Shown here: one piece after another, positions 1 through 64,000 of the stretch | Layout: each line of letters opens with the position of its first letter | Numbering within the stretch: the first letter of the stretch is position 1 | From: Coptis chinensis | Lineage: Eukaryota; Streptophyta; Magnoliopsida; Ranunculales; Ranunculaceae | Direction of reading: 5' to 3' | NCBI GenBank assembly: GCA_015680905.1 | Contig: CM027383.1 | Coordinates: forward strand, 87,143,001 to 87,207,000 | Length of the DNA: 64,000 bases | Made by a program: the position numbers and the translations under genes | The notes under the pieces: generated by a model | Seen by the model: only the letters and a program-made list of their open reading frames with translations | Databases searched by the model: none | What the model was told of the DNA's origin: nothing

Positions 1-3
1 TCC

Positions 4-1075
4 GTGGCCCGCCCCCAAATACAAATACAGTTTTTCCCCTTATTCAGGCCGAGACAACAGAGGCACTTTGCCCAAATACCTTTTCAATTCTTAAAACGCC
101 TCCTCACATTTTGCGTCCACACGAAATTCGGTGTAATCCTTAACAACCTATACAATGGTCTACATTTATCGGATGATTTGGAGATGAACCTATTCAGCGC
201 CGCAACCCTTCCTGCCAGCTGCTGTACTTCCTTAACATTCTGTGGAGACGACATCTCCACCAACACCCTTATCTGTTCAGGGTTCGCCTCTATTCCCCTA
301 TGAGTAACGATATAACCCAGAAACTTTCCCGTGGTCACTCCGAATGTGCACTTCTCAAGGTTCAACTTCAAGTTGTATTTTCGAAGTATCCCGAAGGTCT
401 CCCTCAAACCCTCTATATGCTCCTCTTCCGACACACTCTTTTCTACCATGTCATCTATATAAATCTCGATCCCCTTCCTAATCTTGCTTTCAAACATTTT
501 CACCCACCCAAATCTCCCAAATGTTTCCCCGGCAAAATTCATCCTCATATAGCCCATACATCGCGAATCTTCTTTGATTGGCCATACATCGACCTGATGC
601 CCATCCATGAACGAAAATATCTTGAAACCCGCCGTCCTGTCCACCAACTCATCTACTCGCGGCATGGGATAACTGTCCTTTGGACACTCGAGGTTTATAT
701 CAATAAAATCAACGCACATCCGAACCTTGCATTCTTCTTTGGTACCGCGACTATGTTAGACAACCAGTCTGTGAACTCCACTTCTCGGATGATTCCCGCC
801 CCCTTCAACCTCGCAATTTCTTTGCGGATTCCCTCGGCATATTTAGGTCTAATGTCACATATCCTTTGCCTCATAGGTTTATCATCTTCCCTCATATGCA
901 AATGGTGACAAGCGAACTCAGGGTCTAACCCAGTAACATTCTTAATCGCCCAAGCGAAAACATCTTTATTCTCCGACAAGAACTGTACCAACTTATCCTT
1001 CCATTCTTCTGGCAAACTGGATCCTATCGACGTGAACTTCTCTTCTTCCCCCTTTCCAATATTTACCACTTCCAC
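4..1075 (-). pseudogene. Retrotransposon reverse transcriptase (decayed, runs off the window)
   Basis: Two overlapping frames carry RT. The 1075-695 block has the N-terminal words DVFAWAIKNVTGLDP and RLKGAGIIREVEF.DWLSNIVAVPKK. The 719-84 block continues with CVDFIDIN...DSYPMPRVDELVD, FMDGH (the motif normally FMDAYSG), the catalytic YIDDMV, and LNLEKCTFGV...GKFLGYIV. A frameshift near 700-720 joins them. The FMDGH to KMFESK stretch is unusually diverged, so the palm is damaged. The frame breaks again near 80 within the RT to RNase H linker. Confidence 0.85.
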
Positions 1076-1316
1076 CTCATCGAGAGTCTTCGGCCCCGCC
1101 GAGGATTCCGACTTCTCCTCTACCGAGGAACACTGTAATTGCTATGCCTGCCTTTTTCTAGACTTGGCAGTCTCCCCTTCCGGTCCGCTGATCAACCTCT
1201 TCATTGTTCCCCAATGGCTATTCTTGATAGTTACCTAATCACCATATACCTCATACATACCAGTAGGTCTGGGAAATAGTATCACCTGGTAGTATGTCGA
1301 TGGGACCGCTTTCATC

Positions 1317-1688
1317 TCATGAATCCACCGCCTCCATAAAATTGCGTTGTACTACAAATGAAGCTGAATCGACCACCATGAATCGAGTGAAAATCGTCAC
1401 CGGACCCATTATCACGGGCAATAAGAGCTCCCCCATGGGCTCGGTCATATTTCCATTGAATCCATACAAATTGGTTCGTGACGGTCTCAGCTGTTTGGGG
1501 TCGACCCACATTTTTTCCAAAGCACCTATGAATAGCAAATCCACTGCACTACCACAATCAATCAATACCCTTTTCACCATATAATTTCCCATTGCTACGA
1601 TAATGACCAGGGTATCCTCATGTGGCGAATCCACTGCACGGAGGTCTGCGCTACTAAATATGATTATGTCTTTTTTTGTCGCCGACAC
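1317..1688 (-). pseudogene. Retrotransposon aspartic protease domain
   Basis: The protein contains VKRVLIDCGSAVDLLF, the retropepsin active-site region. The usual D-[ST]-G triplet reads D-C-G, which is seen in several plant Tat-type proteases. Downstream GFNGNMTEPMGELLLPV and the FMVVD block match the flap and following strand. The domain sits between gag and RT as expected. It is separated from the RT block by out-of-frame sequence, so the polyprotein is broken. Confidence 0.75.
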
Positions 1689-3175
1689 ACATTTTTCCGC
1701 GGTGTACTTGTTCTCTCATTGATTTGCTGGATACTCGCGGTCCGCCTTATCTTGTCTTTGTGAGCGTTGTGGCTTAGAACATCCCCGCTGTAGATCACAT
1801 TAATGGTTCCCAATATCCTTTCCTGAGGCGGTACGCACTCCTCATTTTGGGCGCCTCCCACAAACTCCCTTAACATCCTTTTCTCCACCATCCTCTGAAT
1901 CAACCATTTCAATGCATAGCAGTCATTAGTATCATGATTCCATACCTGATGATACACGCAGAAATGTTTTTCTGGTAGCTCTATTGGTGTGCTTCATGGT
2001 CCCTCATACCCCGGAAGGTTATTAATTTGGGGCAAGATCTCGCTCACTGGTTTATTCAACGGTGTTTGTTTCGTCTCGCGGTATGGTTTCCTTTCCCTGT
2101 GTTTCCTTTGGGCGCCTTCCCAGCTCCCTTCTACCCGACCGCGATATCCCCTACTCTCTTTTTCAGATGTCTCAGTCCTTTGGTGTTCCCTTTCCCTCTC
2201 CAAAGACAACACTGCCTTCCCAGGTCTCCTAGACTCCTTGTGTATGGTATATTCATATCTTATGTATTTTTCCACCCGTGGATATAGCTCGTGTAAGTTC
2301 GCGATCTCATTATTTGCCACGGACTGGTGCACTCCTGTTCCCAGATGCAATTCCCTCTCGAATGCTATTACCGCCGTCCTCTCATCCAGATTTTCAACTT
2401 TCAGCATCTCCGCCTTGAACCGACACAGAAATTCCCTAATAAACTCCGCGGATCTCTGTCGCACATTGAATAAAGCCGCAATATCTACCACCCGCCTCTT
2501 CTGATGTATGAAATGATCTATGAATGCTTGCTCCAACTCTTGAAATTCTTTATGCTCCCCGCTGGCAATTTGTAATACCAGTCCGACGCTCTCCTTTCAG
2601 ACTAGCCGAGAACATCATACATCGCAGGCCGTCATACCTTGCCTCCTGCCACAAAGACATATGTTTTCGGAAATGATGGATGTGGTCCGTTGGATCTTCC
2701 TTGCCATCGTATCTCTTGAACTTAGGCTGAGTGAACCGCTTTGGGACCTCCGAAGTCCAAATGTCATCTTCCAGTGGGTTGCAGTTCAACCCAACACCAC
2801 CTGCTTGGCCGCTCCTCCGTAGCCCTTTGCTTACTGCCTGTTCGCCTCCCCGTTATTGTCTATCATTTCTTGGACTTGCTCCATTATCAAGCCTGCTACT
2901 GGGTTTTCAACAAGATTTGGCTGAGCCTCCTCGTCTTCAGATCCCTCATTCTCTTCTTCCCCAGTCTCTTCCTCCACCCTTTCGTTCTCTCTTCTCAGCT
3001 CGTTGTTCTCTTCTCTTAGTCTCTCAATCTCTTCCCGCATCAGTCGTGTTTCCTCTGCCTCTTGCTCCTCTCTTCGGTCTCCCTCTTCATCAATCACACC
3101 CTCCGGGGCCAGATCCAGCGCTGGATTCTGCACCGCCACCCTCCTAGGTCTGCATACTTTTCTCTTTGGTGCCAT
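1664..3175 (-). pseudogene. Retrotransposon gag (broken into several frames)
   Basis: The likely start is the ATG at 3175 (MAPKRKV), 20-40 bases inside the primer-binding site. The N-terminus has a basic patch, then a Glu-rich coiled-coil stretch (about residues 35-75). The next block (2789-2550) holds the gag core words RFTQPKFKRYDGKEDPTDH and a Trp/Met-rich segment. The third (2536-1994) has the RSAEFIREFLCRFKAEM helix and a basic tail. The last (to 1664) carries a CVYH...NHDT.DC pattern, the zinc-knuckle-like site of Tat gag proteins, then LREFVGG. Frameshifts near 2790, 2540 and 1960 separate the blocks, so no intact gag is made. Confidence 0.75.
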
Positions 3176-3194
3176 TATTTACTCGATTTTGTCT

Positions 3195-3214
3195 TCCCCA
3201 CAGACGGCGCCAAA
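3195..3214 (-). other. Primer-binding-like site
   Basis: On the minus strand TTTGGCGCCGTCTGTGGGGA follows the LTR end directly. TGGCGCC at this spot is typical of plant Ty3/gypsy primer-binding sites. The tRNA used is not assigned here. Confidence 0.55.
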
Positions 3215-3544
3215 TGTATGAACCTGATCTCGCTCAATTTCTTTAGCTTCCTCTTTTTCTTTTCTCTTTTCTCTTCCCTCTTAGACTTCTCACTCTCCTC
3301 CCTTTTCTCTCACAATGCGGCCTCCCATTTTTCATCTCTTTTCTTCTTCTTATATCTCTTTCCTCCCCATCTGGGTCCTCCACCTATCTCTTCATCTCGT
3401 GGTCACTCATCCCGCCGTACATATGCCACGTCGCAGTCTAGGGTTCCACGGTCAGGATCCCATGCGCCCCGAATTCCTTGGATATGTTGCTCCCCTTTCT
3501 GAGTCCAACTGTCTTGACCCACTTCTCTTTACCCGGTCACTACA
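3215..3544 (-). repeat. 5' LTR of the Tat-like element at the left end
   Basis: On the plus strand this 330-bp block starts TGTATGAACC and ends CACTACA, so in element orientation it runs TGTAGTG to GGTTCATACA, with short TGTA/TACA inverted termini. It is pyrimidine-rich on the plus strand. The block at 58156-58448 has the same two ends and similar internal wording, marking a related family. The inner edge is fixed by the primer-binding-like site that starts directly after it. The outer edge is fixed by the F-box homology beginning at 3545. Confidence 0.78.
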
Positions 3545-4005
3545 ATCGTTGTTATGGCACTATCTGCTGAAAAAGACAGTAGTACTACTATTTGATAGAA
3601 AAATGATAATGAATCATCATTTAAAGAACAAACGTCAATTTTAGAGGTGGCGTATGAAAACACTAATACACAGTCATCTTTACTAGCATCATAACCAAAT
3701 CCATAAACAGAAATACCAAAAAGGAAAGCCTGAATTTTCACAAACTTGTGTTCTCTTGTAATTGGATTCAACAAACATACTTTAGAGCATCTCTAGATGG
3801 TAGTATTACTTTCAAATTTGTCTTCACAATTTAGAATTTCACGAAAAACCATGGTGGAGGCAAATCTAGAGTTATCACCTGTCTAGCCGCATCCGTGGAT
3901 GCAAATTTGTGATTTTGGATGCGGATGCGACAATGGTAATGTTAATTTGGGGGGTTTTTTTTTAATTTGGGAATGTCGGTGGGGGTTTTTTGTTTTTGTT
4001 TGTTT

Positions 4006-4046
<41 letters not shown>

Positions 4047-4552
4047 TTGAGGCGATAGTGGTAATGTCGCATGGTAGACCCTACTCTAAATTTGCAACTT
4101 ATATTTGCCTCCACTTAGAGTTAGTCAAAATTTGAGAATATTTTCTTCAAATATCGGACTCAAACATGCAGGTGGTACTACCACCACCTAAAGATGCTCT
4201 TATTTATGTTCTTGATACAAACTACTCCATTACAACAACACACTACTTCCCATACCAAATTTTGTTCATCACCAAATATGTTTTCGATGATAGCCATATT
4301 TTCAAATGAATCACCATCCACACAATTTATCATATTTTTTTGCCTTAATTCCATCGAATTCAATGTTATTAGCTAAGATTTTAAAATCTTCTTTCTCAAT
4401 AGCTCTATTAAGGTGCATTTTGATAAAACTAGAATCCAAAGTGAGTTTCAACTTTCAACCATGTTTTGGAGACACACCTGAATCTTATGAGGGTTTTTGC
4501 AGAGTCTCGAGAGAATATCCATTATCACATCTTGGGTTAGAGAATATGTCAT
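3545..4552 (-). pseudogene. F-box protein pseudogene, copy 1 (truncated by LTR, split by MITE)
   Basis: The minus-strand ATG at 4552 starts an F-box-like N-terminus (MTYSLTQDVIMDILSRL). One frame change later come KTLIRFRCVSKTWLK and SSFIKMHLNRAIEK, then GVVCIKNINK, interrupted by the MITE. Beyond it follow VCLLNPITREHKFV and YGFGYDASKDDCVLV. The same words occur in copy 2 at 50259-51289 (LVCICDRSRVCLLNPSTREYKFV), so the two are paralogues of an F-box plus F-box-associated-domain protein, a substrate receptor of SCF ubiquitin ligases. The 3' half is lost where the LTR begins at 3544. Stops, frameshifts and two insertions make it a pseudogene. Confidence 0.75.
3785..4199. mobile_element. MITE, PIF/Harbinger (Tourist-like) type, TTA target duplication
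   Basis: The 415-bp insert has terminal inverted repeats: the left end reads GAGCATCTCTAGATGGTAGT, the right end on the minus strand reads GAGCATCTTTAGGTGGTGGT. It is flanked by TTA at 3782-3784 and 4200-4202, the target duplication preferred by PIF/Harbinger elements. It carries no coding capacity and has a run of about 37 T at 4007-4043. Removing the element plus one TTA joins the two F-box segments in frame, and the joined wording matches copy 2. Confidence 0.8.
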
Positions 4553-4649
4553 TATTGGTTTTCTTCTTGGGGTTTAAAGTTTTACAACTTTCCACAAATC
4601 CACAGTGTATATATATCGAGTATGCACCCCTACAGTCAAATAGGCATAT

Positions 4650-4725
4650 TCACATGCTTCACCAGTTTACAAAACTATCGAAATGCTTTTCCCACGAGAT
4701 CAAAAGCATACAAAGATGGGGTCGT
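4650..4725 (-). pseudogene. Short F-box-associated-domain remnant
   Basis: The plus-strand text ATCGAAATGCTTTTCCCACG followed by AGATCAAAAGCAT closely parallels 50668-50705 of F-box copy 2 (encoding HAFDVEGKAFRQF on the minus strand). It lies 5' of copy 1, where this part of the gene does not belong. It is therefore a scrap of a third copy, or a rearranged piece of copy 1. Confidence 0.45.
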
Positions 4726-4774
4726 CAATCCGTGAAGGTTATATTCTGTAGAGAAAAAGACATTTTTCTCTCTA

Positions 4775-5161
4775 TGTTGTTAAGGGCGTGCCCGCGCTCT
4801 ATGTATGCCTGGACAAGGCGCGCGGCGCGCTCATGCCTTTGGCAACTTCCAGTACTTTAGGCGCCCCCGCTCCACCGTTTTTCAGTACAAATTCAACTGT
4901 TTTCAGAAGTTTTCAGAAACAGTATAAATATAAGTTTTTTTCTGTAAAAACTTAACCTAAACCAAAACCAAGAAAGAGAGATATTAGAAAAGAGCAATTC
5001 TTAGTGAGTTGAGTGTTCATTCTTTGTGAGTGAATTGAGAGATCTTGTAATCTGTTAACTCTGAACATCAAGTAAAACTTGGAACTCGCAGTGTGGACAT
5101 AGGCAAATTGCCGAACCATGATATATATATATATTTGTCTAATAGTTTGTTCTCCTTGACA
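4775..5161 (+). repeat. Copia-like LTR remnant
   Basis: The block starts near TGTTAAGGGCGTGCCC. It has a TATA-like CAGTATAAATATAAG near 4920 and ends with the GTGTGGACATAGGCAAATTG / CCGAACCA wording typical of plant Ty1/copia LTR ends. No internal copia coding sequence is adjacent and I see no clear target duplication, so the edges are approximate. It may be a solo LTR or a truncated copy. Confidence 0.5.
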
Positions 5162-5513
5162 TTAATTAGTTTTTTAGCCCGTTCAACGAACGGGGATCGT
5201 TTTCAGGAACTATTATGTGCTAATTTTTTTTAACTATATAATATTGTAGTGTTTAAAATTTTGATGTCAACACTAATACTATAACCTAGTATTATTAAAA
5301 GAATTTTTTTTTTCAGGAACTACTATGTGCTAAAAAATTTAAACAAATATAATTAATTTGATTTATGACAAAAAATTATGGAAAAACAGATAGTTTTATT
5401 ATGAAAATTATTAGTAACTATGTAGAGCTATGACATATGAATATTATATTTATCACTCATCTAAATTTTTTTGTTAAAATAAGCAAGTAAACTACCTTCA
5501 CAGGTAAGGATTG
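5162..5513. other. Intergenic AT-rich sequence with a short direct repeat
   Basis: No gene is seen. TTTTCAGGAACTATTATGTGC (one base changed) occurs near 5200 and again near 5311, suggesting a local duplication of about 110 bp. Confidence 0.4.
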
Positions 5514-8306
5514 TGTCACAGCCCGAATTTCTAAACAATTACAAAGTGAATATTTGAAATATAAATATCTCAAACATCGCTATGTTCAATTGTCTAAAAA
5601 CCCAGGCTATGACGGGGTGGATAAAACACATGTCAAAACCGAAAACCCACATCATAAAAGAATCAACTTAACAACAATAATCTCCAAAATGTCTCAACCA
5701 TCACCTTATTAAAAGACTATCTTCCATCCCAATAAAACATCAAACAAACTCTAAGAATAAAAGTCTTCAATATCGCATTCTCATGTCATATGAATATGAA
5801 ACTACGTTATTACATACTTCCAATAAGAATCGGATCTAATAAAAAAAACTAACGGATTGCTCCGGGAAGAATCCAAATCACACGCCGTGGTTCCACTGCC
5901 TTCCACCTATGTTCCCAAGAACACACCCACGTTGCCAAAACAAAGCAAACATGGGTCAACAAAATGGAATTTGTTGGTATGAGTAGACTAACAACATAAA
6001 TTCATTTCCAAACTTTAATTATCCAACCAACACTTTATATGTACCCGTATCTTAATCATTCTTAGCTTGGAAGACAGGTAGTTCCGTCATTTCAATTTGC
6101 ATAGTTTCTTCCCAAGCAAGACTTCCATTATAATAACTCATTTTAATAACTAAGTAATTGAATTAAAACTTATCGATATCCACTTCTGTATAAGGGTAGG
6201 ACCGCGTCCCTGCACAAAATATTATGAAGTCCTGCCCTCCTACAAATGGAAGTTAGAAGTTTCTAAATAAACATATGTAGATATCATATCAGTATTCAAA
6301 TGTAAGTCCAAGCACACCCGTACAATCAAATAAATTTCTCTTATTAATTAATCGATTACTTTTCTTATACACCCACCCTTTAGTACCTACTCCACGATTT
6401 GCACTTTATACATTTGCCAAATCATACATTCATGTGTGCCTCTCTCCCACCGAATACCACAATATCATAGCCATCTCTGGGCTTTCATACACATATTTCA
6501 CAACCTCTTTGGGAATAAAACTCAGGTCATTCATGGCACATTCAATGAATACCTTAGGTCATTCCCGCCACATTCAAAGAATACCTATCATATCACTAAC
6601 GGGCTATTCATGGCACATTCAATGAATACCCTGGGTCATTCCCGCCACATTCAAGGAATACCTAACCTTACATTCCCATACACTCAAGGAATACAACTAA
6701 CCCACAAGGCGAATACCTTAGTTCCTCTCTAGGGCAGTCCAAACAATCTGGTCATTCATGGCACATTCAATGAATACTCGGGTCATTCATGGCACATTCA
6801 ATGAATACCCATTTATAACACTAACGGGCCATTTATGGAACATTCAATAAATGTCCACCTAGCATATGACATCATCAGTCACAAAAACTCATTTCCAAAA
6901 CTTGAGGCGTGGAGAGTTCTAAAAGGGTGCGGTAAATTTGTTTACGCATTATTGAATTTTATTGCATATATTATTTCAGAGAACGGATGAGTATTTGGTT
7001 TCATGTATTATTGTTTACGCGTTATTAATTAGATTGATGTCTAAGTGTCATAGCGTTGTATCTCATAAAAGACTGAAATATCACATAGTAGTTAATACAC
7101 GTACACACGTATATATATAAATGTCTTAGCCTAAAGCCAAACATACTAATAACCCTAAACCTATCCTAATATACCAAATCATAATCCGAGTTAAAAGTCA
7201 AACTTGGTCAACTAGTCAAAGTTAACCTGCCAAGGGTCAACCGCAGTCAACCAGTCCTAAAGTCAATCTAATCAAAACCCAAAGACTAAGGTCCAAAGTC
7301 TAAAACTTAAGCCCATAAGTGAAATCTGAAATTAAAACACTTAAGCCCACATATTGAGTTCGGCCCAAGCCTAACAAAGAGAAATGAACAGGATCACCTC
7401 TGTCCCTTCTTCTTCCTCTACTGTGCACCTCCACCACCGATCCACCACCACAAACCACCAACCTAACTCCACTATAAACCCCATGGTTTCACTCCTCACA
7501 AAAAACCCAATCTTTCTATACAATAAACTTTCAATTCCCTCGCCCTTCAAAATTGCGATATTGACACCATTAATGGCTGTTCAAAGCTTCACAACGCTCA
7601 TACAACAATTCCACCACTACCAATCATTCCCCGACAACCCACAAAACCCATATAGATCATCTCATTACCCCAAAACACTTCCAACCACCAACCAAATCCT
7701 AAAGACCAGCAGTAACAATAAAACCAAACCCTAGTACTAGAAATTCTATGTGAGTCAAATTAAACAATGAATTGGGTATTTACTAATACACATACTCATC
7801 ATCATCACAGCATAACAATCAGGAAAATAAGATTTTCGTCAGAATTTTATATAACTGCAGTACTTCAAAATTTCTATGAAAGCCGGCCACCATTAACAGA
7901 GTTACAATATATCAAATAAGGAAATCACTATAACAGACATGATTAGTAGTCAACAAAAATTTAAAAAGGACATGTTCAAACTACTCACTGTTTGTAAATC
8001 GAACAGCTAGATTTCCGAAAGCGAAAAAAAACCCCAAAAGAACGAAGTCGACTGTCGTGTGAAAATGACAATCTTCCTAGTTCGAAACCTTTTCTTTTTA
8101 TTCTCAAACAACAACCACTCACTGATGCTACTCTCCCTTCCGTCTCTTATTTTTTTTGTGTATAACTCTCTCTGTTTCCCCAAAAACTCTACATGAGAAT
8201 CTCCTTTTTATTTTTAAAAACCCCCACCAAAAAACAAGAATGAAAGTTATTTATTTACCTACGGGGCTTTTATTCTTAACTAATAGTTATCATATTTTGT
8301 TTTACC

Positions 8307-8337
<31 letters not shown>

Positions 8338-8372
8338 CTATGAAAAATAAAAGAAATAGACGGGGTGTTATA
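5514..8372. mobile_element. Solo LTR 1, Ty3/gypsy type, 2.86 kb, TSD GATTG
   Basis: The left end is TGTCACAGCCCGAATTTC and the right end GACGGGGTGTTATA, an imperfect inverted pair of the TGTAACACCC...GGGTGTTACA type. Flanking 5-mers are identical: GATTG at 5509-5513 and at 8373-8377. There is no PBS, PPT or pol inside. Inside are a tandem array around 6525-6850 built on CATTCATGGCACATTCAATG, a run of GTCAA words near 7190-7260, and a (TTA)n stretch near 8310-8338. The ends and length suggest a long-LTR chromovirus such as Tekay/Del, which is an inference. Confidence 0.8.
6525..6850. repeat. Tandem subrepeats inside solo LTR 1
   Basis: GGTCATTCATGGCACATTCA followed by ATGAATACC recurs at least four times with variants such as CATTCCCGCCACATTCAAGG. 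Units are of unequal length (about 20-80 bp). Confidence 0.65.
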
Positions 8373-10162
8373 GATTGCCTGTGCTATGAGTTTCTCTTCC
8401 TCGATAATGATCTAAGATATGCAGAGATTTCTCTTACTCAATAGTGGCTAAGTCAAGAAAGTATGATCAATGATCTTTTACTAATCTTAGTGTCTTTTTC
8501 ATCTCTAATCTCATCCGTAGTTCAAGAAAAAGTTTGACCTACCCGCTAATAATTAGTATAATTAGATAATTCTCTCCTTAATTTCACAAAGAATTGAGTG
8601 GTTTTTGTATCCACTTTTTAATAGATGCGTTTATATTATTATTATTTTATTATTTTAAATGTGGTTCTTATACAAATGTGTACTTAACTCATAAGCCCAT
8701 TTGATAATATGTAATACGCACTAAATTGATGCATACAGTCCAATTTTATCGCTTTAGGCCCATAGTGCACTTCTTAGGGCTATAGTGCATCTTAGACATA
8801 GCCCATAATAAAGTCTGTTAACCAATTTAATTGTGGTTGGGTTATTTTTTTTAACGAAAATGTTTCCTTGATCAGAGTATTATTTATTAATTACTTTTTG
8901 TTGATGTATAAACTTGCACTTGTTATGACTTTTGACACATCAGTAGATTTAAATAGTAGGTTAAAATATTAAATAAGTGGACGATGTAACATTACTGGTT
9001 TGAAAATAAGACACATTGTAAACACTTTTTAGTTTTTATGAGCTTTCAAATGGGCTATGTTATTTTGGTTTGGCCTTTGGTTATTTTCATTTTTCGTTTA
9101 TTCGGTTTATTTAGTTTTTTTTCATTTGTCATTGGAAGACCACGTGAACTGAGATTTAATTGTTCAAACACAAAAAAAGAGAAAGTTATGACTTCTGAAG
9201 TTTGTTTCGGTGAAAGTGTATAAGTTATTCCCTCATTGTTCCTTGCACATTCAGCCACAAACCCATTTCCCCTAAACTCATAGTCTCGCTCTCTGCTTTT
9301 GTTTCATATTCATTTTTTTTTTACTTATCTACTACCATAGACGCCATGGATGGGTAAGTTGTTTTAGTCAAATATTGTTTTAGTCCAATTGTTTAAGATA
9401 CTTAAGAGATAAAATAGGGTGAGTTGTACATGTGCATGTGTTGGGGACTTGGGTGTTCTCTTTCTCCTAATTTATGTTTTGGTTGAATTGAATATTTTAT
9501 ATTTGATTTGACAGGTTATTTAGTTGTAAATAAACCTGCATTAAGAGTAATATTTCAGAGTATGGATTGGGAAGACAACTGTGTGGTTTTGCAAACATAG
9601 AAATGGATAGCAAAGTCCAATGCTTGCTGAAGCACATATGGTAGTTATGGATATTGTTAAGAAATACTAACTGCTGTTTTGTTAGTTTTAGAAAGTTGGT
9701 GTTAGTTTTTATGTTTTTGGAGGGCACTATATTATGTTTTGAAATGTAATATGTCTTGATACTTTGCAAATTTGAAAAAAGCTTATACCATGGCATATGC
9801 TTATATTATTGGATATAACTTGGCTACTGGTAAAGTATATGGAAAATGGTTTGCTCATGATCTTTGAAGACGAAACAGATAAAGGAACACTATTCTTGAT
9901 CTTTAGGCATTCCATTAGGCCCACATATATTTCTAAATATGGGTTTTTTTAGTTATTGGGAGATGATGTTCGAAATCGTCAAGTACCCGCCGTTTGACCC
10001 ACTTAACTACTCGTTATAAGAGTTCATTTTTCATTGCTTCCACCACTAAATTTGGGTTAATATCCATCTGTTTTTAGGTTCATTCGTTTCAGGCATGAAC
10101 TTCAATGAAATCAGAAAACTTTTTTTGTAATGCTACAGTTCGAATAACACATTAACTATGAA
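8373..10162. other. No recognisable gene
   Basis: AT-rich sequence. The short open frames near 9038-9258 and 9497-9924 show no known motif. TGAACTTCAATGAAATCAGA occurs at about 10096 and again at about 10159, next to the LINE start. Confidence 0.5.
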
Positions 10163-13100
10163 CTTCAATGAAATCAGAAACCTTTCCTTTTGCTTAACTA
10201 TGGTTTATGGAAGTAATAATAGTCAGGATAGACTAATTTTGTGGGAGGAGTTAAAGACAATCAACATAGGAACTCATGGCCCATGGTGTGTAATGGGGGA
10301 CTTCAACAATGTTTTGTTCAAGGCAGCATGAGAGAATAGGAGATGCAGAGTCGTTCATCCGAGAGAAACGCAGCCCTTTGCAACATGCCTAAATGTAGCT
10401 GGACTTTTTGATCATGCAAAGAATGGGATGCTTTTATACTGGAACGATGGGGCGACCACATGAGGAAATGGTCAAAAATCGACAGGTGTCTTGTAAACGC
10501 AGCTTGGTCCTCGTTAAGATTGGCGACAAAGGTGGAATGTTTACCTCAAGGAACATCCGATCACTGCCCTATGGTAATATCTTTCCTCAACTCTATCCGA
10601 AGCCACCCACCTTTTAGATTCTACAACTTCTGGATGCTCCATCAAGAGTTTGAGAGTTCGCTAAAAGTGTGCTGGGAAATAATAGACCATGGAAATCCTG
10701 ATTACATGTTAACAAGAAAGCTAAAGAGCTTGAAGGCAGTTCTGAAAGGTGGGTAAAGAAGTAATCTGCAGTTGACACACATAGGACGGTGGAAGAGACA
10801 AGGAAGGCTGAAGGTAGTTCAAGAGAACTTACATAAAAATCCGGCTTGATTGTGCTCGAGTGCCCAAGAGTATGAAATAAGAGAAAAACTACGCTTTTGA
10901 TCGGACTTGAGGAAGTATGTATGTTTCACAAAACCCACATTGAGTGGTTATGCTTTGGTGATAAATGTAGTGGATGCTTCTTCAATGCTCTAAAGGAGAG
11001 GATGACCAAAAACTTTTGGGATATTACTTACGATCTTGCAAGGGGTAAAAAGAGGAGGAAAAGAAACAGGTAAGCGGAGGCGTTTGTGGAATATTACTTT
11101 GAGCTTCTTGGGGTTACCTCCTGCTACATGTGATGTCGGATATCTTAACAAATCGAATATGGAAGAGGTCTCTCTTGATATGAGGCAGTTCTTGGCATCA
11201 CCTATTACGATATTGAGATCAAAGAAGCCTTGTTTGATTTGGAGGATAACAAAGCACCGAGGGCGGATGGGTTTAATGCTTATTTCTTCAAGGAAAGGGC
11301 AAAAATTGTTGGAGAAGACTTCAAAAGAGCTATCAAACACATTTTTTCTCCATAAAAGGATGACAGGAGGTATAAAATCCACTTTCCTCTGTCTTATTAC
11401 TAAAGTGAAAAATGCATCGAGTGTTGCCTCTTTTAGACCCATTGCATGTTGTAATACCATATACAAGTGTGTGTCTAAAGTGCTAACCAATAGAATGAAG
11501 ACTTGTATCTCCTCATTGGTTTCTTGCTCCCAATCTGCATTTATTCCGGGAAGAACTATCCAAGATAATCTTCCTCGATAGCTCATGAGCTACTAAGGGG
11601 CTATCTTTTGAGAAAGCAAGGCCAAAAGAGGTGTGCTATCAAGCTGGACATAAAAAAAGCCTATGATTCTGTGGTCGCGGCATGCTCTTGAGGCCATCTT
11701 ACAAAAGTTTCAGTTCCCCCCTGTTTTCATTGAATGGCTGCGTATGTGCTCTACGATCTCCTTGGTACTTGTTATGGTAAATGGGACGGGAAGGGTATTT
11801 TGAAGGTAAGAGAGATTTTGCGGCGGGGGACCCAATTTCGCCTTACCTCTTTGTGCTTGTCATGGAGGTCTTAAGTGCTTCTCTAAATCTAGGGCTCGGT
11901 CGAAAAGAATAAAAAGCCCATTCCAAGTGCAAGAAGTCGCCATTTCCCATCTCCGCTTTTCGCGGACGACGTTCTTCTTTTCTGCAAAAGGTAACATGGA
12001 GTCTGCCATGGCTATCAAAGATATCCCGAACACGTTCTCTCTCAAGCAAATGGGATTACATCTTAGCAATGAAAAGACTACAATTCTCACTGGAAGTATG
12101 TCCGTGGAAGAAGGACTAGAGCTAGCTGCAAACCACATCTCTAGTAACTCCACTGTTACTTACCTAGGGCTACCTCTTACGACCTCGAGACTAGGTATAC
12201 GGGAATGCTTGCCCCTCATAGAGAAGATCACATTTCAGTTCAAACCGGAAGAACAAAGATCTTAACAGAAAGGGCAGAGTTCGGTTGGTTAAGTCCGTCC
12301 CTTTCATCTTTCCCCGTCGATTTGGGCCCCAAACTTTCGTCCTTCGAAGACATTACTTGATAGAGTGGCAAAGATGAGTAATAGATTTATTTAGGCGGGA
12401 TCAAATATGGCCAAAAAGATGCATCATGCTAGTCACGGACGATCGGACTTGATAAAGATCAAGGAGGACTTTGAATATTGGACCCAATGATTTGGAATAA
12501 AGGCGCCTACGTGGTTTGGTTTTCAAAATTGCAAAAAGAAACATGAGTGTTTGTGGGTTAGATGGTCATGGGATAATCATATAAAACAGAAAAAAATTTT
12601 TGGACGATGAAGACCCTCGAGACTGCTCTTGGGTTTGGAGAGGTGTGATGGAGCATCGGAAATTGCTTGGAGGTTCGTGAAGGTAATCTTGATAGCAAAA
12701 GGAGAGGAGACTAGCTTCGGCACTCACCCATGGTGCTCGGGGCCTCTTATCAAAATGAACAGCGAGACACCTCCTTGGCCATGTAGTACCTGACGATGCA
12801 AAGGTCGCAGAAGTGATCACTGATAGGGGTTGGGCGAGAACTATAGCTGATCTTCCAGATTGCGAAGTTAAGAAATGGATAATGGAAACTGAGATAAATT
12901 CTCACACTGAAAAAGACCAGATTACATGGACTCCAACCAAGTCTGCAGGGGGCATTTACGATTTCCTCAGCATATGCAGCACTCAAAAATGTCCGAAACA
13001 AGGTAAAATGGTACAAGATTGTATGGGGGAAGTTTTCAGTACCAAAACACTCATTTACTATCTGGCTTCTGTTCTCGGGGGCTTTACCTACGCAGAATCG

Positions 13101-14132
13101 ACTGATGAAAAAGAAGGTGATTGGAACGTCAAAGTGCTGTCTCTGTGACAGACATGAGGAAAGCTCGGGCCATCTCTTCTTTGATTGCGAGTATTCACAG
13201 CTGGTATGGAGAAACTTCAAAAGAGCTATGGGGCTGCCGGAAATGGTTAAATCTTCTCACAATGAATGGTACTACTTAATGCGGATTTGTCGTTACCTCC
13301 ACGAGAACAAATGAGATCATACGGGCTATGATTTGCTTGCGGCCGATTCGAGGCAATCTGACGAGAGGAACCGGAGACTAAAGAAACAGAGGTTTAGATC
13401 GGTGATGATGTGAGTTTGAAGGTATTGAATAACATGAAAATCTATTTGGGAAAGTCGATGAAAACAAAAGGAAGAAGATGAGGCAACAAAGAGGATTTTG
13501 AGATCGCTAGGAATTGGAGTAAACTACACGCGAGAGGAGGAGACATGGGTAAAATGGAACGAGCGGAGGGGACGAGATACCAACACTGAATGCAGATGGA
13601 TCGGTCTGAGGCGGGAAGTGCTAGCTATGGGGGCGGCCGGTCTTTGAGATTGTAATGGTGATGTCTTCGATGGCTTTTGGTGGTAGTTCGGCAAGATATC
13701 TGTGATTTATCGGGGAGCTTCTTGAGTCTTTGAAAGGGTTGGAAGGAACTCTGCGGACTTAAATATTCAAATGACTACAAGTGCAATCGGTTCTATGAGA
13801 ACCATTCAGATTTTGAGCTCCAAAGAAGAGCCTCCTTGGTAATGCTAGAAACTTGTTTTTGCGCAGCTAAAAAAGTGGTCTCAAAGTTTGTACATGTCAA
13901 TTTTAAGCATGTATTTAGGGAGGGAAATCAAGTTCGCCGACTATCTAGCAAAAAGTAAGTAGAAATTGTGTAAAAATGAAACTATGTACTTTATTCCTCC
14001 TATGGATCAAAAACTTGATGAACCGGATCAAGGGGGATAAAGAAGGGAAAATGTACTTGCGAGGTTGCCATTAAATAAAAGGTCGGGGTATCCTTAACCC
14101 CTAGTTAGTTCAAAAAAAAAAAAAAAAAAAAA
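10163..14132 (+). mobile_element. L1-type LINE, 5'-truncated and heavily decayed, with poly(A) tail
   Basis: ORF2 remnants lie in order on the plus strand. Endonuclease: TMVYGSNNSQDR near 10197, GPWCVMGDFNNVLF near 10275, SDHCP near 10558. Reverse transcriptase: APRADGFNAYFFKE near 11255, SFRPIACCNTIYKCVSKVL near 11430, SAFIPGRTIQDN near 11535, the catalytic FADDVLLFCK near 11955, YLGLPLTTSR near 12160. Zinc-finger zf-RVT: CCLCDRHEESSGHLFFDCE near 13135. A run of about 23 A at 14112-14134 forms the 3' tail. AACTATGAA occurs at 10154-10162 and 14133-14141, a plausible target duplication. ORF1 is missing and the frame is broken dozens of times. Confidence 0.85.
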
Positions 14133-14340
14133 AACTATGAATATGACATAAATGCAAGTCTATATCTATACATTCTTCTTTCAAAACTTCAGACTACATT
14201 ATTCTTTCAAAACAACATTATTTTGCTACAAATAAATGAAATTAATGCATATATAAAGTTTAAAATAAGAGTTCAACAGGAAAAAAAAAAAAAAAAACTA
14301 TTTGACCAACATAATAATTTTTTTGTATTCAAGTACTAAT

Positions 14341-14722
14341 CCCCAAGCTTTTCTTTTATTTATTATGAAACTCTCCATGTCCTTCATTCTTTTAATTTTT
14401 TATTCGAGACAATTTATCTTATCTTTGTTGTGTTTATCATCAACCAAACAATCTAACATAATATTTCTGAAGATGTCGAGTTGATTTTGTTTCTCTTCAA
14501 CCTCTTTTATTTTCACATAATCAGAATAGTGCTTCCATCAATTTCTTTAACTACGACGTCTTCATTATTGAATAATAAGTGTTTCGGTACCTTTAATGTT
14601 ACAGTGCTTTTAAATCGTCCATTGTTTAATTATGTGTTGTAGACCGGATGTTGTTGAACGTTAAGTCTTGCTTCTATAATTTCCTTTAGCATTTTTTTTA
14701 CATAAGTTGTAATTTTCATAAG
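14341..14722 (-). pseudogene. Coiled-coil family pseudogene, copy 1 (internally deleted)
   Basis: The minus strand begins MAYENYNL near 14722 and keeps fragments of the family text: KEVEEKQNQLDIFRNIML, with part of VVVKEIDGST just before it. Compared with copy 2 the stretch encoding the middle part is missing and several stops are present. The family is not recognised. Similar sequence at 15090-15565, 17420-17945 and 18943-19467 shows it is one local family. Confidence 0.5.
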
Positions 14723-15089
14723 CCATTATCTGCAATATACATAATAAAATTTATAATTTCTTGATCCAATACTCTTTAAAATAACAAAAAAAACAAAACT
14801 TAATCTAGTATTTTCAATATGAAATGAAGTGAAAAAATAATTGTAAATAATGGAGAAGATGAAGAAAATAAGCTACCTGGTTTTTCGGTTTTACTATGTG
14901 ATTGGAAGTTCACTTTTCTCAGACTACATTCTTATTTCAAAACAACATTATTTTTCTACAAATGAAATAAATAAATGAAATTAATGCATATATATATAGT
15001 TTAAAATAAGCGTTTAACAAAAAAAAAAAAAAAAAAAAATACTATGTGACAAACATAATAAAATATTGGTATTCAAGTACTAATCCTCA

Positions 15090-15565
15090 TGGTTTTCTTT
15101 TCTTTATTATAGAACTCTCCATGTCCTTCATTCCTTTAATTTTTTCTTCGAGATAATATATCTTATCTTTGTTGTGTTTATCATCAACCAAAGCACAATA
15201 TTTTTGAGGATGTCGAGTTGATTCTGTTTCTCTTCAACTTCTTTTCTTTTCTTCATAAGTTCTTTGAAATTGAAGTCTTCAATTTCCATATCACATTCAT
15301 CCTTTATAAAATGTATTGCGTGAAAAGCTGTTGAATCCTCTACTTTTGCAACATAATATGTGGTGCTTCCATCAATTTCTTTAACTACAACGTTTTCATT
15401 GTTAAAGAATAAGTCTTTTGGTACCTTTAATGTTATAGTGCTTTTGAATCGTCCGCTCTCTAATTTTGTTTGTAGACCGGATCTTGTTAAATGTTAAGTC
15501 CCGCTTCTAGAATTTCCTTTAACATTTTTTTTACATAAGCTATAATTTTCATACGCCATTATCTA
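15090..15565 (-). pseudogene. Coiled-coil family pseudogene, copy 2
   Basis: The best-preserved part reads LESGRFKSTITLKVPKDLFF, then NENVVVKEIDGSTTYYVAKV, EDSTAFHAIHFIKDECDMEI and EDFNFKELMKKRKEVEEKQN on the minus strand. The start near 15565 (MAYENYSLCKK) is followed by a stop before the preserved part. A beta-like N-terminal half (TITLKVPKDLFF) and a heptad-like C-terminal half suggest a small protein of about 150 residues. IEDFNFKEL is shared with copy 4 as IKDFNFKEL. I do not recognise the family. Confidence 0.5.
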
Positions 15566-15725
15566 CAATATATATAATAAAATGAAGTCAGTAAATAATT
15601 GTAAATAATGAAGAAGAGGAAGAAAATAGGCTACCTGGTTTTTCGATATGTGTAGTGCAATTGTTTTTTTAGGTTAATAGATTATGTTTTACTAAGTGAT
15701 TGGAAGTTCACTTTTCATAGGATTT

Positions 15726-16200
15726 TAGTTTTGTATATATCTTAAATTTGGATAATTTGGAACAGTGAGCTTCTCCTTGTTTACAACCTCCACTCTATTA
15801 GGAGCCACAATTATGACACGTGTTGGGTAATTTGAAATTTGGATTTAAAGTTTTATGGTGTGGGCACGTGCAAAATGTGTGAGGGGTAGTTGTGGCATTT
15901 TGAAAGGGCATGACACTAGACACACCACAACAGATAGTCAAACTTGATAAATGACGGTCAACTAACGATAGTAGTACCTAAAGCTAAGAAACGAAAAACT
16001 TTGGATCCAATGCAAATACCCATATTATTAGGAGGACCTAAAGCTAAATCACCCTATCTTAAATTAGATTTTTTTTTTCAATTAGGTAGAAGTTATTGGG
16101 TTTAGAAACCTCTACGTTTATTATTGGGTCTAGGCCCAAAAAATTTTATAACATATGTTTTAAGTGGGTATTGTATTTCAAATTCTATTCAAATTTGACT
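15726..16200. other. No recognisable gene
   Basis: AT-rich spacer between the segmental duplication and the next exon-like sequence. I see no motif. Confidence 0.4.
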
Positions 16201-16445
16201 TGCTACCTCTTTTTCCCATGCAGCTTCATTTCACACTAAATTGCCCCAAAAACTTTCTCTCATCAGAAAATAGGATTGATTCATCCTAAGCTAAAACATG
16301 TTTTGGATTTGTATAAGCAACGTTTCTCTACTATCTCTCTCATCGAACTCTCTCACTATCAAAAACCCACTTCGTATTCTATTAAGCTTCAAATATGCCG
16401 ACTGTTATGCAGAAAATCAAATATGAAGATAAGGTATGCCATTAC
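16201..16445 (+). other. Possible 5' exon (UTR plus 13 codons) of an unidentified gene
   Basis: A CT-rich leader precedes the ATG at 16395, which encodes MPTVMQKIKYEDK and then meets the donor-like AAG|GTATGCC. A CTTTCAG acceptor-like site near 17157 could continue the frame briefly (QHEDEKQH, stop). A PPR fragment lies between them. This is weak evidence for a real or former gene. Confidence 0.25.
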
Positions 16446-16623
16446 TTTAAGTTTCGTATAAAACCCTTAACTCAATACAAAAACCTTAATTTGATTGGCA
16501 CCTGTTTAAGGTTTTGGTTTAATTTATTGTTGTTTTGTCTAATAAAATTATATCTTAAACACACAAAATATGTAATCATGTAAAATTTATAAAAATATCT
16601 CAAAGTATTACACTCTTCCTTTA

Positions 16624-17035
16624 GTCTTAAGAGCTTGTGCTAGCACTGGTATGGTTTATCGAGGCATGTCAGTGCATGGGTTGTGTGTTAAATGGGGATT
16701 TGAGAAGAACTTGTTTGTTGCTTCAGCATTGGTTTTTGTTTATGTTACTACAGGGAGGATTTACGAAGCGAAAATAGTGTTTGATGGGATGGCTAAAAGA
16801 GACATGGTGTTTTTGGCGGCGATGTTTGCTGGATATGCCCAACATGTGGAGCCATTGCTGAGTTTAGAAGTATATAGGAACATGGTTTGTGAAGGGGTGG
16901 AATTAAATGGTGTTGTTATGGTGAACTTCTTGTTGGTATGTAGTCAATAGAGATGGTTGAGGCATGGGAAGAGTGTTCATGGATGGTGTGTTAGGAGATC
17001 TTTGGTATCAGAATTGTTCTGTCTGGGATTTACTT
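16624..17035 (+). pseudogene. PPR protein fragment (PLS-type repeats)
   Basis: The text LRACASTGMVYRGMSVHGLC, then FVASALVFVYVTTGRIYEAK, IVFDGMAKRDMVFLAAMFAG and EVYRNMVCEGVELNG has the helix spacing of pentatricopeptide repeats. LRACA, VHG, VFDGM and DMV mark the PLS-class RNA-editing type. About 100 codons are open (16651-16950), then a stop. Similar words continue (GKSVHGWCVRRSL) until about 17035. Full-length PPR proteins are 400-900 residues of RNA-binding repeats sent to organelles. This is an orphan fragment without start or C-terminal domain. Confidence 0.7.
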
Positions 17036-17419
17036 AAGGTTTGCTAATTCGAATTTGAAACCCAATTCAAATTCTAATAGATTTCCCTATTTATATTTCG
17101 TGTAAATAAGTTGCCATCTCATCTCTGATTATCTTTGCCTTCTATTTCTTTCTTTCAGCAGCATGAAGATGAGAAACAACATTAGTATGAGAGTAAGCAT
17201 ATTGATCATATTTTTTATTTATTTATTTATTTATTTATTTATTTTATTGTGTGTATAGTTATTGCATTATTTGCAATACCTCAAGATAATAATAATATGC
17301 TAGATGATAGATAAAAAAAAATGGCATAATCGATAAACATAAATTTAGTGAATCTAACACTATGCTAATCCTCATCTAATAGAAAATTCAGCTCGAAAAC
17401 AACTACAAAAATAAATTTG

Positions 17420-17945
17420 ATAGATCTAACACTACGCTAATCCTCATTCAATTCTGATAAATTATTTGGAATGCTTAGGTAGTCCATATCCCAATTTGGT
17501 TCTCCTATAACCAATGCTTCATTTATTGCCTTCAAATAGGCATTTTCTTTTCTCAAGTGTTCAATATATTGATGAAGTTTTTTTTCTCCAGTATTTGCTT
17601 CATGTAGCTCTTCACGTTTAGTAACTACTTCTTTGTGGTTGACGTCTAAAACCTCAAATTTGTATATCTATTGTAGAAAGCAAATAGCATTTCCTACAGC
17701 TGCATTTTCTAAGTCCACTTTCTTAGCTTGATACGTCCCCAGAAATGATTGGCTTGTAGGATAATTAGGATTTTTGAAGATTTCTCTCATTATCGGCAAA
17801 TTTATTATGACATCTACAACGTATTGGTTTTTTCAATCTTTGATATGTAAAATGGATCTCCATGAATTTTTTCCTTAATAAGAATTTCCCTCAACACCGT
17901 CTTTAGTAAAATATTGTGTTTGGTTTCATACTCCATGAGCTACAT
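17420..17945 (-). pseudogene. Coiled-coil family pseudogene, copy 3
   Basis: The minus strand starts MEYETKHNILLKTVLREILI near 17940. After a frame break it gives INLPIMREIFKNPNYPTSQS, then LENAAVGNAICFLQ, a stop, YKFEVLDVNHKEVVTKREEL and YIEHLRKENAYLKAINEALV. The layout (short N-terminal helix, middle segment, leucine-rich coiled coil) matches copies 2 and 4. At least two frame breaks and a stop disable it. Family unknown. Confidence 0.45.
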
Positions 17946-18444
17946 TTTAAAAATCACAATAGTTAATGATTTGGAATGTGATAGTAACTACAACAAAATG
18001 TTCTCTAATTTGAATGGGAACAGCTACAAATTGTCAACTAATTAGTGAAGAAGTGTTTTGGTTTAATGAAGAAGGTAACATTAATAACCATAGTCAGTTG
18101 TCAATAATTTAAGTTTATTTAACACTAGCAATGCCAATTTGAGACCTTCAAAGCTTAATGGTATTAATGAATTCAATGGTATTAATGGATTGGGAAAATA
18201 TCTAAGGAAAAATACCACTCCATATAATCCTCAACACCTCGTGATGCTAATTTACCATTTCCAGGCCTACTTTTACTCTACCAACGTTTTGTTAGTTGAT
18301 GGCAATCATTTCGAGGAAGAAACAGCGAGAACACATACATTCTCTGCTTGTGTCAAGTTCGAAAGCACTAGGTGAAAACCGGCGGAAATAGAAAATAAAA
18401 CTCATAGTTAGAATGGAGAAAAAGGTTGTAATATAGCATGCTCT

Positions 18445-18720
18445 TTGTTAAGCAGGATGACCAATGGCATCCCTCCCAATGCGTTCAGTTATACCATCTT
18501 GATTCAGGGGCTATGTAGAGGCAGAAATTTGGAGGACGTTGTTGACTTTTGTGTTGAGATGTTGGAGGCTGGTCATTTCCCCAATGTCTCTACATTTACC
18601 ACTTTGATTGATGATTTTTGCAAGGACAAAGGGGTCCAAAAGCAGAGAGCATTGTTAGGAGGTTGAGAGAGAAAGGGTTTTTTGTCAATGACAAATCTGT
18701 TAGAGAGCAGTCATTTAAGA
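18445..18720 (+). pseudogene. PPR protein fragment (P-type repeats)
   Basis: About two 35-residue repeats are readable: SRMTNGIPPNAFSYTILIQG, LCRGRNLEDVVDFCVEMLEA, then GHFPNVSTFTTLIDDFCKDK. After a frame change RRLREKGFFVNDKSVRE follows. The NAFSYTILIQGLCR and NVSTFTTLIDDFCK signatures are diagnostic of P-class PPR proteins. There is no N-terminus or targeting peptide. It is a gene fragment unrelated in register to the PPR piece at 16624. Confidence 0.7.
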
Positions 18721-18942
18721 TATAATGCTTAGCTTTTCGAGAACTTGCAAAGCAAACAACTATGTAAGATACAACGTTCTGACATATCCATGCAAACGGC
18801 TAAATGCATATGAGAATTCAACTAAGAAAAAAATAATTTCTTCATATTTAAAACAAAGTAACTAATATTCAGAATAATAAGTTTTCAATCGGATTGCAGT
18901 TCTACTCGATTGAGTCTTTTTCTAGGTGAGAGTCTGGGCAAT

Positions 18943-19467
18943 ATCATTAGCTGTTGCGATCATTGGAGTCTTTTATAATGTTGACTATTTCTGCATATTT
19001 TGTACCAGCCTTCTTCAAATCGATGTTCTATTTCTCCAAATCAATTAATTGTTGCTGAACACCAATGTGGTGAACCTGAAGAGATTGTAGTAGTACACTT
19101 AGATAATGATTTGTCTCTTCAAGATTGTTTATCTGGATTGTTGCTTCTTCAACTTGACTATGTCTCATTAATAATTCTTTGAAATTGAAGTCTTTGATTT
19201 CGAATTCATTGATATGATGCAAATAACCAAGTGCTTCTTCAGCTACTGCATTTTCTGATTTCAATTGTGTTACTTTGGGAGTTCTGTGAAAGTTTCAGTC
19301 ATTTCTTCGTTTGTGCGTAAAACTTGTACTTGTATAGTCACATTTGAAGTATATGTGTCTCCATCTAAAATGGTGTTGTATATAGGTTCTTCATAAATAC
19401 CGAGTGATAGTAGTACGGTATTTAGTATTGTTCTTCTTGAAGCTTGAATAACTCTGGCGTAATCCAT
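18943..19467 (-). pseudogene. Coiled-coil family member, copy 4 (frameshifted)
   Basis: The minus ATG at 19467 (MDYARVIQASRRTILNTVLL) opens 65 codons: SLGIYEEPIYNTILDGDTYT, SNVTIQVQVLRTNEEMTE. A small frameshift near 19268 leads into VTQLKSENAVAEEALGYLHH and INEFEIKDFNFKELLMRHSQ, then a leucine-rich coiled coil (TNHYLSVLLQSLQ). One stop near 19028 precedes a readable tail ending DSNDRNS. It is the most complete copy, with two lesions. About 170 residues is the inferred original length. Function unknown. Confidence 0.5.
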
Positions 19468-19795
19468 TTCTCTATAATAAATAATTTTATCAAGATTAGG
19501 AATACGTCTTAGTTTAGAATGTTTATAGTAGAATCAACGTTAGCTAAGTGTGCAAGGAGGCAATTTTTTTAAATGATTAGGGATTTGATGTTGTTGTTTG
19601 AAAATTAAGTGGTTGAGGTGAGTGCTGAAAAGAGACAGAAGATTTTATAAATTAAATGTCAATGGGGGAGCCATTGACACATATAATAAGCTTTTCTCAT
19701 GGTTGCTAATAAAAGACATCATAAAAGAAATGACTAAAGTAAAGTAATAGCTCTATGAAAAATCATATGTCTACGCCTCAATCTGGGAGAGTCCT

Positions 19796-20002
19796 TTGAA
19801 TTTGAATTTCCAAAATCAAGAGTCCTATAATTGGCTTTCAGTGGTACAAAGCTTTCTACAATTGTTCATATCATCCACTTGGCGAGAAGCTAATTTTTCA
19901 GCTGATCAAGCTGCCAAGAAAGCTACTACCCTAGACCATTTGGAACTGTACACATATGAAGGGAGGTCACCCTGGCTATATAAATGGGAGCCCCCCTTTT
20001 AA
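19796..20002 (+). pseudogene. RNase H-like fragment, probably from a LINE
   Basis: The text SSTWREANFSADQAAKKATT matches the C-terminal RNase H signature (H.RREAN..AD.LAK) found in plant LINE ORF2 proteins and related RNase H-like genes. The start is arbitrary. No other LINE domain adjoins it. Confidence 0.5.
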
Positions 20003-20254
20003 CCTACTACAGGTTCACCTAATAAGTTTATACTCTAAGGGGCGGTGCACATGAATACATGATTGGTATGTATGTAGGAGGCCTACCTAGTAAGGTTGCA
20101 TACAATGATGTAACATGCCCCTTAATTTACATGTCCCTAGCTTTTCTTACTGTTCTTTGCTCTTTTTCCTTTAAATCTTAGTAACTCCTTTACATATATT
20201 TATATACACATATATTATCTGTTTATATTATTGGCATTATAGAACTTTCATTCT

Positions 20255-20735
20255 TTGTAGATAGAAGAACTACGTGCTGAAAGCCAACAATATGAATCAG
20301 CTGAAACAATTGGGCGCTCTAAAAGAGCTTCACTGCCCTCGTCACACACCAGCAGATATGTGGTACTGCACTCTAGTTCTCTAATGCTCTTTTACGCACT
20401 GAAAGTGCTCCAGTCTGCATACTCAGAGCCAATCTTTGTTCAATTACTATTGCCTTTGTGAAGGCTACCATTACTCTGTAATCTTTCTTTTGGGAGTTGC
20501 CTTTTTTAGCATCTTGTTAATGGGGTAATCTTTTCCGATTGGGGTCTAAGTGAACTGTCTACTGTTCAAGAAAGAAAAATGAATCAATGTTGATTGCAGG
20601 TGGCAACAGGGCAAGTAGCAAGAACTGGGATGGTTGTTAGCCAACAATCTGAATCAACTGGAACAATCGGGCGCTCTAAAGGAGCTTCACTGTCCTCATC
20701 ACACACTAGCAGATATGTCGTATTGTAGTGACTTA
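20255..20735 (+). pseudogene. Two copies of an unidentified exon
   Basis: The text ESAETIGRSKRASLPSSHTS followed by RYVV (near 20297-20370) recurs as ESTGTIGRSKGASLSSSHTS plus RYVV (near 20650-20728). The second copy is preceded by an acceptor-like TTGCAG and VATGQVARTGMVVSQQ. The Ser-rich, Arg-containing segment looks like a disordered protein tail. I do not recognise the gene. Solo LTR 2 starts 53 bp after the second copy. Confidence 0.4.
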
Positions 20736-20787
20736 GTTTGTACGCTAGAATGAAGAGGCAATATCTAGATGCACTTTGCATTGTTTT

Positions 20788-23700
20788 TGTCACACCCCGA
20801 ATTTCGACAGAATTCGGAAAAACATTATTTGTTCCCGACTCTTCGATCTCCGAGGTGTGACGCACTCTCTACTTCCAAAAACCCATAAACAGTTTAAATA
20901 TGTGGATAATTAAAAACCAATAAAAATTTTAACTTAAACAAAAGTCCTCTTCATTACAAAAATTAACAAATGAAAATGCAAATAACCTTATCTCAACTGA
21001 AAATCTATATCACCTCAAAGGAAAACAAAGCCTATCTTGAAATGTGACGTTAACGCAAACCACAAGCAAAATCTTCAACACTAAACTCATCAAGACTTAT
21101 CAAATATGTTCATTTAATGAACACACCCGATAAGTAAACATGCAAATCGGGTCGAAGATTATAAAAAATCTTTGGTGTGAGTAGCTCTAAAATACAACAT
21201 ATAATTATACATATATATACACAATCCATACGGCAGTTAGTTCCTCCATCGAGGCACCTTAACTTTCAACGACTAATACAACATCCTTAAGTTCAATAAC
21301 TAAGGTAGGTAGTTCCTCCACTGAGGCGCCTTAACTTCCCACTAACCACACAACAAACTATACTCATAATAAATAAGGCCTGTAGTTCCTCCATCGAGGC
21401 GCCTTAGGTTCTAACTAAACAAATAACCAACCATGCAAATTATATCCGTACCGCATTTCATGCTCAATTACAGAGTGGGTCGTCTCTGCCCAAGTAATTA
21501 GTTTGACCCACACTTCTGTAAAACCATATATAATCATCTATCTAAAGATACATCATTAACCAACACATTACCATAATTATATCAATTAAGGCTTTCTTTG
21601 TGTGTCCCTAAAATCACGTCGTATCTATGTCTTACCTAGTTTCCCTTACCACAATCACTTCCCAACCCGAACATGTACATCCACATGCCTCCCCTTACAT
21701 AATGAACCACTCGGCGTAACTACCCCCGAAAATGTCGCACACCGTAACCCTCACACGGAAGCCATTATGTAAGTAATGCCACTATTCGGGCATAAAATAT
21801 TGCGGCGTCTCGCTCTATTTTGCTAACGGAATAATTAAGCCACTATTCGCTATGCGAGAAGGGCCATTCAGATTCACCTCAAACGCCGAAGGGCCAATTA
21901 CATTACTTAAGCCGAAGGCCATTCAGATTCTTGAACGCCCGGAAGGGCCAATCACATTACTTACGCCCGAAGGCCATTCCATTCAGATTCACCGAACCGG
22001 AAAGGGCCAAATCACATGAGTTGTGGTAGCTAGGTTCTAGGATTTTCGTTCGTAATTTATTCAAGTGTCATCCATCTATGACTCATAAACATTCCACTAT
22101 ATACATGTCCCTATCTTATTGCACTAAGCCACAATATTTAGAAATATCTTAATTATATTTCATAACCACTTTCATTCTTTCACGTGCCAATATATTATTG
22201 CACTAAGCCACAATCCCGTGGGCAAATATTCACCAATACTATACTACCTCATAGTAGCATCTCACATATATAATAATGAAGTGTTTATACATTTATTTAT
22301 CCAAAACTATTGCATTTAATATATATATCCCAACATATTATATAATGTCACAATATCAACGTCAAATCTTAATTAGATAATGACCACCAAATTTATACAA
22401 GCTTCCACAGCATTTTAGCATTTGATTTGTCCATACAATTTACAACATAAAATGTAGCACAATTGAACAGTCCACAGTCCACAATCAAAGCCCAATATAT
22501 ATATATATATGTTTTACACACTACTCACGTCAAATCTTAATTAGATAATGACAAACAACGTTATATAATGTTCGACAATATTTTATTATTACAATAGTCC
22601 ATAAAATCAAATATGTGAAAAACTGGAAAAAGTCAACATTCCACAGTCAACGGTCAACGGTTAAAGTCAACGGTCAAAGTCAACGGTCAATGGTTAATGG
22701 TCAAAGTCAAACGGCACCAAACCTTTAGAACCCAAAAGTCTAAAACCAACTTATTTATGCCACCGACCCGATTGGGGACATAAGGACCACCCCACATAAA
22801 ATTAGAAACCTCCGCCCAAAGAAACTAATTGGAAACGCCCCAAACAAAATAAAATAGAACTGGGTCCAAACTTAACAAAAACCGGTGCGCCCAACAACTA
22901 GAACTAAAGCCCAACAATTTAAAACATAACCGGGCCCAATCAAAACAAAACAAACCAGCCCAACCAAACAACCCAAACCCAAGAGAAACCGGCCCCCAGC
23001 CCAAGCCCAGCCGGTCATCTTCTTCTTCCTCAAAGCCTCCACTGGACCACCAAAAATCACCACCACAACCTCCACACACCACCCTACACAAACCCAATCG
23101 ATTTTAATCCCCATAATAAACCAAACAACATTAATAAAACAAAACCCCAAATCATTCAATCCCTATACTTCATCAAAACTAGATCTACAATATTTCGATC
23201 TCCATTAATGGTTCCTCAAGCTTTAATAGCTGCCCCCTCACTCTACTACACTCCCCCACTTCAACTAATCATCAATTCACCACACAAACCACCGAAAAAC
23301 AGTTCAACACATTTTACTGGAGTGTTTGGGCGAACCGCCATTAACAACTTCCAAGGTTCAGCAACCCCCATCCTTCAGTACACGACCCAATCACAGTTTA
23401 ATCAACACACTTCACCCATCCACCCCGACAGTTTCACCATCGATTTCAATCTCGACAGTTTAACCATCGATCACTCACCCTCCACCAAATCGCGAAGACG
23501 CCATTGATGAACCGTTGCTTCAAAGAAATATCAATAACCAACCTCGAATCCACAAAGTAAAAACTAAAGACAAGGGTTCAAATAAAAAAGGTCCGGACAG
23601 GTGACGCCATTAATGGCCTATCAGCTTCGATAGTTAAATGTCGAGTTTCCGAGTCTCAATAGAGTTTAATCTAATAATACGACGGCGAAAAATAACCGTT

Positions 23701-24067
23701 GAAAATGGGCGGAAACATTTGATGGACAAAATGTCTCGTATACCCGTAAAACTAAAATATATGTTCGATGAAAAAAAAACAACATAACGACTCACCAGAT
23801 ATTAGAGCTCCTACTGAATTCCTCCGAAGTCCGAATTCCGCTCCGCTCCAACGCAAAACAAAACAGCCTCCATTTTTTTTTTTATTATTATTTTATTCTC
23901 TAAGAACCCTATTCTCCAGAGTGATTATATACTTGGGTCGGAAACCCAAGCCCAACACAGACTCGGGCCCATAAATCAGGCCCACATGTCCCAAATCCAA
24001 TCCAACAGATTTTTAAATAAATAAATAAATTAATAAATAATTACGTATTTTAAATACGGGCGTTACA
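20788..24067. mobile_element. Solo LTR 2, Ty3/gypsy type, 3.28 kb, TSD GTTTT
   Basis: The left end is TGTCACACCCCGAATTTCG and the right end ATACGGGCGTTACA. The flanks GTTTT at 20783-20787 and 24068-24072 are identical. There is no internal retroviral coding sequence. It shares its termini and general layout with solo LTR 1, including a GTCAACGG-rich stretch near 22640-22710. It has its own arrays: GTAGTTCCTCCATCGAGGCG three times about 72 bp apart (21235-21415) and GGGCCATTCAGATTC words near 21860-22000. Confidence 0.82.
21232..22020. repeat. Tandem subrepeats inside solo LTR 2
   Basis: Two arrays: three units of about 72 bp built on AGTTCCTCCATCGAGGCGCC, and four or more shorter units built on CGAAGGGCCATTCAGATTC. 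Confidence 0.65.
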
Positions 24068-26829
24068 GTTTTCTTCTAAGGTAATATGCTTTTGAAATTG
24101 TTTTTCATGTTGTCAAAACGTAAAAGGAGAGGAAAAACTATAGAGGGCAATAAAAAAATATATTAAAAAATATTCAGATATATTAAAATTTTAAAATAAG
24201 TTACATATCCTATCCCAAATAAAAAAGTTATATAGAAGTTACATAAACAAAAGTTGAAGAAACAAAAGAGGAATATGTTACTTTATAAATTTTGTAAATA
24301 AGAGGAATATGTCGTACCTGTATGATTGCTTGACTTGAATTATAGAATAGCCTACAATATTCAAAAAAAGAATTTAGAAACTGTCAAAATATTTTGATTA
24401 ATCGTAGGATTTATATTTATAGTACTTGTTTTTTCTAATAATACCTATGTTAATTTGAGGAGAGAAGCTTTGTAGATTAGTGGAGTATTGTTTTTGTTTG
24501 TGATTTATAGTTGTTTTTCTGGAAACATCTGTAGGTATTGAGATAGTTATAGTAGTAATAGAGTTCTAAGACTTCTAAGACTGTCAAGTATTGTGTTAGT
24601 TTTAGACTTTTAATTGTATAAGACTTCTAATTGTCTAAGAACTGAGTTAGCTTTAGACTTTTAATTGGGTTGCTATTATTTGGGTTGCTAGATTGCCTAA
24701 TTTAAGACAGCGAACCAAGCTTACTCCTTGGTCAAGCTTTTCTGGGTAAGAAAAACAAAAAGAATATGGCGACAAAAGTGTAGTGGAGATGAACCAACCC
24801 ACAGGTGCATTCTTGAGTTCTCGAGTTCAATGTAAATTGAAAATCTAAACCACATTAGAATTCCCAAAACAAATGGTAAAACAAACAGAACACCCAAAAC
24901 AAATGATTAAAACCAAAGACCTTAGGTAAAGTTTTAGACACTCAATAACTACTTATGTTTGAACCAATAATCATAGTGCAAAGACAATCAAATGAAATTA
25001 AAACCGATCAATCAATACCAAATTGCTCATGAAATTGTCGAATTCCTTAATTTAGAGAGAAGAGGAGGGAGGGTTACCTGATTATAGGAAAAACTTCTCC
25101 GAGAACTGATATGAAGAGATGATTTTCAACTGTTTGTGCAGGAGAAGAGATAGAGAGAGTGGCGATTAGGAAGGGAGACTTGTAGGTGTCAAAAAGGTTT
25201 TGGGGAGAGGAAAGGATGGGTTGGGGTAAGAGAAAACCCAAATGATTGCCTTAACTCCCTCCATGAACCACTTAGCCCACCTTTGGATGGAAATATGGAA
25301 TCCCAGCTGTTGAGCGCCAAACCAACCCTGTCTTGTTATATTGATTTTGATCATACATAAATGAAAATAAAGGTGAATGAAATAGACGGAAAAGCTACGT
25401 GATTTAATATAATTTTCCTAAAAAAATACTTAGGACAGCTTTCAAAGCATTTAATGCATTATTTTTAGCAAAGTATTTGAGTAAGATAAGAGGAATAAGA
25501 CAGCTTTCAAAAGCTAGAGATGGACAAATGTGAAATGTCTTAGAAAATGATGTGTGGGGACGGTCGATGCTACGAATGCCCTGGTTCTTCTTACAGAGTA
25601 GGCAGTTTTTGACTTAGTTGTGAGGGAATGGTCTGCTGGTGGGATGAATAAGGGCTTCATAATGGTTTGCTGCTCTAGGCGGTGAGATTGTTTAGGGTTA
25701 CTGAACAAAAGGAACCTCGACTTTACAAAGTCTAGAAGAAATTATAACCGAATGACCCAACTGAGAAGGGCAACGTATCCTCTGCAATTACACATTTCAA
25801 ACTAATGAAAATTTTCAGCCACGAATAAGATGAACAAATTTATTACGATTAGATAGCTAGGTTATTGGTTAGAGTAGCTGATAAAATAAACAAACATTAA
25901 AAAATCAAGTGCACTCTCAAGTCGAAACACATCGGATCCCAAAAGGGTTGAATATGGGTTCAACATTGGAAATGAGTCCATATTGCGAGCCTACCTTTTC
26001 ATGGTATGTAAGTCTTACCATATCTATTAAGGTTTTAGCAATGGGTGTTTGGTTTAAATGTTGTTCTTGTTGACTGCTACAATGGATATATAAACAATTA
26101 AGCATCATTTCATGCTTTATAAACATTTACTTATATCCTGAGAAGCTTTATGGAAAAGGATTATCTAACGGCGATAACTTGGTATACTAAGGTAACCAAA
26201 AGTATATTTTTCAAGAGTACTTTCTACTTGAGGTGTTTTTTCACTGGTCATTTTTTTTAATTTTTCGTTATAAATCGCTAAGTGCAGATTATGAAATAGG
26301 AACAATGTTCCTGTATCCAATATGATAGAATACACAAACTTTTAAATAGGAACACACACAAAATTTGGAGTGTGTTATCCAAAGTAGAAAAGGGGAAAAT
26401 CTAATACATTCTTCCCATACTTTAATTCATGATCAGCCAATGTCACTATGGGGTTATCCGCATTCTCTTGAGGCATTTGAGATTTGTGTTGGTTTGATGA
26501 CTTTGCCAGCCTCCTTCCTGCTCTCTTTGGGTGGTGCTAATGTACAACGTACAATTTGTACTTAACCAAATTGTTATGATAAAAGATAAGGCTATTGTGT
26601 TTTGCTCTCTTTTCACCCTTTAATAAAATAAAATAGTGCAAAGATCTTATTAAGATCACATCAAAATGTCTAAGTGAGAATGTAATTTCTTGAAAAATCA
26701 ACACACTTGAAAAAAAGAGAAAAGTGGAGGTTATACTCATGGAGAGAGTTTAGGGCCATAGACTGCAGCCTATAATGTTGAGTGACACGGTGAGCTGCAA
26801 GCCGAAGATACGGTGTAGGAAAATGTTGA
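24068..26829. other. No recognisable gene
   Basis: AT-rich intergenic sequence. A degenerate duplication around 24560-24700 repeats TTTTAGACTTTTAATTG. Short frames at 25166-25354, 25514-25708, 25917-26126 and 26365-26565 show no known motif. Confidence 0.45.
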
Positions 26830-27060
26830 AACTTGAACTACTGCTTATCATGGTTTTGCATAAAGCGGAAACTAACATCAACTCTGCGAAAGCCATGTAG
26901 TTGACATCCTTGCAACGTTTTCTCTATAGCTTGTAGCTCCTAAAAAATAACAGAATTCCTTCCATAACCACCACGAAAAGGCAAGACAACTTCAGCTAGA
27001 TGGTCCATTGCAGCACTACCATATTTAACGCCAGTAGACCTATTTAGATTAAAGTTAACA
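26830..27060 (-). pseudogene. RNase H-like domain fragment
   Basis: The minus strand reads GSAAMDHLAEVVLPFRGGYG, then RNSVIF, a stop, ELQAIEKTLQGCQLHGFRRV. This resembles the RNase H core (G...D..G..V..F.GG.G.....E..A...GL....G...V) of plant LINE-derived RNase H proteins. It lies just past the Helitron 3' coding end and may be unrelated to it. Confidence 0.4.
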
Positions 27061-27177
27061 CTCTTTTACAGCTTGTACCCTAGACCTAAAGTGAAACAAT
27101 CAATCTGATCCGTAGGAGATCTGCTGCCATGCCATTATGGCAGTCACTATGTCAGAGCTTGGCATCTCCAATTTCTT

Positions 27178-29179
27178 AAATCCAATTCATACATTCTTTC
27201 CTATAAAACATATTAAATATTTGTATTAGGCAAGAAATTAATATATATTTATTTAACTTGTTTTTATTTTAATCTTGTATGTGATTTATCTTGAATGTAA
27301 AATAGCTAAATTAGGACATACCTTGAGTTGATATCTTCATATTGAATTGAAAACTTCTTTATACACGATGTTCTTTGTGCATCCTTCAGGTTCATTTCGG
27401 TCTTTTTTTATTAGGAATGTCAATCCTTTTCTTGAGGTGGTTCGCGAGACATCAACATATAACTGGCCATGTGGGAAAATTGGTTTGGGTAAATAAACAC
27501 CAACCTTATCAAAAGTCTGACCTTGACTTTTGTTTATAGTCATAGCGATACAAGCTTTGATAGGAAATTGTTTCCTCCTGAAGGCGATAGGCCATTTTGT
27601 GTCACTTGGAGACATAATCATTCGGGAATAAAAATTGGTTCTCCTATCTTTGTTTCAGTAATAATTGTTGCTTCTATGACTTTTGGAGCAATATTTGTCA
27701 CTGTGAGTCTAGTACCATTACACAGTCCTTCACTTTGATTCATGTTTCACATCAGCATAATAGGGACTCCATGCTTAAGCTTCAGATTGTGGTTGGGTAC
27801 TCCGGAAAATTCCAAGTTGTTTAAAAATTATGTTGGATACAGAACATCTTGTTCTGCGCACTTTCCTGGGATTGGACATAGAGAGTCTGCACTTACGTAG
27901 CTTTTTAAATCTCTAGAAATTTTTGAAACAACTGCAGAATTTATTTTGTCTACTATGTCATTCTTCGGTGCTAGAATGCTCCTCTCTTTCAAATACTTAA
28001 CTTCTGTATTATTCACCAAATCTGGATAAATGGTGCTGATGATATCTTCAACTGAGTTGTCACTTTCTGGAATGAGTAAGTCATTAGGTATTTTGATCTA
28101 AGTCGGCTTTATTTCTTCGTTCATTGCCTTTGCAGGTAGGTTCCCACCTCCTAGATCTAGAACCCATTTGATTAATTCATCTACAGAACTAACAATGCCA
28201 TAGTCCATCACATCACTATTAAGTCTCATGTTTTCACTCAAGTGAAAAACTTGGCAGTTTTTCCAAAGTTTTGATTTGTTAATGGAAGCTTTAACAACAT
28301 CAATTCTTTTACCTCTTGGTATGACTGACAAAATCTGTCTGAAATCTTCACCCATGAGAAATGTCTTTCTACCAAAATCTCTAGTATCTGGTTTCAATAA
28401 GTCTTTCAAAGTACGGTCAACAGCCTCCAAAGCCGTGCCTATGAGTCATTGGAGCTTCGTCCCACACAATAAGGTCAGCTTTTGAAATAAGCTTGTGTAG
28501 TTTTGAACCATGAGAAATGTAGGTATCATAATTTTAAACCTTGAATGCGTTGTTCGTCACCTGGTAAAAGAAGTGATGCTATTCCCAAAGAAGCAACTGC
28601 AAGAACAATTTTACTTTTAGAATAGAGTTTTGAAATGATAGTCTTGTAGAGATATGTTTTCCCAGTTCCCCCACTTCCATAGACAAAAAAAACACCTCCA
28701 GATTGCGTCTCAACTACATCAGTTACACAGTTCTAAACATTTTTCTATTCATTGTTGAGACCGTTATAGAGTTTGATATGTTCGTTGTGCAACTCTAAGC
28801 AGTTGTAATCCAATTCTTTAGCAATCAATTTGTTACCATAGAATGCTTGTGAAGAAATATTAAATTTAGGAAAACCTTCAATATTTGTAAGTGTTTCCCC
28901 CCTACGAACCATGATATTCTCAATCTCACAAAGAGTATCATTCTTTATCTGGTCATCACTTAGTTGGAGACTTTGGTTGTGGTTGGTTTTTTTGTAACGA
29001 AACAAAATATCTTCACCAAGGCTTTTATGATGATTTTCAAAAAATATTTCTGGAGATGTAACCTCACACAACAAGATTAAAGTGACAAAAAGTTCTCTTA
29101 AAGAAGCTAGATTTGCCCATTTACTGTCTTGCTTCATAGCATCATTCCATTCACTGTCGTCCTTTAGCAAACCGTATGC
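27178..29179 (-). pseudogene. Helitron PIF1-type helicase region
   Basis: After the acceptor ATTACAG|GCATACGG the exon reads AYGLLKDDSEWNDAMKQ. The Walker A motif GSGGTGKT lies near 28670, then the Walker B text LIVWDEAPMTHRHGFEAVDR, the GEDFRQILSVIPRGKR motif, and AMTINKSQGQTFDKVGVYLP with the VSRTTSRKGL motif near the C-terminus. This is a superfamily 1 PIF1-like 5'-3' helicase. Stops occur near 28740, 28100, 27835, 27750 and 27620, plus frame changes. A donor at 27322 (CTCAAG|GTATGT) and an acceptor at 27200 suggest a short last exon. Confidence 0.82.
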
Positions 29180-29339
29180 CTGTAATCCAAAAATGAAGGA
29201 TTACATAATATAAAATGAAAATCTTGATAATCACATTTTAATTATCCTCAACATTACATATTATCATTATGTTTAGTGATACAATGTCAATGATGAGATC
29301 TTGGCCACTAAAGCAAATAAATTAACAGGACTTGAAGTA

Positions 29340-29580
29340 GACTCTTCAGGAATGGCACATCTCAGGCAGCAGAAAGCAAGTAATATTTCACATGAAAACT
29401 GGGTGCTTTCTCAAAAAGTATTTGGGGGTACCTTTGGTGCATGATAGAGTTAAGAGTGCTCATCTCACTGACCTGGTTGACAAAATAAGGAAAAGAGCTA
29501 CAGGGTGAGAAGGTAATGTACTTTTTTTTTCAAGGGAGAGTTGTGCTTACTAAATCTGTTTTGTCCAAAGATGATGCTTG
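29340..29580 (+). pseudogene. LINE reverse-transcriptase fragment inside a Helitron intron
   Basis: The plus strand gives KYLGVPLVHDRVKSAHLTDL and VDKIRKRATG, then after a frame change FQGRVVLTKSVLSK. This is the C-terminal RT text (YLGVPL...) of plant L1 elements. It sits in the 619-bp Helitron intron (29180-29798), on the strand opposite to the Helitron gene. About 240 bp remain, with no poly(A) tail visible. Confidence 0.6.
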
Positions 29581-30840
29581 CTCAAGATTTTTGAAGACTA
29601 AGTATTTTATGAGAACAGGAGATATCATTAAGTACGACATAATATATATTCTGATGTCAAATAACATATAACTTTAATAATAATGTTAGACTTTTATTGG
29701 AATATAATAATGGTCTAGAGGGATACTGCTTAATATGTTACTATATCACAAAAAAGCTGTTAGTAGTAGATGGACAATTGAAGTAGTTGAAAGATTACCT
29801 GACACGCTGCTTTAAAAGTTGGATGTGGGGTTCCATTAATTGTACGAATATCTTCATAACTCCTAGGTCCTTTAACAACATTAAGCAATATTCTTAAGTA
29901 GAACCTTTCACCTAATGTAGGATGTGTGTAGTAAACTCGTCCAACTGATTTTCCTTGTTTTCGTAGAGTCCACTTATTATATTATTTTTTTCCAAACAAA
30001 TTTAGTTGGGAAATCAACATACGTAAGTGTCCTGGCTAATTCATACTCTTCATTTGCCTTGAACCATTCTGTAAACTTTGTTTTGGACGCTTTTTCACGA
30101 CACACTACTACCTTTGGATGATCTTTCTCACTGTAGTATACTATATTATGACCTTCAAGATGGAATGGCAACCGCTCGACACTCGGATTTCTGTATTGTA
30201 TATCAAAATTTAGAATCCTCCAAACTCCTTCAGAAGAAGAAAGAAATCGATAGTTTAAGAAGTTTGATATTTCATCAACATCCCTGACAATTTGTTCCTT
30301 ACTGTTATTGTCAGTCACTACATTCTCAACAATCATTGCAGATGCTCTATCCTTTCCCTTGTTAATATACTTGAATAAGTACTTGATTAACTTTGCTTTG
30401 TTCCAATGTTCAACATTTATGTGAGCTTGAAACTTCACAATCAAGTCCACATTGTGTGGAATAACCCATTTGTTATCAAGAGTTATTCTGTCTTTGTGTG
30501 CAGTTCGACCATTGTCTCTCCTCATATAGACTGTGAAGTCATTTTCGTCAATCGTTGTCTCGGTACAAAATGGTTTCGGATAGTGCCTAGAGCATTTTTT
30601 ATTCCCATCATCAATTTTAACCATGCAAAGAGAATTTGGTTTAGACTCGCCACATGGACCATGAATCATGAATACCACAACTGTGCATTATACGTAACTT
30701 TGTCAGCCAAGGATTAGGCAATTCGGCAGATATAACTCTGTTGACTTGCGAAGGGGTGGAAGGCTTTGCCGAGTTTTCTAAAAACAACAATATATGAGCA
30801 TAGGGCAAGCCTGTCTTTTGGAACTCTATTGTGTAGAGAG

Positions 30841-33287
30841 CTGCAATTAATTGGAAGTTAGTATCAGATTTTCATACTTTAATAATATAATATTTACTAA
30901 AACTTAACAGTATATATAAAGACTTTCTAACAAATTGTTTACATATGTTATGTAAAGAAGTTGCAAACTAACAGAAGCAATGGAAATCAACTAAGAAGTG
31001 GACCACTTCACCACTTTTTGATTGACTGTTCAAACTGAGTTTAGAAAGGGATAAAATGGAAGGAAACTATTACTGATGAAAATTAGGCTTGTTTTTTATG
31101 ATAAAAGTAGTAGAGACATAATCATATAATTCCGTATATGTTAGCATATGTTTTTTCAGGTGAGTGAAATGAATGAGAAGGTGATTGGATTTAAACCTCT
31201 ATAAGTGGCTGTGACTCAACACAAAGAAGAGAGGAAGGCAAGGCTGTAGGTGGTGTATTTTACAAAGACTATATGTGTTTTGAATTTTAAACAAAATTTC
31301 TAAGCTAGTCTGATCATGGGTTCCCATTAGGTAGCGCTGAGAAACTAGCTTTGGTTTTAGACTGTCAGTCTAGTGTAGGTACCGCATGTTTGATTTGGTG
31401 TCTGATACAGGAATCCTCATCTAATTTTTATTATGGGATGTATACACCACCCTCAAGCGCATACACACGTAGTCACAATAAATATAGGTTTCCTCCCCCT
31501 CCCCCTAATCAGTGTTTGATGGATATAGAATTTTGTGTTTCCCTGTCTTCATTTTATGTTATTTTAGTCTTTCGCTAATCGTTGTAGGAGTTGGTTTTTG
31601 TTTTGATCCGTAGGAATTTATTCTTGATATTATGCTAAACAGATGCGATTTTCCTTTTCAAACTTAGATTCGTCTGTAGTCAATTTTTTTTTCTTCCCTC
31701 TCCAGGAACAATTTACTCGTGATTCGAAAGCACCTTTTAATGTGGCACCAAGATTATCGGTATGCTTGGTTTTCACCACAGTGGACCAAGGCTACCCCCT
31801 CCATAGCTGTATTTTGGCCCGGTGGTCCCGGCTTTTTGCCTCCACCGGTTTATGGCTTCCCAACAACAACCTGTTACACTGGATTCGACACGGATTGCCC
31901 CTAACTATATAGCTCCATACCCTCATCAAACCGACCAAAGACACCGGACTGACAGGGATGGGTTTTCAAGGAGAAGTACTAACAATAGTACTAACAATGT
32001 TAGGGGGGTTTTTTATGTGTTAATAATAGGTTATTTTAATTCTAATTCAAACCTATAAAGCAGGTAAAGGTTTCTTCCAAGAACTCAATGACAACAGAAG
32101 CGACAGGAGCAGTAAAGGTTCATGAAAATTTTGGAAATGAAAAAGGAACATAACTTTGCTGCTGTTGTATTTGTGGATGCCTTGAGCTGATCCAAGACAA
32201 AGATTTGATAGTGTTACATGACATGACACCACCGATAATCTGGAGTTTGAGCAACTCGAAGACCTCATCATTGTAGAAAAGGATGTTGTGTAAGAGCTGG
32301 ATTAAATGTTAATTACTAATTTGATTTCGTTCATTTGAGAATGTTTTATTTTACATTGTACAAAGTCTGATTTTGTGAATGTGAAATCGTTGCAGATCCT
32401 AAATACATGATTCAAACTAAAATTTTAGCACTTGGTTTAGAATGAAGTTGGGATATTCACTATTAGGTTCCCCTGGTTCAAAATGACTAAAGAGAGACTT
32501 TTGCAAATATTGCTCTTTGTTGGGAACTCTAAATGGGTGACATTGTGATGCGTAAGAGCACTATTGAGGTAAGGATCATGGTTAATCTTTCCTGGTCTGA
32601 AAAAGTCCCTGAAATTGGATAGGCAAGAACTAATCTCTTGTAAGGGTTTTTGAGTATTGTTTGTGGCTTTTCTAGTATAACATCATATCTGTGCTGCAAT
32701 AAAAATTTATTTGTTTGTTATTCATTCAATTCATGTTTGTTCACGTGTTATTAATCTTATAAGTACTTATGTTTCTTCATTCATTCAATTCATGTGGTTG
32801 TTCACTTGTTCTAACTCTTGTAAGCACTTATGTTTCTTAATGTTTGTAGCTTTCCCCCTAAATCCAACAACTAACCCAGATGCTGAATTCAGTTATGGTG
32901 TTGGACATATTGATCCTGTAAAGGTTGTACGTCTTGGCTTAGTCTATGATGCTATTGAAGGCGACTACCTAAAATTTCTATTCAACATAGGGTATACTAT
33001 GGAGCCGACAAAACTCGTATCATTCATGTATATTTCAAGAGCTCAAAGCTAGGTATGTGCCTGTCTATATTACAGCGTGTTATCATAGACTACTTTCTTG
33101 TTTGGATCATTTAGGCATATATTTTTTTTTTCTATATTCAGCATCTATTTATAGATTAATTATATATTTGAAGGGGAGATATTTTTTTCTTAGCAATATG
33201 ATAATCATAAAGTCTACAAATTAAGTAAAAAGTTAAAAATTACGAAAGAATAAGTTATAAACACAACTAAATTAGTAAATTACTTAC
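30841..33287 (-). other. Long Helitron intron (2447 bp) with foreign sequence
   Basis: The donor WAG|GTAAGTAA (33287) and acceptor AATTGCAG|CTCTC (30841) restore the Rep frame when the interval is removed. The content is foreign: a subtilase exon on the opposite strand (32850-33052) and open segments near 31640-31990 and 32053-32290 that I cannot identify. Comparable Rep introns are usually much shorter, so it has grown by insertion or capture. Confidence 0.65.
32850..33052 (+). pseudogene. Subtilisin-like protease (subtilase) exon fragment
   Basis: An acceptor-like TTTGTAG precedes FPLNPTTNPDAEFSYGVGHI, then DPVKVVRLGLVYDAIEGDYL, KFLFNIGYTMEPTKLV. A donor-like AG|GTATGTG follows. G.GH..P..A..PGLVYD...DY..FLC is the text next to the catalytic-Ser exon in plant cucumisin-type subtilases. 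Here Pro of PGLVYD reads Leu and the Cys of FLC reads Phe. Only one exon is present, with short flanking intron sequence and no other subtilase part nearby. It is a captured or transposed gene fragment. Confidence 0.75.
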
Positions 33288-34778
33288 CTGCCCAAGATTT
33301 TCCGAACCTTTTACGTTTTTGCAAATCCGTCATAAGTTCATGCAACTTGATCTCAAAAACTCTAGCGACAATTTCAGGGAAATCGACGTGTGTATATCTA
33401 GGATCAATCTTGTCAATACATTTTTTAACTTCAGGCCATTTAGGATTGCAAGTAAAAGTTATGAATAGATCAGGAGATCCAGCCCACCGACAAATCACAA
33501 TAGCGTCTTGATAGTTTTGCAGCATATAACGTGGACCTCCGGTGAAAGAAAATGGTAGAACTATTCGCCTTCCAACAAAACCTAGTTTTGAATCTCCAAA
33601 AAGTACTGCATCAACTAATCCTTGATAAAGCTCAGCACGAATAGTCTGCTGGTTATTTCTAACCCAATCAACTCTAATCTGTTCTACAGCACAGTAAGAA
33701 TCAACAATAAGTTGTTGTTTCAAGCGTCCACTAAGAACAATTATTTTTCCTTCTTTTAGTCTCATTTGCAATCTGAAAGTGTAGAACTCCATCATGCTTA
33801 TGTTTGTCCTTTTCCCAACTTTGATATTATTCCGATAAGGGATATCAATCTTATATCCGTCTTCAGCATGAGGAAACAAAAGAGGATATTGCATGGGCAT
33901 GAAACTTGGGTGCAATTCATTTATTCTTTTCAGGCCATATCCTTTTTTGTCCACCACAATATCATGGTAATTACTAAATTCACTCTCTTCCTTAACAATA
34001 AGTGCAACAACTTCAGATGATGTCGGCATGTTATAAAGTCTCCCATCTTTTTGTCTTGTACTAATAAGTTTTATACTTAAATCACCAACTTCAGACTCTT
34101 TAAACATGTCCCTTGCCATTCTATAAGTCTCAGTAAGTTTGTTTGTATTGTTCAACATATCTATCAATCCCTTCACAATATCTGGATCCAACTCTTCTTC
34201 AGACCCATTTGTCAAAAAATTCTTACTAAGAGAGTTCATTATGTTCACAACTTCATTATCAGTATCATATATGTAAATTGGGAAAACTTAGGGCATAAAC
34301 CTTCAGGTGGAAGCAAGGTACCAATTTTGTGGTGGTTTTGCCCTTTTATCTTGTAGACGTATGGACCATGACCATTGTTTATTGATTCTTGAACATCACC
34401 TCCTGTGGATGTAAAAGCAAACATGTTGTTATATACTTTGATATTTTTCATAAACTTTTTGAATCTGGAGCCAGAATTACAGTTCATAAGCTCATTTAAA
34501 AAATAATCAGGTGTATCTTTCAAAAAAGGTAGTTGAACTTTCCCTCCACCGCAACATATAGAGAACTTTAGATTTTTAGGATTTTTCGTTCGGTCATTCC
34601 TTTCTTCATACCAAACAATGGCATCACAGTAAGGACATACCGATGTTGGTTCTCCAAAATCCAACGGTTGGAAACAATGCCCTGAATTAAAATGAATATT
34701 AAAAACTATAACTAATAATATTAAAAATAAAATAATATTAAAAACTATAACTAATAATATAACTAATATAATACTTAC

Positions 34779-35066
34779 TTTCATGAAAAAATTCACTTGG
34801 TTTCTCATTGGAAACTTCAACTTCCATATGGTCATTTGTATCGTTTTCATCTTCTACTTCTGAATCAATCCCACTGATTTGAGAATCGTAGTCATCGTCA
34901 CTTTCTCCAACACTATCCGGTTGATATAAGTGAATTTTTCAGGAATAATGGTTGTCATCACTTGTTTCACCATCACAATTAACATAACCATGAGCTTTAC
35001 TTAATATACGTCTTCTTTTATATTTACTATTTTTAGATTTTTCATTATTTGACTATGGTCCATCCA
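34779..35066 (-). pseudogene. Helitron gene exon 3: basic-acidic linker
   Basis: This 288-nt exon (96 codons) begins VDGP, a stop, SNNEKSKNSKYKRRRILSKA, a nuclear-localisation-like basic run. A second stop follows DDNHYS. Then comes an acidic stretch, SVGESDDDYDSQISGIDSEV, and MEVEVSNEKPSEFFHE before the donor. Exon length is a multiple of three and the entry and exit phases (1 and 1) connect HD2 to Rep in frame. The words (I/M)EVEVS(Y/N)EK occur in both this exon and HD2, suggesting shared origin. No domain is recognised. Confidence 0.6.
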
Positions 35067-35136
35067 CTATATAAGAATAAAACATATTAATTACAACTCA
35101 AAGGCAAGTAATAATGAACAATGAAGAATGTTTTAC

Positions 35137-35388
35137 CAGGTTCATTAGGAAACGACTGGGAACTGTGTTTATCTTTTTTGTATTTGACTCGGTGATTCCT
35201 AAACCAATTCTTTATATTATCTTTTGAAATTTGACCATGTACTAACAATTCCGTTGTCAAGAGTTTGATTTCTTCCTTAGTATAATATGAACTTTTTTGA
35301 TTAAATGCACTTTCAAGTATCTGAAGCTGCATCGCTATTGCGGACCAACGTTTCTCATATGAAACTTCAACTTCAATATTGTTATCCA
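35137..35388 (-). pseudogene. Helitron gene exon 2: WOX-like homeodomain HD2
   Basis: The 252-nt exon (84 codons) encodes VDNNIEVEVSYEKRWSAIAM, QLQILESAFN, TKEEIKLLTTELLVHGQISK and DNIKNWFRNHRVKYKKDK. The W-F-x-N-x-R helix 3 and the LTTELLVHGQI helix 2 resemble WOX13-type domains. It is open throughout. The donor ACCTG|GTAAAA is good. The acceptor position, found by alignment with the next exon (TTATATAG|TGGATG), reads TTATACAA|TGGATA, so its AG is mutated. HD1 and HD2 are diverged copies of each other, and the introns after them are also similar. Confidence 0.72.
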
Positions 35389-35489
35389 TTGTATAAGAAT
35401 AAAACATATTAAGTAAACAAATATAACTCAAGTAACAATGAACAATAAAGAAGGTCTTAACATCTATTGACAAAACTATAATGGAAGAC

Positions 35490-35694
35490 CTTCCACTTGT
35501 CCATTCTTTCTAGATCTCTCCCGTTTGTTATAAAACCACTTATTCACATTTGTTTCTGTAACCTCACTATGTTCTTTCAACTGATTTGTGATATCTTGGA
35601 TTTGCAGTTGAGTAGGTTGATTGAAATGATTGAAGGTCTGCTCCAATATTTGAATCTGCATCGTTGTAGGACTCCAACGTTTTTTGGTCGTCAT
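35490..35694 (-). pseudogene. Helitron gene exon 1: WOX-like homeodomain HD1
   Basis: The ATG at 35694 opens MTTKKRWSPTTMQIQILEQT. Helix 2 follows as IQDITNQLKEHSEV, then helix 3 NVNKWFYNKRERSRKN. The W-F-x-N-x-R core is that of a homeodomain. The RWSPT.MQ.QILE start, the longer loops and the N-V-x-x-W-F spacing match WUSCHEL-related (WOX) domains, where the usual text is NVFYWFQNHKARER. The exon ends GQVEG|gtcttcc in phase 1. The domain is fully open with no stop. WOX proteins are plant DNA-binding developmental regulators. Here the domain lies directly 5' of Rep on the same strand. Confidence 0.75.
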
Positions 35695-36515
35695 CTAACA
35701 AATTAAGGCATTGAAAAATTAAATTAGGGAAATTGTCAAGCAAGGTAAGACAGTGAGGAAATAATTATGTTTTATAACATATATATACACACACACGAAG
35801 TGTTTTTGTCTTAGAAGTCTAATACAATGGGAACTCTATTATCTTGTTTTTGTCTTAAAAAATTGTTTTGTTTGCCCGAATGTGATGCTTTGGGGCATAT
35901 CTAACTGATAATGATCTTTGCGTGCTTAAGCTATTCTGTTTTTCACACTTTGCTTGCCCATCTATTCTTTTGGAACCTATGTTATCCATCTCCCTTGAAT
36001 CTTTGTGTAGAATGTGTTGGGATATCTTGAGGTTCTTTTAGCTTCATGGACCTGGGAGTATTCTCTTTGAGGGGTAGTCATGTGTGGTACTGTGGTCCTT
36101 GCTCCGTTTCTCTGTTATGCTAGTGTGGAAGTTTTGAACGCAAGTGTTGACTTTTTGAGTGCGTTTATGCTGACTGTATAGTTGGGTGAAATTGGAAGAG
36201 TGGGATTAGAGGCACAGTTTATCTTTAGGTGGAATAGTGGTTTCATTGTTCTTGGCTATGTTATGTTAAGTCGATACTGCTTTTGGGAGTGGGTGGTCGT
36301 GGCTGTGTTTTCAATTCCTAATTATGTATACCTGTTTTTTCCCCTATTTAGGTTTAGTCGTGTAGAGGGTGTGATTGCGACTTCTGGTTGTCTTTACTAA
36401 TATCAATATATTGTCTCTTTTGAAGTTGTTATTGTCGTTTCCCCGACTTTCCTATCTATTGGTTTATGAATATTTTTTTTTTTCTTTGATGTTATGAAGT
36501 TTCATTATCTTTGGC
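35695..36515. other. No recognisable gene
   Basis: Sequence upstream of the Helitron gene. The ORF at 36182-36400 (72 codons, hydrophobic) has no motif I recognise. The Helitron 5' end could lie here but no clear TC-terminus was found. Confidence 0.35.
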
Positions 36516-36616
36516 AGGATTTTCTTGAGAGCAGAAGTGAAGCTTGTAGAGACTTTTTTGGGCGTTTGAAAGAATCATTGGCAATTTAGGGAAGCAGATT
36601 ACCAGTTGATGCCAGG
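36516..36616 (+). pseudogene. Unidentified exon-like block
   Basis: An acceptor-like CTTTGGCAG precedes DFLESRSEACRDFFGRLKES LAI, then a stop, with a donor-like CCAG|GTATTT about 100 bp on. I do not recognise the gene. Confidence 0.3.
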
Positions 36617-36847
36617 TATTTACATTGATGCTGTTATTTGCATTAAATATTTGAACGACTAGAAAAGAAATGGCAAATTTGGTCCAGTGTGTGTTTTTTT
36701 TATTAAGATCTTGCTTCTTATATAGAAGTGGGCACTGTAGAAACTATTCAAGAAATATAAAGAAAACTGTTTGAGTGACCTAGTAACTCTGAAATGTCTT
36801 GGAGTTGGTTCTTCTTTTCATTCTCTGAAATATGGTATAAATGGCAA

Positions 36848-37010
36848 GTATTATTTGGAATCAAGCCAGATGGAAAGAAGAAGTTCATTAGTCAACTTCA
36901 AAAGGATTAAAAAATTATAGCCGTGGTCGGCGATGGAATCAATGATGCAGTTGCCTTGGCAGCATAAGACATTGGAGTTGCCATGGGTGGAAGTGAAAAG
37001 GATCAAAAGG
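36848..37010 (+). pseudogene. Cu-transporting P1B-type ATPase fragment (PAA/HMA-like)
   Basis: The text GIKPDGKKKFISQLQKD, a stop, KIIAVVGDGINDAVALAA, a stop, DIGVAMGGS ends in the donor-like AAAAG|GTAAGC. GDGINDA is the hinge motif of all P-type ATPases. KPD.KKKFI..LQK plus the DIGVAMG context resembles the chloroplast copper ATPases PAA1/PAA2. Full proteins are about 900 residues in the envelope or thylakoid membrane. Only about 50 codons remain, with two stops. Confidence 0.72.
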
Positions 37011-37019
37011 TAAGCTATG

Positions 37020-40000
37020 TGGTGTGTTTGGTAGGATAACTTGGCAAGATGGAATACACAATGGCAGTATGCATGTTGCAGTTACACAGATTAACATTTG
37101 ATGTTTGTGTTTCATATAAATAAAAGGTCTATTAGAGGTATAATTTAGTGCTAAGCATTCTACTAAAATTTCAATTTAGATAAACATTCACGGGTAAGCA
37201 GCCACCACTACTTCTTGAACTTTTTTTTTTCCTTTTCTGATTTCTTTTCAGTTATATTTTTCGTATGTCAGGGGTTCCTCTTGTCTACTTCAAATACATA
37301 TGAATGTTTGCACATACACATGATGAGGTCTAAGAAGGGCATGAGCTAGAAAGTCAGAAATTGCAAACTATTTTCAAGCTTAATTAGATGGTTTGTTGAA
37401 ACAACAGTCCGATCCTTGCTCATTGTAAGATGAAGAAGCACTAGTACTTGTTGACCCAAAAGAAGTTAAAGCAAGAAGTTGGGGCTCAGGGTGTGTAAGT
37501 TGCACAACTTGAAGGATCAAAACAAAAGGGGAAAAAAAAAACTTTGATATGATAAACGCGGACATCCAAAATCAGCCTTGCAATGGTAGATCCAAATCTA
37601 GAGGAGTCGAGTTCTTCTACCATTATTGGCGGACACTGATCTCTATAGTAAAAGATTATTAAAGAATTGTTAAAGTTTATTTTGATTATGAAAGAAGATC
37701 TGTTAAGGTTTATTTTGAAAATAATGAGAGCAGTCCAATATTAAATTTGGTGGTACTCTTACTTCGCATTTTTTTCTCCTTTTTTTTCTCTTGATTTCTA
37801 GAGAGTACTTTTGTAGTAATACCTCTTTTCCTCATCCAACTCTTCATATTTGTTTATATAGGACTCAGGGATGTGAGGTTTGTAGATCACGTTGTTGCTT
37901 TGCATATGTGGATACTAATTTAAGTTGCTGGGAGTCTATAAATTTAGCATATAATTACTAAATTGATTATATATTTCCAGAATCCCTTAAAACTGGGATG
38001 AAGGCTAAAAGTAAAGCAGGCAGAGAGTTAGGAGACAAATATCGATCTTATTCACTGAAAGCTGATCATGATCTAGAAATTGTCTTCTTCAATGGAACTG
38101 GGAATTATAAAACAGTTTGTTTAAGATATATGTTATATAAACATATACATAAAATTCATTCATTTATTAGAAAATTTAAGAAGTCATTACAATATAAAAA
38201 TAACTCTGCAGGTCCACTCTTGGCTGCCTAAGCAGCAAGTGTTTTTGAGCAAACATGTTACATGCTCTAAGGGTATGTCTAAAATAAACGAAGTTCATTA
38301 CAAAAAGATTTATAACAAAATATATTTGTAAGCAGACGTATTAGCCTTGTTCTTTCTTGAGCAAGCATCTTAAAAGCTTCCTTCATTGCCTGCCAACCAT
38401 AGCTAGAGTATCATGATAACCATCACTTTTTAAAGCATCATCAAACTTAATCTTTACCAAACCAAGTGGTGGGCAAATGGTGATGAATATGTTATTGTTT
38501 TGTTGCCCCTGCTAAGAAGCTCCAATGAAATCAATTACGCTCCCTGCAAATGACATATGAAGCATTTATGGATATCTTAAGGAAGATGCCCCTTAAGACT
38601 ATGATGTGTATCTTCTTAGTGTTTGATGGATTTCAAGAATCGTCAAGTAATGAAATCATTAAGGCAAAATGACATAGTAAATAAGATTGTGTCAAATTCC
38701 AACAACAACATATGTCACTAAATGCAAGAACTCTATTAATAATCGCAAAATAGTAGCAGACACATCTTTTATGGAATTTAAATAGTATATCATCGACCTT
38801 TTATATAAATAAAAAATATTATAAACACACAACAGTGGTTGTTCTCTACTTTCTCTAACCACTCCCTAATATTGGTCGTGATTTCCACCTCATGGAAAAA
38901 ATAAGCAATATGGAGCCATAAAAATATATTGTAGATGCAAACATTGAAGCAATATAGGCAATATACGTAACTTAAGGTCCCTATAATAGTTTAGTCCATC
39001 ATGGGGTTGATTAACTGGACAAATTTTATAGGATGAAGGCTCCTATGGTTTTGCTTCTTTGAACTACTTTCATGACTAATGTCAATTCAAATTCACAATC
39101 ATCCAGAAAATTGTTCCCCATTGTCAGGGGCGACTAAGAAACTATATTGGTCACAAAGGACCTTGTAGTGTTAGTAGCGAGGTAGTATTGAATTTCCTCA
39201 ATGTCTTATGGTATAAGACATTGGGTGAGCATGCCAGCCTGATGCCAGTGGATGCCATATTTTCAAGTACACATCAAATGAGAAAGATTTTAATAACTAT
39301 ATAAATGTGATGAGATTGGAATAAAGAAAATCTATTATCTGTTGCATCAAGATTCACATTGAATGTCATTATAGGTAGCCACATCCTTGGATTCATATGT
39401 ATTGACTCTTAGTTATAGTCATTCAAATCTATAATTATCAAATGCTAAACAATCCTTTTAGCCAAACAAAATGAATACATACTATTAAAGAATAAACCAT
39501 GGAAAAACAATGTATAGACGCTTACGAAACACCAACATACAATAGAGAATACCATATCTCAAAAGGAGTTCGGTTTTTGTGTTTAGGTATGGATTGCTTC
39601 AATTCAATTTAGCATTGCGTTGTGATAATGCAATATTCTTGGGGACTAATAGATAAAAGTGAGCGAGTAGTACAAAGACACATCATATAGCAAACTATAT
39701 TTATTTTGTCCAATTACTTAATCCGATGGATTATAAGTCATGGCAAGATAAACGAAAAATTACTATAGTGATGGAGCAATGCAAAATTTGTTGCCCAAAT
39801 TGTAAGGCTGCATGCAAGAGAGCTGATAAGCATCCAAAAGTGTATTATGAAACCCCGTTGAGACATATAAATTTGGTTAACTATGTGTTTAATAATCATG
39901 AAATAAATATGTTTTCATACTTTTGCACATGGAAATATGGTTTAAACCTACAATAAAAGCATTCTTTCAAATCCATACAAGCATCAAACTTCCGAAGCTC

Positions 40001-42040
40001 CTACCTCTTGAACCATAACTCAATGCGACAAGTGAAATGCTCATAATCGTATGATGAACTCTACGCATAGGCGGGAAGTTGTAAAATTGCCCAAAAACCG
40101 GACCGCCACTGGACTGCAAGATTGGATGAGTCATCAATCATGGAGCATGTCAAGACAAAAATGACAAATTATTGGTGCAAAGTTGACACCTTGCATGTAA
40201 TTAATTAGATTAGGTGTTAATAGTGAAAAAAAAGGCAAGGTGTCACTTTGTTTTAATGTGGTGGATAAAAATGAAGTAAATATGGTTTGATGTTTCACAT
40301 GGGAGGAAATGAGATGTCTTTCAAATGAAGAACAAAACAAAACAAGGGAGGGGACACTCCATTTACTCCCTTGACTTCTTTTCCTTACCTTGTATTATTT
40401 TAGTTCCTTAGTCATTCTTATTATTTAGTTTTTAGTTTTAGGAAAAAAAGCTTGTAATAGTTTTAATGGAGGAAACCTTGGTTTTCTTCTAGAAAATAAA
40501 TAAAAAGCAAGTGAGTTTAGTTAGTTTTTCTTCTTCCTCTTTCTCTCTCTTTTTTGTTCTTCTAGTTTGTAATCCTTTATCCCAAGGATCATGAGCTAAC
40601 TTCCCTTTTTGGGGAGTTAATCCAACTCATGTGAGGGAAAATAATTATTGTTGGTTTGGTAGGTTGTTAGGAAGAACAACTAGACCTACATCCTATCCCA
40701 AAATGATAGTTGGTGTAGTGTCTAGTTAAGAATCAAGGAATGAGCTTAGAGATAAGTCATTGCTTGATTCCAATTGCTAACATGTATGAGTTTAGAAATT
40801 AGCCATACATATTAGGGATCAAGTTTTCTTCTATTAGGGCTTGTCTATGAGTCTAAGAAGAATCAATTGAATCTTTTCAAATCAACAACTAAATGTTATT
40901 TTCACATGAGGAGGATTAGCTCTCCACCTTTTATTTAGTAAATTGTATTTTGTCTTAGTTGCATATTTCGAATCTTAATGTTTTTATTTAATGCTTGTGT
41001 AGGAAAGAAACCTAGTTTTAATATAAACTTACTCACTAGTCCCCTAAGAGTAACAACCAACTTGTAGTTGTCCTAACTTTTAGGTTAGTTCGATCCTTAC
41101 TTCAACTTTACGAACGCGAAGATCGTGAGTAAGGAACTTTGAGTTCGCTTTTGCATCAAATTAGAGAGTCAAATCTCTAACGTAGTAAAAAAAAAAGCTA
41201 ATATCAAGAGCTACATAGAAAAATAATATATAAAATGGGAAATGCTCCACTCAATACCCCACATTACAAATCAACTATTTATATAAGAGCTAGATTTTGA
41301 CTATAACAATTTTAACATTCATATCACCTCATAGAAAGGGCAATAACAACCTACATGAGTAGCTTTTCATATTTCTGTTGATGATGTTTGATATCTAAGA
41401 GGTTACCATATTATCATTAGAATCTAAGAGGTAATGGCAATCAAGATCGGGGAGTGACTATGTTTTCTGAATAAACAAAGGAGAAAACAACAAATAGCGG
41501 GAGACTCAAATAACCAAGAACATGATGATGCTTCTGGCCTAATGGCATATTATGGAAGTTGGAATTCAAAGGATTGTGAGTTGGTCGTATTTAATAATAG
41601 TGCATGTGAGCATTCTGGCTTACACCAACCCATATGACAGTGCTAATTAACTAATTATTCTGTGAATTATGAATAAGATGTAAAGCCAATTGCATGAGTT
41701 CAAAAGAAGTTTCACCTAGACAGTAAACGATAGATGAGATTTTATAAATGGAATAGCTAGAGCACCTTTTTGTCTACCTTTTAGTAGAGAAAACAAAATG
41801 AATTCAATTTTGGAGTTCCTATAAAACTGCCTAACTGCCACAGACAGCAGTTGTGTGCATGTGTACTAAACATTGCAGTAAAATACAAAACACCAAGATA
41901 AACATTGAAATGGCAAACTTTGTATCAGTATGCATTTCAAAATACAAAGCACCAAGATAAACTTCTTCAAATTGTATACGGTCAAGCAAAATATAGTATT
42001 AGAATTTCATAATATCTAGGTAAGAGACCAACTGCTACAA
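37020..42040. other. Gene-poor stretch with unidentified exon-like scraps
   Basis: I see no complete gene. Short frames at 37998-38231 and 39726-39956 (CKICCPNCKAACK in the latter) have no family I recognise. A Ty3/gypsy-like LTR or leader remnant may lie around 40350-41190: it has AT-rich text, a GTTTGTAATC run and TTTGCATCAAATTAGAGAG. That is a weak impression. Confidence 0.35.
38350..38545 (-). pseudogene. Unidentified exon-like fragment
   Basis: After an acceptor-like ATTTGCAG the minus strand reads GSVIDFIGAS, a stop, QGQQNNNIFITICPPLGLVK, IKFDDALKSDGYHDTLAMVG. The composition is protein-like but I do not recognise the family. Confidence 0.35.
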
Positions 42041-42049
42041 CAGGAAGCT

Positions 42050-42190
42050 ACTTTTGTGTTATCAAAGCCTACTTGTCCATGAATTCGCTCAATTGCTTTG
42101 CACATAAGCTCCCTAGTATTCAATGTCCCAGTTTTATCAAATGCAATAGTAGAGCATCTAATACATGGCCACCATTCAACAATATTCCCT
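42050..42190 (-). pseudogene. HMA1-like metal P-type ATPase fragment (phosphorylation site)
   Basis: The minus strand encodes CSTIAFDKTGTLNTRELMCK, then AIERIHGQVGFDNTK. DKTGTL is the phosphorylated-Asp motif shared by all P-type ATPases. IAFDKTGTL.T..L.CKAIE.I.G resembles the plastid-envelope HMA1 (usual text TLTTG). About 45 codons remain with no adjoining exons. It is on the opposite strand to the PAA-like piece at 36848, so the two are separate fragments. Confidence 0.7.
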
Positions 42191-42429
42191 GAAAAGACAA
42201 ACTAAGAATTGTCATGGGCGACTTGCGGATGATCTTGAAAATTAGAAGACGAAGTATAATCGTCCTCTCACTTATCCTAGTTCTAGTTCGAGTGTTTGAT
42301 TTCATATTAAGGGACCTATAAAGTATTATGAATGAACCTTAAAAGAAAGAAGCATTCAAAATCAAAAGAATGATTATTTAAATAGGTTTATATAACAATT
42401 AATGCCCGCAAGTTTGTAAGTCTACATAC

Positions 42430-42722
42430 ATGTCCCCTTGCTCATTGCGTTCAGCAAAATCAAGATTCCACTTTGTGACTCTTTGCATGGCTACACATCC
42501 ACTAATGGCAAATGATTTGAGGAGGTTCAAACTTCAAAGTAGACGCGGACTGCACATAGGCTCAAAGCAGCCTTTAGGGATCAGGTGTTCTAGATTTCTC
42601 ATTGAAGGCATCACTATTGATATTGTCCCCCGATAGCTGGGAAGTTTTTCCCCATTCCTGACCTCAAATGGGTTGAACCTTGGTTTAGCAAATTGTCCTA
42701 CCATCCTTCCTACCTGTTTCAA
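42430..42722 (-). pseudogene. DAHP synthase (shikimate pathway) fragment
   Basis: The text [20 protein letters not shown], then [10 protein letters not shown], an altered stretch, and after a frame change AMQRVTKWNLDFAERNEQGD matches plant-type (class II) 3-deoxy-D-arabino-heptulosonate 7-phosphate synthase. There the order GRMAGQFAKPRS.P.E, LP.YRGD, AMQRV.QWNLDF..HSEQGD is strongly conserved. The enzyme is about 500 residues and plastid-located. About 98 codons remain. The middle is scrambled (the RGDN.NG motif reads RGTIS), and no other exons are near. Confidence 0.78.
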
Positions 42723-42739
42723 TGGCGAAAGAAGAAACC

Positions 42740-44445
42740 TTTATTGTAGACTAAATTCAAGAGGTTATTTCTACATTGTGGCTTGTTCAGGTGTTAATAC
42801 TTATTTGCATGTGTTGATGTATGGAGATTTAGATAAAAGACTATGATGCAATTTAATGACAAAGGTGCTTGCACATATATACACCTGTCTTGCAAATAAT
42901 AACATCTCTACCAAGGGTGTATCTCAGTGACATACTACACAAACTCCATCATTGTTTAAACATATCTAAATTACACCGATAAATGATTAGAAGAATGTCT
43001 AAATCACTGAGCTCAGTAATGGAGATTGTGTATATAGTCTAATCATTGACATGAATATTTTACGAATCTTAGCTTGAATTCGTGTTGTGCGTATTGGGTT
43101 TGGTGTTGAAGAGAAGTTTGGGTTTATTCTTATTAGAGTTTTGTAAGTGAACCAATGTGAAGTGAAGGCACACTCGCCATTTTTTTTTTTTGCTTTGAAA
43201 ACAAAATGTGAAAATGGGTGATGTGGTTATGAGGTTTTGAGAGAAAGGAGAAGAAAGGGTTTCGGATGGGTAGGATGGAGAGAGATTTGAGGAGAGAAGA
43301 ATGGTTTTTTTTAGTGTCTTTTGGGTTTCTTTTTCTCGCCTTATTTTCCATGAGTAATTTTTTACTCTCCTGATTTCGCGTGAGTAAAGGTTGGACTCAA
43401 GAATCATACAATTTGTACAGGATGCAAGTAAAACTGTTTCTTTTCACACCAAGAGCTGAGCAGCAGGAAGAACATATACTCGATATATACTCGATAGTTT
43501 CATCATATTCCCCATGCAGGGTGGTTGTGATCAACAATTCATTTATATTGTAAAAAGTTATGTACACTGGAAAATCTTGACCATCCCTGACTATCATGTT
43601 TTACTGTTCTTTGACGTCCCTCCACACACACACAAACACTCCCTAACCTACCCCACCCACCTCTCACAAAAAAAAAAAAAAAAAGTAAATACATAGATGA
43701 CTATATAATCTGCAGATATATTGTCTTGATGTTCATCATGAATCCAAGTAAAATACTTTTCAATGGAACAGCAATCTCAGTTCAATTTACTGATCTATAT
43801 ATTTTCATCCTAAACTAAACACATTCTTATCAATCAGTCGGCAACAACCCAAAAATAAAGAGACAACCAGTCGGCAACAAATAACCAAAAATCAAGTACT
43901 AAAATTAAAGAAAATAAAGAAATCAGTAGCAAAAAAACAATCATCGTCAAGATACTACAACAAATCCCGATAGAAAGAAATTGAAACAATAGCATACAAT
44001 GCAGTAACAAAAAAACAATGTATAATTGATTCAAGGAATGCATAAGTGATTTGGGGAAATACCAATTTGATCAATAGCAGTAGCAACATTGAGCATCTCG
44101 ATCAGAGATACAGAGAGAGAGAGTGCGAGTGAGAGTGTGATCAACAATGAATAGAGTGTTTTGTTTGCTAAATTGAGAGGTGGAGAAAGAAGGTTATGGG
44201 ATAAAGAAGGTATGTGAATTACGGTCAATCTATTTGATCGGTCCGGTCCTTTTTATGTCATTCTTTTGGTGTTTTAAAACGAAACAAAGGTTTAGTGGGT
44301 TTTGTAAACTTTTTAAGTTGTTCAGCCAATTTTTTCTCCACTTTTTTCTTAATCCATCCTAATTTCTCGTGAGTAAAGAGGGTACTTAAAATTTGCTTAG
44401 GTGGACAGCCTCAGAGAGCTTGAAAAGAGACTACTATTATATATA
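42740..44445. other. No recognisable gene
   Basis: AT-rich. Frames at 43069-43407, 43397-43597, 43834-44043 and 44031-44228 show no motif. A purine-rich GAGAGAGAGTGCGAGTGAGA lies near 44115. Confidence 0.4.
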
Positions 44446-44867
44446 CTAGCTTGTAGGCCCGTGCATACGCACCGGCTCTTTTGAAAACATTTAGATTTTT
44501 TTTAGAAAATTGGGATTATCATTTTAGTCGCTAACCCATTTTAATTTTCTAACAAATTGTTTTAAATTAAGTTTTAATTAAGTTTTAAAAACCCATTTTT
44601 TCAATTGGGAGAGAGATCCTGTTTTAATAGGAGAATAATTCCCATTTTAATTAGATATGTTAGATTTTCTCTTTTCAATAGGGAAGGTATTCCCATTTTA
44701 ATAGGAGAATGATTCCCGCTTTAATTAGAAGTGCCAGAATTTGTTTTAATAAGAGAGGAATTCCGGTTATAATATGAGAGAAATTCATGTTTTAATAGGA
44801 AATGACGTGGAATTTTAATAGAGCTCGAAAAATACCTCTTGTGGGAGCTTTAATATTAAGATATAGA
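44446..44867 (-). mobile_element. Non-autonomous Helitron, 422 bp
   Basis: In minus orientation it starts TCTATATCTTAATATTAAAG and ends with an imperfect hairpin (CCGGTGC-GTAT-GCACGGG), ACAAG and CTAG. The insertion lies between A (44445) and T (44868) on the plus strand, as expected for Helitrons. There is no coding capacity. The interior is AT-rich with repeated TTTTAATAGGAGA-like words. Confidence 0.78.
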
Positions 44868-45121
44868 TATAAAAATTGTTTTACTTTATATGTTTGCTAT
44901 TTGATATTGAGAAGTGTTGGGATATTATTTGGAGGGTGTTGAAATCTTGTCTAGTGAGAAGAATCGATCATTGTGTAGGATTGATCTATTTATTGTAGAT
45001 AATGTTATTTCCGCATTGTACCATTTACAACATATTCCATATAATAGAAAAGTATTACAACCATAAGCAAAAATAGCATAGCTACTAAGAAAATATAAAA
45101 TTAAAGAGCCGAAAAATATAA
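44868..45121. other. No recognisable gene
   Basis: AT-rich spacer between the short Helitron and the F-box tail. Confidence 0.4.
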
Positions 45122-45205
45122 CTAGACGCGCACCCTTGGAAAGTCATCTTTGCGACTTTGATATGCATGTTCTTCCACTTCAGCTCCAGTTTGTGTATAC
45201 TCAAA
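45122..45205 (-). pseudogene. Probable C-terminal tail of F-box pseudogene copy 2
   Basis: Directly outside element A, the minus strand is open for 27 codons (FEYTQTGAEVEEHAYQSRKD then DFPRVRV) and ends in TAG at 45122-45124. It lies on the same strand as F-box copy 2, whose reading frame runs into the other end of element A at 50258. I infer that element A split one gene. The expected 5-bp target duplication is not clear (CAAAC against TTTGA on the minus strand). Confidence 0.5.
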
Positions 45206-45214
45206 TGTTATAAC

Positions 45215-45261
<47 letters not shown>

Positions 45262-45635
45262 GGTTTTCTTTTTCTTTTTCCTTCCTCTTTCTCATCTGGT
45301 TCGTCCATCTCTTCCCATCTCCTCTTCTCTCTTCTCCACCTGTCCTTACCTATATATGGCAGTTCTCGGCAGTTAGGTTACCGTGGATCTGATCCGCTGC
45401 ATCATGTATCATCTTCACTACGCAGCATACGACCCACTTGCCACATAACCTCCCTCTCCATCTGGTTCGTCCATCTCATGCTCCCCTCCTTTCCACCTAT
45501 CCTTACCTATATATGGCAGTTCTCGGCAGTTAGGTTACCACGGATCTAATCCACTACATCATGTATCCTCTTCACTTCTCAGCATACCTCCCCCTGCCGC
45601 ATGTAACATCCTACATCATGAATACGTCCACTATA
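45206..45635 (-). repeat. 3' LTR of element A
   Basis: On the plus strand it runs TGTTATAACCTACTC to GTCCACTATA. The terminal TACA has become TATA. It includes a (CT)n tract and an internal duplication: text from CATCTGGTTCGTCCATCTC at 45293 recurs at 45459 (166 bp apart). Confidence 0.75.
45212..45259 (+). repeat. (CT)n microsatellite
   Basis: About 23 CT units inside the 3' LTR of element A. The region is absent from the partial 5' LTR. Confidence 0.9.
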
Positions 45636-45650
45636 GATGCCCTCTCTCAG
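45636..45650 (-). other. Polypurine-tract-like site of element A
   Basis: On the minus strand GACTGAGAGAGGGCATC directly precedes the 3' LTR. Element B has the similar GGAAGGGGCATT at the same place. Confidence 0.5.
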
Positions 45651-46202
45651 TCCTGTTGATAGTCCACAGACAGACAATGGGGTCGAGACCTAACGTCTAT
45701 CATCCGAGGTCTATTTATATTATTTACCATTATTTCCTCTGCTAGGTAGCACGTGCTCCATCTGTATCGCCACTTGGGAACGGCGCATGCGACTCTGCCT
45801 CTGACTTTGCGAATATCAAGACCCCACGTGTCCCCTTTTCTCTGGTTTCTAGCTTTGCAATTACCTCTTTACCCCTATCCCTTCAAATCCCGCTCAAACT
45901 CCTCATTCCCCTCAAACCCCAAACCCTTAACTCCCTTTTCTCTTTATCCTTCAACTCAACTTTTCTTTTCCTCCGCATCTTACTCTCCAATCTTGTGGAT
46001 CTAGCTTGCATCACTTGAGTTTTCTCTTTTGGTCACTCCATTTTCTTGGCTACTGCGTATCTCAAATTTGTTTTTCACCATCAATCTTCCTTTCGTTTAT
46101 TGCTATATTCCTGTTTCGGTACTGTTACGCGCTCTTTCCTTCTTTCATAGCTTATATTCTTCCCCATTGTTTCAAGTTATCAATACTATCGTTAATTTTA
46201 GC

Positions 46203-48339
46203 ATGTCGAGATCGAAATCGGTGGATACCTCCGCCACCAGATCCGATAGATCTGAGACTTCCACTTCCAAGTCTAGTCATCCCACCGCAGATCGATCAGG
46301 ATCCCCGACCTTAGATTCTGCCAGTCCGGCCGCTGTCCCCTCTACTTTAGGGAGGAAGGCTTCTCTTCCACCCTCCATCATATTACCGCAGACCTAATTT
46401 AGTTGTAGTCAAAGCTGCTTATGGCATCCCAGATGATGTAGTATTAGAACACGTGTCTGGCATCACTTATTTTCCCCACTTGGTACCACCGCGGCCCGGT
46501 TGTCTTATTGCGACCGTTAGCCAAATAGCAGCCGGTTTGCGTTTCCCTCTGACCCTACTTGATGTCGAGGTATGCAATCATTTCAATATCCCACCCTATC
46601 AAGGCATAGGTAACCTCTGGCGTGTTATGTACGCCACTAACCATTACAATAAAACCCACACTCCTAAAATCCAACTTCAAGACATAATCAACCATTTTTA
46701 TGTGAAAAAAGCACCAAATTTGGCAGTGTAGGATATCTGTCTTTGTGTACTCGTCCGCGGAAAAAGTCCTTTGTCCTCCGCCTTACGACTTCTGACAAGG
46801 TGTGGCACTACTATCCCATGTATGTGTCTGGAAGTTTCCTTTCTGCGGATCTTCCTTCAGAAGTTTCTCTAAGGCACCTCAATTTCCTTAAGAGTAGTAA
46901 GTAAAACCCTTTAATCCGCCGTACTTTTGTATAACTTTGTTTTTTTAATCTGCCTTGTTCTCTGTGAATCAGGTTGGACACCAGATTCACGATCTCAACT
47001 ATACACCGGCATCTTCTCTACAATCTTTCAAGAGCTCCGTGATCTAGGAAACGCCCAGTGCGAAGTTCTCGGCATTGACCTTGAAAAAGGCAACCCTCTC
47101 TTGCTTGACCCCTCTTTACAAAATGTTGGTAAGTACCACGATCCCCTCTATAGGTTGCCGCCCCCAAAGAACGAAAACCAAAATCCTCTCCACCTCCCCA
47201 ACGAAAACGTAAAGCCCACAAGTCATTTGGATACACAACCAAGATCTCCCACTCCCGAGCCGCCGCTCCATCCAACGCCCCTACCCCCAATACCGCCCCC
47301 TCCTCATATTAGCGTTAAAAACGATTTTGCACATCCCTCTTCTGTTCCATCCTCCACCATGGCCTCCAACAAATCCTCTAAACTTAAACTCTGGGAAAGC
47401 GACTCAGATGGTGATGAACCTGTTGAAATCAACCAAAGAGCCCCGATCCACAGGGTCCCTCCCAACCTCAAACTGAATCGACGCGGCCATCGACTCAGAC
47501 ACCGTCATCATGGGAAAGACCCCCATACGTCTGGTTCCCTCTCATCTGGTGTCGTTGACATATGGCACCCACAATTCAAGGCCAGAGATCGCGAAAACAT
47601 TCCGCGATTTTGCACATCCGGTGATGCATCTTTGTTTTTCAGCTCTCACCTTCCACGAGACCAAGCTTACGGCGATTCTAGCTCGTTCGCATCTCACCGA
47701 GCAGCCATATATACCGGATGGGAAAAGGTGTGTTAGTGTCCCTTTCCCCTTCTTTTTCCTTGTAACTCTTTCTAACAAATATTTGTCCTCAGATGAGCCT
47801 GGACATCGGCTATGTGGTGCGAGGACTGACCAATACCTTGGAGGCTCTGGATGTCATGAAGAAGGAGATTGATGGTCCTGATGGTTGGAAAGCCAAATAT
47901 ACCAAGCTAGAAAAGGACCGGGATGATCTTCGAATCAATGTAGTGAAGGCCCCAAGAGCTTTGCAGCAAGCTGAGGACAAGCACCACGACTATGTTGCGG
48001 GGGTCACGTCTAAACTGGATAGCCAAAAGGAGTTGGAGAAGATTGCTATTCAAGTTCGATGGATAAAGGGCGTAAAGGAGGCGGTAACGGTCGAAGCTGG
48101 CAGAGAAGAAGATAGCCTGCCAACTTAGTCAACAACTAGAAGAGCTCATTTTGCCCCCCCATCTGCGCCAGTCCCTTGGATCCCCATCCTTAATTGCTCC
48201 TGAGGCCGCGATACCAATGTCCCCCCAGGCTACTCCCAGCGCGGTCACCTTTCCGATTGAAGTGGACGATGACATCACCACCGCGGTGGAGGCTACCGAG
48301 GAATCTTCCCAGAAGGATGTAGCTGAAGACCAAGAATGA
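46203..48339 (+). pseudogene. Antisense ORF of element A (Transposase_28/PF04195-like, multi-exon, decayed)
   Basis: The ATG at 46203 opens a Ser-rich N-terminus (MSRSKSVDTSATRSDRSETS). After a frameshift near 46390 come VVKAAYGIPDDVVLEHVSG, ATVSQIAAGLRFPLTLLDVE VCNHFNIPP and, after another, RPRKKSFVLRLTTSDKVWHY. An intron is likely at about 46898-46974 (GTAAGT...AATCAG). The next exon is Pro-rich. A further intron near 47732-47790 precedes MSLDIGYVVRGLTNTLEALD and a coiled-coil tail. The domain order resembles the putative gypsy-type transposon family PF04195, an extra ORF of Tat elements (assignment from memory). It is antisense to pol, and element B carries a homologue. Confidence 0.65.
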
Positions 48340-48579
48340 TGCACCGAAATTTGTATTTTTATTCATCCGACGTTCACTCATTATGACATTTTGAAATTTT
48401 GGGTTTGTATGTTTATACTTTAGTCTGTTTTTATGGGTATGCCCAGCAGGTTTTTAAGCAAATTACATTTGCCTCTCATATGTTGCTCAACTTTCTATCT
48501 TTCCTAATGTGATGCATATCCTCATTCGAATTACCTCAGTTTTTTATTAAACATTTGAATCTCCCCCGCAACTCATTTC

Positions 48580-49430
48580 CCCAAGTTGATTTGGACATGT
48601 AGTCCGAAGGGCTCCCCTCCTCGTAGTCTTTTTGGCCCCCTTGTGGGGGCAATTCAGATTGCCCCCATTTTTATTCGGACATGGTGTCCCGAAGCTCATC
48701 ACTTGTCTTTGGACGGTTAAGCCTTGTGGGTCAATTTGCCTCAATTTGATTCGGACATAGAGTCCATAAAGGGCTTCCCATTGATTTGGATGGCTGTGAA
48801 GCCTCTTGAGAAGCGGCTCATTTTGCCCCCAGTTTGATTTGGACCTCGGTCCATGAAGGGCTCATCCCCGTTGTCTTTGATCACCAGGTGAAGCTGATGG
48901 GGGCAACTCATTTTGCCCCGGTTTGATTTGGGCGTTTTAGTCCACGGGAATGGCTCATCCCCCGCATTGTCTTTGATCGGTTAGAAGCTGATGGGGGCAT
49001 CTCATTTTGCCCCCAGTTTGATTTTGACCTTAGTCCGCAAAGGGCTCATCCCCCCCGCTGTCTTTGATCAGCTGTGAAGCCTGATGGGGGCATCTCATTT
49101 TGCCCCCAGTTTGATTTGGACCTTAGTCCACGAAGGGCTCATCCCCCCACTGTTTTTGATCAGCTGTGAAGCCTAATGGGGCATCTCATTTGCCCCCAGT
49201 TTAATTTGGACCTTAGTCCATAAAAGGGCCCCCCCACATTTGATTTGTGAAGCTGATGGGGGCATCTCATTTTGCCCCCAATTTGATTTGGACCTTAGTC
49301 CACAAAGGGCTCATCCCCCCCGCTGTCTTTAATTAGCTGTGAAGCCTGATGGGGGCATCTCATTTGCCCCAAATTTGATTTGGACCTTAGTCTGCGAAGG
49401 GCTCATCTCCCTCGCTGTCCTTGATCAACC
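48580..49430. repeat. Tandem repeat array of element A, about 92-bp unit, about 9 copies
   Basis: GATTTGGACCTTAGTCC or variants start units near 48589, 48752, 48836, 48925, 49019, 49111, 49202, 49283 and 49376. Each unit continues with AAGGGCTCATCCCCC, CTGTCTTTGATCAGCTGTGA and TGGGGGCATCTCATTTTGCC. The later units are near-identical, the first two diverged. It lies between pol and the antisense ORF, the usual 3' variable region of Tat elements. Confidence 0.85.
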
Positions 49431-49549
49431 ATTATTCATGCCATGTTTGGAAGAAATGCATTCTTTATTTCAATGACTTAGAATTCGAAACGCAATACAT
49501 ATTATTATCACTCTACATACATAAAGACTTTTCTTATCCCACTGGAAAG

Positions 49550-49920
49550 TCAAACGCTGCTTCTTTCAAGGAATTTCTTCAGCATTCTGATATTCCATGG
49601 TTTCTCAATCTCTGCCCCTGCCGGCGTCTTAATCTTGTATGTTCCAAAAGTTTCCTTCTCTGTCACGACATACGGTCCTTCCCAATTGGTCCCAGTTTGT
49701 CGTCGTTCTCCTTCTTGGTAGCTAGTGTAACTTTTCACAGCACCAAATCCCCAACCATGAATGCTCACAGCTTTACTCGTTTATCATACTGTCTCTGTAG
49801 TTTTCGATAATACTCTTCCAATCGCATGCGAACTATATCTCTTTTTTCCTTAATGACATTCAACTCGATGGCTAATATTTTCTCATTTAGTCCCATTTCC
49901 ACAGCCCTGGTTCTTGTCGT
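49550..49920 (-). pseudogene. Integrase C-terminal remnant of element A
   Basis: The minus strand reads RAVEMGLNEKILAIELNVIK, EKRDIVRMRLEEYYRKLQRQ YDKRVK, then TNWEGPYVVTEKETFGTYKI and EIEKPWNIRMLKKFL. NWEGPY.V and the final WN...LKK.. are the end of Ty3/gypsy pol. The frame changes around the KSYTSYQEGERRQ stretch. The upstream zinc-binding and catalytic integrase domains are gone, replaced at 49921 by LTR sequence. Confidence 0.8.
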
Positions 49921-50258
49921 TTCTTCCCATCTCCTCTTCTCTCTTCTCCACCTGTCCTTACCTATATATGGCAGTTCTCGGCAGTTAGGTTACTGCGGAT
50001 CTGATCCGTTGCATCATGTATCCTCTTCACTACGCAGCATACGGTCCACTTGCCACATAACCTCCCTCTCCATCTGGTTCGTCCATCTCTTCCCATTTCA
50101 TGCTCCCCTCCTTTCCACCTGTCCTTATCTATATATGGCAGTTCTCGGCAATTAGGTTACTGCGGATCTGATCCGCTACATCATGTATCCTCTTCACTTC
50201 TCAGCATACCTCCCCCTTGCCACATGTAACATCCTACATCATGAATACGTCCACTACA
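49921..50258 (-). repeat. Partial 5' LTR of element A
   Basis: It aligns with 45311-45635 of the 3' LTR, beginning TTCTTCCCATCTCCTCTTCT and ending GTCCACTACA. The 105 bp next to the (CT)n end are missing because of the internal deletion. The outer end abuts the F-box pseudogene, and the LTR's own TGTAG supplies the stop codon of that reading frame. Confidence 0.75.
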
Positions 50259-51289
50259 GTTTGTATTGCGTAGTAATCCCCGGATAAGTAGTAGAGTTCA
50301 ATCGAACAAAGCTAGCGACATGACTCCATATCATATTGCTACCAGCAAAGGCAGCAAGACTATCTAAAATTTTGTGATTGCTAAGTTCCGTAGCTGTTTC
50401 TTGGTTCGGGTCATACGAAAATACACATTTTCCATATTGCATAATAATTTCACCATTCTTTGAAACATACAAAAGCCTCGGAGGACTAAAAGCCGATTTC
50501 ATAACAGTATCTTTCGTAGAAAACATTTTTGCCCACGAGTTTGTATCACCATAAGTCTTCATTACCCAAACTTCAAAACCACAATTTTGGCAAAGCGCAC
50601 ACAGTTTCCCTCCAAGCAGTCCTACAGTCAAGAAAGCCTCTTTACCCGCTTCATCAGGTCTAGAAAACTGTCGAAATGCTTTTCCCTCAACATCAAAAGC
50701 ATGAACAATAACTTCTTGTGGTGATTGACCTTTAACGCTGACTCTAGAAATTGTAAAGGGTAGGTCCGAAATCGTTGTGAATGAAGCATCATTTAGAGAA
50801 CAAATGTCGACTTTAGAACTGTAGGACAAAGACACCAATACATAGTCGTCTTCACTAGCAACATAACCAAAACCCAAAACACAATTATTACAACAGAAAC
50901 CCCCTTTGCAAGTTCTACAAACTTGTATTCTCTTGTACTTGGATTCAACAAACAGACTCTGCTACGGTCACATATACAAACTAGTCCATTATAACAACCC
51001 ACTATAAAAGGCAGTTGATCAAGTACAGGGTATTCTAAGAAATTCAAATTTTCAAGTGAATCATCCTCAAGGCAAGATATCTGCATCTTTATACCGGTTT
51101 CATGACATCTGTACTTTGGAGACAGTAATCCTGTTTTTCAACTGCTTTACTGAGGTGCATTTTGATGAAACTAGAATCGTAAGTTAGTTTCAACCATGTC
51201 TTGGAAATGCGTCTGCATCAAACAAGGGTTTTCACAGGGAGTCTTGTGAGAATATCCACAATCAGTTCCAAGGGAAGATAGTCTGTCAT
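50259..51289 (-). pseudogene. F-box protein pseudogene, copy 2 (F-box plus associated domain)
   Basis: The ATG at 51289 begins MTDYLPLELIVDILTRLPVK TLV, an F-box, then a TGA (51218-51220, probably from CGA Arg), then CRRISKTWLKLTYDSSFIKM. Frame changes near 51130 and 50900 lead into IKMQISCLEDDSLENLNFLE and GFGYVASEDDYVLVSLSY. The 50877-50254 frame carries the associated domain: GKAFRQFSRPDEAGKEAFL, CALCQNCGFEVWVMKTYGDT, SWAKMFSTKDTVMKSAFSPP. F-box proteins select substrates for SCF ubiquitin ligases. One stop, two frameshifts and an LTR at the 3' end disable it. A tail may lie at 45122-45205. Confidence 0.82.
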
Positions 51290-51778
51290 CTTCTTCTTTA
51301 ATGTAGTTTAGGGTTTAGGGTTTAGGATTTTGCAAAAGGGAAGGGGGAGTGTTTCGTGCCAAACATTAAACAAAACACTTGAAACATGCGAAATTTTACA
51401 AATCAAGCAATGTATGTATTACCATTTTGCAAGTATTTGACAATTTGCAATTTCTCATGGATATCTTAAACATATCTTCAAAGTATATGCCGTGAACCAG
51501 CCGTCCCCTAGTTTTGAAAGTTCAAATTTGACCAAAAGCACTTACCAATTGCACAAACCAAGCAACACAAAACTCTAAACAAGAAAGTTGGAAGTTAAAA
51601 GTAACGGAGTTGCAAACTACCAAATTTTATCCAAGTATCCAGGTACATTGAGATAGATATATTACAAACAAGTAAACCTCACTCAACAAGTAAATTGAGA
51701 TAGATTCATAGATTAACATATGTTAAACAACGCAAAAATAAAAGAAATAAAGAACGCTGACCAGATAAATTGTTTCAA
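51290..51778. other. Spacer between F-box pseudogene and glutaredoxin gene
   Basis: GTTTAGGGTTTAGGGTTTAG at about 51306-51325 is three units of the plant telomere/telo-box motif, next to the F-box start. The remainder would include the 3' UTR of the glutaredoxin gene. No gene is seen. Confidence 0.5.
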
Positions 51779-52744
51779 TCAGCAACAGATTGGGCAAAGA
51801 ACCAGCCCATTCTCATTACACTGACTACACCTCATAACAACTCTCCTCCCTTTCATTCCTTCAAACACCTTACAACTTCCATTACATTGAAAACAAGGTA
51901 AAAAACCAACACCACCACAACCATCACAAACAACCCCAATTTTCGCTTTTGGTAAACCTTCAAGTAAATCACTCAAACAACCTTCTTCATGTATTCTCAA
52001 CACTTCCTCTGCTCCACCTATATACCTTCCTTTAACAAACACCTTTGGTAGAATAACCATTGTCCCATTTTCTTTCCCTTTCATTAACTCCTTCAATTCT
52101 TCTCTATACCCATAATGCATTGAAACGTCTCTCTCATTCACCACTACCCCCATTCCTTCAGTCGCTGCTCTAACGGCATTACACGCCTCAAATGTCTTCC
52201 TTACACCTCTCAACGTCGTCGTGTAGATTACCACTTTGTTCTCTCCACCAGGTGGGCATTTTTTCTCGAAGTCATCAAGCGAGTATTTCACATAAGAAAG
52301 TCTTGGGGCAGTAAAACTAAACGGCTTTAGAACACTGGTTGCAAGTCGAATAGGCCTATTCGGGTCGCAATTCTCTTTACTATAACCAATGAAGTGCTTT
52401 GGAGACTTTGCGATACGAGAATCGAGCTCGGCCACAGTGTGAAGGAGAGATAAAGAGGTTTTGGAAAATGGGGATGGGCTAAATCGAGAGCTTTCGCAGT
52501 CTAAATCAGCCATGAGTTCCCATGAGTTGATAACTTCCGGGTCAGAACGGAGGGATTTGGGTTCAGGAAGAGGGCTTGGGAAGAGAGAAACTAGGCCAAA
52601 TCTAGGTGGAGTTGGTGGGTCAATGGTTAAGAGACCATAGGTGGAAGAAGTGAGTGAAACGATGTGGTGACCGAGTCTTGAACCTCCGCCCAGTTGCGAG
52701 AAATCGTCGTCGTGGTCAAGAAGAGTTGATGATACACAGCCCAT
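51779..52744 (-). CDS. Glutaredoxin-domain protein with C-terminal CxxC cluster (intact, single exon)
   Basis: The 321-residue ORF is uninterrupted. It starts MGCVSS, an N-myristoylation site (Gly2) with a palmitoylable Cys3, so membrane attachment is likely. Residues to about 165 are low-complexity, Ser/Pro-rich. A glutaredoxin fold spans about 168-270: NKVVIYTTTLRGVRKTFEAC, VVVNERDVSMHYGYREEL, ILPKVFVKGRYIGGAEEV. The usual active-site CxxC/CxxS position reads RGVRKT, so thiol-disulphide catalysis is unlikely. The tail has four C-x2-C pairs (CDGC, CFQC, CSQC, CPIC), as in the plant family that includes At5g39865 and At3g28850 and probably binds zinc. It lies between broken F-box and cyclophilin genes, with no sign of decay. 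Confidence 0.92.
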   Translation of the reverse strand: MGCVSSTLLDHDDDFSQLGGGSRLGHHIVSLTSSTYGLLTIDPPTPPRFGLVSLFPSPLPEPKSLRSDPEVINSWELMADLDCESSRFSPSPFSKTSLSLLHTVAELDSRIAKSPKHFIGYSKENCDPNRPIRLATSVLKPFSFTAPRLSYVKYSLDDFEKKCPPGGENKVVIYTTTLRGVRKTFEACNAVRAATEGMGVVVNERDVSMHYGYREELKELMKGKENGTMVILPKVFVKGRYIGGAEEVLRIHEEGCLSDLLEGLPKAKIGVVCDGCGGVGFLPCFQCNGSCKVFEGMKGRRVVMRCSQCNENGLVLCPICC

Positions 52745-53774
52745 TTTGTTGTTGAGACTTGAGAGATAGTGAAGTGAAGCAAAGGTGAAGAGGTGAGTTG
52801 ATAAAGAGGGGTGACCTTTTTTTTGGTTTGAAAATTTTCAAATTTGGATTCAGGCGTTCTAGGCGGAATATTTAAATGTTGGAGCTACAGAGGCTTGGAA
52901 TACAAGTGTTTAATGAGCACAAATTTCGAATACTTGATGTTGATGCCGTGCAACAAGGCCAAACCTACTTTTACGTGCACTGTTTAATTAACCAAACGTC
53001 CAAAGAGTCAAAGACACCGAAGGGAACGTGAATAAGGTAAACTTAAGAGTAGAGCAACACCAATTTTGCTGGAAATCAACAAATCAAGTGGGCTTTGTAT
53101 ACTACGTCTAAGTAGTGCGCAAGAATAATTCGTAAGCAATGATTGGAATAGTTTCAGCTGAACTAGGTAGGAAGGATATGGGAATGGTCGGAAATTGTAT
53201 TTAATAGAACAGAAAATATCACCCTATATCCTCACTAACCAGTAGAGACAGTGATACATATATCTCAGCTCCAATGTCATACATACTGATCAGTACCATT
53301 TGGGAACCTCGTGCGCTTTGAGAGCTGGATGGAAGAAGCCACACAGCACTATTTCAAACTTTTTGGAACCCAATCCACTCTTTGATGAATCGGGTGTTAA
53401 CAGTTAGATACTGGGCTTTGCAACAAAAATTTTAATTTTATAGCGTGATCAGATACATTCCTTATGGACCTGTGCACTGACAGTAGGTAATTTGGTACTA
53501 AACCAAACCTCGCTCTTGCATGAACTCCCCAGCAATCAAGAATCCTCGAGCATGTATTTAAATAATTTAATTGAACAAAGACAGTGTAAGGGTCCAAAAT
53601 CCAATATACGTTACTAAGTTCTTTGACAGGGGGGGGGCAGTTCTCCAAAGTTCTCATAATGTCCCTACTGCTAAGATAAACTTTACCTAACACGGTATCA
53701 GCAGCATAAAAACAAGGAAAAGAGAGGTCTGTTTATCATTTATAAAAGATGAAACATTCTGATGAAGAATGCAA
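52745..53774. other. Intergenic region: glutaredoxin promoter and cyclophilin 3' flank
   Basis: The first about 100 bp is AG-rich and likely the glutaredoxin 5' UTR (minus strand). I see no coding motif in the rest. The open frame at 53397-53693 has no recognisable features and is near a GGGGGGG run at 53629. Confidence 0.45.
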
Positions 53775-56187
53775 TTACAGAGGAAGTTCGCCACTGTCTG
53801 CAATCACAACTTTGGCTTTGGGTGTTCCATTTTGCTTCCCTTCAGCTTCAACCTTATAAACAACATCCATACCTGAAAGAACTTTGCCAAATACAACATG
53901 TTTGCCATCCAACCTGAAGCAGTGAGAAATTCAGAGCAACAAATTGATTAGGAACCTATAGGTTCAATAAATTTATATGGAATATGGAAGTGGGAGATTA
54001 CCAGTTAGTAGTCACAGTTGTAATGAAGAACTGTGAACCATTGGTGTCTCGACCAGCATTAGCCATTGAAAGAAGTCCTGATCATGGCAGAAGAAACAAC
54101 ATAATTTTGATTGAACAAGTCTTAGAAAAAACACAACAAAAAATGGCAAAATAAAACAAAACAACTCATAGATGGGACAAGCAGAAATTTACATAGCACT
54201 GGGGTTAATATCTTACCAGGTCCAGTATGCTTTATTTTAAAGTTCTCATCAGCAAATTTCTCGCCATATATCGACTCACCACCCCTACCGTCTCCAAGTG
54301 TAAAATCACCTCCCTGAAGCATGAAACTAGGAATGATCCTATGAAATGTGCTCCCCTTGTAGTGGAGTGGCTTACCACTTTGCCCAATACCTTTCTCTCC
54401 TGCAAATTAAGGAAGTTGACAAATAATCATCACAACAAAGCTTAAGAGAGATGATTTAAACTGCAAAGCTGGAGAAGTGGGGGACCAAGAAAGAGTACCA
54501 GTACAGAGTGCACGGAAATTTTCTGCACAAGGTAAAAGAACATTTTAAAAATCATTCATATGTATGTTAAGTAGAAACAAAACCGACGGTGCTAACTTTC
54601 AATAAATGTAGAATACATGATATTAAATGGTGTACCTGCAGTTTTGGGTACAGTTTTCCCAAACAGACCCATGACAATACGACCTGCAAGAAAATAATAT
54701 AAGACAAAGCAGAGTTGCAAAGCAATAGGTCACTCTCTATAACAAGAAGACAATATTTCACCTCAAGATAAGTAGCATGTGTCATTCCTTTAAGTGCAAC
54801 AAATATAACAAATTGTCGATGAAGATTTGAATAAGGGCAAACCAGACCATTAAAAAGAGAGGGAAAAAGCTCTAAGAAAGTAAGTCAGAGATTTGGGGGA
54901 GAAAGCTGCAAATGTATGATTTTAACCTATCCTCTCTTGCAAACTTCGACATGCTGTTTACAACAATGATTGGTACAAGGAGAGGTAGAGGACATGCTTA
55001 ATCCATGGATGTCTACTTGGCATCCCTGTACCAGGCTTCCTAGGAGAATTCAATAGCACAATCATTTGCACGACTCTCTAACACTAACGCTCCCAAACAA
55101 TTTGTTAGTAGCACAAGCGACTGGTGACTTGTTTGTCTGATTGATAGCTAGTATCATTGCACCTTTTTACCGTGATGGAATGTGAAACTGATATAGTTTC
55201 CTCACAGTGCAACAATTGACAAGTAATGCGAGCTGGAATTCATTTGTGTAATGCATAAAGAAATCACTTTTCATCTATCAAAACAAATGTTTGCAAATAA
55301 AGAACACATTCATAAGGTAAACTTACTCACTACTTGTCCGTAATTCTATGCATATATTCTTTGGATAAATAATGTGTCTTACTCATAATAACTGAGAATG
55401 CTATGTAATACAATATTAACCACGAATCTCTGTTAAGTTGATGTCGTTTCTTTACTGTTACATCATATTATTATATCAATATTCATAAAAAAAACAATAC
55501 TGCACACTACCGACTCTAAAATAAATCTCAAGCAAGTTATTGGCTTATTGCTCATACAAGTAAACATAACCTGATAACAATTGCATTGCCTCATTGAAAG
55601 GTTAAGATAATCAGAATGGTAAAAAAATTGCCCCAACAAAATGTGTGTACACTTATGCAATACAATCATTACTGAAGAATTCAACACCATGTAAAAATAT
55701 ATAACATTTCTAGACAATAGCACAGAGAATGAATATACCAGCAGGTTTTCCATCAATTTCTACATCAAAGTAAACTTTCTGAGTCACTTCCTTCAAATCC
55801 CCACCCGATTTCTTCGCCTACAAAACAAACAAACCAATTCACTTTTCAAATCATTTACAATCCCTAGACCTACAATGATCTACAAATTATATATATATGT
55901 GACGAGAGAGAGAAAGCGAGCTCGAAAAGGTAAAATAGACTCACCTGATCGAGCTCTCTTTCACTCTCGTTATCTACATCACTCATCCGATTCTGTTAAA
56001 ATACATAAAAAAAAACCATCCGATCTTGATCCCTAGGGGCTTGATTACTAATTTTAAGTCCCTACAATTAATTAATTAATTAATGATCAATAAACAAAAA
56101 AAAAACATGTACCTGAATTAAAACAAGTGACCCGAACAAAAATAAAATCCACAAGGCCAAGACTGATAACATCTTTCTTGTCGCCAT
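53775..56187 (-). CDS. Secretory-pathway cyclophilin (peptidyl-prolyl isomerase), 8 exons, CYP20-1/CYP19-4-like
   Basis: Coding exons on the minus strand: 56187-56113, 55992-55945, 55817-55739, 54683-54636, 54522-54499, 54399-54217, 54077-54002, 53913-53775 (672 nt, 223 residues). All junctions are GT-AG and in phase. The first exon encodes a signal peptide ([20 protein letters not shown]). The isomerase domain holds [63 protein letters not shown] and [13 protein letters not shown] (cyclosporin-contact Trp). It ends [11 protein letters not shown] with no KDEL. Cyclophilins catalyse proline isomerisation, here probably in the ER or secretory path. Exon 2 (16 codons) is extra relative to CYP20-1 and has its own ATG. 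The gene is intact. Only 315 bp separate it from the divergent APD-like gene. Confidence 0.93.
55945..55992 (-). other. In-frame extra exon of the cyclophilin gene with internal ATG
   Basis: This 48-nt exon encodes [16 protein letters not shown], between the signal peptide (…LVLIQ) and [11 protein letters not shown]. Skipping it joins LIQ to AKKS exactly as in canonical CYP20-1-type proteins. Its ATG would give a protein without signal peptide if transcription began in intron 1. Confidence 0.55.
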
Positions 56188-56502
56188 TATCACTCACTCT
56201 AATTTTTCCCAATTGCAAAATTATACACACCAGAAAATGTATAAATATAGATAGGGTCTGTTTACACCCGACCCGAATTGTTTTCGGCCCACGGACTTTT
56301 ATCTTGCTGACTGGGCGTCTACTTTTGACTTTGACTAACCGTTTTAGAGTTGACTAATACCTAACGTTCCAACCATAAAGTGTTTGCATGTGCACGTACT
56401 CTTCTTACACCTACCTCGCTAACTGAGCATCTTCGTTTGGTTTGCATGTTCCTTATATTATAACTTTGTCTCTTCTTGATTTCTAGTACACTTGTTCACT
56501 GA
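56188..56502. promoter_or_regulatory. Shared divergent promoter, cyclophilin (-) and APD-like gene (+)
   Basis: The ATGs of the two genes are 315 bp apart, divergent. On the minus strand CTATCTATATTTATACA (about 56236-56252) is a good TATA box about 50-60 bp upstream of the cyclophilin ATG. I see no clear TATA for the plus-strand gene. CACGTAC near 56393 has an ACGT core. Confidence 0.4.
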
Positions 56503-57334
56503 ATGGAAGAAGAACAAGTGACAGTTCACACTTCATTTATTTCTTCTTCTGAACCATCTACATCGTCTTTATTACTTGTTGAACAAGAAAATGAACAACA
56601 CCAGCAGAGGAGCTTTTCTTATTTATCGGATGTAACAACTCCGTTTGTTATGACATCATCTGGAGTGAATCACAATGCTTGCTCTTGCATTGTCGTGCTT
56701 CTTACCTTTTGGTTCTTTGGTTTGTATACTTCTTATTAACTGTTCTGTAGTTTGAAACTTTTAACTTTTTGAACCAAGTTTTATTTTTTTTTGTTTCAGC
56801 AGCATCAACGACTATGATTCTGGGATTATATGGGGCTTCTAATTTAGAGTTGGGACCGAATTGTTCGCGTATCATAACTGCTAACACTTTTCTTGTAAAG
56901 GATATCAAGGTATGTATGTCGAGCAATTAATGCGCCGTTTCCTTTGTATTTACTTTATTAGCTAGCTTCTCATTGTTTACTCATTTGACGATGCCCTTGT
57001 TGGTGTTTGATGAATATGAACCAGGTGCAACTGATAAATGGGCCAAACTATGGTTTAACGTTGTATGGCTTTTCACAAACCCCCTCCTCTTGATGTTGAG
57101 ACAACTTGGTTAAAAACTCATAATGTGTCATTATTGTCTCATTCCCACAAGGCATGTTTTCAAACTTTTGCTACTGTGTTGGTTTCATAGATTGTCTTGA
57201 AATTTAAGGTGTTCTACCATTTCGATTTTTGTTTCAGGAGTGGGTCTATTTTCTGAACAAAGGGTCTGAAATAGATATCACTTACAATGTGAAATCCCCA
57301 CTGTCAGTTCCTATATCTCTCGTGATTGCGCAAG
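56503..57334 (+). pseudogene. APD-type RING E3 ligase gene, N-terminal four exons only
   Basis: Exons: 56503-56719, 56800 (or 56803)-56909, 57025-57151, 57238-57334. The protein has a Ser/Thr-rich start (MEEEQVTVHTSFISSSEPST), a membrane segment (CIVVLLTFWFF...STTMILGLYG), then NLELGPNCSRIITANTFLVK, LDVETTWLKTHNVSLLSHS and KEWVYFLNKGSEIDITYNVK SPLS. This matches the N-terminal half of ABERRANT POLLEN DEVELOPMENT (APD1-4) ubiquitin ligases, which end in a RING finger. One extra T in GGCTTTTCAC (about 57067-57076) shifts the frame. The later exons and RING are absent before the LTR element at 58156. Whether the missing part lies beyond element B cannot be seen. Confidence 0.78.
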
Positions 57335-58155
57335 GTACATTCAACATCATAAGCTGAAAAACTCTAGTGGTTCTGTCTTTTCTCTTTATCATTTGTAGTT
57401 CGTATCATATATATGTGAGAAAAGAAGAATCATTTAGCTATTCTTCTTCGGCATGTAGTACTTTTTTTCTAGTTTATTTGCTCAAAATTTAAAAGATACC
57501 GCAATGAGAATGCCTCTAGTGAACAGAATTTACTTGTGTAGCATGTTTTTCTATTGCCCAAGTTGAGGTCTGCCAAATCCCTAACCTTCATACAAGAAGA
57601 TAAATCACAAATATGGCACTTTATAAGGTTAATTAAGTTTGGGTGGTTTCAACATTAGATGACGGATTATCATTCAGCCAAACGGGCAAAGAATAATTAA
57701 GCCAAAATAGTGAGAATACCTAATTGTGACTAAAAACTCTTAAAGTAGGAAGCATGAAATTAACCCGGTGTTTGGCAAAGTACTACTACCCAATGGGTGA
57801 AAATATTTACACAATATCAATTTGAAAAGACACTACCCTAGCGGTGAATGTATTTGGAGCTTCTAAACTTTTCAATATTTAATCTGTTTGATTGGATAGA
57901 AACAAGCAATTCTTAGGAGTGGAGCGTGCCCTTGGGTACACTATCATTCCCAATACTGATATTCTAACTCTTTCCGGAACAAAATGGTAGGAGTTGAAAT
58001 GTGCTTTGTCTAATGCCTTCTTTTTCCCCTTTTCTTTTTGGTCGGAGAGTCTTATTTTGTTTGGCTTAGTGATAAAAGCATAGTCTTTTGGTAGGTGCAT
58101 GTCCCTAGTGCTTAGGCTGGGTTGTGCACGACCACACATCATCGTTGATAGGTTA
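57335..58155. other. Spacer between APD-like fragment and element B
   Basis: No further APD exon is readable. A 103-codon minus frame (57879-58187) partly overlaps the LTR and looks like repeat-derived text. A dispersed repeat is possible but not identified. Confidence 0.4.
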
Positions 58156-58448
58156 TGTATGAACCTAGAAGTTCCTCTCACTCCCAATGCGTGAACCTCT
58201 CTCTTTTCTTCCTCTCCAAATGTCTGCCTCTCCTTTTTCTCCTCCCTTCTTTTTCTTTATATCTCTTTTTTCCTCCTCTTTTGGGCCACACACTTGTCCC
58301 TTCATCCGACGATTCTACCTTCGTCGTACCTCAGCCACGTCCGCCCTTAGGGTTCCGCGGCAACGTTCCCCTGCTCCCACTCTTATCTGGTTACCCTGCC
58401 CTCGTTCTCTTTTAGACTTGGTCCACGGCTCTAATATGGGCCACTACA
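58156..58448 (-). repeat. 3' LTR of element B
   Basis: On the plus strand it starts TGTATGAACCTAGAAG and ends GGGCCACTACA (293 bp). The termini match the LTR at 3215-3544 (TGTATGAACC to CACTACA). Confidence 0.78.
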
Positions 58449-58462
58449 AATGCCCCTTCCGA
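58449..58462 (-). other. Polypurine tract of element B
   Basis: On the minus strand CGGAAGGGGCATT directly precedes the LTR start TGTAGTGG. Confidence 0.6.
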
Positions 58463-58953
58463 TGTGGCGGCCATATAATGGCGCGGGTCGAACGCCTCCC
58501 CTTCTCTTTCCGCTTCCACTATTCCATGTTTTTCTTGGGCGTGTGATGTGAGAGGCACTCATCCAGCGCATTCTTTTCCGGCGGCCTCTTGGTCCCGTCG
58601 CGGCTCACGATGTCATCATTTGGTGGTACCCGACCGATGCTTCCGTTTCCCCGCCCGGCTGAAGTTACGCTTTTACCCTTGGCCTATTTAAACCCCCCTT
58701 TCCGCTTCATCTTCCCTCACTTTCTTTCCTCTGGATTTTGCTCTTCTCTCTCCGGCCTCCATTTTTGCCATTCTTCAAGTCTTCATCGCCGGTGCAAGTT
58801 CTTTTCAGTGGTGGTTCCTCGGCATCTTCCCTCTCTCCTTTTCTTCACCGATAGATGCGTTTCCCTTAGCCTTCCGTTCTTTTTGTTGTCTTTGTTCTCC
58901 CATTATTGTTGTAAAAAATTTTTGATTCCTGGACTCCGTTCATCTTCTTTCCG

Positions 58954-60554
58954 ATGTCGGGCCGCGGATCTATTGACTCTATCTCTTCTCGTTCAACGAG
59001 CACTCATTCGCCCACTCCTCCTGCTCCATCTGCCGGGCCCTCCACCTCCGGTCGTCCTTCTACCCTACCGCCGCCTCCCCCTAGATCTCGTAGACCTAAC
59101 TTAGATGCCCTCCGGCGAACTACGGTGTTCCGGACGTCATCTTTGGAGCCGCGTGTCTTCCGTTACCCATTATCCACATCTAGTTCCCGCCGACCGGACT
59201 CGGCGGTCATTACCGTAGGTCAAATAGTTGCCGGTCTGCGGCTTCCCCCTACACTCTTGGATGTGGAAGTGCGTAATCACTTTAACATTCCCCCCAAGGC
59301 GGTATAGGGAACCGGAGGATAATGTATGCGCGAATTCCTACAACCGATCTCATAATCCTCAAATTACCCGGCCCGGCGTATACTCTCACTACTATCTCAA
59401 AACCGGCACCAAGGGCGTAAGCATAGGATACCGGTCCTTACTGCGTTAGATCCTAAAAGGCGATCTTTTCTCCTCAAGCTTACTACCTCCGGCAAGGTTT
59501 GGCACCACTACCGGCTCTATGTTTGGGCAACTTCTTCTCATCGGACATCCCATCTTCCCCGACTCTTAATCATCTCGCCTTCCGTCGTCGTGGTGAGTTC
59601 CGTGGTTCTTTCCTGTTATTCTCAATGTTTCCCCGGTTTTATTAACTTGCCTCTGTCTTTGTCTACGGGTTGGCGGCGGATTCCAAATCACATATTCTAC
59701 GGCGGCGTCTCTTGCCCGATCTTTGACCAAATCCAGCGGTCTAGGCTGCGCTCAAACCGACTTGCTAGGTATTCACCCCACCATCTGCGACTCCCCTACT
59801 CCCCATTCCCGCTCTCAACAACTTCCAGCGGCTTTATCCGGACCATTTTTCCGCCCTCCTCCTCCTAAGGAACGAAAGCCCAGCGCCTCCCCTCCTTCAA
59901 GAAGCGTTCGTACCCGAGTTCTCACCAACCCCCGCCTCAGTCTTCCTCTCCTTCTTCCGGCTCCCGTCCCCTCGGATACCCATCTTTCCGCTACCTCCTT
60001 CCGCTCTATCTCCCGATTGGGGCGACCGATTACACCTCTCCCACTTCCCTACCGAGAACATGGATGTCCACAAGCGAAACTTTTGATAGTGACTCACGGG
60101 GAGGGGCGAGGTCATAGAGGTTCCCTCCAGCGAGGTCGCGGTGACCAGCGAGCGGCCGCCCCTAAAGAGGCCCAGCGGACCTCTGCTTTCTGCGAGCTGA
60201 ACTCCCCGCGGCCCCGACCCGCCGGGGGATGTTGCCTCCATCCCATCCGTCCGAAACTCTGCAGCCCCTCCTCCCTCCTCCTCCCGCGGATAAAGCCCGC
60301 CTCTGCCCTGCCTCCTCGGATACCCGACCTCCACCATCTTTGTTGCGAAGAATTCCGACCCGTATTCAAGGTCGCGCCAACCGTCGGGTAAACCTTGACT
60401 CATACCGGATAGCGCCCGCGGTGGCCTCCTCCTTATTCTACGACTCTCATTTGCCCGAGACGCCGGCTTATCTTGGCGGAGGCGTTTGACTTCGCCAGGT
60501 ACCTCACTTGTACCGCAGGGTGGGAAAGGGTGAGTCACATTATTCACCCTCCCG

Positions 60555-60587
<33 letters not shown>

Positions 60588-61207
60588 AGCCCTTGCATCC
60601 CGGTCGGTTTGGACATATCCTTTATGATCCCGGTCTCCTCGGTAACCGGAACAAAGCCGGCTGCCTTGGAAAAGGAGTTGGGCCGGACCCGGGGGCTTAA
60701 GGGCAACCAATGCCGTGCTTCATTCGATTTGGAGGCCGCTGACCTAGCCAAACTTCAAGCTCAAGGCGAACTCTGGTTGCGGGCGTATCCACCAACGATT
60801 ACATGGACCAAGTCAACGACCGTCGAGTCGGCGGCGGGAATCCCTTCTTCATCATCATCATCAGCTCAGCGTGGATTCTCATCTCCAGCGGCATCAAGAG
60901 ACCACGGAAGCTCTCAAGCAAGAAGCACCAAGAGGCCCTCACCGCGGAGTCTCAAAAGAGCTTGGGCGACATGAATATTCTTGCGGATCGTTTCAAGCTT
61001 CGGCCCGACAAGAGGGTGGCCAAGAAACTCCAAAGCCATGGGCGGCTTACTCCAAAGGCCGTCTTCTCCCGAAACTCTTGGTACTCCCTTGGTGGCTCCA
61101 CCGAGGCTCCCCAGGGATTCTTTCTTGGCTTTCGGGGCGGCGGCTTTACCAGCGAGCCTTCGAAGATCGGCTCCGCCCGATATGTCATAGAAATTTTGTA
61201 TTTGTAA
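58954..61207 (+). pseudogene. Antisense ORF of element B (homologue of element A ORF, decayed)
   Basis: The ATG at 58954 opens MSGRGSIDSISSRSTSTHSP, a Ser/Pro-rich N-terminus, then RRPNLDAL and VGQIVAGLRLPPTLLDVEVR NHFNIPP, matching element A (AGLRFPLTLLDVEVCNHFNI). Decayed blocks follow with Pro-rich text (59723-60391), and LEKELGRTRGLKGNQ and DLEAADLAKLQAQGELWLRA as helical text near 60665-60785. Near 61180 it ends SARYVIEILYL. Frameshifts are frequent, and donor- and acceptor-like sites suggest introns as in A. It is antisense to the integrase of the same element. Confidence 0.6.
60566..60588 (+). repeat. Poly(T) tract
   Basis: A run of about 23 T precedes TAGCCC, inside a probable intron of the antisense ORF. 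Confidence 0.75.
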
Positions 61208-61499
61208 TCTTGCATTTTTGTTCCCCTAACTTTCTTTGTGGGTCATACTCACTCTTTTCCGTTTGCTATCTTATTGTACTATTGCCTTGGGCTTTGCATG
61301 TTATTTTCTTGTCTCTTTATCAATTCTTTGCTACTTATCGATTCGATTCTCCACCCTTTTCTTCCTCTACCACTCTGCATCCTTTCCACGTTCTCTTCTT
61401 TCCTTGAACGACCATCGGGCTCACCAATCCGCTGCCACTTTCTCTCGCGGCCGCGATGTAAACAACTGGGGCTACTCTCTTTACCCTTTTGTCTCTTGC

Positions 61500-62965
61500 A
61501 TCTCTACGATCCAGCGGAGGGCTCATCCCACTCCACGGACCTTTTTAGGATTTCAGGCTTCTTTGGGGCTCTCACATTGCCCCATGTATCCCTTGCATCT
61601 CTCGATCCAGCGGAGGGATCCTCCCACCCGAGGTCTCTCCCTTTTGGGCGCTCACGGCGCCCCATGCATTTCTCCGCGACTCTAATCCGGGGGGGCTCAT
61701 CCCACTCCTCGGACTCTTTAGGACTCCAGATGCTGGGGCTCTCTCATTGCCCCATGTGTCACTTTCGCATCTCGATCCGAAGGGCTCCTCCCCACTCGAG
61801 ATCTCTCCCCACACATTTCTCACAACTTCGATCCGGGGAGGGCTCATCCCGGCTCCACGGACCCTCTTGGACTCCAAATCTTTGGGGCTCTCTCATTGCC
61901 CCATGTGTCACTTCGCAATCCTCGATCCAGCGAAGGGCTCCTCCCCCCAGCGAGATCTCTCCCTTGCATTTCTCCACAACTTCGATCCGGGGAGGGCTCA
62001 TCCCCGGCTCCGCGGACCCTCTTGGACTCCGGATCTTTGGGGCTCTCTCATTGCCCCATGTGTCACTCCATCTCGATCAGCGGAGGGCTCCTCCCACTCC
62101 AGAGATCTCTCCCTTGCATTTCTCCGCGACTTCGATCCGGGGAGGGCTCGACCCACTCCACGGACTCTTTAGGACTTCAGCTGCCGGGAATCTCTCATTG
62201 CCCCATGTGTCCCTCGCATCTCTGATCCGCGGAGGGCTCCTCCCATCCAGCGAGATCTCTCCCTTGCATTTCTCCCAACTCTGATCCGGGTAGGGCTCAT
62301 CCCGCTCCACGGACCCTCTTGGACTCCAGATGCTGGGGCTCTCTCATTGCCCCATGTGTCACTCGCATCTTTGATCCGCGGAGGGCTCCTCCCACTCCGC
62401 GAGATCTCTCCCTTGCATTTCTCACAACTCTGATCCGGGGAGGGCTCGACCCACTCCACGGACTCTTTAGGACTTCAGCTGCCGGGGATCTCTCATTGCC
62501 CCATGTGTCCCTCGCATCTCTGATCCGCGGAGGGCTCCTCCCACTCCGCGAGATCTCTCCCTTGCATTTCTCCCAACTCTGATCCGGGGAGGGCTCATCC
62601 CGCTCCACGGACCCTCTTGGACTCCAGATGCTGGGGCTCTCTCATTGCCCCATGTGTCACTCGCATCTCCCGATCCATGAAGGGCTCCTCCCACCAGCGA
62701 GATCTCTCCTGCATTTCTCCTCCAACTTCGATCCGGGGAGGGCTCATCCCACTCCACGGGACTCTTTAAGACTTCGGCTGCCGGGGATCTCTCATTTGCC
62801 CCATGTGTCCCTCGCATCTCTGATCCGCGGAGGGCTCCTCCCACTCCGCGAGATCTCTCTCTTGCATTTCTCACAACTCTGATCCGGGGAGGGCTCATCC
62901 CGGCTCCACGGACCCTTTTAGGACCTCGGCTGTTGGAGGTTCTCTCATTGCCCCACGTATCTAGT
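61500..62965. repeat. Tandem repeat array of element B, about 149-bp unit, about 9-10 copies
   Basis: CTCTCATTGCCCCATGTGTC begins at 61741, 61890, 62045, 62192, 62341, 62490, 62639, 62789 and 62942 (with variants): spacings 149, 155, 147, 149, 149, 149, 150, 153. Each unit has two copies of a GATCCGNGGAGGGCTC-like motif, so it is a dimer of a shorter ancestor. All open frames over this array on either strand are by-products of the repeat. Confidence 0.88.
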
Positions 62966-63050
62966 TTACATTTTGCTTTTAACGGTAAGCATAACAAAGC
63001 GTCTTTCCATTCACAAAAGTCTTTGTGGTCTTATACATTTACATCTGACT

Positions 63051-64000
63051 TTAGTCCCTTTGTCGGGACTTCATTACCTTACATGGCACTACATTACATT
63101 CGGTTATAGAATTTTTTTGCATCCTTATATTCCATGGTTTCTCAATCCGCTTGCCCTCGGCTGATGCGTAGCTTGTATGTATGTGCGCCTCCCACTTCCA
63201 CCACGGTATATGGCCCCTCCCAATTTGGGCCAAGCTTCCCGATCCTTTTCCTCTTTTGTCTTGGCGTCCACTCTGCGTAATACCAACTCTCCCTACCGGA
63301 AGCGGCGGGGGCTGACCCTCTTGTTGTCTTGTCTGCAAACCTCTGTGATACTCCTCTAGCGGATCGCGAGCCGTGTCCCTTGTCGTCCGCCCGGTTCAAG
63401 TCTCCCGCCAATATCGCCCGGTTTGTCCCTCTCCACGCTCACGGTCCTCCCGGTGGCTGCGACCATTCTAAAGGGTATGACCGCCTCGGCGCCGTATGCT
63501 AAGGCAAAGCGGGGTCTCCTTTTAAGTCTTCCCGCGGGGTGGTCCGGGTATGCCCGGAGCACATGGTTCAACTTCGTCGACCCCCACGCCCTTTTTTGTC
63601 TTCTAGCTTCCTTTTCAGTTGTTCATTATTGTTTTGTTGGAAGATTCCGGCTTGTCCATTGCCCTCCGAGTTGTAGGGGCGAGAACCCTTGCTTCACCTT
63701 TTATACCCGCTTTAGGAGCGGCCACCTTGGCTCCGTGAATCGTGTTCCGTTATGCTGCGATGATGGCATCACGGCAATCCAAACCGACATATGATATTCT
63801 CCCATAGAAACTTAATTACTTGTGCTTCCTTGACCTGCTTGTAAAGGGACGCCTCTATCCATTTAAGTAAAGTAGTGCGTGGCGCCCGGCATGTTCCTCC
63901 TCTTGCCCGTCCCATGGGCGGCGGCCCCTATATCCATAGCCCACATAGCAAATGGCCCGCAGTTGGAGACATTGTGTAGGGGTTCAAGGAGCCGAATATG
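63051..64000 (-). pseudogene. Integrase remnant of element B (core and C-terminus)
   Basis: From the right edge the minus strand reads PFAMWAMDI, KRRNMPGATHYFT, then a stop in place of the Lys of the usual FTKW. RPRFALAYGAEAVIPFRMVA follows near 63520, then RIGKLGPNWEGPYTVVEVGG and RIEKPWNIRMQKN near 63100. These are the integrase catalytic core (first Asp in WAMDI), the FALAYGAEAV(V/I)P block and the pol C-terminus of Tat-like elements. Frames change repeatedly. The rest of pol lies past 64000. Confidence 0.8.

Follow-up and report, generated by a model that had tools for sequence, protein, structure and literature searches.

Organization of the locus

The window, i.e. the whole stretch of 64,000 nucleotides of Coptis chinensis DNA analysed here, harbors on its minus strand the remains of a Rep-helicase gene of the Helitron type. 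Directly 5′ of Rep and on the same strand lie two exons, each of which encodes a homeodomain (HD1 and HD2), followed by an acidic linker exon. In the direction of transcription the order of the domains is HD1, HD2, linker, conserved N-domain, Rep and PIF1-like helicase (Table 1).

Table 1. Features of the homeodomain-Rep-helicase locus, listed from 5′ to 3′ on the minus strand in window coordinates.
Feature	Position	Strand	Basis
HD1 exon of 205 nt, phase 1 at its end given a donor at 35489	35490..35694	-	Pfam Homeodomain, WUSCHEL match
Intron 1, HD1 to HD2	35389..35489	-	aligns to intron 2 along 79 nt with 81% identity, E 9e-17
HD2 exon of 252 nt, phase 1-1, EVEVSYEK at its start	35137..35388	-	Pfam Homeodomain, STENOFOLIA match
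Intron 2, GT...AG, phase 1	35067..35136	-	sequence and join
Acidic linker exon of 288 nt, phase 1-1, C-terminal EVEVSNEK	34779..35066	-	join, segment alignment
Intron 3, GTAAGT donor, TTCAG acceptor	34682..34778	-	sequence and join
Rep, first part: CPYC start, conserved N-domain, beginning of Rep; reading frame changes near 34280	33288..34681	-	Helraiser 7lcc, PF14214
2.4-kb intron inside Rep, CAG/GTAAGT ... TTGCAG/CT	30841..33287	-	reading frames; joined translation continues the Helraiser alignment
Rep, second part; frame change near 30690	29977..30840	-	Helraiser alignment, frames
PIF1-like helicase remains, in-frame stops and frame changes	27337..29200	-	PF05970

Elsewhere in the window a reverse transcriptase remnant (RVT_1, E 6.7e-7) is located at 11006-11581, and imperfect AT-rich tandem units of about 74 nt each are found at 44598-44819. 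An intact-looking glutaredoxin frame with a GRXCR1/2 C-terminal domain at 51782-52837 is probably a host gene within a transposon-rich window.

Rep-helicase remains

The first Rep exon opens with a CPYC stretch, CPYCDAIVWYEER, and from its residue 31 onwards it aligns to residues 134-236 of Helraiser (7lcc) with an E-value of 1.2e-15, so that the homeodomains and the linker occupy the slot of the first ~100 residues of Helraiser. The conserved N-domain is recognized by the Helitron_like_N profile (PF14214, E 2.6e-38), Rep joined across its 2.4-kb intron aligns to Helraiser residues 469-738 (E 3.9e-63), and PF05970 matches downstream of Rep with E-values of 4.7e-20 and 3.9e-25. Both Rep tyrosines are kept in the segment KYLFKYI (30367-30381), which is the same in Helraiser. 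The HUH motif has become Y-A-H, with GLPYAHILL (30794-30802) versus GLPHAHILL in Helraiser, i.e. a tyrosine at the site of H593; the coordinates of both motifs stem from a hand count in the open frames. Frame changes between the Rep and helicase pieces are located near 34280, 30690, 29980, 28500 and 27800, some of them possibly introns, and besides the two in-frame stops of the linker described below there are two near 28740 and one at 28098.

According to the accessible part of the Helraiser study, mutation of H593/H595 abolished transposition, and proteins without the N-terminal 489 residues displayed neither binding nor cleavage of single-stranded DNA (PMC4778049). Given the loss of transposition in these mutants, the exchange of histidine by tyrosine in the HUH motif identifies the locus as a decayed Helitron remnant and not as a working member of the group. 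The present copy is a dead pseudogene.

Two further segments in and around this gene resemble pieces of other genes. Within the 2.4-kb Rep intron, the plus strand at about 32830-33050 resembles a C-terminal piece of a subtilase and is possibly a captured gene fragment; a Pfam search of 32681-33052 returned no family. Upstream of HD1, the plus strand at 36910-37010 encodes AVVGDGINDAVALAA*DIGVAMGG, which resembles the hinge motif of P-type ATPases and which is possibly another captured fragment.

Two homeodomains of the WOX type

The preliminary description had placed two homeodomain exons on the Rep strand immediately 5′ of Rep, and the Pfam Homeodomain profile bears this out: HD1 (open frame 35476-35694, minus strand) reaches 44.9 bits (E 1.1e-11), and a score of 46.5 bits (E 3.2e-12) is obtained for HD2 (exon 35137-35388, minus strand), compared to a cut-off of 22.9 bits. 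Both domains are complete and free of stop codons. The W-F-x-N-x-R signature of helix 3, also claimed before, is kept in either domain, with W48, F49, N51 and R53 present in standard homeodomain numbering. The same applies to the WOX-like loop spacing, as 60 residues cover 55-56 profile positions in HD1 and HD2 and thus include extra loop residues. The two domains share 35% identity with each other (blastp E 5e-14), and the remaining tblastn matches of either one inside the window have E-values of 0.49 or worse.

In a sequence search of the PDB, HD1 matches WUSCHEL (5e-10) and STENOFOLIA (3.3e-8), followed by an animal homeodomain at 0.0043, and HD2 matches STENOFOLIA (1.3e-6) and WUSCHEL (2.4e-5), again followed by an animal homeodomain (0.0026). 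As judged by these matches, WUSCHEL and STENOFOLIA are the nearest solved relatives of both domains and the label WOX-like is right. AlphaFold2 models, computed from two-sequence alignments, place three helices at the homeodomain positions with mean pLDDT values of 80.7 and 74.1. None of the 17 and 18 matches listed by Foldseek against the PDB for the two models reaches E<=0.001, and the assignment of the fold hence rests on the sequence profiles. A WUS box (TL.LFP), which is absent from some WOX clades, was not found by eye in the joined HD1-HD2-linker-Rep frame, and for this reason the domains are classed as WOX-type homeodomains and not as a WOX gene.

Pairwise identities were calculated to four WOX domains, namely WUSCHEL and STENOFOLIA from the PDB search as well as a WOX13-like and a WOX9-like domain. 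HD1 is 37-42% identical to them (42% to WUSCHEL and likewise to the WOX13-like domain) and HD2 28-46% (highest to the WOX13-like domain, 46%), the host's own WOX genes lying outside this comparison; the identity between WUSCHEL and STENOFOLIA is 72%. Residue 50 is glutamine in all four WOX domains, tyrosine in HD1 and arginine in HD2, and due to this difference the binding preference has probably shifted. In the HD1-HD2 alignment 30, 46 and 30 of 64 codons are identical at their first, second and third positions, respectively; second positions are thus better conserved than first and third positions taken together (46/64 versus 60/128, Fisher p 0.0012), a result which a protein-based alignment favours. 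This is as expected for old domains which were once under constraint.

These values bear on the possibility that the Helitron passively captured exons from a WOX gene of the host, or from two such genes, and that these fragments are decaying without any role in transposition. The gene-like scraps described above, inside the large Rep intron and 5′ of HD1, would fit such a history, as would the capture and fusion of gene fragments by certain Helitron-like elements, described in the accessible part of PMC1852403. With an identity of only 28-46% to the four WOX domains compared, a recent capture appears unlikely. Furthermore, the homeodomains have remained free of stops next to a linker and a helicase which contain them and a Rep which has undergone frame changes, and their exons precede the N-terminus of Rep in a matching phase. 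Passive capture is considered quite improbable.

Exon joins upstream of Rep

The exon model of the preliminary description agrees with the sequence in its lengths and phases, the Rep exon starting from 34681 and all joins being in phase 1, and likewise in the donors and acceptors which lead into the linker and into Rep (introns 2 and 3, Table 1). HD1 and HD2 are phase-compatible, and the acceptor pair in front of HD2 is AA instead of AG, as had been noted. What had been overlooked are two stops within the linker: in the joined frame a TAG (VDGP*SNNEKS) and a TGA (DDNHYS*KIHLY) interrupt the reading, so that the chain HD1-HD2-linker-Rep is exact with respect to its phases but the joined protein cannot be made by the present copy. 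The decay of Rep-helicase had likewise escaped notice. The HD2 and linker exons are both symmetric.

HD1 possesses an ATG start, and its open frame of 72 codons is closed by a TAG at 35476; an ATG is also present at the start of the HD2 exon. Together with the broken splice between HD1 and HD2 in the present copy, these starts and the HD1 stop would suit a separate, unfused homeodomain gene carried beside Rep-helicase, similar to the separate RPA reading frames of plant Helitrons mentioned in the accessible parts of PMC4067079 and PMC5148889. Contrary to such an arrangement, HD2, the linker and Rep are connected in phase 1 by introns 2 and 3 with their GT-AG borders, and a duplicated segment is common to HD2 and the linker, as described in the next section. 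A separate gene is regarded as unlikely.

Duplicated introns and linker segment

The sequence identity between introns 1 and 2 (Table 1) is not reached in score by any of 1000 dinucleotide shuffles. The homologous stretch of intron 1 covers about 35389-35462, and at its end the TATATAG of intron 2 corresponds to TATACAA in intron 1. Since the AA of intron 1 aligns with the AG of intron 2, the acceptor in front of HD2 looks like a decayed AG at a genuine splice site. At the position of the intron 2 donor, intron 1 reads TTAAGACC versus GTAAAACA, with a GT one base upstream; this site is located 29 nt downstream of the HD1 donor proposed earlier (35489), which renders the HD1 donor uncertain.

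A second repeat connects the linker with HD2. The end of the linker, DHMEVEVSNEK, aligns to NNIEVEVSYEK at the start of the HD2 exon with a local score of 50; the best of 500 plain shuffles scores 29. By virtue of the copied introns and the EVEVS.EK segment, the homeodomain exons and the Rep-proximal linker have a common duplication history.

Duplication of one exon together with its intron does not fully account for the array, because the homeodomains are only 55% identical in DNA (30/64 third positions) versus 81% for the two introns. Two histories would explain the difference: homogenisation of the introns at a later time, or a separate entry of HD2 between two copies of a segment comprising intron and linker. 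The paralogous introns (35389-35462 and 35067-35136) at 81% beside exons at 55% reveal an uneven sequence turnover within the array. A candidate third copy of the intron at 27203-27238 was rejected, as 1 and 6 of 1000 shuffles reach or exceed its score of 29, and so do unrelated places in the window.

Element ends and searches for further copies

Helitrons begin with TC at the 5′ end, terminate in CTRR with a hairpin at the 3′ end, and insert between A and T. A strict scan of 15000-27340 for these terminal features gave 0 matches, and a lax scan of 18001-27340 yielded 28 CTRRT sites with weak stems only; a weak candidate for the 5′ end, TCTCTACTA, is located at 41790. With no convincing element ends found in these scans, the placement of HD1 inside the element is tentative. 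The termini missing from these scans would be in line with a chance neighbourhood, in which a Helitron landed in or beside an old WOX-like gene or pseudogene. Such a coincidence would have to account for the common strand, the direct adjacency, the symmetric phase-1 exons and the EVEVS.EK duplication common to HD2 and the Rep-proximal linker, and it is deemed highly improbable.

Further copies were sought in viral, prokaryote and plasmid collections, the outcome of which says nothing on plants. In viral contigs no relatives of Rep, HD1, the conserved Rep stretch or HD2 were found except for a single locus (37% identity over 46 residues, E 5e-6). This match is taken as chance, as it lies in a 517-residue frame resembling a replicative helicase; the reading frames of that locus appear phage-like by eye. 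In contigs of prokaryote genomes no relatives of the conserved Rep stretch or of HD2 were found, and HD1 gave no tblastn match against plasmids.

Proposed architecture and function of the ancestral transposase

The locus is probably the remnant of a canonical-type Helitron whose ancestral transposase gene encoded N-terminal tandem WOX-type homeodomains, a linker, Rep and PIF1, the homeodomains serving as a DNA-binding tether in the live copy. In this ancestral gene the two homeodomain exons and the acidic linker would have been spliced in phase 1 onto the N-domain, Rep and the PIF1 helicase. Homeodomains bind AT-rich double-stranded DNA and Helitrons, as stated above, insert between A and T. 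In the live copy the tandem homeodomains would most likely represent an added module for sequence-specific binding of double-stranded DNA. As the simplest mechanism, this pair may have tethered the transposase to AT-rich sites, either in the element's own subterminal or promoter DNA or in the target, and Rep and the helicase would cut and unwind while the homeodomains keep the transposase on the DNA. Such a gene implies that intact copies with the same order exist or existed, that one transcript joined the parts, and that the homeodomains had binding targets of this kind.

The preliminary description had proposed a Helitron lineage which took up a WOX domain, perhaps to direct insertion or to find its own ends. 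The WOX-like nature of the domains, their location on the Helitron strand, the compatible phases, the duplicated introns and the EVEVS.EK repeat all support the first part of this proposal; a working gene, however, is not present, the HD1-HD2 acceptor is lost, and the claim for a homeodomain-Rep lineage is based on a single decayed copy. Only tentatively is it proposed that plant Helitrons of one lineage acquired a transposase with two WOX-type homeodomains in tandem at its N-terminus, that duplication of intron and linker reshaped this array, and that recognition residue 50 changed in both homeodomains, by which the element gained sequence-specific targeting of double-stranded DNA, either at its own ends or at AT-rich insertion sites.

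We know of no Helitron that chooses its sites through a homeodomain. If true, a homeodomain-Rep transposase would constitute a natural experiment on how transposases can be retargeted. It would also exemplify the recruitment of a domain from developmental transcription factors into a mobile element, and the annotation of the WOX family would be prone to confusion with transposon genes.

Comparison with known systems

Among the matches listed in literature searches for helitron together with homeodomain or homeobox, evaluated by title, none concerns a Helitron protein that carries a homeodomain; the scope of these searches does not extend to InterPro architectures, to reports in Repbase or to the bulk of the subscription literature. 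Nor is a homeodomain-Helitron fusion described in the accessible parts of PMC5501002, PMC6482515, PMC1852403, PMC5148889, PMC4067079, PMC10642554 and PMC4778049, and words starting with 'homeo' are absent from the main text of both PMC5148889 and PMC4067079. The extra domains which these sources, as far as accessible, assign to Helitron-type elements are RPA, OTU, endonuclease and SET domains, along with zinc-finger-like motifs in Rep proteins (PMC5148889, PMC4067079, PMC4778049). In the accessible portions of two papers on the WOX family, Helitrons are merely counted near WOX genes (PMC5501002, PMC6482515), and one of them terms the WOX factors plant-specific (PMC6482515), which agrees with the plant origin of the window.

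In common with WOX transcription factors, HD1 and HD2 possess a homeodomain with extra loop residues and have WUSCHEL and STENOFOLIA as their best solved relatives. They differ from them by their low identity (28-46% to the four domains compared), by their arrangement as a tandem pair, and by Y and R at residue 50, which is Q in the four WOX domains compared. With the canonical Helitron Helraiser the locus shares the alignable N-domain, Rep and tyrosine pair and the PIF1 helicase downstream, whereas two WOX-type homeodomains and an acidic linker replace approximately the first 100 residues, a tyrosine occupies the H593 site, and the gene is a pseudogene. A Helitron-type element is likewise combined with a host-like extra domain in plant Helitrons, which carry separate RPA genes, and in Helentrons, which carry endonuclease, OTU or SET domains, as far as the accessible parts of PMC4067079 and PMC5148889 describe them; the extra domain at the present locus is a homeodomain pair which apparently is N-terminal to Rep.
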